Positions 1 to 64,000 of a stretch of 64,000 bases of DNA are shown here, piece by piece. Within the stretch, counting starts at the first letter, position 1, and each line of letters begins with the position of its first letter. Source of the DNA: Sipunculus nudus (taxonomy: Eukaryota > Annelida > Sipuncula > Golfingiida > Sipunculidae). The notes under the pieces were generated by a model. It searched no databases. It was given only the letters and a program-made list of their open reading frames with translations, and was not told the DNA's origin. Location: positions 51,300,750 to 51,364,749 of the forward strand of contig CM049318.1 in assembly GCA_026874595.1 (NCBI GenBank), read 5' to 3'. The position numbers and the translations under genes were made by a program.

Positions 1-109
1 CTGGTTCCAGTCCGATGGATCCTTGTAGGATGTATCCTAGTCAGACGCTTTATCAATACTGTCGGTTGAAGATATTACAAAGGCCAATAAAAGCATTACA
101 TTTCATATA

Positions 110-430
110 TAAAGTATTTTAAATGTATATACGAAACGTCCTGAAGGGTGAACGGGTGATGGACACAGACCATTCGGGTGATTGGCGACATCATTGGCAT
201 GCATTACAGTCTCATTTTAGTACCACGTACTTTGCAATATTATTGGCATTTTGTTGTCTCTTTGTCTTGTTAGATTTCATGTATAGCATTTTTAATGTAA
301 ATATAAAAACATCTCACAGTTTGAAACGCCATGAAGGATGAACGGCTTATTTACGTGGACCACCCGGCATACTGGCGACAGCATTAGCAAGTATCACAAA
401 CACATTTTTGTATTTAGTATGTGGCATCGT
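110..430. repeat. Diverged tandem duplication, period about 187 bp
   Basis: Two neighbouring copies share landmarks in the same order: a TGAAGGRTGAACGG-like block, GTGGACCA/GGACACAGACCA, CCGGCATACTGGCGACA/CGGGTGATTGGCGACA, then CATTxGCAxGxAT. The shared stretches are in different reading frames, so the 72-codon open frame over the first copy is probably not a protein. Confidence 0.5.
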
Positions 431-694
431 TGCTAAAGTCTATATTGTACTTTCTGTACTGGAACGACAATTGACAAGATGTCATCATGCAAGACAGTCC
501 ATAATTTTATGTGGAATGTGTACAGAACTGAAATATGCGTTCTTTTTTGTTCTTATTCGAATGTAGAGTTAAATGCTCAGTCAATAAGATATGAGTTGTT
601 GATTAAAATGTTTCATATTTTCTGTTAATGAATATCTCTGAGTTAGTGAATTGATCACTTCTTAATTGACATGTTTTATAGATTGCTACTATTG

Positions 695-758
<64 letters not shown>

Positions 759-2327
759 AATATTTCTTAACTCTATAAATATATTTAAGTAAGAAGCACT
801 GCTTGTCTAAGCCATGGCGTAGTAACTGTCCTAGAAACAGTAGGTTAGTCTTTGATAAATATTTTTTTGGTTAACATGAACCAAACACTTTAGTCCAAAG
901 AGACAAAAAAAAAAACAGAGAATAAATAATAAATCTTATTTGATAACCATTCGATTTCGGGATAATAACTATGTTTTTCTTCTCCTTTCTCTTCCTATCT
1001 CTACCTCTCTATCTGTCTCCATCTCAGGTAACCGTACACAAGCATTCTCTCTGTCTCTGTCTGTCTGTGTATGTGTCTGTCTGTGTGTGTGTCTGTCTGT
1101 CCCTCTCTCTCTCTCTCAGGTTATCAAACAGGAATCCCTTTTCTCTCTCTCTTCCTCAATCTTTTTCTTCCCTTAATTTAATATTTCTTTCTCTATCTCT
1201 CTCTCTTCTCTATCGGGGATTACAAAAAGTCGCTTTTAAATGACTAAACACAATCAATCACGAAAAGCAGTTTAGTTAATCACGTTAATCAGACAATCAG
1301 TTGGGGGCCTGGACAGTCGAGTGGTAACGTGCGCAAAAAAAAAAGAAAATTATTAAGAACGATTGGAGCTTGCATTGTGTAATACTTATAAAGATGTATA
1401 GTGTCTGTCGTTTAGTATAAGCTTTAACTGACTGATGATGAGTTTAAAATCGAACGAGTACGAGGCATGTGACGTTATTTGGGGGGTGGGGGTGGGGACA
1501 AACACTCACAAAGGTACAAACAGGATGAGCGCATAATCTCCTAGCAGTGGGCTGCGGGATACAGTTGGTCATCTCAAGCTCATAGCAGCCAGCAAACAGT
1601 AGCGTATCAGGACTGCGAGGCGTTATAATGACAATCTACATGACGTTGACATCACCATGATGACGAGACAATTTCAGTTACCATAGCCTATGAATGGAAA
1701 TTGTACCTTCCCTGTCCTCAGGATATCTCAAACAGATCTTATGCAGAATGCAGGGATTAAATTTTGGGGCGGGTCACTTTATTTTATAAGAGGTGTTGAA
1801 TGGAAAAAAACATAAACACCGAGATACAGGAAGCGTATTAAAATGGATCGGGATCTAGATCCGCATTTTATTCAGACTGATCCATCCAAACAATATTTTT
1901 GGTACCACAAAAGGTAATCGAAATTCAATCCATCTTTTCGAAGAGATGTATCTAACTGACACACGCACACACACATGCACACACGACCGATCACATAACC
2001 CTCGCTACACCTCTCTTGGTGCATTTAACAATTGAGTGACATTGTTTTGTTTAAGATTACGCTTAACATACAAAAGTAGCAAATAATATTATATAAATGT
2101 CACTTCGCTATTGGTTAGCGCCAACCTGGACAAGCCAGACCATTCACAACTCTATTTGGCTCTATTACCACGGGACGGGAATTTTAATAGGACTGTGTGG
2201 CCTGTAATGCGGCTACAAGACGTCACTTGAAGCAATGCCACTTACCCAGCCAAAACGAATGAAGAAAACATAGATCTAGCGAGTAGATACCCTATGGGAG
2301 GATATGCTTCTGTATGTGTTATATGAC
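431..2327. other. Non-coding AT-rich stretch with a (CT)n/(TG)n run
   Basis: No supported gene. 975-1215 is a pyrimidine-rich run of CTCTCT, CTGTCTGT and TGTGTG blocks that gives spurious open frames. The rest holds no structure I can name. Confidence 0.7.
700..757. repeat. (AT)n microsatellite
   Basis: About 58 bp of uninterrupted TA dinucleotides. Similar tracts lie at 3413-3482, 8063-8120, 11214-11260, 14309-14370, 14505-14567 and 35720-35773. Confidence 0.97.
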
Positions 2328-2674
2328 CACAGGCGCTTGAATTGCTATTAGTGTAGATTTCGGTTAGAATTGTTACTTTTCTGGGTCATTTTTTTATAAC
2401 TATTACTTATCTGACATTTTCCGAGCGTATTTCTCACTATTGGTCCATCTCTTTATTATTCACTTAATATTTGTGATAGGCAGACAAGAAGCCTCTGTTG
2501 TTAGGCCCGATATCCGTATCACAAGGGTTCGAGGCTAAATTTGAAGTACTTGCGTGATTGGCTGAACCATTTTACGTCAGCGGAGTCACCATCTGAAGAC
2601 TCCAGTAGTAGCCATATCAACCAATCAGAAAGCGCGTCCTCGGTTGTTATGCCATGGCAATTCAAGCGCCTGTG
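2328..2674. mobile_element. 347-bp MITE with 18-bp TIRs and 7-bp target duplication
   Basis: The ends are CACAGGCGCTTGAATTGC (2328-2345) and its exact reverse complement (2657-2674). ATATGAC flanks both sides (2321-2327 and 2675-2681) as a target-site duplication. There is no coding capacity. A 7-bp duplication and CA...TG ends loosely recall hAT-type elements, but the family is not fixed. Confidence 0.85.
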
Positions 2675-2681
2675 ATATGAC

Positions 2682-3254
2682 TCTGCTATAAGTTCTTACG
2701 CAGTCACTTTTAATTTACATCATCAAATAATCTTTGAACAAACTGGAACCACGCGGAGTACCGTGTGACCGTGTCCGCCGGCGAGGTCCGCCAAATTCTG
2801 GGAACTACTGTCGGTGGTAAAAAATCAAAGACAACGAGTCTTTTCCTGTCAAAACACTTTTGGCTTATTTCTCTTTGCGTATGTCACGGTTTGATGTGCT
2901 CACACTTCATATCAAACGCAGGCTGGGAGGAACCAGGGCCATCAAAACCCTATTTTAATCTCATTTAAACCCATTCTTCTTGAACGAAAACAAGCTCAAA
3001 CTAACCCATTAATCAAAGAAAGTTTATTTAACATAAAAACTACGTTCACCTATATAAATGCTTGGACCGAGTTTTGCAGCCTTTGCCTTCTGTGCAATGA
3101 CATCGCCATCGAGATTATCACAGGAATAGTACCGGAAAATGCCACCAAGCGCCAGCACCCGTACTCCGTAAATATATATACATATATATATAGAAGGTAG
3201 TGTCACCCTCCGATGTAAAGTGCTCTATGGCCTACAAGCTAGGCCAGAGCGGTA
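2682..3254. other. Unassigned sequence with one coding-like fragment
   Basis: On the minus strand, about 3024-3170 reads as an open frame with protein-like composition (LALGGIFRYYSCDN, GDVIAQKAKAAKLG). It has no clear start, splice sites or recognisable family. It may be a gene relic. Confidence 0.3.
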
Positions 3255-3408
3255 TAACTCTGAAGAAAAACAACACTGTTAATTCACAACAGACTGTTTC
3301 ACGGGATGCGACCCGATCATCAGGTGAATTTCCACATTCACCTGATGATCGGGTCGCATCCCGTGAAACAGTCTGTTGTGAATTAACAGTGTTGTTTTTC
3401 TTCAGAGT

Positions 3409-3410
<2 letters not shown>
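3255..3410. mobile_element. Perfect fold-back palindrome, 75-bp arms, 6-bp loop
   Basis: Arm 3255-3329 is the exact reverse complement of 3336-3410; the loop is TTCCAC. The outer ends read TAACTCTGAAG / CTTCAGAGTTA, beside TA-rich flanks and a (TA)n tract. This is consistent with a TA-targeting fold-back MITE. Zero mismatches in 75 bp suggest a young insertion or ongoing conversion between arms. Confidence 0.9.
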
Positions 3411-3468
<58 letters not shown>

Positions 3469-4967
3469 TATAAATATATATATATAAATGGCAATACTTG
3501 GTTATATTCAACTTTTTCTTAAATGTATGTTTTCTCCCTGACATTTAATTGCAAACCTGCCTAATAAGGACACATGGCTGTTATGGACCAATATATGTCA
3601 GTCCCTTTACTGTCCGGATTAGACAGGTTTTTTTCTGTTAATATATACCCATACATAGATATACACATACACCAATACACATACATATATACTCATATGC
3701 ATTTATATACACATGTATACATATATACAATCATGTAATCAAATATATATATATATATATACACTCTAAGAAAAAAGGGTTCCATGTAGAACCCAAGGGG
3801 TTCTTCAGAATGGACTGAGTGGGGAACCTTTTAAGGTTCTAGCTGGAACCTTGAAGGCGGGGTTTTTCTGGAACCTTATAGGTTCCATCTAGAACCTCTT
3901 CCGAGGTTCTGAGAGGAACCCTCCAAGGTTCTTCACGAAGGACTGAGTGGGGACCTTAAAAGTTTCTGGGTGGAACCCCATATGTAGGGTTCTTTATAGA
4001 ACCTTCCATGCAGGTTTATTTTATTAAACATTCTAGGATGTCATATCACACGTTTAGGGCAAATTAATCACACGTCATATATCATTTTTTAAAGGAAACA
4101 TTTTTTTATAGATGATATGAAAATGTATCTCATAGAAAGTGGCTAACTGCAAGGATCATAGCTGAAAAGTTTTATTTATACGTGTGTCCTGAAAATATGA
4201 TAAATTGTTCCAGTTGAAATAAAAACATGTTATTTTTAGAAAAATCTTTTATTAAGTTGTAAAAATCAATTTGTGAAAAAAAAGTGCAAAGGTCAAAAAG
4301 CATTAGCATATGTGTGCACCTAAATAAATATAAATATATAATTTGGCATTTGCGATACAGAGTTCCCAAACACCCAACACAGTTCCGAGTCATTTTCTCA
4401 TAATTAATACTTATACATTCAGATCCCCTTGGAATCATTCAACGTAGAGTCTTTGATACTGCAGGGAAATGTTATGTTTTTGACTGAATAAATTTCAGTT
4501 TCCTTGATATATTCTAACACGGAAACTGCATACTTCGCACTGTCTGTCCTACCCGCACACACACACACACACAAATGGCGACAAGAATGAACATCCATGC
4601 TGACCCTATATGTGTGCTGTTCCTTTGGGTTTGATAGCTGGTGTTCATCAAGAATACATTTCTGATTGTTTACGTGTTCTTAGGTACATGTTTACCTCTT
4701 GTGGCTCAGGGTCCTCTTGTGTAGCAAATCTGTATTGTAAACTTCTTTATTTTACAAAACGAAATATTTAAAGTCGAGGCAGCTTATGATCGACAAACAA
4801 CTGGTGATGCTAAGTGTCTTATACTATGTTTGTATGGCTAGTACAGCTGATACGCTTTAGTGTGTGTGTCTATGTATACAAATCTTCCAACCAAAATGAT
4901 TTTTGGGTATAATCGATGCCCTGTGTGATCAATGATAAACTCCAAAACATCGCGACGGTCGAAATAA

Positions 4968-5045
4968 TCAGTGTTCCGTGTCAACATATCCGTTGATTGC
5001 GTGATGCGTCCTGGGTATGGAGCGGTTAGTGTACGTAGACTCAAC
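4968..5045 (-). other. Exon-like segment ending in a stop (25 codons)
   Basis: Strong acceptor CTTATTTTCCAG at its start. The frame in phase with copy A reads VESTYTNRSIPRTHHAING, then YVDTEH and TGA. Together with copy A it could be the C-terminal tail of a captured gene. No family recognised. Confidence 0.4.
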
Positions 5046-5627
5046 CTGGAAAATAAGAGATGAGATACACAAATAAAAAAGATTAATAAATATTCACACA
5101 TATATTTATAAACCGTTTATTCCTGTCACACAATTGCTCTCACCTATACACAGTGGAGGAAATTATGCAATCTTTATGGTATGCAAACAGTTTTGGTATC
5201 TTACCACTAGTTGTTGAGACTTCATTAAAATAAGTTTCTCGTTTGTCAATTCAGTAATTCCACCCCACCCCCCCACCCCACCCCCTCTCTCTCTCTCTCT
5301 CTCTCTCTCAGAGGAATCATATTGGGAATGTTATTGTTGACAACCTTCTAATATTTTGTGAAGTTTTCCGAAACAACGTTAACGCGTTAAATATTATAAA
5401 CATAGTATATGTGTATTTTTACAACATATAGAATACGTTATTTTCCTTATTTATCTCATTTCATTTATTAACGTCGTTTCGAATTATTTGTAGCCTTCTT
5501 GTAATTATCTGGTTAACATAAACATGATTAACACAATAAAATATCGTTTCTTTCTACTTTGTGATACACAATTCCATGTGCATTTTTAACACGTGTTATG
5601 ATTTAAAATTTCTCTGGGATAACCTAC

Positions 5628-5707
5628 CATGTTATAATCGCCAGCCCTTGTTACAACAATCCTCTCTTCTTTTTTCATTTGCTTTCTCGCTAGCCAGGCA
5701 GATGTAT
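5628..5707 (-). other. Exon-like unit, copy A (80 nt)
   Basis: Bounded by an acceptor-like TTTGTAGTAACCAG and the donor ATG|GTAGGT. Open for 26 codons (TSAWLARKQMKKEERIVV, then TRAGDYNM). It can splice in phase 0 to the exon-like 4968-5045 segment. Lies inside the 3.38-kb element. Function unknown. Confidence 0.45.
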
Positions 5708-6076
5708 CTGGTTACTACAAAGAGAAAGAATGGATTGTGACTTTAGTATATTCTACACTTGGTAAAATTAATTAAAGAACGTCTTCGATGAATGTGTAAT
5801 AAAGCGTGACCACACCTAAAGAGACTCAGGTGAAAGTTTCCAAAAACATAATATAAACATAATACAAGTATAGTATATATGTGTGCATTTGTTTGCGATA
5901 TTTCAACATATTGTAAGTTACCCTATCTGATTCACTTAAATATATCTGTAGGTTCCTCATAATCAGATGTAAATACAGATATAACAAACTTAGATTTTCA
6001 ACTTTGTGATCCACGTCCATGTTCATTATTAACACGTGACACGTTACAATTTAGGAATAACTCTGAAATAACTTAC

Positions 6077-6156
6077 CATGTTATTATCATCAGCCTATTC
6101 AAATGAAAATCCTTTCTTCTCTTTCATTCGCACTATAGCTATCCAGGCAGATGTAT
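6077..6156 (-). pseudogene. Exon-like unit, copy B (80 nt, in-frame stop)
   Basis: Same length, same splice-site layout (TTTGCAGTGACCAG acceptor, ATG|GTAAGT donor) and alignable peptide (TSAWIAIVRMKEKKGFSFE) as copy A. An in-frame TAG follows. The surrounding roughly 250 bp is also duplicated (about 5565-5825 and 6005-6305). Confidence 0.45.
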
Positions 6157-7140
6157 CTGGTCACTGCAAAGAGAAAGTGAAAGAATGGATAGGCGACCTT
6201 TGTAAAGTCTACTCTTGTTAACAATTAGTCAATATAACACCACATTCATTAGAAACACCTTCAGTGAATGTGTAAACAAGCGTGGCCAAACATTGGGAGA
6301 GGCCGTTTTGTTAATAGGCCCCTTTGTTAAACACCCAAATTAAACAATTTTCAAAACGGCGCTCCATTCAGTCCCATATACTGGTTATGTTCAAAATTGG
6401 TTTGGCGATGCGTTCTAACACTCTTTGTATGATAAATGATCTATAGGACAATTAAAAGAAATGACTAAGGATAGGGGAATACTGTAAACACTATACAATA
6501 TGTTGTGAGTGTATATTCCATGTACAATTGCCTGGTTTGTTTATTTTCAGTTACTGAAGACAAATAATGATTTTGTTTTGTAAATGTTGTTAAAAAGCGG
6601 TCATTTTCCTTTTACACCGATAGAACTGTTTCTAATTCTACATGACTAGTATTACTATGAACTGGTATAGACTGCAACAATTCGTGCACGCACAGCATGT
6701 TTATTATCAGCCTTGATCCAAGTTTAGATTAAGTGAACGTGCCGGTAACTTCTTTTGCAGACGGGGACTATAACTGGCAACATTAAGTCACTGGACATTT
6801 AATCTCTAGCCATAAATTCAACATTCTTCACATGAAAATATATTAAACATAGGTCTTACCTCATTATTATTCCCTCTTCAATAGACCAAAACATCCGACC
6901 GTGAACAGTTGATCTCATTAGTTCAAATAGCTTGCGCATGCGCGTCCTAATCATCGGAATATCCAGTCATCACACAGGTTCCATCTCAAACCTTGTATCA
7001 AGTTATCGTCAGGGCACGAACCTCCAAGTGCCAGATGGAACCTCTTTACGGAGAAAAGAGTTCTAGATGGAACCATGGTTCTACCTAGAACCATATGGGT
7101 TCTTAAAAGAACCATCAAGAACCCTTTTTTCTTAGAGTGT

Positions 7141-8059
7141 ATATATATACAGTTAAGCCCGCTTATTGTCATGTCAGTGGTACATGCATGAATTATGATA
7201 ATAACCGGGATGGGACATTATGCGGGCTTAGACATCGATGTCCATTTGAGTCATAGAAGAAGCGTTATGTCTCAAATTATATTAAATAAATCGTCAACAA
7301 AAAGGAAACAGAAACGTTTATGAATATGTTTATTACTTGAAAATTTATTTCCTGTAAGTTTTGTGCCGCATGCCTCACTTACTGACAAAAATCCGGCTTG
7401 TCAACAGAAAGAGACGTATAGCGTCTGGGTCATGAGGTCAACCGCTGGACATATGCAGCACAGTTATAAGGTTATGCGTAGGCAAACTGTTTTACTAAAT
7501 AATCATTTCCCCGACTGTTGCGTCTTATTTCCGGATATCTTATTAATGACTCAAACTTCCATGATCGTCTTTATGATAGGACTGTTGGGGGAGTGGGCAT
7601 TGTCATGCCTTTGTCAACTTTCTGAAGTTTCGCCGCGATTGAGGTTTTTTGACCGGGTGTCTCCTCCAGTGCTCACAAAACCTTTAGCTTTTCGTGGACC
7701 TTTAAGGGGAGCTCGTGCTTCATATCATCTCAGCGAAACATTACCGAGGCGTAAACCCCGGTTTTGCAAAGGCCAGGAGTTCATTATGTACATGAGAAAC
7801 ATCACCCTTGTTAACGTACGAAGAAACGCAATGAACAGGATTACTGTGGTATCTTCAGAAATTTATTAGCTAAGTGATTGGGAGTGACCTGCATGCATAG
7901 CTGCACTTGCAGGCCGCACACAGGTGGGACATGTGATCGTTCGATACGCCTGACCGATTACAGGCTTTTGGCCTCTTTGATCGCCGTGTCGGCGTCTGAT
8001 GTGATATTAACTGCTACCTGGTATCACTGCAAAGGGTTTCAAGGGTGACAATAAACGGG

Positions 8060-8062
<3 letters not shown>
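7141..8062 (+). other. Unassigned stretch with a 168-codon open frame (7363-7869)
   Basis: The longest open frame of the first 11 kb. Its product starts MPHASLTDKNPACQQ and is Arg-rich near its end (GPLRGARASYHLSETLPRRK). No domain, signal peptide or family is recognised, and it could be chance or a repeat relic. Just upstream, TTAAGCCCGC (about 7155) and GCGGGCTTA (about 7223) form a short inverted pair. Confidence 0.25.
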
Positions 8063-8120
<58 letters not shown>

Positions 8121-8127
<7 letters not shown>

Positions 8128-8600
8128 ATTTTGTTTTGCATCCTTCGTTTGCATCATAGGCAAGAAAAAAAAAATATTACGGCAACTATTTATTGATTAA
8201 TATATATCAATACATGCATATTAAAACAAATAGTCCAAATAAAGGGAATGACAAAACACGTTTATTTTTAATACATGGCTTTATATTTTATATCACTGTA
8301 TGTCCTCTATTATTATGTAATAACGTGAGACCCTTTAATATTCACATGGTATTTATCCGACAGACAAATATGTACGCATGCGTGAATGCCTGCGTAAAAG
8401 ATGCTGCACGCCCGCGTGCGCAAACGTTTATTTGTCCGTAAATTTTAGGGGGTGTGGATTGAGGTTATTTTTTTTTTGGTTAATTATTTTTTTGCGGTGG
8501 TAAACGCATCCATTTTTAATGCTTGCCAAACTATGTACTATGTGCGTCTGCAGCACTGAATTTTAATTTCGAACTACGTCACAGTGGCTTACACTCGATA
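8121..8600. other. AT-rich sequence, nothing recognised
   Basis: Short open frames only; no splice-bounded or conserved peptide seen. Confidence 0.6.
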
Positions 8601-8604
8601 ATCC

Positions 8605-8855
8605 TGGTGTCAACAATGCAGGTTCTGTGAACCAATCCTGCGGGTCTTGGGTGTGTGTCATCCCCATTGCTCGGTTTTAACACCAAGGAACCCCCGATAG
8701 GTGCACTCTTAATTGTTTGCATGAGTGAAACACAGCTGTTGGACACAGTGTCCCTGAGTGGTCGCGGACCGTGAAAAATCTCACCGCCTCGGCATAGGTT
8801 CCCGGCTTTGAGTTCTGTGCTTTACCCCCATTCTCCCACGCGAGATTTCGTCTAT
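8605..8855 (-). mobile_element. Degenerate tRNA-derived SINE copy
   Basis: Shares in order with the better copy at 23840-24190: CTGGTGTCAAC, GTGAACCAxTCCTGCGGG, TGGGTGTGT, GCACTCTTxxTTGTTTGCATGAGTGAAACA and ACCGCCTCGGC. The head is at the high-coordinate end. Old and diverged. Confidence 0.6.
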
Positions 8856-11212
8856 GAAGGAGTCAGATCTCTGCCAATCAATGTGCGCACAGCACTATTT
8901 CCTCGCAATTGAAAATTACAATAATTAAGGCAAATAGCAAATATATAATATGCTTCTACAACATCCATTCCAAATATAAACAATAAACGGCATTTGTCCG
9001 TGAAACATATTTTTTTATATTGATAAACCTGCGGACCTATTTGCGGTGTAATATCTGTGGTGAGGTATTGTAAATATAAACAGAAACTTATGAACGTGCT
9101 TCCTTTGATAGTTCACGTGATACAACTGCTGCCCGAATTGTTGAAGACAACAAGGCACGGTGATAGTGATGGGACACTTGTTGTGGTTATGCAAAAGGAT
9201 TAACTGCATGAATAGGAGGATTAACCATTATTGCATAATGAATTAAGACATTAGTCTCAAAGGATCGAGAGTCACATGTTGCTTACATTTACTGATCACC
9301 CAGGTTCGGCGTGGACTGAGTCAAATGTCAGGTCAAACATGCTTTAGTATGTACTTACTGGCAGAGTCATATCATTGGCTCAATAGACCTTGACCCTGTA
9401 CGGAGGTTGCTTTACTAGACCACGGAAGCCGGTCTATGCAAAATGTATACCTTTTACAGGCTTTAACTGTAGTTTTACAAAGGGAATGACACAGCGTTAC
9501 CCTAATTACTGCTCCATTTTGTATCATGCGATGTGTCATTTGACTTGAATTTCCTATCATAGCCTAATTACATTATCCACATAGGCTTATAAATGTAGAG
9601 GAGGTCCAATCAACAGAAACTGAAAAAAAGTAAATATATTGGGTAATAGATATTATTTCAATTGCATTGTTGCTTCAATCACTGCATGCATATCATGCCT
9701 GGCCAATCTACAATCAGAATATTTAGTTAATAATTTACATTGCGTTCTGTTTTTCGTTTTTTTGTTGTTGCTTGCTCCATTAAGCTTATTTATATTTCCT
9801 TTACGTCGCTTACCGTTCCGAAACAACTCGACACATAATATTGGCACAAGTAATCAGACAGATTATTTATGCCAGGTAATGCCCACAACCTTATGTGGAA
9901 AGGGGAAAGGAGCGGGTAGCGTTAAAAACCTGACTCATTGGCATTTTTTATATTAAATAAATGGACTTGGAGTCGTGTCACCAGCCACCACTGAACAGAT
10001 CTTCCAAGGGGTTTCAAAGGGCTGGATCAAATATTGACTGGTCGGTATTATTTCAAATACAAACATTAAAATATCGTGTTTAGCTTGTACTTAAATTGAA
10101 TATATAATTAAATAACCAGTCGGATTGTGCAAACTACCGCCTCTCTTTTCTGCAGCAGCCATTGTAGTGAGAAAAGCGATCGTTAGGTTCGATTGCAACA
10201 CAGGCTCGTCAACAGGATTTGTTAATGGAGTGATATTTGGGCAATTGGGGTTGTACAGGGTCTCATTTTTTTTAAATATCAGGGCATAAAAATAAGCAAG
10301 TAACCTAAGAGGCGACACTTTTTACTTCTCGATTTGGGATGTGGCAACTTTTTTTTCTATAAATTGTGAACATAACAGTTTGACAGGCAGAACACGGTCA
10401 AAAATTGCGAGTACATCTTCTTAACTTAAAATTAATCCAAACCCTAAGCCTTGTACTTCCAACCCAAGTATACCTTAATTATCGACATTCGGGTAGTAAG
10501 CTGCCATTGGGGGTCGGTGAGGAGGGGGCAAATTAGAATTTACATTACAACGGCAATTGCCTTTTGCTTTGGTAATTCTATAATAAATATTTACCTTGTC
10601 CTTGACACACAAAGTCAAGGCCAATGCATCCAGGAATCATCTTCCCCAAATTTGAACAGTGCATCGAGCTTTACCCCCAGCTCTGGTCTACGTGACTTTT
10701 TCTAAAAAGCATGTATTGATAAGAGAGGACTCAGTGTGTTTGCCCGCGCATGAATATATTGTGATCTATTATATTTACACAGCTTTAGTTAAAATATCAA
10801 TTAGAATATCTAAGCTATGGCTACCATTCAAACATTACACATGAACCACTTAATGTATGTTTGCTATGACATACGATACCCTATATGTATTACTAACGGC
10901 GGGTCCTGCCCTTTTGTTCTACTATTGTTTCAACAGATGTCAATGCAGTGCCAATGGACTGTACAAATAGAGCTGAATAAACGAAACGCTGACATTGAAT
11001 TTCTGCACGTATCCCTGTTGATACATAACTGTATTGTTTTTTCCCCTCTTGTTATTCTTTTTTCTGTTATAGTCCCAGTTTTCCCCGGACTATATTATTG
11101 TACCAAGCATAATATAAATGTTTGACAAGGACGCTATACTTATGATAAGAACATGAAAATATATCCAAATTATCAATTTTTTTTTTCAGTCATAAATCAG
11201 TAATAATAAATG

Positions 11213-11213
<1 letters not shown>
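8856..11213. other. No supported gene
   Basis: AT-rich, with short open frames lacking recognisable domains or family resemblance. It is the flank downstream of the channel gene's 3' end. Confidence 0.55.
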
Positions 11214-11262
<49 letters not shown>

Positions 11263-11375
11263 TATACATATTTGTCCACAAAAAGATGTTTATATTTAAC
11301 AATTTATATTTTTTTGTTTTGCAATCCAAAAAGGTAGTGGCAGCCGAAATAAAAAAAATGCCTGCCCTGCGTTCT

Positions 11376-11637
11376 TTATGCCTTTACTTTATCAAAGGAT
11401 GGCTCTTCACGGTAGGCGGCGCCACTTTCGGTTTTTTCCTTGACCTTGACTCGTTTCCACATTAGTAGAGCCAGGAAGTCCACGATCTCGAAGAGGGATA
11501 GTACGCTTGCACCGAGAAGCAGGCCGAGGAACCCTCCGATCTCACTAAGCAGACTCAGAAATCCAAAGGCCACCTGCTGCTTAATTAGTTCATAGTTCAG
11601 CTGTTGGTAGAATACGTCAATCTGAAGAATGTTGTTC
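11376..11637 (-). CDS. DEG/ENaC exon 11 (last palm strand, TM2, C-tail, stop)
   Basis: 262 nt to the TAA at 11376-11378. Encodes DVFYQQLNYELIKQQ, then LLSEIGGFLGLLLGAS and TM2, with the conserved GG, GL and GAS filter residues. The cytoplasmic tail is short and basic, about 30 residues ending DKVKA. No clear AATAAA was found close downstream on this strand. Confidence 0.95.
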
Positions 11638-14024
11638 CTATAAATAATTGGAAATATTCAACTTTGATGCAACAGTATATGTCATTTAAACAAATGTAAA
11701 TCTCTGATTACATCAACCATGTGCCTTTTGAGAGACAGACAGACAGACACAGACAGACAGACAAAGACAGACAGACAGAGACCCACAAACGCAGAGAGAG
11801 AGAGAGAGAGTTTCATTATATACGGATAAATTATAAAACCGTGTAAATCATCAAACTGTAGAATAAATAGCGATTCTAATATAATTAATACAGCTGCAAC
11901 AACACAGTAAAAACAATAAATTTACGTAAAGGGAACAGGTTTCAGGTGGTCTCGAAAGCGATGACTGCAAGATTATCTTTATAACTTCATTTCCGTTAAA
12001 TTACTGTGGATCATTATCAACTCAATTCAAAAGAACCTCCTCAAGCGTATGTGAAAGCGACTGATGCAATGTAATACGTGTTACTGGGTGGTATCACGCA
12101 GGCGTTTATGTAAGCAACCGCCCTTTTTAAAAGCAGTCTCTTTTAGCTATTATAAGCTCTTATGAACCCTCAAGTGTAAAAATTCAATGAGATCCAAGTA
12201 ATTGCACTTGAGATAAAAATTAAAATCAGCCCACCGAGAAAAGAAAAGAAAAAGAAATATGGACGTACATGACAAAAGTCTCATCGACCGCTGCTTTGTT
12301 CAAATACGCCTCCAAGAATTCCCGCCATTTTGAACCATGTAACGCCATCTGTTGGGCAGCGGCATCGAGTTGTTTGCGTTCCGAATTCACCACACCCTGA
12401 AGGTCACTCAGCACGGAAAGGGGAAACATTATAGAGCTCACATTGACTTTTGTGTCGTTAGTTCCACTTCTAAAATTGTCCACAAGGTTGGAATTTTCCG
12501 TGTCATTCATCGTGAGAAAAACAAAGTCGAAATTTTCTATCGCAGTTAACAGGGTGTCAAGGTCAAGCTGGGTGGCCGCAAGGTCCAAATTGGTCTCGTG
12601 TAATGCTGTCTTGGAATCTTTAGCCAATATGTCAAGTTTTTGCAGGGAGTCCGAAAATGCTTGAGATGTGACCAATTCTGCAACGTCATGCAAGGTTACG
12701 TCATGATTTATATAGTTCAGAGATATGTTGAGATATGTGAAGATATAAGAGCTGAGGTTTTCGTCAAGTTGATGCAAAAAAGTACGTGTTTTGGACACAT
12801 ACTTCTGCGTGCGCGCAATTTTCTCCGAGGCAGAGGCTACCATGGTTTCTAAACTTTCAGAAAAGCTGTCAAAGGGTTCCTCGAACCAGACACACTGTGA
12901 TTGCGCTTGCCGTATAACACCCTTTGTTTCTCTGCTCATTTGTAACATCTGCGAAAAACTATCAACCTTTGCTCCTATTTCTGTATCGTCACGAAATATA
13001 AGGGATGCATTATAGAAATCGTACATTGTTTCATTAACACGCGCTATCAAGTCAAGGCAGGTCCGCAAAGATGTGTTCCATGTCGACTCTAGTCTGATCA
13101 CTGCTTGTTTAGAAGAAAGGTATTCTGACAGAAATGTACTCCTCTGTATTGCCATTAATGCTATCCCTACCACTGGAAATGTGCGGCCCCTTACATAATT
13201 CCAAAGGTTTGCATCAGCCGTTCTGTTTCGGCACTCGTTCCATGTCAAGTTTTTTTGCTGGCAGTTTTGTAAAAGAGAAAGTAAACTTTTTTCGCTGATG
13301 TATCTTGATATTATCGTATTCAGTTCTTCGGTCGAAGCGAAACCAGAGTCCATTATTCGGAAACTCTCCTGTATTTTCTTTTTATCAAATGACTTTCTTT
13401 TCTTATTGAATTTTCCCTGTATCTGTTTGATATCTTTATCAATAGCCTCAACCACTGGAATAACTGATGATAAAGCAGGAAACGTCCTGTTTGTTTTAAT
13501 TATTGTACCAATATGGTCATGCAGAACCCCGTATGATGTATTGAAGTTTGCGACTAGCTTTTCTGTTTTCAACCATCGGAAGTCAACTGCACGATGGGAA
13601 ACTTCAAGAGCTTCCTTGAGCTTCGCTTGTATCTGCGAGAGGTCATTGTCTTCCGATCCTAGCATCCTGTCGACGTTGAGCGAAGCCAGACGCCCGTAGG
13701 ACAAACTCGGTTCGAACAAAGTGCGTTCACAGGGAACAGGACATTTGCAGGTTGGGTTCTCAGGTAAAGATGAATTTTTGTAATCTATAAAAAAAGATTT
13801 TCACAGCTTAAGTAGTATTAAGACGTCAAACGTAGAGTGAAATCTCGCCTGACAACCACCCCGTCATCACAGCCACCACGCTAAGACCACCACTATTTTT
13901 GGTCCCCGACTAATGAAATCACCATAGCTATATCTTGTTATCACTGACGTTTACAGAAGGGTGAACGCTCTCCCATTTTCAGGAGAGGACGACTTCTGTT
14001 AGAGCATCGGTAACAAGATATGTA

Positions 14025-14063
<39 letters not shown>

Positions 14064-14306
14064 ATTAATATCATTTTAAATATGCCATATTTATATAGCA
14101 CCCTTTTTCGCCAAAAGGGTGTTCCAAAGTACTTAATATTAACAATGTACATTTCTTAAATGATCATAAAATCAATCCATAGCTGATGTATTGCTATAGA
14201 AAGAACATGAGTATCAAATTTGGAATGCAAACCAAGGTAATTATATGTTCTGTTTTTTTATATGTTGATTCTTGTTCTGGTGAAATTTAATTGAGACCTG
14301 ATATCA

Positions 14307-14372
<66 letters not shown>

Positions 14373-14502
14373 CAACATGTCTATATACGATTGTATGCGC
14401 GCCTGTGTGTCCCTTTAAGGACTAATATAAAGAGTTGTCAGGTAAAAACGTTTGAATGATAGATTAAATTATAACTAATGCATTCTTATCGCATGACAAA
14501 TA

Positions 14503-14570
<68 letters not shown>

Positions 14571-15100
14571 CAGAAACTGAGTAAACTCTTCATTGGGAGC
14601 CCGCAATAGAAAGTTCATAGTACCCTGAATACCCACTCTTGTTAGGATACTTTTTTTTTTTTTTTTGTTAGGATACTGAACTTGTAAAGTCTTACCTTTT
14701 CTAGCGCAGCCAAACAGCAAACTTAAATTGCATACTGGAACCCCACCTGCAAATAACACCGACAAAACGAAAGGAAAAAATGTTGTTATGGTGATAACAT
14801 ATTTCGTCGCATGTACTCAGTAATTCTGGAAATGAGTGGTTATTATTGACAGATTCATTTTAATAATGATTAAGTTAACTAAACACTAGCTGTTATTAGA
14901 CTGATACCCAACACGATTATAATAAGCCGGAGATATGTTTTTTGACAGTGATTAATGATTTATAACCTAGACAATATTTCATGAACTGAAATTTACTGAT
15001 TGTTAAAAAGGACCCAGGCCTGAAGAGTTATTCTTGTTTAATTTTGGATACATCACTGCTTAGATTCCAGTTATGAATATAACACTGAAAAGCTTGTACT

Positions 15101-15149
<49 letters not shown>

Positions 15150-18100
15150 CGTACTATGACCATGCCAATTATATTTATTATTTTTATTATTATTATTATT
15201 ATTGTTATTATTTTATTATTATTATTATTATAATTATTATTATTATTATTATTATTGTATCCCCAGACAAAGTCGGGGGATACTATGTTTTCATACCGGT
15301 CCCGCCGCCGCCGCCGCCGCCGCCGCATATAAATCTTGTTGGCGCGATAACCCAAAAAATATTTCACGGAACTTTACCAAACTTGGTATATGTATAGATA
15401 TGGGTGAGAGGACGACGCCTATTTAAAATGAGGTCATGACCTTTACTAGGAGAGTGTCCTTGACCTTGAATAGGTCCAATTTTGGGGGAAAATCACACAA
15501 ATTCTTTAATATCTCAAGAAATCTTGCATGGATTTATCCCAAAGTCAACTTGATGGAAAATCATGGATAGGGTGTTCCAGAAACTGGTGGCGCCACCTAT
15601 TATTCTTTACTTGTTTTCGTGCCGTTTAATACCCCCAAAATTGCCACCTTACAGTACTGTGGGCATTATAAGTAAAAAACTAATGGACAGGTCTCTTTTA
15701 TATTATGCATATACATAGGTATGGGTTATGGGATGATGTTTATTTAAATTGGGGTCATGACCTTTCCTATGATAGTGGCCTTGACCTTAAATATTGCCAT
15801 ATATGGTGAAAATCACACACCTCTTATGATATCTCCAGTGTTGATAGCCATATGGATTTCAAACATGACTTATGTATGGCCCACCACTAAAGTAAGAACC
15901 CTTTAGGTTCTAGGGTCATGAGTTCAAAGGTCAAGGTCACTGGACTGGCATTTTAAAAGATACTGTGGATGCATTTTAAAGCCAAACTTTCATCCTAGGT
16001 CTTCCATCTTGAATATATAGCTCACTTGCCAATAGTGGATGATCCATATAAATTTTGGGGTCACAAGGTCAAAGGTCAAGGCCACAGGAGCTATCTGTCC
16101 AAAAATTAGTTTCTGGATGATAATTCCTGCTTTTATTGATGTATTGATTTCAAACTTGACTTATATATGTCCCATTGAAAAAGCAAGATTCCAATTTATT
16201 TTAGGGGTCATGAGGTCAAAGGTCAAGGTCACATGACACATCTTTAAAAAGATTGTGGATGCCTTTTTTAGCCAAACATTTCATCTCAGACCTTTCATCT
16301 TGCACATGTAAGTCATCTGCCAATAGAGGAAGACCCCTATCAGTTTTGAGGTCACAAGGTCAAAGGTGAAGGTCACAGGAGCCATCTGTCCAAAAATTAG
16401 TTTCTGAAGGATAAATCCTGCTTTTATTGATGTATGGATTTCAAACTTGACTTGTATTTGACCCATTGGAAAAGCAAGACCAGAATTGATTTTGGGGTCA
16501 TGAGGTCAGAGGTCAAGGTCACAGGAAACCTCTTTAAAAAGATTGTGGATGCATTTTCAGCCAAACAATTCATCTCAGATCTTTCATCTTGCACATATAG
16601 TTCACCTGCCAAGAGTGGAAGACCCCTATCAATTTTGAGGTCACAAGGTCAAAGGTGAAGGTCACAGGAGCCATCCGTCAAAAAATTAGTTTCTGGATGA
16701 TAATTCCTTCTTTTATTGATGTATGGATTTCAAACTTGACTTGTATATGTCCCATTGGAAAAGCAAGACCCAAATTGATTTTGAGGTTATGAGGTCAAAG
16801 GTCAAGGTCACAGGACACATCTTTAAAAAGATGTGGATGCATTATCAGCCAAACATTTCATCTCAGATCTTTAATCTTGGACATATAGTTCACCTGCCAA
16901 GAGAGGAAGAACCCTATCAATTTTGAGGTCACAAGGTCAAAGGTGAAGGTCACAGGAGCCATCTGTCCAAAAACTAGTTTCCGGATGATAATTCCTTCTA
17001 TTATTGATGTATTTATTTCAAACTTGACTTGTATTTGACCCATTGGAAAAGCAAGCCCTGAATTGATTTTGGGGTCATGAGGTCAAAGGTCAAGGTCACA
17101 GGAAACCTCTTTAAAAAGATTGAGGATGCATTTTCAGCCAAACAATTCATCTCAGATCTTTCATCTTGCACATATAGTTTACCTGCCAAGAGTGGAAGAA
17201 CCCTATCAATTTTGAGGTCACAAGGTCAAAAGTGAAGGTCACAGGAGCCATCTGTCCAAAAATTAGTTTCTGGATGATAAATCCTGCTTTTATTGATGTA
17301 TGGATTTTAAACTTGACTTGTATATGTCCCATTGGAAAAGCAAGACCCAAATTAATTTTGGGGTCATGAGGTCAAAGGTCAAGGTCACAGGACACATCTT
17401 TAAAAAGATGTGGATGCATTTTCAGCCAAACATTTCATCTCAGATCTTTCATCTTGCACATATAGTTCACCTGCCAAGAGAGGAAGAACACTATCAATTT
17501 TGAGGTCACAAAGTCAAAGGTGAAGGTCACAGGAGCCATCTGTCCAAAAATTAGATTCTGGGTGATAATTCCTGCTTTATTGATGTATAGATTTCAATCT
17601 TAACTTGCCTATGTCCCATTGGAAAAGCAAGACCAGAATTGATTTTGGGGTCATGAGGTCAAAGGTCAAGGTCACAGGACACATCTTTAAAAAGATCAAG
17701 GTCACAGGACCAACATCTTCAACAAGATTGTGGATTGTTAGATGGAAGAAACAATAAATATGCCAAGTGTCAGTATATGCTGCTAAAAATGGGGGTCTAT
17801 TTATAAAGGGGGGGGGGGGCTACTATGTCTGGGGATACTCTGGCACCTGCGGTGCCAAGAAATGTCTAGTTATTATTATTATTATTGATGTTAGAAATAT
17901 ACCATATTTATATAGAACTCTTTTTCACCAAAAGAGTGTTCAAAATACTTTACAATGTACATTTCTTATATGATAATAAACTAAACTATAGCTGATATAT
18001 AGCTCAATGTATAGCTGATTTAAAAATACAAAGGTGCTGATATATTCGTCGTTCTCATTCTGGACCGTAAATGCTGACTTGCCTTGCAGTTCTTCAGTGA

Positions 18101-21100
18101 CATGTTGCATTGAGGATTCCGGCATTTCAGGTTCCGGCATGTAGATATCCCGGCAACCACAGCGCGCCACTGTGGCCTCCGCCTGACACTGGATGGTACA
18201 CGTTGACAACATGAGACGTGTTTTCTTGTCACAGAATCCGTATGGAGGCTCCAAGCCAGCAACCTGAAAAGGCGCATCACAATTAACAACCAGAGAAGAA
18301 TTTTTATCCTATGGTGTTATGAAAAACTACAAAATCAATTACATTATACATAATCCCCTACCATGATCGGGACGACGATTTAGCTCGTTTAGGAGATCGA
18401 GGTAAAGACTTATAATAGGTCGGAAGAGGACTATTTTCAATCGGTTAAAAACTGTTGTGTAGCCCCCACGATTTCATATAAACGTTGGTCCTTCATCCAT
18501 AATCCTAGTCCATAATCGGGAGTCAGTCCTTTTAAGCATGCTCGGCATCAGTCGTGGTATTAAATCTTGGGTAGTCGGAGGTCGTAACTTTACAATGCTG
18601 GCGAAAATGTCTCGACAACCCATATGCGTGGTAAAAGACCCGTTCCCACTTTCACGAATTTGACACCATTCGTGACCATTCGGTCTGTCGAGTAAAAAAA
18701 AAACCATAACAAGGACGATGCCGTAAGAGAGGTACAATGCCAGTACGACATGCTACAACAGTGACGATAAGGCACGAGACTTTTAAGATTGTTCACGATT
18801 CCGTTACGACTTCCAAATAACTGTTACGATTATCTCCACGATTTTCCACAACTGGGCTACCATTTGTGGACGACGCCCCTATAAACATTCAATCCTGCTA
18901 CGCCATGACCATAAATTGCATCACGTGTTTGCTTTTTATTTTGCATTCCAGTCTACAACCAAGAATTTTTGTTAGAGCTGCACTGTAGGAGGAAGAAACT
19001 TATGCTGAATGTGGCTGTTCTGATCTTAAAAAGGGACAGACCAGTCAGAAATCCTGCGTAATGCTCTTAAGTTACTGTGGGCTTCAGTCTGGACTATTGA
19101 ACACTTTGAGAAGCAGAACCAAGGGGACCCCCTCCCCCTTTTTTTGAAGGGTAGACCAATTTGTGCAGCCTGGAACCCACGTATCCGGACCTGACTATAC
19201 CTGTCTTTACGTTTTGTCATTAGTCATCCTTGGCTGGACCCCTCCTTTAAATAAATCCTGGATCCGCCCCTGACTTTTCCCAGAATTGGAATCGCAGTAA
19301 TTGACTGGAATTTTGTCTCAACTCGGCGTCAGGCCGAGAATATCTCAAGTCCATTGAATAAAAGAAGATGAAAATGACGACTGATATGTGCGACAAGTTT
19401 TCAGAATAAAACAAAAAAGTTAGAAAGGAGTCCTACACTGACAGTTTTACATAACTGGATTGTTAGAAAGACGACGTGCCTAAATTAGATGTTAAATATC
19501 TGTATTCTCCAAATATTGGTTAAAATATCTGTTTGATTCTGCCCTGAACTTAGTGTGTTACCATTCTTTTATTATTAGTTTGTCTGCATCTCAAATCTAA
19601 ACCATAGTAATGCCAGATTGAGAACACCTTCGAGACTTAGTGTTATTCTCGAATAATAAAATAGAAACTCACACCTTATAATATAGACTATTGAGAGTGT
19701 GTTTAAGTATGAAGAAAATGAATAATTTACCCAGCTTTTAATTGTTTTGGTTCAAATATAGTTGCAACCAATATCCACAAAACACACCTTCCTTTAAAAC
19801 AATTTACTCAGTTCGCTAACAGTTATAACTTCTTCCTCGTTTGTTTGAAATTAAATCACAAATCAAAAAGGAAACTTAATTTTCCGTTAAATTACAAAGA
19901 CGAATGTACCCTGATTAAGAGTTCTATATGAATGTGAATTATTGGAAATGAAACTTCATAAAAAAAACACAAATGGTTTTTAGGATTCACATATGAAACT
20001 GTTTCTAAATATAATATTTGTTTCTCACAGTTGCCTCTGATTGTACATTGTTCTACTTAGGGGACGGACATAGGCTCAAACTTCTGTGATCTGGACGCCC
20101 ACATTTACTAGAAAAGTGTATCAGCTTCAACGTTGATGTCCATATTCTCTTGATTCGTCTGACGTTTAATGATCGTGTCTCCTTTTAAGCGGTTCTTGAT
20201 GTAGTCGTATTGTAGTCGTGTTGAAGTCGTATCAGGGTCATGGTCATTCTGGATCTTTCGTGACACAGTTTCACATCAAGAATGACCAGTAATTATGAAG
20301 ACTTTTACAAGACTTGTCAATAAACTGTTACGACTTCGCTACGACTAGGGAAGAAAAAGTTTAATTTTTTAACATTTCATAGCGCCATTTATTCCTAGTC
20401 CTCAAGACATTGCTACGAATATTGCCGAATGTCCAAGATTTCATCTACGGCACCCCATCGACATCCCTATGACCTATTATGGTGTCATTTCGTGGTGATT
20501 CGGCGCCACATTCGTGGAAGTGGGAAGGGGGCTTAAGTCCATCATGATTAATCGTGATTAATCATACTAGAATTGTAGCCTAGTAGTCACCAAGGTTAAT
20601 CGTCATTAAGGTGGTTTAAAAAACTGCATTGTTCATCAGAGGTGGTTAATATTATATACAATCTTAGCGGCATCATAGTGACGTCATAACTTTTGACATC
20701 GTGGAGCATCCGTGCACGATATTTGTAAATGAGAAAAATCGGGAAAGATCGTGACCCAGATCGTGAATGCGTGACCTTACTTCTTGTAAGGCCATAAAAT
20801 AAAAGCGTGTGGTTCTCAGGCATTTTTTTCAAATATCAATGCGGGCAGGGGGTATTTTAATTTTGACCTTTTTTGTATGTTTCGATAAAAATGTCATATG
20901 ATCAGGGAAAGGCATGAAAATGACAGGTTTTTTTCTTGCAAAACAGGTAAAAGCACTAAATAACAAAGGAAATCGTATCGAAATTGTATTATTTTATCTT
21001 CTTGAAAGATGAAAATCAAAATAAAAATGTTTGATGCGGGGAGGGGGGGGGGGGGGGGTTAAAATTGACGCGGGCGGTGCCTGAGAACCATAACTTTTTT

Positions 21101-24100
21101 TTACCTAACTTTAGTATTTTAGTCATGCTAGAGCATTATGTTCCGAGTTGAACTAGGGGAGAGAAAGGGTTGCTAATCAGGATGCTTGTGATGCCTTGCT
21201 TTACAAAACTCTATATCCGGCCCTCAGTACTAAAACTTTGTAACTCTACTTACCTGTATTCTTTTCACTCCAACCAAGGTATGGCTACCTGGAGCTATGG
21301 CGAATCCTTGGTCTTTTACCAGTGGTTCTTCACTTTGGTCGTGCAACATAACCTGTAAGATACGAGTAAAGAAAATGGACGGGTCAATGTAAGGGGAATT
21401 AACGTTAAATGTGCTGAACAATAGTGGTGTGCCGATTAATCGATTAAATCAATGACTGGTCATTTTCTTTCAAAATCGATTGAATCGACTGCAGTTTTGC
21501 AGAATCGATTAAAAACGATTATGTATGCACATGCAAAGAAACTTAACCTGTCAGAGATATACAAACACAAAAAAATGAACAGTATCAAAACGGTATCTTG
21601 AGCAGCCAAGAATCATCCGACAGCAAGTTGGCCTTAGATGATGGTGGATAGATAGTTTCATTATGAATACCGTTGTACAATTTAGACAGACTATGATTAC
21701 TGGGGTCAATAATGTTGGTACTAGTATATAGCAGAGTTCAAGGTAATATAGAAAGTACATGAAATAATCGATAAATAATCGATCATCGGTTGTTTTTATT
21801 TTTCAATCATCGATTATGATTTTAAAACCAACTACAGCTACTGAGCAACATGTTTACATAAGTACAATACCCTTTAGCAGGCCCGGCTTGAGGACTTCGG
21901 AACACCGTAGCCCAGGTGAACAAGTAAATGGAGAAAGCAGGTAGATTTTACACAAAACTACATTGCCTGCATAAATAGGGAAATTATATAAACGGTGCAA
22001 GACGCTAATTCGGGCTCTTTTATTTCGGTATGAGGCGTGATTTTATTTTTTATTATGTAAAATTATTTGTCTAACGGGGGGGGGGGGGGGGGGGCGCCCC
22101 ATTATATCCCCCCATGCCTAGTCTTTCAGCTTTAACATAATACATATGATATAAAAGAATGCATTCGGTATGACTGAAGTGTGCATGTCATTGGTTATTC
22201 ATTAAATAGTAAAAAATATGAGGTATGTTAATAACAGAGAATTGATGTACAAAACGGTTAAATGCAAGCAAATGGAACTGTTCATTTTTAAGCTTTCTCA
22301 TACTATAAGCAACCTAAATTCTCTGAAAACATATTTCATTAACACGCGTCTGACGAAAAGTCACAGCTGCTAACAACGGAGTTTCTTTTGTGCGAATTGT
22401 TCAAAGTGTGTTTCACAAATCCTCATCGCTAGAAATTTCATTTATTGTTATATTCGAATTTGTAAATAAATATTATGTATATTTTTTTCGTAAGAAAGTA
22501 TGAATTTTTCAAAGTATCGCATTTTTAACTTTTCCTTGTTTGAACTACTTGGACTATTCACACATCGGTGGAGAATGCATTCCGCTTTCTCGGGAGTCAG
22601 TGGTTGAGCCACGGATGGTCAGTCAGTCTTTGAACAGCGTCTGATTTTACTGAGTTGTCTCACTCTGAAATAACTGTCTCTGCCGCAGTAACATATTAAT
22701 GTATAACCGTTATCAAACTCACCTTTATACCGGCATCAGTCCAAGGCCCTCTCATGTACTCGTATTGTTCAACGTTCAGAGTTAACGACAGACCTTTCGA
22801 CGCACCTTCAAGAAGGAAGTTATTATAATGATTTACCCTACAGAATGAGCACTTACACTGGTGTAGCGATTTCAGATTATCCCCGGGGGGGGGGGTAAGT
22901 TGATTTCACAGTTCGACTGCAGATTAGCCCTTCAAAACAGTCGTTTCTTCATGTTTATTTACTTAAATTTAATTTCTTCCTCTTGATTTTCCATATTAGA
23001 TTGAACCTTTGTATTGCTTGTGTTTGTCATGTGCCATATGCTTTGGTAAAGTGCAGGAGTCAACATGAATATAATTAACAATAAAGTTTACATTTTGTGA
23101 ATATTTTTCAAGGATTGTTCCAATTTCGTATTTTCACGTGTTTTAATAAAATAATATATAACAAGTTAAAAGCATAAGAATTTATCATTTAGTTAAATCA
23201 GCGAGGGTGTAAACTGTACATTGCTGGGGTATCTGAAATTTATTTCAGATTACCGGGGGATAAAATGAAATCGGAGTAACCTGAAGGCTTTACATCGGTC
23301 AACCAGACTTTGGCCTATACATTCATACGAATCGCCGCCAATATTCATATGGAAATATCAATTCAAAGTTGTTGATGCTTCTAAGTCGGTCCTTTCATCA
23401 TTTTCATGGTATTAACCAGTCCGGTGACTACCGCGCCTGCAGACTGAGGCTGTGTAATCGCCTCAATTGCTGGGTCATATGCATACCACAAAGGAAGATT
23501 AGTAAAACGCACTCGTTTGTGAGCGAAACAGGGCCATAGTCGTCTGAAGCCCAATTTGTGGATGTGACTTTATCGATTAATTGGCGGAACTGTGCATGAA
23601 ATGGATGTATGGCCTAAGTAGTACGGAGATGGTGTATATCATAAAAGGAGTGAACGCATTTGTCCTACGCTATTTTTCTTTCTTCCCATTTCCTCTAAAA
23701 TAAGGATTCACGCGATTGTCGCACAAATTTCCCATCAAGCCTGCAGATCGCTAACCATGGGTGAAGCCGACCGTAAAAAAACTCGCCGATCTTTTTTTTA
23801 TGACGATTCCTTTAATATATATTTGTTGTTTGAGGCAACCGCCCTCATTTTTTTAATGCTAGCTTAACTAAGTTTATATACATCTGCAGCATTCCTTTCC
23901 GGTTTCGGACTCCTTGACAGGGCAGTATTACACGCTTCCTCTCATTTTATATCATTGTGATGACCAGGCCCGGTGACTGCTGCAACTGCGGGACCTGGGT
24001 GTGTAATCGGCCCCGTCACTGAAGTACTCCCGAAAAGCGCACTCGTTTGTTAATGAAACAGGGCCGATGCAGGACACAGCCTTCCCGTTAAGCCTGCAGA

Positions 24101-27100
24101 GCGGTCAACCTGGGTAGAGGCCGACCGTGAAAGTACTCACCGCCTCGGCTGAGATTTGAACTCACGATCTCACGGCTTTTAGCCCTGCGCCCTAACCCCA
24201 CCCACAGAACCCAGTGGAATTGGGAATTATATATGGGAAATTATAAATTATAATGAGAATAAATAATAAAAATAAATATAATAATTGACGACCTGATTCT
24301 GACACAAATTCTTAATATTCTGAGTTCCTATTAAAACCATAATTTAGTTAATAAGAAACAAGATGTTACTGACCTGATTCCGACACAGAGGCTTGATGTT
24401 CCTCTTCTGAGTTAAATGTGTAGCATATTCCAAAATCTGTCATCTTGACCTTGAAGGCTGTCGATAGGTCACACGGGGCTCCCTTCCAGCGGCAGCTATG
24501 TAAATATAATAGTATTATGTCGAAAAATCAATCCATGTTATTAAGCCCTTATATTACTTATACAACACTCTATTTTCATAATTAACAACATATTGCGAGA
24601 GTTTCCAAAGTTAAAATCTTCTAGAAACTGTTTTACAGTCAGTGTGACATAACATTACTTCAGGGTGATTTATGTTTATGTGGTACCTTTAACAAGAAAC
24701 GTCTTTCTGATCCTGTGTGCGTACTTTGTAGATACCAACGAAATGATTGGCGTCCTTTTTAGGTAAAATAATAATAGTGTGCAAAATTTTAAATAAGTAT
24801 GCTTTATACCTTATAACAAGATCTTTCATTTGATGAGCCATTTGAAGAAGGAGAGCGGTCATGTTCCCATGGTGATCGTGGTTAAACTGAAGGAGTTCAC
24901 CTGTGAAGAAGATAAGTGTTAATTAATAATATTAATTAATATTAGTTAATATTACAAAGAAATATCTCATTATTGCATCAGAAAAATTTTTGATTCATTA
25001 ATTACTCCCATTTTCAGACAGTAAATGCTGTGTGGCAGATGGTTAGATAAGAAACCAAATATATATCATCTGCTATATCAGATCTTTTCCTTTCAAACTG
25101 ACAAGAGGTTCCGTGGCCAAATATCAAAAGAAGCCCTAAAAATGAGTAACCCTTTCCCATTGTAGAAAACATACCATATATTTTTTTTTCTTGGATTTTA
25201 TTTAAGCGCAATCTTATCTCACAAAAAAATCAAGTATAAACTTGTTGTGTCAAGAATTATGAATTCGAGGTGCCCATGGGCGTACCTATAAATCGTCTAT
25301 AGTTCATTTTTATGGACCTGTAATGGTAGGTGTCTACTAATTCTTTTGACACTGGTAGTCTCACAACAACGAATGGCTACTTTTGTTATAAGGAAATTTG
25401 GTAAGCCATTTACGGATATTATATTTATCTTAATATCTCAATAACTGGCAATAATGGTTGTCATCGATTATGTCTGGACCTAGGCTTGCATGGCCAAAGA
25501 ATAATATGAACTTATATAGCAGCAATTGTGTCTATACTTTATTTTGTATTGTGCAAATTGGGATCGCTACTGTTGAAAAAAAAAAATCTTATTTTCCTTA
25601 AATTGGAAACTGTTCATTGTTCGAACATGACATTTATATCTAGGATTTCTTGGTCAAAGGTTATTTGTTAAATCATTTTATGTTCTGTTCCTTTTACATG
25701 TTTAATATGCAAATTTCGGCAGAAATTAATGTGAAACACGTGTTTATCCAATATCTCAAGAACAACCCTCGATAAATGGTTCCATATTATGTTCAGAGAT
25801 CAATGTAAGAATCGACCATTGAGTGCATGGTCGGTGTACCATTTAATCTTAATATACAATTATAAACAAAACAAAATTTACTTGTTTCCTCAATATCCTT
25901 TATTGCAATTATTCGAATAAACTGTATTTATATGCTCACGCGTATTTCTGATCACCAATGTCAACTCTTTCGCTTTTCATGCAAATGTGACTTACAACAG
26001 TGTTTTGCTATGAAAGTAAATCGCTTTATGCGGGATTTTCATTCTGTGGGTCGATTTAAGATACCATGAAGCCTTTCAGTTCATTTCCTAGGCCCGAAGA
26101 GTTAGACAGGCCTGTCTAAGGTAGACAGGCAAAGTTGACGTGTTAGTGTTGGAAATTATTATTTTATATTAAAATCTTATCTTGATGTGCCTTTTGCCTT
26201 CAGTCTGGCCTGCGTTCAGCAATATCGTGTGTATGAAACACTGCGATACCATGTTCAGTTATATAAATGTGTAGTTAAACTTCTCATTTCTAAAACAATA
26301 AGGAATAATTAAAATAGTGCATTTTAATTGGTGTGCCTGCTGGTAGGTTTCAGCTAACGTCATGTCGGCCCTCTAACATTAGACCAGCGTCAGAGTGCCG
26401 TTATGTCTTGCACTGAGGACTGTAACGCTCCATGAGATTGCTAATTTTCGTAATTTTTAACAACGCCACATGGCCTACAAGTACGCTGTTACTTAACATA
26501 AACCAAACCAATCTTTGGCTCTTTAAGTATTCTTTTTAACAGCGCCTTTTATGTGCGAGAAACATTCTGTTTTAACTAAGCATAATTGAAATTCCCCTGC
26601 ATGGATGTTGAATTTCTGACCGCATGAACACAAGCATGGTACAAAGTTATTGGACGATAGCCAACTTGCACGCATTGCAGAAAATGACTCGTTATAAAAG
26701 TATTTACACTTTTGTTTTGAGTTCATATGCATTATTTTGTGTTATCATTCATAGTCTGATGTTAAGATTATTGGCTGTTTTCCACGATACTAGTAAAGCA
26801 GGACGGGTGAACGTTGCAGTACGTTACCCTGTATGGTTTGTATCACCACTCAATTTAGGCCTACCAGTCCAATAAAATACCTTACCGGTCGTGTATTCAC
26901 GGCTAGGTATCAGCCTACAGATCCGATGAGCTAAAACAATCATATTTAACGAAATACCTAGAGTTCTATAGATAATAGGCCTTTGAATAGATAGTATAAT
27001 TACCAACCCATCTCCTGGTCTCATGGACATAAAACGATAAATTCTGTTAAGAAAATATGGCAAACGGTCTATTACTTCAAGCCTCAATACTGATGATTAT

Positions 27101-30100
27101 AATGGAAGTTTCTTTTCAGAAGTAATCCTATCATATATTACCTATCCGGCTATTTTATTGTTGCAATACGCTTGTATATACAGCATACTGAGCAGATATC
27201 AATTTCAATACAATGGGGATTTTGTGAGGATAGGTTAAACAACCTATTTTAAGCAAATAATTCTTTTTTAAAAGCGACAAAATACTTTGCCACGATGACT
27301 TTCCTAATTTGCATTTTAATGAAATAAAACTGAACAGTGAAAATGTCTTTGTATAGTTTGTTTTCCTGACACAGCCTAAGAATGAGAGATTCTAACGAGT
27401 TTTTCCGAGGACTGGTTCATGGGTAAAATTTGTGTTGTCCATTCAAAGGAAATGATACGATTACCTGACGTGTAATAAGTTCTTTTTTTTACTAATATAA
27501 GTATTTTTCATCTTTCTGTGGCTCTGAACAATAAAGTCATAAATGGTAGTGAAAATATTACAGCGGCTCTATCGCAATTTCACCATTTGGCTTTGCAGGC
27601 AGTTTCGTCGATTGAACCGGGAACATTTAGCTTTTAAACCTAACGCGCCGACCACATTCAAAGCTACGTTTCCTCAGTTCACATTGTAAAAGATTGCAAC
27701 GGCAAAATTGAAGAAAGTTTGCTTCTTCAAAGAAAGCCCTCATCTGTATATTGAAAACTAAAATACAATCAAACCATTTTAAACATAGTGTTGTTTAAAT
27801 CTTTAACCCTGAAGAACTAGTTCCTTGGATATTAAGGGATTTTCAATGACTGCCCTAATTTGCATATTTAAATGAAAAAAATGAACAACTGACAATTTAT
27901 TCCGATGATCTTATAACAAGCGTTGATCAAAGAAACTTATAGGTCAAGAAGCCATGCTTGAACAAAAATCACAGTTTCCAATTGTGCTGTAGAATGCCGA
28001 CCCCGATTTGCATGTTAGAAAATGAAATAAAACTGAACGGTTGTAAATATGGTTCACCTGATTTGCATATTATAAAAATACGTACACAATCACAATTATT
28101 TCGTGTGAATTTTTACCATGAAAACTTAGGTCTAGACGTAATGCCTTACCAGTAAACATGGTTAGTTACTGAGATACTGAAGAAAGTATAAATTTGGTCA
28201 ATTTGTATTGCCGGGATTACTAACAGCTTGTAGGTAAACCACTTCACGAATTACCTAGGGTTCATTTATACATATATGCAGAGTAGGCAAGAAATCACTT
28301 CAAGTCTTTAGAAAAGGCAGCTGAATAACTGGCATTAAGTAAGGCCTGAAGTGCTAAAGAGCGATGGTCCAAGGTTCTATTTCAGTGATGCATACAGTGG
28401 ATTGACGAATACATGTTGTAAATAACACAACGAAAAGCATTTGAAAATGTGTCCATTTTGTAATTTCTAACGGCTGCTGTATCGAGCGATTTCCATGCCC
28501 TCTTTCAAAGAGTCAAGGAGCAAGGAAACAGAAAATTTGCACACTATAAAAACAATGAAGGAAAGATTGTGCACGAACGCACTAGTTGAGGAAGTCAGGG
28601 ACCCCCGCCCAAGACATTTAGCAATAATAAAGGCGATAGCTAAGGAACGTTAAACTGTTAAGTCTAAAAATAGGGAAATATTCAGACGTCATAAAGATGT
28701 TAAGATAAAATCTGTAAAGTCCGATTGATGCCACCCCACATCCATTTCACTCTGAAATGCTTCTAATTTAATTGAGCGATGACAGTCTGATTCTACTAAA
28801 AGGGTATGATTGATACAAAACAGTGCAGATAATACAGTGATAATATTTTTACTAAGCATCTCTTTTCCCTGGTGTCTCCTAAATTTTTCCCGGTACAGAG
28901 GTTCTTACCGTTAGTGTATCCTGCTCCATAAAATTTGTCTAGGAACTCGTACATGTTGTTTTCCACGGCACTGGTAATTCTATAACACAGTAAAATCCTT
29001 CATTGTATTAAGTATTAATAAAAGAATCAGATGGACACAATGGCAATGAGAAATAGGAATAAGAGAATAGGAGTTATATTTTGGAAATAAAATATACTGA
29101 TAATTAGAATGGTAGACTGGCTCAATGTTTCTGGGCCGATGATGTGGACAAATTATTGGTGTTTTTAATCAACCTTTGGTGTGTACTCCACAGGCGCATG
29201 ATCAATGATGCATGTAGGACTGAAATCCGGACTTTGGACTCATATTTTTCAGGGACTCGGACGTGGATCTGAATTCGGTTTTAGAGTCGGACTCGGAGTT
29301 TTGGATTCGAGAAACCAGGCCGAGTCTATCTCGAGCTCAGGGGGAAAAGTTGTCATATACTGTTATGACCTGAAGGGGCTGATTCAGGATTTAGGAAAAG
29401 AGAATGTCCATTCCATGAAGAATAATAAAAAATAAATAAAAAAAGGTCCCCAGGTCCGGAGAAGGGGGTGGGGTCTATAGGCCACAAAAATTGGTCTTAA
29501 ACCCTTCAAAAAGGTAGCGGTAATTAAAAAAGGGGTCGGGGTAAGGACCCCCTGCCCCCCCCCCCCCCCAGATCCGCTTCTGACTTGTATACATGTGCGA
29601 ACTACTAACAGAATATGCAACTCTATGGTTGCATCAAGGGGCAGCTGTGCCGGCCAGAACAAAGGCCTGTCCCTGATAGCAGTGAGTGATTTACGGTCTC
29701 GGCCAGGACACAAATTATATTCATCTGTAGAAAAGTATAATATGCTCTAGATTATCTACAAAAATTAACGGAGTAAAACGGATTGTTCTACTGGTGTTGA
29801 TGTTAACCTGAACAAATTCCATAGCAATCCATTCATAACATTTCAGTTTAGTTATTAACAGACAAACCAACCAACCAAGTGACCAATCTAGACAAAGGCA
29901 TTATACAATCAGGCGGAGGCAGAAAGATACGTTAGAAACTGAAGCCATGTGAGAGACTATCGATTCTATCGACCAAACTTGTCGATATATATTTGGTTAG
30001 TCTATCTGCCCCTAGCGACGCTGTAACTGGATCCATTCCTACAGGTGTGCATAATTAATATCTCCATCCAAGATCACAGTTTACACAGCTTCAGGGAATA

Positions 30101-33100
30101 ATTAGATTCCCTACGCTGGTAAAATATACATAAGTTACCTGTAAAAAGTGTAAGCTGCATGGTGACTATATTACGATAGAGGAAATATGCATAAATTCCA
30201 TTAGTTGGTGAGACTGTGTTTCACAAAATTGACATATTTTATTTAGCGTTGTTTTGCTTTGATTTCATCCATTCATGATAAGATGAGATATATTATAATA
30301 TAAGAAAATTATACTAATACCTAGCTGGGAAATTATGGGGTGTACATAAATATATGCGATTAAATCATCATTACTTAAAATGTCACTGAACATCATCAAG
30401 AACATAACACAGTAGCGTCAAATTAATAGAAACACAACAAATAACACATATATGAAATATAAAATACTATATGCCTCGAATATTGTTTCACTAAACTCTA
30501 TATTTTGCAAAAGTTTCTGTGGAGCTTAAATCTATTATATACTTTATATTGTCAACAAAATAACATTAGGGTAAATGATAGAAAGGGAGTGCTGATTCAC
30601 ATCTAAATAATTAAAAAAATTAATTTAATATTTGAATAAAAAGAGCATTGACCTGAAGCTGTTTTGGTTGCAGATGGTCACTGCCGGAAACGGAAGTTGA
30701 CCTTCATATATGACCTCTACATTGACGGAACTCTCATGCCTCGCGAAAGCTCGGGACCTGTCAATCACCTGATATGCAAATAATCCCGTAGCTGACACCA
30801 CCACCAAAGCCCATATGATCCTAAAATGATAAATAAAATCTAACATATAGGCAGAAAAAAGTTGGGTTCTCAGACTGTTTTTTTTTCAGAAATCAAGGGT
30901 GAGATTCTTTTATTGGTGTTATTTTCATTTTAGATAAAATTTCCTACAATCAGGGAACAACATGATAATAACAGAGTCGTTTTGCTCAACTTCATAACAA
31001 AACGGAAATTTATCGATTTTTTTAGTATTCTATTTCCTAAATAAAATCGTCCGCGCAGCCGAAGTCCATAATCGGTAATTTCTACTGAAATTTCTACGGA
31101 AGTTCTTAAATGTAAATGTTTCAGCTTTTCATTATCTAAATATTGCAAAGGTGATTTGAGAAATGAAGTTTGACAGACATATTAAGGAACATTAGCAGTT
31201 GCTTGCTAATTACACCAGATCAGCTTCAGGCACTTTTTTACGGCGTATCCTTTTACAGACAAATGCATTACTGGCTTCGTAATACTTTAGTTTCACAGTT
31301 TCACATATACAGAGAGCATATATGTATTACGTGAATGACAGTGATAGCATTCAACCGTTGTCACGTAACTCCTCTTAGGCATTATTATTTGCCTTGATGT
31401 GTGAAAACGATGCAAAGTATGTCCTAAGGGGGTAATTTTCCATATTTTCCCTTATATAAAGCCTAAAATATCTGACATTATTTCGCAAGGAGCTACCACA
31501 GAACCTTCTATCGGAATCTAGGCGAACTCAGACTGTACTAAACATCTATCCCTGACGAAGTCTGGCGGGCCTATTCAACGGAAGAATAACCGGTAATATG
31601 TTTGTTATATTAAACTGGACAGGTACGGATGCGTTTTATAAAGAAAACGCACCTCTTACCCTCTTACCCGAAACACACTGACTTTATGAGACGCATTTGA
31701 ACTTTCCGTATATAATTATACTGTCTACGTACGTGTCAGCATGGTCAGATATAGTATCGTGTATTTCACAAACATGAACCTTTTGTACGTTTGTAAAATG
31801 TATGTGTCTATGTTGAGTGTTTGGGCTAAATAAAGCAAATGTTGATTAAAATCTTATGTTAACTGCATCCACACAGCGGCTTTCCGATTGTGTTGCAAAC
31901 AGACAAAACTAACCACATTTCTTACCATTTCTGACCTTTATAATTATAACGCAACATGAATGTTAACTAGCGATAGTAATGAAATGGACATGTTGATTGA
32001 CATGTTACGATCTCTCGCATTAAAGTTGTAAGGTTAATTCGCTGTGCGCTAACGTTGAGGAACCGGTAATAGAGAGACATTTATAATTTTGTTTTTATAA
32101 GCACTAGTCTCAAATCTTGTTTAAGCCTTCTGAATCACGAAATAATGGTCATAACGACAGGCTTATTAATGATGATTACGTTAAAATATATTCTAGAATA
32201 TTAACGTTAGTTCAGGGAATACATTCTCTCTTAAACTAATTACCATTCCTATATAATCTGTTTATGGTTTTCTTTAAAGTACGTTCGTTCTTCCAAAAAT
32301 ATAAATATAAAAGGTTTGTATCCTTAAAAAGATAATTTTATCGGTTTGTCCTTTTCCTTTTCACTTTAAAGTCCAGTACCGGTAAATAGAGCTTTTCAAG
32401 CATTTTAATATTTATACTTGTGTAGTTATCGACTCGTTCGAAGACAAAGTGAACAAGGGACCTGTGGGTCACGGCGCTCAGCTGAAAATGATTCTGAGAA
32501 TATTTGTATAAAATCCTAGTGGTTGTGTTGACTGTGCACATCTATGGACCACATGAATGATGGAGGAGCCTCTCGTGATCATATCCATGTATTTGTAAAA
32601 GTTTCAGTATTTTAACTAAGTGACTTTAATGGTCCACTGGGAACCATCGAAACCCTGTAAAATATATAATAATGGACATGAGCTGAAGCATAATATTACG
32701 CATTTAATTTATTAACTGAAATAAAATGCTGTACAAAATTAAAATTTTCGATTTTCAAATGAACATAAACTAGATTTGATAAGCAAGCCAGTTAGGTATA
32801 CGTTGCATCTGCACTGTGCAATATGTGAAACTTATGGCCTGAAACCATTTAATGGGGCAATAAGGATAAAAATAGTAATGGGCCTAAGTGTTATATGAAA
32901 GGAGTCATTTAAAAACAAAATGATGTGTAAATGTTATAGTTCTCAACAGTTAAATATATGGCCATGTGAGCTAAAAATTAAATCCCATGAAAATTTGTCC
33001 AATATTCTTGTTTATTCCTTGGGTGTATCAGTGTTACTCATAACATGGTCTAGCAAACTTTAAGAGATACCAATGCAATGCTACAATGTATTTGAAACAC

Positions 33101-34564
33101 CTTATTATATATCCAAACATGTAAATGAGCACTTACATTAGATCCTAATATTTAATCACATTTGAACATTTAACAAATAATAATAAGTTTGCAATATGTA
33201 GAGCCTGGGATTCAAATCCTGAAAATTAATTTTGTATTAAAAAATTCAAAAGTTTTCAACAGTCTGAACCAAAATGTTATTTTACATTGAAATTATAAGA
33301 TACATCTTGTTAAATTGAAAAGTTGGATGAAAGCTACCATTTTGATCAACTACTTTCAAATTTAAGACCTTAAAAGCTTAAATCCATAAATGTGACATGG
33401 TGGTTAATAGCTACAGTTTTTTTTACCAACTGTTTTCAAATATCAGAATATAAAAGATTTTATACCAGCGTTTAAAATTAAATGGGGTAATAGCGAAACA
33501 AATGTGCTATGGTCAATTTTTTTCCAAAATTTAAGGTACTGATTTAACATTTATGTTAATAGCTTACAAAATTTATAAAATTCTCATCGAATATTTAGTA
33601 TGCAATTAAATCTTAATTTAATATAGTTAAAAATATATGGAGGGTGGTGGCGTAATGGTTAAGGGCACAGGACTTGTGATATGGCTGCTGATATGGCTGC
33701 TTGGGTTGTAGGCTCCCCAGGGAGCTGAGAAAACCCCTAAGAATGAACAGGCCCCATAGACGGCAGAAGGCAAAGTCGAATGAGACTGACATCGTCGGTG
33801 AAATCATAAACCCCCACCTTCATCTTTACCTTTTTCCTTAAAAAAGAACTCTTGCTTCAAACGTTAATATGTATATTAATATAAGTATATTAAATTTTGA
33901 TGGTTTGACAAGGTACATTAGGTTCGGGTCCGTTACTTCTAAACTTAGGCAAAATTGACCTAATTTCTGGCAAGTGCATAGTAAATATATAGGGAACCAT
34001 ATTTGCAAATTTTAAACGAAACATCACAATCGGTTTTCATAGTGAGCAATTTTGAGGTGTAACAATAGGGGTTTTAAAGAAAATAATGGAGTTTTTGCCT
34101 AATTCCTCAAGGAAAGAAGTCGCAGTGACCGATTTTATTGTGTGATGGGAGAACTTAGGGACATTTAACCCTATGTCGAATTTTGGATTCGTGGGTCTTA
34201 CGGTATCAAAACGTGCCTTGTTAATGGACTTCCGGCACGGACGGACAACGGACAAAAGACCATGACTATAGCTCAGACGACCTATAGTCAGTTGAGCTAA
34301 ACATACATTGTTTTGCCTTGCAATGATGAAAAAGGTACAGCTTCTAAATATTTGAACATAGGAAGAAAAGCAAAATATATCCAGTGATATATTAAACTTC
34401 ATAAATGATTATTCGCGTACTTACTTCCGTAGTCCAAAAGAAGTGTTGAAAATATATTTGACTCCATGGAAGGATGCGTTTGAAGTGAATTCCCTCCAGT
34501 TATTATGGGATGTCGTTTCGTCTTCTTTCTTGCGGTCTCTTTCGCTTCCTCCTTCAGAGGACAT
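11376..34564 (-). CDS. DEG/ENaC (ASIC/FaNaC-like) sodium channel with a giant extracellular insert; whole gene, 11 coding exons, 927 aa
   Basis: The spliced CDS joins 34425-34564, 30653-30820, 28909-28979, 24810-24900, 24374-24495, 22723-22805, 21254-21352, 18083-18263, 14696-14746, 12269-13784 and 11376-11637 (minus strand). The lengths sum to 2,784 nt and every junction keeps frame. Seen: His33-Gly34 gating motif, TM1 near residues 48-66, FPAVTICN at 91-98, FGICYTFN at 178-185, extracellular cysteines (158, 165, 181, 269, 280, 284, 293, 295, 324, 332, 348, 350, 354), CKCPVPC at 348-354, DVFYQQLNYE at 848-857, and LLSEIGGFLGLLLGAS leading TM2, with GAS 883-885 as the selectivity filter. These are hallmarks of trimeric amiloride-sensitive cation channels of the plasma membrane. 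Most members have about 500-700 residues; this one has about 450 extra between residues 380 and 835. The gating ligand (proton, peptide or other) cannot be read from sequence. The start is the first in-frame Met; an upstream coding exon is possible. Confidence 0.93.
11638..12268. other. DEG/ENaC intron 10
   Basis: Holds a (GACA)n plus (GA)n tract at 11734-11810; nothing else recognised. Confidence 0.85.
12269..13784 (-). CDS. DEG/ENaC exon 10 (CKCPVPC plus giant helical insert)
   Basis: 1,516 nt without a stop; acceptor TTTTTTATAG, donor AT|GTACGT. It starts with the family motif CKCPVPCERTLFEP and SLSYGRL (residues 348-368), then runs about 470 residues instead of the 40 or so found in ASIC1. 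The added part is polar and mostly helix-forming, with four cysteines and 12 N-glycosylation sequons (NTS, NRT, NLT, NET, NAS, NIS, NDT, NVS and others), as expected for an extracellular domain. I do not recognise it as any named domain. It joins exon 11 in frame (FV|MNNILQIDVFY). Confidence 0.92.
13785..14695. other. DEG/ENaC intron 9
   Basis: Contains the (ATT)n repeat at 14022-14195, two (AT)n tracts (14309-14370, 14505-14567) and a poly-T run. No coding signal. Confidence 0.8.
14022..14195. repeat. (ATT)n followed by a TTTATATAGCACC-type dispersed repeat
   Basis: ATT triplets at 14022-14060 run into a block (CCATATTTATATAGCACCC, CAAAAGGGTGTTC, ACAATGTACATTTCTTA) that recurs at 17885-18010 beside the Helitron-like element. 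Confidence 0.75.
14696..14746 (-). CDS. DEG/ENaC exon 9 (51-nt micro-exon)
   Basis: Acceptor TTATTTGCAG, donor AG|GTAAG. Encodes GVPVCNLSLLFGCARK, carrying the two cysteines (324, 332) that follow the MP motif in this family. Only one frame is open, and it matches the phase given by the GC donor of exon 8 and the acceptor of exon 10. Confidence 0.88.
15100..15257. repeat. (CT)n then (TTA)n microsatellites
   Basis: Pure CT for about 45 bp (15101-15146), then TTA/ATT triplets (15175-15256) that form the left flank of the Helitron-like element. Confidence 0.95.
15260..17869 (+). mobile_element. Helitron-like non-autonomous element with internal satellite
   Basis: Starts TCCCCAGAC at 15260 and ends in CTAG|T at 17866-17869. 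Ten bases before the end is a 7-bp-stem hairpin, TGGCACC-TGC-GGTGCCA (17841-17857). GTATCCCCAGAC at 15257-15268 is the exact inverted match of GTCTGGGGATAC at 17827-17838. A (CCG)n block lies near 15301. It is inserted in (TTA)n DNA. Hairpin plus CTAG plus subterminal inverted repeats are Helitron/Helentron traits. There is no Rep/helicase, so it is non-autonomous. It sits in intron 8 of the channel gene. Confidence 0.8.
15900..17720 (+). repeat. Satellite array, about 288-bp unit, about 6 copies, AGGTCA-rich
   Basis: The anchor GAGGTCACAAGGTCAAAGG recurs near 16058 (variant), 16350, 16638, 16924, 17213 and 17500, a period of about 286-293 bp. A second block per unit reads GGTCATGAGGTCAAAGGTC and then AAGGTCACAGGA. 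Between them lie TCCAAAAATTAGTTTCTGG and GATTGTGGATGCATTTTCAG. 288 is divisible by three, which explains the similar open frames in each unit; stops break them. Confidence 0.92.
17885..18010. repeat. Second copy of the TTTATATAG dispersed repeat
   Basis: ATACCATATTTATATAGAAC, then ACCAAAAGAGTGTTC and ACAATGTACATTTCTTA, matching 14060-14190. It sits directly after the (TTA)n right flank of the Helitron-like element. Confidence 0.75.
18083..18263 (-). CDS. DEG/ENaC exon 8 (thumb Cys region; GC splice donor)
   Basis: 181 nt, acceptor CGCCTTTTCAG. Encodes PPYGFCDKK, STCTIQCQAE and RCGCRDIYMP, the C-x3-C ... C-x-C-x4-MP thumb pattern, then an acidic tail ending EELQ. The exon ends in AAG|GCAAGT, so the intron starts with GC. 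Only this boundary gives the one-base phase needed to reach exon 9. No GT donor in the right phase was seen. Confidence 0.88.
18264..20790. other. DEG/ENaC intron 7 part: repeat rich in CGTGAT/TACGAC motifs
   Basis: About 18370-18900 and 20150-20770 are full of short TACGACTT, CACGATT and GTCGTA motifs, partly inverted. For example 18640-18690 (CCCACTTTCACGAATTTG) resembles the reverse complement of 20475-20530 (CCCACTTCCACGAATGTG). This suggests the two ends of one old DNA transposon of about 2.4 kb. No transposase seen. Confidence 0.4.
20795..21100 (+). mobile_element. MITE family 1, copy 1 (GGTTCTCAGGCA ends)
   Basis: GGTTCTCAGGCA at 20811 and the inverted TGCCTGAGAACCATA ending about 21092. 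Internal AAACAGGTAAAAGCA and ATCTTCTTGAAAGATG blocks are shared with the copy at 59600. A long G-run is present. Non-coding. Confidence 0.85.
21254..21352 (-). CDS. DEG/ENaC exon 7 (palm, HDQ and APGSHTLVGV)
   Basis: 99 nt, acceptor TATCTTACAG, donor GTAAGT, phase 0 on both sides. Encodes VMLHDQSEEP and AIAPGSHTLVGVKRIQ, the best conserved palm strand motif of the family. Confidence 0.95.
21353..22722. other. DEG/ENaC intron 6
   Basis: Apart from the hAT-like repeat (21425-21850) it holds a G-run of about 18 at 22077-22094; nothing else recognised. Confidence 0.75.
21425..21850. mobile_element. AATCGATTAA-rich repeat, possibly hAT-like
   Basis: Starts GTGGTGTGCCGATTAATCG and carries many AATCGATT motifs at both ends (21440-21525 and 21765-21815). 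This is a style typical of hAT-related short elements. Exact ends are unclear. Confidence 0.45.
22723..22805 (-). CDS. DEG/ENaC exon 6
   Basis: 83 nt, acceptor TTCTTGAAG, donor GTGAGT. Encodes LSLTLNVEQYEYMRGPWTD followed by AGIK, which leads into the conserved GxKVxxHDQ stretch of the next exon. Confidence 0.93.
23390..23800 (-). mobile_element. Partial tRNA-derived SINE copy
   Basis: Shares with 23840-24190: TTAACCAGTCCGGTGACTAC, TGTGTAATCG, CGCACTCGTTTGTGAGCGAAA, AAGCCTGCAGATCGCTAACC and GCCGACCGTAAA. Broken in the middle by unrelated DNA. Confidence 0.65.
23840..24190 (-). mobile_element. tRNA-derived SINE (best copy)
   Basis: On the minus strand the head at about 24190 reads GGGTTAGGGCGCAGGGCT (box A-like), then GAGTTCAAATCTCAGC (box B-like GTTCAAATC), as in a tRNA promoter. 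The body follows and the tail ends near TTTTTAATGCTAG at 23850. Related copies: 8605-8855, 23390-23800 and 48890-49258. Confidence 0.8.
24374..24495 (-). CDS. DEG/ENaC exon 5 (first Cys cluster, FGICYTFN)
   Basis: 122 nt. Encodes SCRWKGAPCDL and MTDFGICYTFN, which match the family pattern C-x-W-x-G-x2-C ... FG-x-CYTFN in the first disulfide-bonded part of the extracellular domain. Confidence 0.95.
24810..24900 (-). CDS. DEG/ENaC exon 4
   Basis: 91 nt, acceptor CTTCTTCACAG, donor GTATAAAG. Encodes a His-rich stretch (FNHDHHGN) and an amphipathic LLLQMAHQMKDLVI segment of the extracellular finger. Confidence 0.88.
24901..28908. other. DEG/ENaC intron 3
   Basis: No exons found. 27300-28080 contains diverged repeats, each with an ATTTGCAT octamer (27307, 27858, 28006, 28060), usually followed by AATGAAATAAAACTGAAC. 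The rest is AT-rich without recognisable structure. Confidence 0.65.
28909..28979 (-). CDS. DEG/ENaC exon 3
   Basis: 71 nt between TGTTATAG and GTAAGAAC. Encodes RITSAVENNMYEFLDKFYG, the start of the finger-region loop. The phase joins exons 2 and 4 exactly. Confidence 0.88.
28980..30652. other. DEG/ENaC intron 2
   Basis: Low-complexity purine/pyrimidine-rich patch at about 29400-29580 with a C-run; otherwise nothing recognised. Confidence 0.65.
30653..30820 (-). CDS. DEG/ENaC exon 2 (TM1 and FPAVTICN)
   Basis: Acceptor ATCATTTTAG, donor AG|GTCAAT. Encodes TM1 (IIWALVVVSATGLFAYQVI) followed by the post-TM1 motif LPFPAVTICNQNSF, which is diagnostic of the family. 168 nt, entering and leaving in phase 2. 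Confidence 0.95.
30862..30980 (+). mobile_element. MITE family 1, truncated copy
   Basis: GGTTCTCAGACTG, then TTTTTTTCAGAAATCAAGG and CAGGGAACAACATGATAA align with the left part of the 59600 copy. It starts about 40 bp upstream of the exon 2 acceptor. The right end is missing. Confidence 0.6.
32451..34300 (+). mobile_element. 1.9-kb non-autonomous element, copy 1 (with nested SINE)
   Basis: Begins ACAAGGGACCTGTGGGTCAC and GGCGCTCAGCTGA. Ends in an ACGGACGGAC tract, then a terminal hairpin around CTATAGCTCAGACGACC-TATAGTC-AGTTGAGCTA. It matches 45198-47106 in order and length. No coding capacity. Sits in intron 1 of the channel gene. Confidence 0.75.
33640..33845 (+). mobile_element. tRNA-like SINE nested in the 1.9-kb element
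   Basis: Head GGTGGTGGCGTAATGGTTAA resembles a tRNA box A (TGGCGTAATGG). The body ends in a T/A-rich tail (TTTTTCCTTAAAAAAG). The same interval in copy 45198-47106 lacks it, so it inserted later. Confidence 0.6.
34425..34564 (-). CDS. DEG/ENaC exon 1 (cytoplasmic N-terminus, HG motif)
   Basis: Encodes residues 1-46 plus two bases: a charged head, then WREFTSNASFHGVKYIFN with the conserved His-Gly gating motif. The donor is a perfect GTAAGT at 34419-34424. The ATG at 34562-34564 has G at -3. The frame stays open upstream as far as an acceptor-like TTCTTTCAG next to 34698, so the N-terminus could be longer with a further upstream exon, or this may be 5' UTR. Confidence 0.8.
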
Positions 34565-34698
34565 TGCTGGATTTGATCTGCTCTGTCCAATGAGAGGTGT
34601 ATTAGAACGAGAACGGTATTTAAAGTGAGGATCAACCTGTAAGCGGTTTTGTATCCAATCACGAAATCGGGCGGCAACTGCAGATACGCTTGCTACGT

Positions 34699-35688
34699 CT
34701 GAAAGAACATTACACTGAGCAAACGCGGATATCCATTAGTGCTGCAAATCCAGACCAGACAAGTGATTAAACAAACCGATCGACATTATTCGACACATTA
34801 GCGAACGGACACCGGTACACCAACATAAAACAAAACAAAGAATGGCCCCCCAAATGTGACATCCACCTCAGCTATTAAAGAGCAAAACGGGATCAGCTGA
34901 AATAGGGCCGCTCCCCCAAAGCACAAATTAAAATGTTTCTGCTAAGGTCCAATAGACATTACGATTTTACTGCATTGTGTTCCATACGTCGCGCAGAAAA
35001 CCGTTTTCCCTTCTCGTGTGGCGTACAGGTGTAGTCGTACTGGCGTTAAATTTGCTGACATAGTTAATAGCCTTCTCCGATTCGTTTGCTTTCTCTCTGT
35101 TCAATGAATGTCATTGATTTAAACAAAGAAAAATACATTATATTCAATTCTGTGCAAATGTTTTACCCTTCAGGCAGGATGTCCTTATTATCACACTTTC
35201 GCGAGACAAAACCACCACTCCCATACCTCGCTTAATATGAACACGAGTAGTTAGTATTAGTTCTTTTATTTAATTTTTATCATGCATTTTGACCCGATCC
35301 AGCGGAAGTGCACTTGGTACATGAAGGCCTACATAACATTTGGGAGTGGTTGTCATTAACATTGAGCTGGAACTGCTACAGTAGCGGCGCTCAGCTGAAT
35401 TTGCCTGTGACAGAAAAATATTAAATCTGGCACACAGAAAAGTGGTTACAGTTTGTTATATTGTTGTACTCAGAAAAGTTAATCCTAATGCTACAGCCAT
35501 TTGACAATATTACCAATAAGTATGTCCTGCATGTGTAGCATCCTTTTTTGTTAAAAATAAATGTGATGTGGAATGTAATGCTACGATGATATTGCAATAG
35601 CGCACAGGGCCTCCGAGAGGGTTCTTTTAAGGCGGTACAAAAAACGTTGCCGGGCCCATGCCCCCTCCCAGCACTATTATTATTATTA

Positions 35689-35775
<87 letters not shown>

Positions 35776-38700
35776 AAAAACTATGAAAAGACAGTTTAAT
35801 TAGGAATACTCGTCATGAAAAACCCGAGAAAATCAAACTTAAAAATATGTGTGGCACATATTAAAATTAATTATATGTGACCAAAAGGTCAATTGCCTAT
35901 TGTGCAGCTGAAGAGCACAAGTTGCCTAATTTGTGACACGTAACTGAAAGCACAACATAACAAATCAGAGAAGAAATACAAAAAGTCAGAAAGAGTCTAA
36001 GGATCTAAATAACAGAGCATTTTGATTATCCAAATGTTGCATGGTGATTGGGATATGGAGTTAATGGGAACGTGGATATTAATTTCAATATGTATCATAG
36101 CTTTAAAGAAATAGAAACATGAAATGTAGTATACAGATATCATTGGACCCTTTGTGCAGCCTCCTGTGGTAAATTATAGCAATTTTTTTTCGGAAAAAGT
36201 CCTGTTCAAATATGGATAAATTCTGTATAAGATATTAGGAATCGTTTTAAATATTTTGTTTGGTGACAGGCTGACAAGAAGTGTACTTCCTTTTAATAAA
36301 CGGTTTCATGCAGAAAATAACCAAACCACAGGCGCTTGTGAATGTGTTTTTACTCAGAAACGCCAATGGCAGTTTTGAGTTTACATAAACCTTTTAATCA
36401 AAGCAACTTAATTCAGATGACAACATCGGTATTACAAAGAAGGCAAACACAATTTAATGAATACATTTATTGCAAGGTCATTGAAAGAGAAATTATCACA
36501 GCTGATTGTGAATAGTTTTACTCAGATTGGACCAATGATAGTAAACGTGTAATAACTCATAGTTAACAATATAGCAAACATATAATTTAGATTTTCAAGG
36601 AGAGCTTATAACAGTATGAGTAAACTGATGCACACATATAGGGGCTCAGCACGAGGTAGCTGTTTGCAGTCCTGTTGGTAAAAATTATAAACAGTAGGGA
36701 AAAAGAAGCAGGAAAAAATCGTTTGAGAGAGCCCAAGAGCATACAAGATCATATCATACCCCACAGATAGGGTCCAAAATGAAGACATGAGACGGGCAGG
36801 GGAAATTGTATACGATCGTCCTTATGATGACTGTTGTGAATTCCATGATCTTATCAAAATCTCAATTTAATTTCTTAAAACACTATTTGACTGAATTCAC
36901 TCATACCTAAATAATGTTGCACCAAAAATTATACAGGCAACCACCTAAATGGCCCACTAATACCCTCCTGACCTGAAAAAACATTATAAACATGTGTAAG
37001 GTAACAAAAACAGACTATTGGACCCTAGAGAGAATTTCTGGGCGACCCGGGGCTCCCGGGGGTCCGGTCCCTCTTGGACTCTCCCAGGTCAACCGGTATA
37101 TAGAAGCTGTCCAACATAACTCAAATATAAAACAGAAGTCTCCCCATAGGCTTGTTTCAAGTTTTTATAGGGTATTAATTAAGACACTTTCACCAGGCCG
37201 GGTCCCCTTTGACACCCCCCCCCCCCCCCCCCCGACCTCGCAGCGATCAGTCTGAATTAAAAGCAGAATAACCCTTAAAAACAAATTAAACATATTCCAT
37301 ATTTTATGTATTTAGGTCCAACTTCCCCAGAAAACTATGGCTGGCCCGAGGCCCTTTGAACGGTCCTGCATGATTAAAGTCATACAAAAAGATACACACA
37401 AACCAAAAAAAATTTGTCATTTAAAGTAATTTTAGACTGATAAATCCTTTGGCCTCCCAAGGCCACCTGAAATCCTCCTGATTGAAACCATATAACAGAA
37501 AAACAAATGAAATATACATAGTCCCCGGGCCCAATACAACTCCTTGATGGCCCGGGCCCCACAGACATCCCTGATTCAAAACATGCATAAGTTATTGCAA
37601 AAAAAAGTCTTCCTTATTTTCAGTTACAAGCTTTTTATTGGACTATATATTCACTATAGGGTCCCCTTTAACAAATGGTACCTCTTTATATACACGTTAA
37701 AAATATAATATTCATGCATTGCATAGGGTCCTGTGAAAAACCTGGTCGGCCGGGCCCTTTCTTTGCACTCCGGAATCTGGATTAAGAACAATATGTCACT
37801 TAAATTAAAAATTTAGACGAGTCTTCCATACTTCCAACTTTTTTATGCCTTCTTGGAAATTTTCCCTCAGCTCGGGCCCCTTTTCGGTCCCCCAGGTCCC
37901 GGTACGATGTACCGTCTGACCCCCCCCCCCCCCCCCTCGGTGGCCCTGATAGCGCATTTTTGTCCCTATGCATGGAAGGGCTCAAAAGCCTCTTCAAAAT
38001 ATACTGTTGAATCTGCCTGATATACAACATGGTCAAAGCCTGTCCCAGCAAGGTTGCTGGGAGTGATGCGAAGCAAATTAGCCGGAGCTAAAAAGGTATT
38101 CAACTGCCATGATGGTATTTCGACAAGTTTCGAAATGTGTCCATTTAAGAAAACGCAAAAAAAAAACATTTTAGCCGTCAAATCCTGTATACTTGGCAGT
38201 TCCGTCTGCAGAATCCGCCATATCTTTGACACATTGTACATCTAATCTACATTTTCAAGAGTGTATCCAACAAAGAGAAGTTGGTAAAAGAATTTGAAAC
38301 ATGAACAACTATACTATATTTTGAGGAAGAGTGATTTTTTTTTAACTAGGAATATTCAGTCTAAGGAATGCAGGCCTCTGTCATGTGGGCGGTCCTTAAT
38401 GCGGGGTACCCCGCGGTCCGTGTTTTCATTCGCTTATTGGCCCATATTCCCAGGTTCATATGTTCTCCAACAGGTGTTTGCATTTACTTATTCGGCCCAT
38501 ATTCCCATGTTTAATCGTACATATGTGACTGCACTTTTGTGAATAATCCTGAATTCCTTCATGGGTCATGAGCTTAGCCGGAACAACACAAAAGTCTAAT
38601 CGACCAGAAAATTTCATGGGATTCTAATCATGACTGCATGACACGTACGGGATTGAACGTATACCTTCCTATCGGGCGCAGTTTTTTTTTTCTTATATAT

Positions 38701-41379
38701 TATAGATATCAATTGAACAGGTAGATGTTTTGTTTAAATTACGTAGATAGCCGTAACACATTACTTCACTAGTTTCATAGTAGTGGTGCGTTTTCAGCAG
38801 TTGGGCCTTAATTTTAATTTATATACAATATTAGCCGAGTCAGAAAGCTTTCTTTCAAATACGGCTGTATTTAAAGAGTCAAAACAGTCACACATGCAAG
38901 CAAACGTCATTTAGCAAAATGCAAAAATACTACTCTCAAAAGTCGAAATTATAACTTTTTATTTGTGATGAAATAACGGTACATATATACAATATACAAG
39001 AATACTTATGATATCATTGTGCTACAAGAACCATTAATTCTTCATAGACTGTGCCCCTTGTGATAACAGGCCTTCAACAAATGATTAAGAAAATCTGCAA
39101 CTGTCCATGAACCAGAACATTGAAGGGTAATGCAGCAGAACTAGGGCTTTCCTGGGACAGCCTAAACTCTCAACTGGGCTGAACGGGCCAGAGACTACAA
39201 CTAAATTTCACAAGTAAGGACGCAAGTTTTCTTGGGACACTTGGCAACAACGAGGGTTTTCTTGTACAAAAAATATATGTAGGTGTCACCATGACAGCAA
39301 CCTTATTTGTATTATTTACATATATAACATCAACACTAACGAAACTGGAACGATTCCGCTACTTGGTTTGGTGGTACGATCCATCTTAGTGCTGTTTTGT
39401 CGTAAAGCATGGTTTATACAATATACACGCTTAGCCCAGGGTCGGAAATATACTAAAAGCGACATGCTTTCTCGTATTGGGCGGGATTAATGTTCTGACT
39501 GACTGACTGAAGATTTTTTAGCTTTATCGAGCAGCTACATGTTGCTGTAGTCAAGACAAAAATAATCATTTGTTCTACAAAGCGCAACTCCTTTTTTTCA
39601 AATATCAAATTTGTTTTGGGTAACTAGTCCTCAGGTGACAATATTCCTTACTCCAGTGCTTGCGTAAAGTGTTCGAAATATATGATTAAGCGTATCAATT
39701 ATGCAAATTTTCATTCAAAAGGTATCGATGAAAATGGATTGAACTATTTTTCACATGCAACATTTAAAGAATTTTTGGAAGTTTTTATATCCTTCCTTGT
39801 TGGAAGCTTTTACATATTTTGTCACAACTGGTAAACTTAAGAAAAGAAATATTTTTTCCATGTATCCAATACCACACAACACACCCAAAAACTGACAGTT
39901 AGTTGAAAATACTGCTGTCCTTTCCACTCCTGATGAACCACGACTTGTTTTTTTTTCCTTATGTAAATGAGAGGAATGTACTGAAAAGCACACATCCTCA
40001 TTATAAATTATAATGAACACTGTAATTATCATAATCTTAATTATTATAATGAACACTAATTATCATAATCTTATTATGGTAGTCATTGAAGAATCAATCG
40101 AAAAAGTATACTTAAACCTTAACCTTAAACATGCTCTTAATTAGTGATCTGAAAAAAGTGAATACAATATATGTATAAGTCAGTGTGCACAGTAAATATA
40201 TGGTTACTTTAATAATTGTTGGTGCAAAATGAACTCAAAACTAACATCGAAATTTAACCAGAAAAAAACACTTGATAAAACACCCTTGTATAAGAGTAAG
40301 GCCACACCCAAATAAATTTTAATGGATATATAGTCTTCAGTGATTTTACTAATGCTGCTTTTGCCTTGATCCCTCAATGTATTGATAATAATTAATATAT
40401 ATATATATATATGCAATAGCCATTTTTTCAACCAGGTAAAATATATAATGACAAGAACTTAAAATTGGAAATATTTTTTTTTAATATTTATAATTTTTAA
40501 AGGGACCCAATCACATATCAGACCTTTATAAGTAAATTTTCTAACTCAGCATTAAAGCAAACTTCCTCCCTAGGTTATGTTTTTCCTTGTTTGTTGCTGT
40601 GTTTACAAACATGTTGTTGATAAACAAGTTCATACATCTTTCATGAATGCATTATAAGAATTTTTCACAACCAAAATTACCCTTAGATCATTAATATATA
40701 CACAAAGGAGGCCAGAAATCACATAAATCCTTTTTCCAAGTTAGGTGAATGGGCACCTTTAATCTATATAATAATTGTAATTATCCATTTCCTTGAGTAA
40801 ACATTTGACAGTCATAGCAATGCCATGATTATTCTTTGCATTTGCATTGAGCCGTCATTTTATCCATTGAATCAAATAGAGAATTACCTAAGAAATACAC
40901 CAGCCAGCAGATCACTTTCCGGGCTGTTGACATGTCCCTATCTGTGCACACACAAAGATTGCCCATCAGAAGCAGCAAATGTGTGCCATGCTGTGTTATT
41001 GTTGTATCCATATCAATAGCTATATATATATAGCCTTACTCATCTGTCAAAGATATATCTTATACACTTTCTTTATTATCACTCAACGTCAACTGATATT
41101 TCAGCCCACCCTATGATGTGTAATGCAGCAGGAAAATAGTTTTATTTATAGAAAATTATGCTTCCATGTATAATACCTACCTAGATTTTTTGTTTTGATT
41201 TCATGGAGATTATCATGTGCATTATCTTTGGGGGAAAACAGTATATAAACAAATCTTATCTCAGAACTGTGAATATGGCATAACCACAAAAATGCCAAAT
41301 TAACTGGTGAGTGCACAAGGTTTGATCATCACAAATAATGCAACATTTTACATAATGACCAGTCTTTATTATTTTGACA
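34699..41379. other. Intergenic region between the channel gene and NFX1
   Basis: No supported exon on either strand. It should hold the channel promoter/5' UTR (near 34.7-36 kb) and the NFX1 3' UTR (just below 41380). An (ATT)n-(AT)n microsatellite is at 35673-35773. A GC-rich diverged repeat is at 36990-37990. A short GACT run is near 39497. Confidence 0.6.
36990..37990. repeat. GC-rich diverged tandem repeat
   Basis: Patches such as CGGGGCTCCCGGGGGTCC, GGCCGGGTCCCCTTT, GGCCCGGGCCCCACAGACA, GGCCGGGCCCTTTC and CTCGGGCCCCTTTTCGG recur about every 100-130 bp, with AT-rich sequence between, plus two C-runs (about 37217 and 37920). It is very unlike the AT-rich surroundings. Confidence 0.5.
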
Positions 41380-41599
41380 TTAATCAGTGAAATCAAAGTA
41401 GTCTATAGTTTCCTTTTTTGGAGGTGGTTTGGCACTTGCAGTTTGTTTACTTTTCTGAGCATACGTCACAGTCCTCCATCCTGTTGAGGACTCTGCTGGT
41501 TGACCTTTGACCTGACCTTCACCTGACCCTGTGACCTTCCCTGCCCAGTTCAATCCTCCTGTGACACTGGTGCTTTGCCTGGCTGCCTGAGCAGCTAAC
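41380..41599 (-). CDS. NFX1: NFX1 last exon (C-terminus and stop)
   Basis: 220 nt to the TAA at 41380-41382. The low-complexity tail includes WAGKVTGSG and [15 protein letters not shown] and ends [12 protein letters not shown], matching the conserved terminal IDYFD of vertebrate NFX1. An AATAAA lies 10 nt past the stop on this strand (41365-41370), rather close for the main poly(A) signal. Confidence 0.94.
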
Positions 41600-44500
41600 C
41601 TGTAACAAAGTGGAATTTTTTTTATAAATAAAAAAAGGTAAATGATGTTAAAATTTGTGAATAAGAAAGACAGAAGTGGTTGTAAAATCTTGAATCTTCA
41701 TCTTAACCAATTACAATAAAGCTTCACCACATGATCAACATGGTTTAGCAACCATTTCAAAATAACTACTACTCGCACATGGTGTTCACTTTGTTTGTTC
41801 AAAATTTAAATCAAGTAATCATGAATGGAATCTCATGAGATTTTCAGGGCATTTAGAGAATGGGCCAATAAAGTACTGATTAAATTTTGGTGTGGATCTG
41901 GCACATGATCCTGATTCAGGAACATCAACAAGGAATATTCACATATGTACAGTCACTTATGCACAAATGACCCTCGTAATATAAAAATTCCATTTATGTT
42001 TGTTTACCTGATGTGTTCCTCAGAGCTGCTGTGAGGTATCGGCATCGGAGCTTTTCCGTCCCTCGTGATCAAGGTCGTCAAGGTCATAGGAGGGACCTTG
42101 GACTTGGACCTGTGCAAAATAAAAAGTGCAAACTACCAGACCATGGAGTAAGCCTGACTGAAAATCATGGAACCATTTGACAAAATACAAATTTTTTTTC
42201 CTTGTTTAAAAAATTTATGCAGTGATCAACTATGAGATAAAAACATTAATTATAAGATACAACACCAATCATCATGTATATTTTTAGGATCAAAGAACTT
42301 ATGCAATGGAGCTGCAGACAGACATATAGACACAAACATGTGTAAAATCAGACCTCCTGTCACGTGGCCTTGTCCTGCTGTGAAACTTTTGTATAAAACA
42401 AAACTAAACAGATAGTGTAGAAAAAATAAAGGGATAAGGCCAACAAAAATAAATTGTATAGTTCTCAGGCACGGCCTGTGTCAATTTTAACCCCCCCGCA
42501 GCAAAAGTTTTTTTGATTTTCATCTTTCAAAAAGATAAAATAATACAATTTTGATTACATTTCCTTTGATAGGTAGTGCTTTTACATGTTTAGCCATAAA
42601 ATTAATGGTTTTTTCATGCTTTTTCCCTAATCATATGACATTTTTATTGAAACATAAAAAACAGTAAAAAATAAAAATATTGCCCACCCGCACTGATTTC
42701 TGAAAAAAATTGCCTGAGAACCATACCTTTTTTTTTTGGCCTAACCTTGCTCCTGATCATGTCCATTTAATATAAATACCTTATGGCTGTAATGACCACA
42801 TTCTTTTTAGGTTCTTCATCATAGCTTTGGCTCTCACAGCCGTATACCTCTGCTAGTTCATGAATAAATCTCCGCTGATCACGCTTCATTGAAGGGAATG
42901 CGTGGCTCCTCCTAGGCTTACCCTGTGGGTAGATACAAATACTCAAAATAGCTGGCGGATATATGTTTATGGAAGAAATGTTTTATGTAGAAAAAGCAAG
43001 TTATAAAAATACTAATATTATGTCATTATGCAAACTGATTTTTTTTCAGCCAAACAATATATTAGAACAAATATATATGTGGAAATATAACTGCATTCAG
43101 GTGGTGTGATGACATGTGATCCACTGGTCTTAAGTTTGAATCCCATAGACTATCAATTCTACACTAAAGCCTGCCACCCACTGGTTATTTTGCTGCCATT
43201 TTATCTGTCATCAGTCACAGGCAGTCAGCAGTTGTCTGCAAGTTGCAGACAGCTTTTGCTCTTCTGCAACTGCTTGCAAATTACAAATTACATCACAAGT
43301 AACTGCAGATATCTGCAACAGTCCCAATGGATTGCAAGTTTTCTGACATGCCAGAAAACCTGCAATCATCTGCCACTGCAAGTCATTTCGCAAATCATGC
43401 CCACCAGCAATACACATGGGATTATAATTGGCGACCAATTGCAGATCCCTTGTGATTTTAATCGCATCACGTCACAGAGAAATCACTCGTGGGCTGTAGG
43501 CTTAAAACCCTCAGGCAAGCTCCTAGCCACACTTGAGCTTGTATCAACCCAGCAGTTCAAATGTGTACTAGATTAAGTGTCATCTGTGTATGGGCAGCTT
43601 TGGTATGCTAAAAACCATGTATGGACTCTGCAGCGTAACAAGGGAGCTACCACAGGGAAGTAAACTTTAACATAGCAAGTTCTTGTTGACTTGACTTATC
43701 CACTTGAGATTCCGTCCCACGAGTGGCAATAAATGATATTCATGAATATGCATGACTGGTAACTTAATGTGTTGTATATATGAATGGTGTCAGCACTTGA
43801 GCTATCCTGGAAAGGTGATTTTTCTGATTTGATTTAGGTTGATTCAGATATGTGGACCTTAATAAAATACAAGAGTCAAACATGCAAAAGAGATTGGTAT
43901 GATATTCAATGAGAAATATGCCATCAACTCTCCAGTGACATTTAATTTTTATCATAATTTATTTACCTGTTGTGCTAGTTGAATCAGGTCTCCCATTTCT
44001 TTCTCTATAGATGTCACAAATGTCAAGTTTGACCTGAAATAGATAACATATCTCATTAGAATCATACCTGGAATTAATTATAACAAATGGGTCAAACGAG
44101 TAATTAAAATTTTTTGGACAGCAGAATTTACATAAATTTCTTAAGTTGTTTACAATTATGCATAAAATGCACATAAATCATATACAGTAAATCCTCACCT
44201 AAAAACCACCTCAGTAAAGTGACATCCTTAAAAATGTGACCACTTTATTTTTTAAATTTTAGGGTCATAATTTTGAGGTTCACCTGATATGTCAACCATT
44301 AACCTTGCATAAACTGAACATTGAGTAAGGCTAAACTTGCTTTGATTTCAACAAAGGTGATTGACGGTTGTCAGGGCACAACAAAACCTCTGTGCTTTCT
44401 TGGCATTTGCCTCATATGAATATATGACAAGAACACCACTAGTGCACACAATACTTCCGTCATTTCTTGTGACCTATGACGTCATTCCCATGACCTATGA

Positions 44501-47500
44501 CTTGCGAGTTTAATTCACGTAAGAAACTGTATTGGTTTATATTTGTAATGAGTTTCATTAAAATTCAACAGATTTTTGGCAAGTCATAACAATGCCACCA
44601 AAGTGAGGTGACCTCTGACCTCTTAAAATATGCATGGGAATCAAACTTAAGGGAGATATTATACATGTAAACATATCTGATTAATTTCATAAAATCCATC
44701 ATATTCCTGATAAGTATCAAAGTGACACCACAAAGTAGCCTGGTGACCTCTGACCTCATTAAAAGTGGATGGATTTTGCCTATAAATGAACTTGGGCAGG
44801 CTTATCTATTGGTACTCCATCATAGCCTAAGTAATTTATTAGGCAACACTAAAAATTAATGTACGGACAATGGGTATATAGACAGACAGATGGATGGACC
44901 ATGTTTATACCATAATACGTCCCATTATGGAAGGCCATATAAAAATTAAAGAAGATTTGTTATTCAGCAATGCAGTTTATGAATAAGATAAATTTGTCAG
45001 AAACTGGTTCCCTTTATTTTGCTTGGTGACTTACTTGGCCATCCCCTTAAGGAAGTCATTATACTGGGTGCTGGGCTTGCTGGAGGTGTCTGCTGACTGG
45101 ATGTCCAGAGCAGCCGCTAGCCGCCTGTTCCTCTCCTGTACAGCACAGTCTTCATTACACTCCAGGCTTAGGAAAGTAAACACAAGTTAATATTTAGAAA
45201 CAAGGGACCTATGGGTCACTGTGCTCAGCTGAAGTTAACCTTGAAGGTAAAAATCTAAAATAATATCAAATGGAGATAAAGTGTAAGAGGAAGAGGTAAT
45301 AAAGGCCATGGTTGGTTTATATGATTGGTTTGTATTGATGAGCAAGAAATTGTTGCAAATAATATTTTGTGACCTGACCATGTGTTTCCTAATGATGAAA
45401 CTGAAGCATGTGAGCAGTTTGTGAACAAATGATCTGTACAATTACCATGATCATTAGTTGGCTTTTTGATTAACTGTTGACATTTCAGTAGTTTACACAT
45501 TTGTTCAATCGAATCTTTTTTTGTATAATATTAATTATTATATATGTTTTTTTTTTTATGAAATGTATACAGTTGAAATATAACTAATTAACAACATAAA
45601 ACATGGCAAACAAAGCCTGATCTCAAATTCTGCTGATGCAGGAAAATAATGAACAAATGTTTGTAATAAATTCTCATTTTTTTATCACATCAATTTTTTT
45701 TTTAATTTAAGTTTATATTTCTATACATTTTCAATATAACATATATATCTGAATATAAAAGTTGATTCATAATTCTCAATTGCATCATCATAAATCTCAA
45801 TCTTGTCAGATAACACCACATCATGCATACAAATGTTTCTTTATTTTTTACCACAAAAATATATCTTTTAAATCTGCAAAACAATAAATATCTAAAAAAA
45901 ATACTTGATTTAGATTTTACAATTTTTAATTGTGTCTTTATTTATCCATAATGTGCTTCATATTTTATCATAATTTAAGCATACTGATGGGTTCCATTAT
46001 GATTGGTAAAATCATTTAAAAGAAAAATTATTTCTTTAAAAATGCTACATTACACAACATTGCATCTTCTGGATTACGCCTTGAATTACTTTTTCAAGGA
46101 AAGTTTTTGCATATCAGAGTGGAAGCAGCATTACAATTAAGGAGATACAGTGAAAACAATAACAATCCTGCATAACACTTGGTGGGTTGTGTTTGGGGGG
46201 GGGGGGGGGTGATTGGGGTGGTGATATGAGAATAACTGTACACCTGTCACAGCAGGGTATCTCCCCCAGTGACTGTAACAAATCAGAAACCCTGGCATAG
46301 CTGACTTCCAGTGACCTGGAGTGGGACCCTGCATCTGTAATCTGTAAACAAAGCAAATGACTACAATAGAGCCTCAAGAAAAAAATCAATAACTAGCTTA
46401 ATTTTCAAGCTTTTACTTCCAAACTTCAGATTTAAACAAATTAAATATTTATGTTTACATGCTGTGAAAATTAAATCAATGGTACTTACAGGAAAAAAAC
46501 GTGCCATGGTCAAAGTTGGGCAAAATTTAAGGTACTGATTTTATTTTTATGCTAATTACTTAAAAAATTTACAAAATTCAGATCTAATTTTGGGTAAACA
46601 ATTGAATCTTAATTAAACATAGTTATATACTTGGGAAAACAGACTCTAGTTTCAAAATTTTTCATGTTAAGTGAGTAAATATTTTTCCTGATTTTTTACA
46701 AAGTCCATTAAGTTTGGGCCCATAACTTAAAGAATTTATTCTTAACAGACTTAATTTCTGGCATGTACATAGGAACTATATAGAAGAATATTTATGGTAA
46801 ATATGAGGAAAAACAGATGAGTGGTTTTGATATTAGGCAGTCCTGAAGTGTGAAAATAGGATTTTAATAAAAAATTGAGGTTTTTCCTTAATTTCTCAAA
46901 GGAATGAAGTCGCAAAGATCCAGTTTTTGGCTTGGTAGGAGATCTTGGGGACATCTAACATTATGCTGAATTTTGGATTCCTAGGTCTTACGGTTTCAAA
47001 ACGTGCCACATCTACGGACGGACGGACGGACGGACGGACAGACGGACGGACGACGGACAATGGACCACGACTATAGCTCAGATGACTTATAGTCAGCTGA
47101 GCTAAAAAAATCCAAACTGGAAACTTTACATTATTACCTCTTCATACCACCAAGTCTGTGGCTATGCTTAACAGACCTTGATTCAATGAGCCTCTCTTGA
47201 GAGGCAACATTTGGTTTTTCAACCAAACTCAAACAATGCATGACACATATTATGGAAACCTCATGCAGCCAAACATGTTCTCTGCAAGTATCCAATAGGC
47301 ATACATTGTGGCTGTTTCTTTTTTATGAAAGTTTGTGAAATTAGGTGCTAATGGCCTTTATTAATTCAAATATGCATTCAATGAACATTTGCAACCACCG
47401 TCTTGAGAAGGAAAACTGACAATGTTCTTGATTTGATTATCATTGGTCATAATGTTATTAAGATTTTAATCCAATGTTTATCTTATAAATTCTGGCATGG

Positions 47501-50500
47501 GTACATCAGTATAGGACTTAAAGTTGGTTAATATGACTGCCTCTATGTTTACATGGCATCAAGTCACACTAAATATCAGAGGAATTTGCAGGTTACGTTC
47601 ATTACACTGCATAAAGTACTCTGAAAAGATAAATTGATTATAAAAACAACAAACCTTTTATAGAATTTATAAACTGACACATACCTGCGAGGCGGTTTTG
47701 TGCTCGTGGACATAAGCTGACCTAGCTGGACTTCCTCTCCCATCTGAAGGCCTGCCATCTTGGCCGCCAACATGGAGGTGGCCATCCTGAAATGACCCAA
47801 TGAATATTACTGCAGGATGTCACAAAAACAGGATCCTTTTATAAAGAAAGAGTACACAATGTCTTTCTTTATGAGGGAAACAGAGTACATGATGAACCCT
47901 GAAAAAACAAATGAAATTTATACATGTGGAGACATAAGTGATCTTCTATTTTAAACAACAGAATTTATGAGCATCATGAAAACATGCAATACCCTATATT
48001 CTCAATCAGTTTGAATTCCTTTTAAATTATTATTCTTCCTTAACCAATCAATTCAAATGTGCAAAATTCCAGTAGCTGAAGTGAAAGTAGGACTGTCAGT
48101 AATTGGGGAATGAAAATCATATATCGCTCACGTTGCTGCTTTCCTGGAGAATTGCCATCTTGCCTGAATGGAAATGATTTTAGATTTGTACCCTGTGCAC
48201 AAATGGCCAACTGCTCTCAGCCTATCATGACTGGTTGAGGGCAGTGGGCCGTTATAGCCAGGGTATTAATTATTTTAAACACAATAGAACAAACACTCAT
48301 AACAACAAGAATATTGATAAAATATTATTATCCATGTCTGAAGGGATTTTATTCCTAATGGCTGGAAAAGCTGATTGGATGTCAAGTGCCCATATGTAAA
48401 TACAGCAGCCATTATATGCAAGTGAAAAACATGCTTCATGAGGATAAAATGACAAATTGCTCATTTATAATCTGGTATTTTAGGAGTATTAGAAGTATTA
48501 AAAGCATAAACGGGAAAAAAGAAATGGTTTTATTCACAAATACATGATAAAGTTTCTGGACATGGTGTAGTATAAGGCCAATATTGTTAATTTATGGTTT
48601 TATCAACCTCTTACGAAATATGGTAGATCAAGGGTCCAAGCAATAGCAAAAGTCTATTTACTAATTTTTACTGCTTTCATTTGGATTTCCAAGATAATGA
48701 TTATTAAATTCCATATGAACTAATTAAGAATGTACAGTAAACTATGCCAGAATCACAACATAATTTCATATATTCCATTTCTGCTGGCCTATTTTTTAAC
48801 TGAAACTCTATGGGTGTACCACATAGACTCTCAGTATCTCGTGCTTTCCATTACATTTCCTATACGGATAGGTGCATGGTTTTTTTTCCCAGAGAAATCT
48901 CCATCCAATTTTTAATGCTAGTTTAACCAGGTAATTACATATGAAGAATGCCGTTCTGGGTGTTTGACTGCATGACAGGGCAGTAGCACACATTTCCTCT
49001 CTTTTTATATCCTGGTGTTAACCAGGCCCAGTGACTACTGCACCTGCAGGCCCTTGGAGTGTAATTCTCCCTATTGTCTGGGGTAATACCACCAACAAAA
49101 CCCCCTCAAAGGCACACTCCTATGTGAGTGAAACACTGTAGTGGGGCATGATCTTCCCATTAAGCCTGCAAAGCCCTTGGACCCCAGTCCAACCATGAAA
49201 AAGTTAACCGCCTTGGCTGAGATTCCAACTTATAACTCAAACTTCTATCACTAGACCATAAAAGCTGGTTGAAAGGTAGTGTTTATTGTACTTACTTCTG
49301 ATAGTCAGATGTTCCTTCACCTCCCAATAAACACTGGGCCTTCTTACTCAGATTACCACACTTGCATCTGATGGTCACCTAAAGAGAAAAGAATTGTGAG
49401 TTAACATGATCTAAATATGAAGGGCTCACTCTCTTGGAAAGTGAAACAAGAAAATTCATGGAATTTATGTCCTCTGCTTCTGCCTCTTGTTGTCCCCTGC
49501 TTGCCTTGTCAATATTTTTTAGTTTTTATTTTCCCTTGAAGATGTCTCGACGACATAGTGACTGTGTTTTAGTTTTCACTGTCCTCTGAAGATTTCTCCA
49601 CATGTCATAAGATTGTTGTGAATTGGGATCAAAAGAGGGAAATTTTTGTTTGCTTTGGAGCTGGTGATAATAATTTTTCAGACAGTCACTCCAAAACCGA
49701 TCCCAACCAAGGTATGCATGAGAGCTATCATTGAGCCAAATTTGAATGAATTTGAATAATATTTAGGAAAGTTATCACAGGGAAACAAAAAACCTGATGG
49801 ATGGAAAGGCGGCACAACAGACAGACAGACAGACAGACAGACAAACCAAATCAATGTCCACCGTTCCGCTTAAGCAGGGGTGAAAAACAGGAGGTAAGTC
49901 ACAAAATGCATGGAATCAGGTTTATAATTAAACTTCAAATATGTATTAAGGTAATAAACTTGTATCAATTTCCCACTCATTCAACCCTTTAATGAATGAA
50001 GTATTCTTATTTGTAGATTGTGTTTTTTTATAACATTCAAGGGCAAATGCTTTACTGTTTTTAGTGTTTTAGTGTAGAATGAGACTCTCCTACCTCTGCC
50101 TTGCAGAGTGTTCTCGGACAAGGCATGCCAGAATGGCAGGGGGCACCACATGGATGGCCACACTCAGACCGGCTCTCGGTGCACGGCATTGTGCAGTCCT
50201 CATCCTCACCCACACAGGTGTTCTACAACAAACCAATATTTCAATAAGATGCTCTGGTGAAAGTCATGTTTACTAGAATGGGTTTGTTACTGCATTAACA
50301 AAAACAGATATGTCTTCCCATGCACGAGCTCCAATCCCCAAATTTCAGGTAAAAATATGCACTTCTTCAATAGTTGTGGTGTTTACAGAAATCATGTATT
50401 CATACAGATTTCACTTTGAAGATCAAGGGCAAGGTCACCCTAAATACCAGTTTCAGAGTAAATAACAGTCATATGTAAATATACTCTAGACTTGGGCTAC

Positions 50501-53500
50501 TTATGGAATATCAATAAAACATTAATTGTGGTGCATTAATTAATCAACACTATTTGACACTGCTATCTTTTACATCAAATTTTCTGATTATGTGCATTGA
50601 TCATATTTTGGACAGACAGTCAAATCTTCAGTCCTCAGTTTTCAATTATGAACAAATTATTTTCAGATAAATGATATTAGAATAAACATATGCTCTGCTG
50701 AATGAATATTTGATTAAAGTCTCTTACCTTATGACATATACGCTGACACTTATGCATGCCACAAGGCAGTAGCCTGTTGCATGGCAACCCACAGGATATA
50801 TCAGTTAGATAGCAGGGGATGTTTTTGCGAATCTGAAAGATAATGAAACAGATGATGGTCTCACTGAAAGCCAATAAACAATATATTTTACTTAACTTTG
50901 ACAAAAAAAAAAAAAAACAAAGACTACACCATTTCCATGAGCAAACACACTGCATGTGGTTTAACAATTGTCTGCTGTGTAATCCAGGGCTAAGAGACCC
51001 CTACCATAACATCTTCCTTAATTAAAGTTTACCATCAACAATAAGGAAAATTATTACTTTAAAATATGTTATTCAGTTTTCAAGACCTTGCTTTGGAAAG
51101 ATACCTCATCATAACACTAAGCTTTAAGTCAACAGGTGTTACAAGAAACAATATTAAGTATAATGAAGTTTAAGCTGCAAGATTCTTCCTGAAGATGGTA
51201 GCCTGCTGGTCTGTTACAGAGAAAACCTGAGAATTACTGGGAGACCTCTGGTGGACACCTAAGAAACTACTTTCAGGGTTCAATCAAAATGTTTTATTTA
51301 ATTGATGTTAAATGAAATAAATTTTGATTATCAGGGTATTTTTGAGCACAGCCTTCTTTATTCAACTTTACTTACTCCAATCCTACATAACTTTCTGTTT
51401 CGGTCATTTATATTTATCATGCACAAGTCTGCAGGTTAAAAGCATTTCATGCCTGATCTGGAATGCAATATATAATGAAAATTCAGGTTTTTAATAAAAG
51501 GCCCTGAAAATATATACATTAAAACCACAAAATTATGACCATCAATGGGACCTCAATAAAGTGGTGGTATTTTTTAGGTGGTCAACTATGTGAGGTGTTA
51601 TATATGGAGCAAAAAAGAATTGGGACAACAAACAAGTGATCATTATTTTGAGTCGGTCGCTCAACAAAGATGGCCATTAGGCGACGTTTTACTGTAATAA
51701 ATAATATAAGGATTTTAAAGTATCTTTCAGCCTGTGGTAACCTTATCTCACCTCGTGTCCTCCCATACATAGCTTCTCAGTGAGTGCTGTACAAGGGGGA
51801 CACTGCTCGTCACTATGGCAAGTATGGCGCACTGAAACACATCAACATAGGCAATTGCAGCATACTTATTTACTGCAGTTCACTGGTGTAAAGCTCCGAG
51901 TCCTTAACATTGTGATCTATGATAATTATTTTACCCTAAAGACCAATGGATACATTGGATACAAGTTTAATCATATTTATCTCCACCTATGAATAGATTG
52001 ATATATATTTATCATTTTCAGTTAAACCACATGAAATTTTGTTATGAAATTAAAATTCATCATTAACAACATCACAGTTATTTTTTATTATCAAAAATTA
52101 GAATTTTTATTATACTTAAATTTTCATCTGAACCACATCAAATTTTATATTACATATCCATCAGTTAAAATAGTACCATGATTAGAGTTTCACATTTAAG
52201 AGAGACTGTACCTTTTCACAGCAATGACATATTACAAAATATTTATACTAAAAGAGTTGTTACCTGTCAACAATATAACGATTTACTCACCAGGGTGATC
52301 ACAGTGATGTTCTCGCGTACACATGTTGGGACATTCCGGAGGTCTCGTTCCACATGGGATCGGTGGGAAAAGGATCTGAGCCCCGCAATAACATGACAGC
52401 TCCTCAAAACCTGAGAGAGAGAAAAAAAGGCCATTACAAAAAAGGGCACCTAAGCAAACTGCTGAACTGAGCATCTTTATCCCCAGGGCAAAGATTAACA
52501 GTACAATATCTAAAACTAGATGGAATGTTTTAATACTGGGTGTAATCTATTGTGACTGAACAAAACCAATTGGGAGGCATATAGTAAAATCTTAATTCTT
52601 ATAGTTATATGCTTGAACAAAACTCTAGCTTCTACAGTTACCCTGTTTGTGAGTGAATCTCTTGTCATTTAAGTACAATATGTTCTGGTCCATAACTTCT
52701 ATATTATGCAATATTGACTTAATTTCTTTTGTGTAAATAGGAATTATACAGAGGAATACTTATGGCAAAAATGAACAAAAAAACAATAGTTTTTATATTA
52801 TGCTGTCTTGAAGTGTAAAAATAGGTTTTAAATGAGAAATGGAGGTTCTCAAAGGAATGATACTGTAATGACCAATTTCAGGTTGGTAGGAGAAATTAGG
52901 AAAATCTGTGTGTAAAACTGCAGGTATGAAATTATAATGGTTTTGATTTGTGCCCTGTTATCAGGCATATGGTCAGAAGGCAGCAGACAAAGACCATCCC
53001 TACAGCTCATATGACTTATAGTCCACTGAGCTAGAAATTGAGTCATTTAAGTTATTTAAAGACTTTTGAACAAATGTGACTTCCTGTTATACAGACACTG
53101 ATGACTAGAGATGATGATTTTTCTGAAGTGCTGTGCATTTCTGCTACCAACAGTCATACTCACTGACATGCCAACATGTATGGCAGTTGCCACGGTGACA
53201 GAGATCTTCACAGCGGTGTAGTCCACAAGTCAGTTTGCGACCACAAATCTGATCACAGGGATGTTCTGTCTCCTAAAAGAATATATGAAGATCATTCATC
53301 ATCTCTCCTTAAAGTTCCACACAAACTAAACACTAATGACTTTATACACAGATACTATCCATTTTAGATCAATAGACTAAAAATAAATAAAAACTTCCTG
53401 AATAAGACACCATTTCTGCCATTATCCGACAATGAACAGTAATTTATTTCATTGCCTCAATGGCATCTCACAAAGTGTCAATGTTTGCATGCATTTTATG

Positions 53501-56500
53501 TTTCTCATAATTCAATGACTTAATTAATATCCAAACTTTTGCCACTATTGCAGGTGGAATTTCCACCTGCTGATGTTCCATTAGCTCCTAATGCAATTGT
53601 TAGATTTTTTTTAAATATTAGGTGATTTATATAAATGTGTGTTAATAATGGTTATGCACATTGTGCATGTTACTGTATGGAAAATTGCTAATTGAAACCT
53701 TCACGAAACATTACAGAAGCAAAAACTGTGAATATTTAACCTCGCAAATATTGTCAGACACAGTATACAACACACACTGGTTTATTAATAATAAACTTAT
53801 AAAAATATTAAACTGTGCGCAAATTATAAGTAAATAAAATGACATGAAAGTATATCTGCAAGCTTTATCTTTTATTCCTATTATCTTTTTTTATGGAGCT
53901 TAATACTTTTTTTATGAATTCAAAACTTTATGGTTCAGGAACCCCTAGACTAACCACAATAAAAAAGTTTCAATTTACCACACAGCAAACATTTGGGCAT
54001 CTATGCTTTCCACATGATCTTTTCTTTTGACAACGTTTGCTGCACAGGAATGGGTTGGACTCTGCCAAGTAAGAAACAGATGACCAATTATTAATTATCT
54101 TTATTAAATACATTCTTGTCATTGCAAAGTAATGTTCTATCTGCACCTGGGGTGCACCCGGGGTGCTCAATATGTTAAATATGGTATATTACATTTTATT
54201 TCATATTGTCCTACATTACATTACACTGAATATTTCATCTAATGTCATAGATAAATATCTTTATGTCTAATGTCAAATCTTTCAGTATAATTTTGTTGAA
54301 AGCCACTTATATCATTTTGTCATTGCTCATTGTATTTTATAAACTGTATTGTCTAACAGGGCCCTGTTACAGATCAGACAATCTTGTCAGAATACTAGAC
54401 TTTATATAAATATGTTTAAATAAATAAACACAATAAGGAAATACCTGAATATTGAGCTGCTTCTACGCACGTCATGTCCTTTACATATGCCCCACAGCGA
54501 CATTTTACTGTCGTCTCCCCTTTACAGGTACCACATGGGCCGACATGACATGGCTGCTCGCAAAGATGAGGGGTTTCTTAAAGAAACATACACAATTCAG
54601 GGAGTTATGACAAGGTCTGAAGTACATGAAGCTGCAGTCTAGGTGATTGTGCATTTAAGGAAATTTCAGACAATATAGTGCATTAATGTGTTGCATTATT
54701 GACTGAGGCTGTCATGGGGGTCTTACCTTCCAATAACACAGACTGACTCAAAATTTACATGACTTAACACATCTTCTAAAAATTTCATATTTTACAGCAT
54801 TTATGCATTCTATGTGCAGGTGAAAAAGATGGTTTCAGTTGTCATTCTGGTACTCCACCTTCTACTAATATAAATTTCACATATCACCAGCCTCAGGATT
54901 TTTATATAGTACCATTATTATAATATCAAATAGCTTTTATTAACTTTACAATTATCACAATACTAAATGAATATAATGGCTTTTTTTTAATCATTACATG
55001 TATCGTATCTGTGATCATGCATACACTTACTTTTTAATTTAATCTTTGGAAGACTCAGTCTAAGTCACACTCCAACCCATATGGAAGTACTAGCTTGTCA
55101 TTACCAAGTTAGAGGCATCAGTTTTTAAGAAAAGGTTTAAAAAGTGTGATCAGTACAAAAATTTGATTGATGAAAATAGGGCTTCAAACTGATCTTTTTC
55201 CAAAAGAAACAAGGCTTTTCTGTGTCTAGAAATTCTTATATTAAATTTTGCTTGTTCCCACGTATAGTCTCTGAAATTATATGACACATAAATTTGTAAA
55301 GTTAATTCAAACATAAATAATCATATTGACTGTTGTCAGACCGATCAATATTTGAATCCTTCTTGTATCACATGATGCATCAATATCAAGTGTGAGCCCT
55401 AAAAGGAGCACACATACACACACACACCTGGAGATCCACAGGGTAGGGGTTTGTTGCAGGTTTTATCACAGACAGGTACAGGTTCATCACAAGATGTTCG
55501 GGGCGCTGCATTCAGTTGGCTGAGTGGGGTTTGTCCACACGAGCAGTGAGTAACAACCTCAGGAGCCAGGGGACAGTCATTACAGGGACCTGGGTGGCAC
55601 GGCTGCTCACAAGTGTGGTTCCCACAGCCGAGGACCCTGAAAGGAATCATGAATTATATTAATTTTTACTAAATTATATGCCATATCAATTAGACACAAA
55701 ATGTACAAATAGTGTACACTCTTAAAAAATTTAAACTCTGAATAAATTCAAAAAAGGCTTTTCTAAAATAATTAATTATCTTTCATTATCCACTTAATTC
55801 ATGAGCACAAAATTTCAGGATTTCAATAATATTTATGTGGTAATAATTAGTCAATTTTATTTGAATTATTAAGAATGTTCAGTAGTTATTATTTGTTTTG
55901 ATATTAAGATATATAATATTATAGAACTCTCCATGCATCTGTGGTGTCTAGAGGTTAACAGGATAACTAGGAAAAAAAACACCACCTGGGACAGGCCACT
56001 GCAGCCCCCTCTCATGGCCACACAGGGGATCAAACCCAGGTCAACAGGGGGGAGGGATGAAGGTTCTACCTCCCAAGATTCCCCTGGTGATTCCCCCATA
56101 TACTTCACTGTATATTACTGGATCCATGCCCCCATATAATTAACTGTATAATACATGTATAGTATATGCAGAAATTTAGAAACCAATCACATTTCATTAT
56201 GTCTAAATGAAATGGTAAACAATCAATTACCTGTAAAACTTATGAACAAATCAAGCCTTCTGAATTACTCTAGGCTTTACTGCTAAGACCAATATAGGAA
56301 TAATAAAATATCATCACTGCTTGAATGTTAAAGAATTACATAGTTTCTTTGTTCTTAAAGAAATTTAAATTAATTTAAATAAAATAATTTCTGTTTGTTG
56401 ATTTGCTTCATCCTTTACAGTAGTAAGTGGAATGTAAAGTAAAATATTATATATTCCCACACACACCTACATATAGTGTACATATACATGTCTGTCAGAT

Positions 56501-59500
56501 ATGTAGCTTGACTGACACTTCAAAGCTCTGTACCTGTTGCAAGCTTCCTTGCAGGAAAAGGAAGTTTCAAAGGCTTCAGATGTTCCGCACAATACACTCC
56601 GAACTTCCTTCTCACAGAAACAAGCTAAAAAAAGCAGAACCAAAATGATACAACAAAGTCAGGAATGTGTGTGTTTGTGAATGTGCCTATTTTTTTAAAA
56701 TGAGAGAATTTCTTCTTATTTAACAGGCATTGAAAGGCCTATATATCTAAGGACTTATTGAGGACTTTAACTGGCAAGTTATCCAAATATTAGGCCGCAT
56801 ATATATCATGGCAGCAGATATAATATAGCTCTGGAAAATCAAAGAGGGGCAGGCTATGTAACTGGCGATGCTATGGACACCGGATGAACCATTTTGTGTG
56901 ACACACTTGTATTAAAAATAAAACATACAATAAGAGATATTGACAATCTCTCATGACTAAGGAGACAAACACATTAAGAACATGATCTCTAAAGGCCCGG
57001 CCAACATTGCTCTGTACTATAGGAACTGTTCATTGCTGACCAGCACTGTTTGGTGCTGTAAATACCATACTTAATAAATGGCTGGGAATTTTTTTGCAGC
57101 AACAGTTGAACTTTTTCTCAGCTTTGCTTTGCAGCGCTGCACAGAGGGGCACTTCATGTGGACAGTCCAGTGTTTTTGAATGTACTCAACATGTTTTACA
57201 ATACATCAAAACCAGCCGTAGAACAGCAGTGTGGATAGGCCTTTAATGCATCCATCAGGTCTCATGATAAAACAACAGGTGTAATGAACCCAGTGGTGAC
57301 CTGCTCAACTCACTTTGTTTGATTTCGACAGCACATGGTTCACACGGCCCGGCGTGGCAGCCATCTTGACATTCATGACGACCACAGTTTAGAGTCTTCC
57401 CACAAGCCTCCTCACACCGCCAGCTTATCGTCTCCCCACACTTAAGTGGTTTTCTTTTGAAGGTCAAGGACCATTTTCAAAGCTAGGGTCATAGGTTGAA
57501 GGTGGCACTGCCTACACAATGAGGTCTTATGAGAAGAAAACTTCTTAATACCACCAAATCTGTGGATACGCTTTCACAGACCTTAATTCTGCAACCCTCT
57601 CTGCCTATTTCATGAAAATAAATAAGGAAATCAAACCAATCAAATTATTCACGTACACTTTTTTTACGTTGATGTTTGGTGCAACGTTTTGAACAAATGA
57701 TTAGTATTACAGGGTACGCATCGAGAATCTAACTAATAAAATAAGCCTGTCCCTTTTTTTGGTACATGTGTCCTTGTTAATCTGATATCATGTGAAGAGT
57801 GTATTGCTTACTTTTATTTACTGGATTTAATTAGGAGTTGCAATTTCAAGCCAAACATGTGGAGACTTTTTTAAATTATTCATGAAACAGACACCAGAGA
57901 GGGTCGCGGAATCAAGGTCTGTGAAAGTGTAGCCAAAGACTTGTTGGTATGAGGATGGAATAAAAATACAAATACGGCAACAATGATCCAAATAATAAAT
58001 ATGATGTAATAGGTTGTTAGTCTCATCAATGTAGTAAAGTGTAGCCATAGTATAGAAAATAGTATATCCCAACAATTCTGAGGTTGTAAAGTGCTGTTGA
58101 TTATAAAAGTAAGTTTTGAGAAAATATGAAATATAAGGTTTAATAAATAGAATGAGCAAAAAATTTATGTGTTGTGATGACCAGTTCACACATTGCATGG
58201 AATCTTTAAGTCGTTATTGATCATTTGCTTTTCATCTTATATAATCACTAATTCCTCAACTGTTAAAATCAAAACTGCACCTGTGTAATTTAGAAACTCT
58301 TCATGTAAAAAATAAATATATATACTACACTTGTTAATCATTATTTGTAGCACTATCAATGAAACTTCTTCTTGCAAAATTAATGCCAATCCAAATAAAT
58401 ATTCAACTGTTATGTTGTAAATAACAACAGTCTTCAGATCAGTTAAATGTACATGTTTTGTTGTCAAGGATACTTGTTTCTTCCACAGTCACATGACCTG
58501 GTGACATTGGCATGACATGGTGGACATGGCCCAGGATGGCACAATCTAAAATAAAAGGCAAAGGTCCAAAAACGGAAACAGATATTGATTTTCAATATGC
58601 AAAAAAATGAACAGAAAACTAGAAAATATCCATATCCATAACCATATCCCCTGTTAAAAAGGAATGTGGGAAATATGTACTTTGGCTGATATAATAACAT
58701 GAGAAATTTGTTAAATGACCAATTGCAGAATTAATAAAAATCTAGAAGTTAACCAAGAATGCAAATGAGCCTAATCAGACAAGTAGATCCTTAAACCATG
58801 CATGCCTTTATTTCTGGAGGTGGACCCAAAAAAAACTTTGAAACACTGCACCACACATGAAACATAAAGGTCAAACTTGAATACAGATTACATTTTATGT
58901 TGGTATGTGTCACACCAGGCCTGGGCTGGAGTATTACGAAATGTATACTGCTGGGGTGTATTGTCCCTAGAGGGGTCTGCATATTGACCAGGGTGTGGCT
59001 AGTATAAATTGCAAGACTGTGCCGGGGTCAGAGAGAGAGAGAGAGCACAAGAGAGAGAGAGGAGGAGACAGGCTGAAGGTGGTTGGAGGAGACATATCTT
59101 GTATCCACATAATAAGCTCTACATCACAATATATTTTGTCGCTTTTCTGTGACATATGATGGCAGCATTGGGATTCTGTGACAGTATGCTTTAATTGCAT
59201 TTTAATGTATAATATAATTAATGAATTTCCTCTAGCCATATATCTGTGGCCTACATTATGGTTTATTGAAAATACTGATATTGCACACCATAACATCACA
59301 ACAAAAGGCAATTGGTGCAGCAAAGGCAATGACCTAATTTAACAAAGAATGTTGACCATAAATAGGAATTCAAAATAAAATAGCAGTTGGAATATTTGGC
59401 ACTTAAACAATTGGCAAATGAAATGAGGGATAACAGAGCAAGGTTCTGCTGAACTCACATGTTACATTTATGTGTACAGTCCCCTGACCGTGATTTGCTG

Positions 59501-62500
59501 CAAACCTCTCCACAGCTGTGAGGTGTCTCATAGTGGTCCCACTCAGGGTCCTTGGTTTTACCTGGAATTGATGAAAAAATTAAAAGTATACTCATTAAGC
59601 CAAAAAAAATGGTTTGGTTCTCAGGCACTTTTTTTCAGAAATTTGATTTTTTAAACCCTTTTTTATGTTTTGATAAATAGGTCATATTCTCAGGGAAAAG
59701 CATGATAACAGATTTTTTTTTTTTCGCTAAACAGGTAAAAGCATTACAGAACAAAGGAAATCTCATCAAAATTGTATTTTTTTATCTTCTTGAAAGAAAT
59801 GTCCAGGCAACTGGAGCTCAAAATTCGAATTTTTACTATTGAAAATAAAAATTGTTGATGCAATTGGGGTTAAAATTGATGCGTGTGGTGCCTGAGAACC
59901 ATACCTTTTATTTTTGTTGGCCTTAACAGGTCATTTTATATTCAGAAGTAGCCGGAATGAAGTAAAACTCAAACAGTAACAAGGACACCTACATCAGAGA
60001 AGTAAAATTAATATATCAACAGGAGTTTTGTCCATACTTCTAATTAATGCTAAGTTAGGTTTTCTTACGTCATTGAGTTATTAAGTAAGTTTGCATCTCA
60101 AGTTGGGTGTATTGTTTACATGTCACACATCTGTGCCATAAAGGTGTGTAGATTTAAATCTTTAAGGTTCTGTTATTTCTAAATAATACATAAAACATAT
60201 CAGCAGTGTGGTAAATTGATATAAAACATATTTAAAACAACTAGACCATGTAATTAAAATTTTAACTCTTTAATGAAAATGTTATTTAAATTATGTTTTT
60301 GAAAGAAAATAATGATGCATATGATTTTAGATCACAAATGAGACTGCAAAATTTACAATTTAATAACTTTTTGAAATATTTTTTTTTTTAAATCCAGTGA
60401 TATGTCAAATGTATTTTAACAAGGCCTACAGGCCTAATGCGAACCTGTGCATTGGGAAATACACTAGCTATAATGCTTCAATGCTGGCCCATTATTTTTC
60501 ATGTGTATGAACAATGCAAGTACTAAACATTTTGAATAAGAAACAATTACACAAAAATCCCTCCTGAAATTAGGCATGGGTGCACACAACACAAAAATGA
60601 TTGTAGGTGGCACCACCAGTCTTGTATACAACAAAGCTATCAGAGATATATACATATGCCCAATTTAAGACTGATAAATCAAACCCCTCCTGAGAAATAA
60701 GCAGGGACACACACTGTGCAAAAATTATTGTAGGTGGCACCACCAGTCTTGTATATGACAAAGCTATTCGATATGTATAACTATGCCCAATTTCAGGTTG
60801 ATTACATCAAATTCCTCTGTAGAAATAAGGAGGCAAATACATTGTGCAAAAGTCATTGTAGGTGGCGACACCTGTCTTGTGAACAAGAAAGCCATCAAAG
60901 ACACATAGACAGGCCAAAATATCAGGCCACTACATCAAACTTACCTTGAGTCTGATGCATGGGGCTGACCAGGCTTAGGTGAGAAAGGCAGTTGCCCCAA
61001 GTGAACTGTGACAAATTGCTAGCTCAGGCTACTGCACTGAGTGAACTCATAACCTGCACCTGGCTAGACTGAGTGAACTTTTGACCTGTACCTGGCTGCA
61101 CTGAGTGAACTCTTGACTGGTTACCTAATCTGATACAGTTGGCAGTCTGCCAAAGCTATAAATAGATCCAGACTGACCTTTGGCCTGTTGCCAAATCTGA
61201 AATAGTAGCCACATCATTGCATAAGCTCACAGATTGGCTCCACATGCAGCACTGAGGGGCATGACACCCATGAGGTGATCACATGATATTCATGAGATGA
61301 TCACATGCTACCCATGAGGTGATCACATAATGCCCATGAGGTGTTCACATGACACCCATTTGATGATCACATGCCTTGTGCTTGGCTGCACTGATTGAAC
61401 TCTTGACCTATATCTGGCTGCACTGAATGAACTCTTGATCTGTTGCAAAATCTGAAACAGTTGGCAGTTTTTCAACCTATTTAATGATACAGACACAATC
61501 TTTGCTTGTTGGTAAATCTGTTTACACATACTGAAAGACTTTGGCTAAAATGCTTTTTTTCAAGCTGACATATTCATAAACTTTTTACCAAAAATATCTA
61601 TAATAATAAAAGATGCAGTCCTTTCATTTTTAAAGGTCCAATAATTCTGCCAAAAATCATTCAAGTAAACTTGAACAAAGGCCACCTAAACAATTTTGTA
61701 GAAGAACACTATTGCAGTCCTCAGTTTGAAATAAACATAATAATGGCCATAAGACTGGCTTAAGCTTTCACGACTCAACCAAAAATCAACAAACTCAATC
61801 TATTCTTAAATGATTGAAAGAACCATGTCCTAGAATAATTCTTTTGAAAAATTGAACGATTCAACTTGACAGTTTTATCTTAAACATTATAAGCTGAAAG
61901 AGGCTAAAGTTATGACGTTTTTGCCCATAAAAAACAGGTCATTGTAGGTGGCACCACAAAATCTGCAACTTCAAATATGAATCATGTGACCAACATTTGC
62001 ACAATACTAAGTAATGCTAGGTTCTGTCATTTCTGAGATTACTATGTCAGTATGCTTACTTGGCCAAATAACTAAGTTCAAATTTGTGTAACTCTAATAT
62101 TCATCAAATGCAAACCATTTGAACAAACTTGAGAAAGCTTGCCTCTGGGATCATTTCTGTAAAATATTGAACAATTTGGCTGGACTGTTTACAAAAAGAA
62201 GACTTTTAGAGGTTTTTCAGCCTTTTCCCTATAAAATTCAAGTTAATGCAGATAACAAAAAATAAGCTGAATCCCACAACATATAATATGTGACAAATTA
62301 TTGCATAAAATCTGGGGATAGTAGCTCCTGCTATTCCTGAGAAATTATGGGTTAATATACAGATGACCAATGACCCCAGTACAAAAAAAGGTCAATGCAA
62401 GTGGGGCGACCAATACCTGAATTTCATATATGACTCATGTGACCAACACTGGCATAAAATTTGGTGATGATAGCTCAGGCTGTTTCTGAGATTGTCATTT

Positions 62501-63101
62501 TAGTATGCCTTTTTGGACAGATGACTCAGTTCAACTTCCTGTAACTCGGCCAAAATTCACCAAAATTTAACCATTCGAACAAACTTGAGAGAGATTGTTC
62601 TAGGGAATATGTCTGTAAAATATTGGACAATTTGGCTGAACAATTTCAGAGAAGAAGATTTTTAAAGATTTTTAAGCTTTTTCCCTATAAAATCTAAGAA
62701 AATGCAGTTAGCCAAAAAATAAGCAAAATCCAACAGAGTTTTTTAAATGACTAATTTTTTGCATAAAATTTTGTAATGCTAACTCATGCTGTTTTCAAGA
62801 TAGTATGGGTTAACGTACAGACGCCGGACGACGCCACACCATCGCATAAGCTCACAGGTTCGCTAAAAATGCAACAGCACACTTCCTCAATAGTTCACTT
62901 GTTTAATCTGTTTAGAATTTAAGTCTGGATGAAAAGACAGAACTAACCAAAATGCTCACACATGATTGGTTAGATCTTTGCCCTTAATAACAGAGCTGTA
63001 CCATAGTTCATCCAGATGATACTCACCACAGAAACACCTGTACTGAGAGGGCGGTTTAAGTGTGACATTCTGACAGGCAGGACACCGCCATCCACTGCCA
63101 T
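41380..63101 (-). CDS. NFX1: NFX1 (transcriptional repressor NF-X1), 3' part: 20 exons, 765 aa
   Basis: Joins 63027-63101, 59459-59561, 58474-58545, 57314-57453, 56534-56624, 55428-55636, 54445-54576, 53979-54061, 53164-53272, 52291-52410, 51752-51831, 50728-50832, 50094-50222, 49296-49378, 47685-47786, 45035-45166, 43967-44033, 42780-42922, 42008-42109 and 41380-41599. All phases agree (2,297 nt plus one incoming base). It begins just after the RING-like part (GWRCPACQ), runs through NF-X1 zinc fingers of the form CGxHxCxxxCHxGxCxxC, then LECNEDCA, the R3H domain ([14 protein letters not shown]) and the terminal IDYFDFTD. The R3H domain separates it from NFXL1. Family knowledge: nuclear sequence-specific repressor of the MHC class II X-box, with ubiquitin-ligase and RNA-binding roles; shuttle craft in Drosophila. 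The 5' exons lie beyond 64,000. Confidence 0.96.
42008..42109 (-). CDS. NFX1: NFX1 exon s
   Basis: 102 nt. Encodes [19 protein letters not shown] and IPHSSSEEH; the PIPH motif occurs in NFX1 C-termini. Confidence 0.92.
42433..42752 (-). mobile_element. MITE family 1, copy 2
   Basis: AAGGCCAACAAAAATA and GTTCTCAGGCA at the left; TGCCTGAGAACCATACC then TTTTTTGGCCT at the right, an extended inverted repeat of about 35 bp. The interior is in the opposite orientation to the copies at 20795 and 59600. Its right end is only about 30 bp from the R3H exon donor. Confidence 0.85.
42780..42922 (-). CDS. NFX1: NFX1 exon r (R3H domain)
   Basis: 143 nt. Encodes [30 protein letters not shown] and [12 protein letters not shown]. 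The R-x3-H pattern (RRFIH) and the surrounding residues identify the R3H single-stranded nucleic-acid-binding domain. Confidence 0.97.
43095..43600 (+). mobile_element. tRNA-like SINE head and CTGCAA-rich repeat
   Basis: GGTGGTGTGATGACATG, then CTTAAGTTTGAATCCCAT (box B-like GTTTGAATCCC), look like a tRNA-derived head. After it, many CTGCAA/TTGCAG motifs form short hairpins. The 156-codon open frame here is made of this repeat and has no family resemblance. Confidence 0.5.
43967..44033 (-). CDS. NFX1: NFX1 exon q
   Basis: 67 nt, acceptor CTATTTCAG, donor CAG|GTAAAT. Encodes [20 protein letters not shown], the helix before the R3H domain. Confidence 0.91.
45035..45166 (-). CDS. NFX1: NFX1 exon p
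   Basis: 132 nt, acceptor TACTTTCCTAAG, donor GTAAGT. Encodes [20 protein letters not shown] and [10 protein letters not shown], a well conserved NFX1 block. Confidence 0.94.
45198..47106 (+). mobile_element. 1.9-kb non-autonomous element, copy 2
   Basis: Begins ACAAGGGACCTATGGGTCAC and TGTGCTCAGCTGA. Ends with (CGGA)n (about 47018-47055) and the hairpin TAGCTCAGATGAC-TTATA-GTCAGCTGAGCTA (stem 13 bp, one mismatch). A G-run sits at about 46195. It fills most of the intron between NFX1 exons o and p. Confidence 0.75.
47685..47786 (-). CDS. NFX1: NFX1 exon o
   Basis: 102 nt. Encodes [20 protein letters not shown], matching the family's AxKxxDMQLGxSV segment. It ends KPPR plus two bases, which join exon p directly to give S-LECNEDC. 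Confidence 0.9.
48890..49258 (-). mobile_element. tRNA-derived SINE copy in NFX1 intron
   Basis: TTTTTAATGCTAGTTTAACC, GACAGGGCAGTAGCACAC, TTAACCAGGCCCAGTGACTA and ACCGCCTTGGCTGAGATT match the copy at 23840-24190 in order. Head at the high-coordinate end. Confidence 0.75.
49296..49378 (-). CDS. NFX1: NFX1 exon n
   Basis: 83 nt. Encodes [16 protein letters not shown], the CxCG spacer that closes the zinc-finger region, then TSDYQ. Confidence 0.94.
50094..50222 (-). CDS. NFX1: NFX1 exon m
   Basis: 129 nt, phase 0. Encodes [20 protein letters not shown] and [13 protein letters not shown], the last complete finger. Donor GAG|GTAGGA. Confidence 0.95.
50728..50832 (-). CDS. NFX1: NFX1 exon l
   Basis: 105 nt, phase 0 on both sides. 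Encodes [19 protein letters not shown] and [15 protein letters not shown]. Confidence 0.96.
51752..51831 (-). CDS. NFX1: NFX1 exon k
   Basis: 80 nt. Encodes [20 protein letters not shown] and CMGGHE. The phase-1 start links DHP-V to RHTC. Confidence 0.94.
52291..52410 (-). CDS. NFX1: NFX1 exon j
   Basis: 120 nt. Encodes [27 protein letters not shown] and HHCDHP. The CGTRPPEC block is highly conserved in NFX1. Confidence 0.95.
52560..53035 (+). mobile_element. 1.9-kb element family, truncated 3' part
   Basis: AACAATAGTTTTTATATTAT, TCTTGAAGTGTAAAAATAGG and the end ATGACTTATAGTCCACTGAG align with the last 480 bp of the 45198-47106 copy. Confidence 0.6.
53164..53272 (-). CDS. NFX1: NFX1 exon i
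   Basis: 109 nt. Encodes [18 protein letters not shown] and [13 protein letters not shown], a complete NF-X1 finger. Donor GTGAGT. Confidence 0.95.
53979..54061 (-). CDS. NFX1: NFX1 exon h
   Basis: 83 nt, acceptor CTTGGCAG. Encodes [20 protein letters not shown] and PNVCCV, followed in phase by [11 protein letters not shown] of the next exon. Confidence 0.93.
54445..54576 (-). CDS. NFX1: NFX1 exon g
   Basis: 132 nt, acceptor TTTCTTTAAG. Encodes [19 protein letters not shown] and [13 protein letters not shown]. Donor CAG|GTATTT. Confidence 0.94.
55428..55636 (-). CDS. NFX1: NFX1 exon f
   Basis: 209 nt. Encodes [32 protein letters not shown] and [14 protein letters not shown]. These are two NF-X1 finger units with the CGQTPL spacer typical of NFX1. 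Confidence 0.96.
55930..56110. mobile_element. Possible tRNA-related SINE
   Basis: GTGGTGTCTAGAGGTTAACA at the left; on the other strand CTGGGTTTGATCCCCTG resembles a box B. A compact GC-rich unit of about 180 bp in AT-rich intron DNA. Orientation uncertain. Confidence 0.4.
56534..56624 (-). CDS. NFX1: NFX1 exon e
   Basis: 91 nt, acceptor CTTTTTTTAG. Encodes [20 protein letters not shown] and FSCKEACNR, a CxCG-type spacer between fingers. Confidence 0.92.
57314..57453 (-). CDS. NFX1: NFX1 exon d
   Basis: 140 nt. Encodes [19 protein letters not shown], then [19 protein letters not shown]. The start rests on a poor acceptor (CCTTGACCTTCAAAAG) with only a short pyrimidine tract, chosen because it restores the spacing CGRNK-KPLKCG seen in the family. 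Confidence 0.87.
57530..57970. mobile_element. 440-bp element with long imperfect TIRs
   Basis: The left end (ATACCACCAAATCTGTGGAT, ACGCTTTCACAGACCTTAAT, CAACCCTCTCTG) is matched inverted at 57890-57965. A lone end of the same family lies at 47140-47215 (ATACCACCAAGTCTGTGGC). Confidence 0.65.
58474..58545 (-). CDS. NFX1: NFX1 exon c
   Basis: 72 nt. Acceptor TTTATTTTAG. Encodes [18 protein letters not shown] and DCGRNK. The donor AA|GTATCC is weak but keeps phase with exon d. Confidence 0.88.
59459..59561 (-). CDS. NFX1: NFX1 exon b
   Basis: 103 nt. Encodes [20 protein letters not shown] and GDCTHKCN, the first NF-X1 zinc-finger unit. Donor GTGAGTT. Confidence 0.94.
59600..59930 (+). mobile_element. 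MITE family 1, copy 3
   Basis: GGTTCTCAGGCACTTTTTT at 59619 and GGTGCCTGAGAACCATACC ending about 59907. Shares AAACAGGTAAAAGCATTA and ATCTTCTTGAAAGA with copy 1. Confidence 0.85.
60560..60930 (+). repeat. Tandem repeat, about 128-bp unit, 3 copies
   Basis: TTGTAGGTGGCACCACCAGT recurs at about 60600, 60730 and (as GTGGCGACACCTGT) 60857, each followed by CTTGTATAxxACAAAGCTAT and a CCAATTT-type block. Confidence 0.8.
61034..61130 (+). repeat. 32-bp tandem repeat, 3 copies
   Basis: ACTGAGTGAACTCxTxACCT recurs every 32 bp, followed by GxACCTGGCTxx. Two diverged further units are at about 61388-61440. Confidence 0.7.
61261..61370 (+). repeat. 22-bp minisatellite, 5 copies
   Basis: Five back-to-back units of the type ATGACACCCATGAGGTGATC+AC. 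Each contains the palindrome TGATCA or a one-base variant. Confidence 0.88.
61550..62868 (+). repeat. Tandem duplication, period about 458 bp, ending in a dispersed-repeat terminus
   Basis: GAACAAACTTGAGAAAGCTTG (about 62120) and GAACAAACTTGAGAGAGATTG (about 62578) anchor two long similar units. The end, CACACCATCGCATAAGCTCA (62836), resembles CACATCATTGCATAAGCTCA at 61210, so two copies of one element are likely adjacent. Confidence 0.65.
63027..63101 (-). CDS. NFX1: NFX1 exon a (end of RING-like finger)
   Basis: Acceptor TCCTGCAG, donor GTGAGT. Encodes [14 protein letters not shown] and QYRCFCG, which match the link from the RING-like finger to the first NF-X1 finger. First exon visible; it enters in phase 1 from outside the window. 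Confidence 0.92.
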
Positions 63102-64000
63102 CTGCAGGAGAAAACAGGAACTATTTTAAGTGTCTCATCACCACAAATTTATAATTTGCATAACACATTCTGTCTATTTAACCTGCAAGAAAGATAACAA
63201 GTGACCCATAGGTCATGACGCTCAGCTGCCAAGCATGACCTGTGACATCATGGGCTGAGATTCACAACTTCCAGTTAAATTTTGGAGACCAAACTTGGGG
63301 CAAATTCTCCAAAGGATGGTACAGTAATGAATGTCCAAAACAAATCAAAAGGCATGTTAAGGCCCTCATATCAGATTCATAGATATGCAAATGTAAAAAG
63401 TGTAAGTCTAATATTTTTTATTATAACTCTGCTTTTCAATGGGGTCAGCAGGGTAGGTAAACTGCAAAACCTGAAAGAAAGGAAATGCAGAAAGCATGAC
63501 TAAGAGTCTTGTAATGAAAAAAAGCCATCCTTAATCCAGGTACATATCCACATGTTATGAGAACAAACACTTGCTTTTATATGTGGTGATTTATATATAA
63601 ATATTCCGATATCTAGGAAACTAAGTTTATTGCTATGATTCCATATAATAAACTGCAAAATGTTCCCATCATCTTATAAATCAGTAGCTAAACCTTAATA
63701 CTATACTCTCATAGTCTTAATGCCTGGCTGAAGCATTCCGACAACTGTGTTTTTGTTATGCAGTAAGGAGGGACTTATCACTCAGCCTTATCACTTAATA
63801 GGCTGATACAAAAGGGAGTCATATGTCACCAGTGTCACTCACAATTACAGCGACACAGTGAGATGTATCAGCTGGATTGCAATGGTTATATATAAAAGAA
63901 AAATAGAGATGGTCTACAAAATAAGTTATTGCGAACATCCCTGACCAATGACCTTGGCCGTTTGCCCACATATCAACTGGATTCTTTCGAAATGATGGGT
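63102..64000. other. NFX1 upstream intron (partial)
   Basis: No RING-like exon is recognisable to the window end. ACAAGTGACCCATAGGTCAT and GACGCTCAGCTG at about 63198 match the start of the 1.9-kb element family. Confidence 0.6.

Follow-up and report, generated by a model that had tools for sequence, protein, structure and literature searches.

The DEG/ENaC channels include mechanosensors among their members. The family has seven disulfides, helix alpha6 is the knuckle in the naming used for ENaC, and the knuckle and finger together form the ENaC apical collar (PMC6197857). In ENaC, gating is regulated by an extra ectodomain, GRIP, which sets a precedent for such additions (PMC6197857), and the EGAS channels of C. 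elegans are DEG/ENaC members with an extra extracellular module, described as "EGF plus ASC domain" (PMC10424705). ASIC ectodomains are about 300 residues long, and it has been proposed that ASICs were lost in molluscs (PMC9949801); residues H73 and K211 and the pair Y71/W287 have roles in proton gating (PMC10507113), as given in the available portions of these papers. The gene described here, in a 64-kb stretch of the Sipunculus nudus genome (the window), encodes a channel of this family with a long insert directly before the last palm strand. Finger helices alpha1 and alpha2 flank GRIP, a domain made of beta strands, whereas the insert of the window protein lies at the knuckle and appears helical; alignment to ASIC1 revealed no GRIP-like addition in the finger, which is shorter than that of ASIC1. 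The EGAS modules are EGF domains, whereas the insert contains no EGF or other Pfam domain.

The anatomy of the insert-bearing channel gene was read exon by exon from genomic sequence. Eleven coding exons on the minus strand (34564..11376) encode a product of 927 residues (Table 1); phases agree at 10 of 10 junctions, the donor is GT at nine of them and GC at the other, and the exons form one open frame. A first guess at a finger exon, near 26372, was replaced by the exon at 24900. The initial annotation had reported an uninterrupted 1.5-kb exon carrying the motif CKCPVPC...SLSYGRL and an in-frame join between ETFVM and NNILQIDVFYQQLNYE, both of which were confirmed. This exon, exon 10, is bounded by the acceptor ttttatag/ATTAC and the donor GTCAT/gtacgt (slashes mark the splice boundaries) and is in frame with both of its neighbors, exon 9 and the TM2 exon; its translation starts with YKNSSLPENPTCKCPVPC and ends with DETFVM before continuing into exon 11. 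A tandem array (15913-17696), in which a 289-bp unit is repeated about 6.2 times with 89% matches, lies in the intron that separates coding exon 8 from exon 9. Elsewhere in the window, a near-perfect inverted repeat with about 70 bases per arm was seen by eye at about 3257-3407, and NF-X1 type zinc-finger exons lie on the minus strand at 50677-57476, where two of six tested frames scored above the Pfam cutoff and one below it; these exons probably belong to an NFX1-like gene that lies upstream of the one encoding the channel.

Table 1. Coding exons and insert of the window channel gene
Feature	Position	Strand	Basis
Coding exon 1: start Met, cytosolic N-terminus, His-Gly motif HGVKYI (residue 33)	34425..34564	-	In-frame model, ASIC1 alignment
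Coding exon 2: TM1 and first palm strand	30653..30820	-	Pfam ASC on 30628-30885, E 8e-14
Coding exon 3: finger	28909..28979	-	Splice phases
Coding exon 4: finger	24810..24900	-	Splice phases
Coding exon 5: CRWKGAPC...	24374..24495	-	Pfam ASC, ASIC alignment
Coding exon 6: palm/beta-ball region	22723..22805	-	Pfam ASC, ASIC alignment, model
Coding exon 7: palm	21254..21352	-	Pfam ASC, ASIC alignment, model
Coding exon 8: thumb, cysteine cluster; GC donor GCAAG/gcaagt at 18083	18083..18263	-	In-frame model
Coding exon 9: thumb, two cysteines	14696..14746	-	In-frame model
Coding exon 10: CKCPVPC motif and entire insert, 1516 nt	12269..13784	-	In-frame model
Insert proper, about residues 370-834: 12 sequons, 4 cysteines, helical periodicity, no Pfam family	12289..13683	-	
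Coding exon 11: last palm strand, TM2 with GAS motif, C-terminus, stop	11376..11637	-	Pfam ASC, model; 11 close relatives in genome

By sequence, the window protein has the features that define a DEG/ENaC channel, including the ASC profile (Pfam, E 7e-59, matched in one stretch on either side of the insert), two TM segments with TM1 at about residue 50, the His-Gly motif, 14 ectodomain cysteines outside the insert at residues 97-354, and a GxS filter motif (GAS) within TM2. The 14 cysteines fit the seven family disulfides, and together with the His-Gly motif and GAS they are common to both ASIC1 and ASIC2. When ASIC-likeness was measured as bit scores against solved chains, the best relatives were ASIC1 (132.5), ASIC2 (132.4), ASIC5 (100.2), ENaC gamma (80.2), and FaNaC (73.2). 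In the ASIC1 alignment, however, H73 is replaced by Ser77 and K211 by Glu196, and the aromatic pair is changed from Y71 to His75 and from W287 to Tyr266. Because these proton-gating residues are replaced, the alignment identifies the window gene as encoding an ASIC-like DEG/ENaC subunit that is not a classical ASIC, and the loss of H73 and K211 makes a stimulus other than protons plausible. Mouse BASIC (ASIC5), of the same family, likewise lacks H73 and K211 (available portion of PMC10507113). BASIC/ASIC5 differs from ASIC1 and ASIC2 in its lower score against the window protein (100 versus 132 bits), and it has no long insert in the PDB alignments.

In the window protein, 487 residues separate the final cysteine of CKCPVPC (residue 354) from NNILQID (residue 842). 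The counterpart of this interval in ASIC1 is the 36 residues between CEMPC and NIL, which fits the figure of about 40 given in the initial annotation; in ASIC2, a longer stretch, bounded by MPGDA and ENIL, has 70 residues in the printed alignment with the window protein. The excess of the window protein over ASIC1 in this interval is about 450 residues, and the insert, previously bounded at residues 376-835 and put at about 450 residues, holds at that size with bounds of about 370-834. The replaced stretch in ASIC1 is presumably the one that holds the knuckle helix. The earlier placement of the insert where thumb and palm movement couples to the pore can be refined: the insert does belong to the channel gene, and its position corresponds to the knuckle and not to the thumb.

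The 12 N-glycosylation sequons and four cysteines counted in the initial annotation were both confirmed, and the sequons exceed the mean of 5.1 found in shuffles (P = 0.0012). Hydrophobic residues of the insert recur with a period of 3.5 to 3.6 (z about 5). Structure prediction, which had been proposed as a check, was applied to two pieces from the window and returned helices, although at low confidence (pLDDT 40.0 and 46.1); the periodicity and these helices support the description of the insert as helical in look, and an extracellular location is supported as well. Searches for known families in exon 10 returned nothing from Pfam, with EGF families absent up to E 1 from both exon 10 and the C-terminal 770 residues, and from NCBIfam only deg-1 (E 0.012), covering exon residues 5-54. 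A PDB sequence search with exon 10 alone gave nothing above noise (best E 0.088), and no relatives were found in viral and prokaryote collections. The best self-match within the insert scored 47, compared with a mean of 37 and a maximum of 54 in shuffles, and so gave no sign of internal repeats. A repeat origin of exon 10 was also considered and rejected: the window contains no second copy (a single 15-base match), and the tandem arrays found in 11000-19000 do not overlap the exon.

The initial annotation treated the insert as a trait of one gene and allowed that it might turn out to be a common feature. Within this genome it is one: the insert marks a whole subfamily, with at least 15 further loci carrying a long insert at the same site, or 16 with the window gene, a count made up of 11 strong loci and 5 more distant ones. 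The genome (1.43 Gb) has at least 106 scored ASC matches, which were sampled; two further places (L049 and L050) were read in part and have no bearing on the insert. A search with exon 10 found 12 further places, five of which (L021, L022, L023, L024, and L028) have single frames of 453 to 571 residues opening with a CxC...SY motif, and seven of which have short frames. Those seven, and three loci fetched by the TM2 exon, have a split arrangement consisting of a CxC exon, an insert exon (429 to 505 residues), and a TM2 exon. The window TM2 exon had 22 matches in the genome, of which 11 are strong (E no higher than 8e-14, the next match being at 4e-7), and the CxC exon of L015 had 13 matches, namely those 11 loci again together with a degraded relic and L022. 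The insert exon is present in 11 of 11 close loci, and a TM2 exon lies downstream of all five distant loci, which have one intron more than the window gene, with a small exon in between. Taken singly, several exon-10 matches are weak (E 0.013 for L024, E 0.053 for L028, and E greater than 2 for three others), and these were counted as members on the CxC motif, long frame, and downstream TM2 exon; a direct comparison of L024 with L028 gave a match at E 2e-12. Five traces were left out of the count: C1:80029035 (a 299-residue frame), C13:9090367, C13:9091031, C14:29799232, and C13:9085647.

The copy at L011 (C13:3862253-3871517) is broken by an in-frame stop at 8177-8179 in the insert exon, with a frame change near the start seen by eye, and may be a pseudogene, an allele, or a sequence error. 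L011 was kept in the count of 16 and out of the alignment, identity table, and dN/dS pairs, whereas L016 is in the alignment and tables. Near the intact L012, at about 9.085-9.091 Mb on C13, there are a degraded CxC exon with three TAA codons and pieces of insert and TM2, the relic of a further copy. The TM2 segments of the L021-L023 group, at L044-L046 (C7:66.34-66.49 Mb), have GAT in place of the GAS of the window gene, a change that may alter ion selectivity. The same genome also contains DEG/ENaC genes of the same superfamily without the insert (L001-L008), which have about 50 to 80 residues in the interval as judged by eye. These are single frames of 495 to 696 residues, so that intronless and intron-rich gene types occur in one genome.

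An E...R pattern follows the SY motif at the start helix of the insert in all 16 loci, with A at minus two in 15. All nine members examined agree with the window gene in the place and phase (phase 2) of the intron before TM2, and acceptors before the TM2 exon agree in 10 of 10. This common start pattern and intron favor a single origin of the long insert. The insert bodies fall into four groups, consisting of the window gene, L021-L023, L024 with L028, and the split-exon group. Beyond the start, neither phmmer (best E 0.04) nor hhalign (nothing above reversed controls) matched the window insert to the other groups; the nearest between-group pair was L021-L024 (phmmer E about 6e-3), and the profiles of L021-L023 and L024/L028 aligned over the first 90 residues at E 0.032, against 0.16 for the reversed control. 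Homology of the insert bodies between the four groups is not demonstrable. Within the split-exon group, four cysteines and one tryptophan are invariant over nine inserts, which argues for specific folds; the window insert agrees with these in the number of its cysteines. A profile of the nine inserts matched only helical bundles and coiled coils in the PDB (10 chains, best E 8e-4), matches that were read as composition and rejected as homology, and Pfam searches of the nine gave scattered single-member matches (best E 0.015).

Sequence conservation differs markedly between pore and insert. Over the 45 pairs of ten members, mean identity is 71.0% in TM2, a lenient yardstick for insert divergence, versus 27.4% in the insert, which is the lower of the two in 45 of 45 pairs. 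When the window-gene exons were compared with the split-insert paralogues by tblastn, identities, which refer only to exons where matches were found, were 46% for exons 2-3 (1 hit), 46% for exons 4-5 (5 hits), 59% for exons 6-7 (12 hits), and 30% for exons 8-9 (3 hits), and the insert was matched only at its start. The value for exons 8-9 indicates that the insert is not the sole divergent part. The inserts are under purifying selection in three of three close pairs, with dN/dS of 0.134 (z -6.85), 0.594 (z -2.06), and 0.504 (z -3.37); since these values are below 1, there is no direct sign of diversifying selection. Sequons are enriched (p < 0.05) in 10 of 15 inserts, with no enrichment in L022, L024, L028, L015, and L018. 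Helical periodicity reaches z of at least 3.3 in all 15, and no strand-like period exceeds z 1.9.

It is very improbable that exon 10 is an artefact, whether a chance frame, a retained intron, or a normally skipped exon. Two GTRAG donor-like sites do lie inside it (the scan for internal donors covered GTRAG sites only), but each would break the frame to exon 11. With its intron flanks the open run is 524 codons, 505 of them in exon 10, whereas none of 50 simulated strands of 64 kb had a run longer than 355 codons under exon-like statistics or 197 under window-like statistics, and a chance frame was rejected on that ground. The exon also recurs in paralogues, where its CxC start and the intron that follows it are the same, and dN/dS is below 1 in the three pairs. 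Neither a chance frame nor intron retention would readily account for long inserts that recur at this site in at least 15 other loci, and both are very unlikely.

The reading that we prefer, while holding it somewhat short of probable, is that the inserts are partner-recognition modules that gate the pore through the knuckle and palm. The knuckle segment, a short link from CxCxxPC to the final palm strand, would carry an inserted domain of about 450 residues that is helical, glycosylated, and probably disulfide stabilized. If the subunits assemble as in solved channels, the trimer would bear a crown of three such domains next to its finger-knuckle collar, and the crown of each paralogue would bind a different extracellular partner, which could be a small ligand, a peptide, or a surface molecule. 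Binding would move the knuckle and upper palm, which lead directly into TM2, and the cation pore would open or close. The folded state, trimer geometry, recognition, and coupling of the crowns are inferred; recognition is suggested because a conserved pore is combined with a diverged, mostly sequon-rich helical outer domain in a multilocus family. More doubtfully, the subfamily could represent a so far undescribed type of sodium-channel receptor in which ASIC-like pores carry a fast-diverging helical knuckle domain that replaces proton sensing, with at least 16 loci in a chemoreceptor-like radiation.

The crown might instead control assembly, trafficking, protease access, or basal activity without specific partners, as a shield or regulatory domain comparable to GRIP, which sits elsewhere in ENaC. 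Gating is regulated by that added ectodomain (available text of PMC6197857), dense sequons would suit a glycan shield, and the loose constraint in two pairs (dN/dS 0.5 to 0.6) suits a bulk role, but one pair is under strong purifying selection (0.134) and the cysteines and tryptophan invariant in nine inserts point to specific folds; we regard this explanation as unlikely. A mechanosensory or adhesive tether, in which helical crowns would act as force-bearing arms to matrix, cilia, or a neighboring cell and pull on the palm, would accord with the helical periodicity in all 15 inserts, with the exclusively helical profile matches in the PDB, and with the mechanosensors of the family, which also appear in abstracts. 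Tethers usually keep their binding surfaces, however, whereas here the bodies differ beyond detection between groups, and Pfam identified no known adhesion domain in the insert, so that a tether seems rather improbable.

There is also a small chance that the long insert is already a familiar, perhaps catalogued, trait of invertebrate DEG/ENaC channels. With at least 16 loci in one genome, relatives are likely to be present in public databases under automatic names. Against this, the literature search, in which coverage of subscription journals and preprints was thin, found no description of long knuckle inserts in DEG/ENaC channels. The available portions of PMC9822975, PMC10507113, PMC10424705, PMC6197857, PMC9234716, and PMC9949801 make no mention of long-insert channels, PMC5620054 contains none of the relevant terms, and the figure of about 300 residues for ASIC ectodomains (PMC9949801, in part) also speaks against a familiar trait. 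Relatives that are public but unremarked are the likely situation.

One ectodomain plan is common to DEG/ENaC channels gated by protons, peptides, or force. The sequences of the sister loci suggest sensors with a common pore and a differing outward-facing part, and the long-knuckle subfamily thus offers natural domain-insertion experiments in which the pore is much alike and the outer parts are different. If the genome were that of a mollusc, its ASIC-like channels would be candidates for derived relatives left uncounted by surveys of the kind behind the proposed molluscan loss of ASICs (PMC9949801). With pore and palm retained and a large, fast-changing domain directly before TM2, communication from the knuckle to the gate becomes testable by deletion and swapping.
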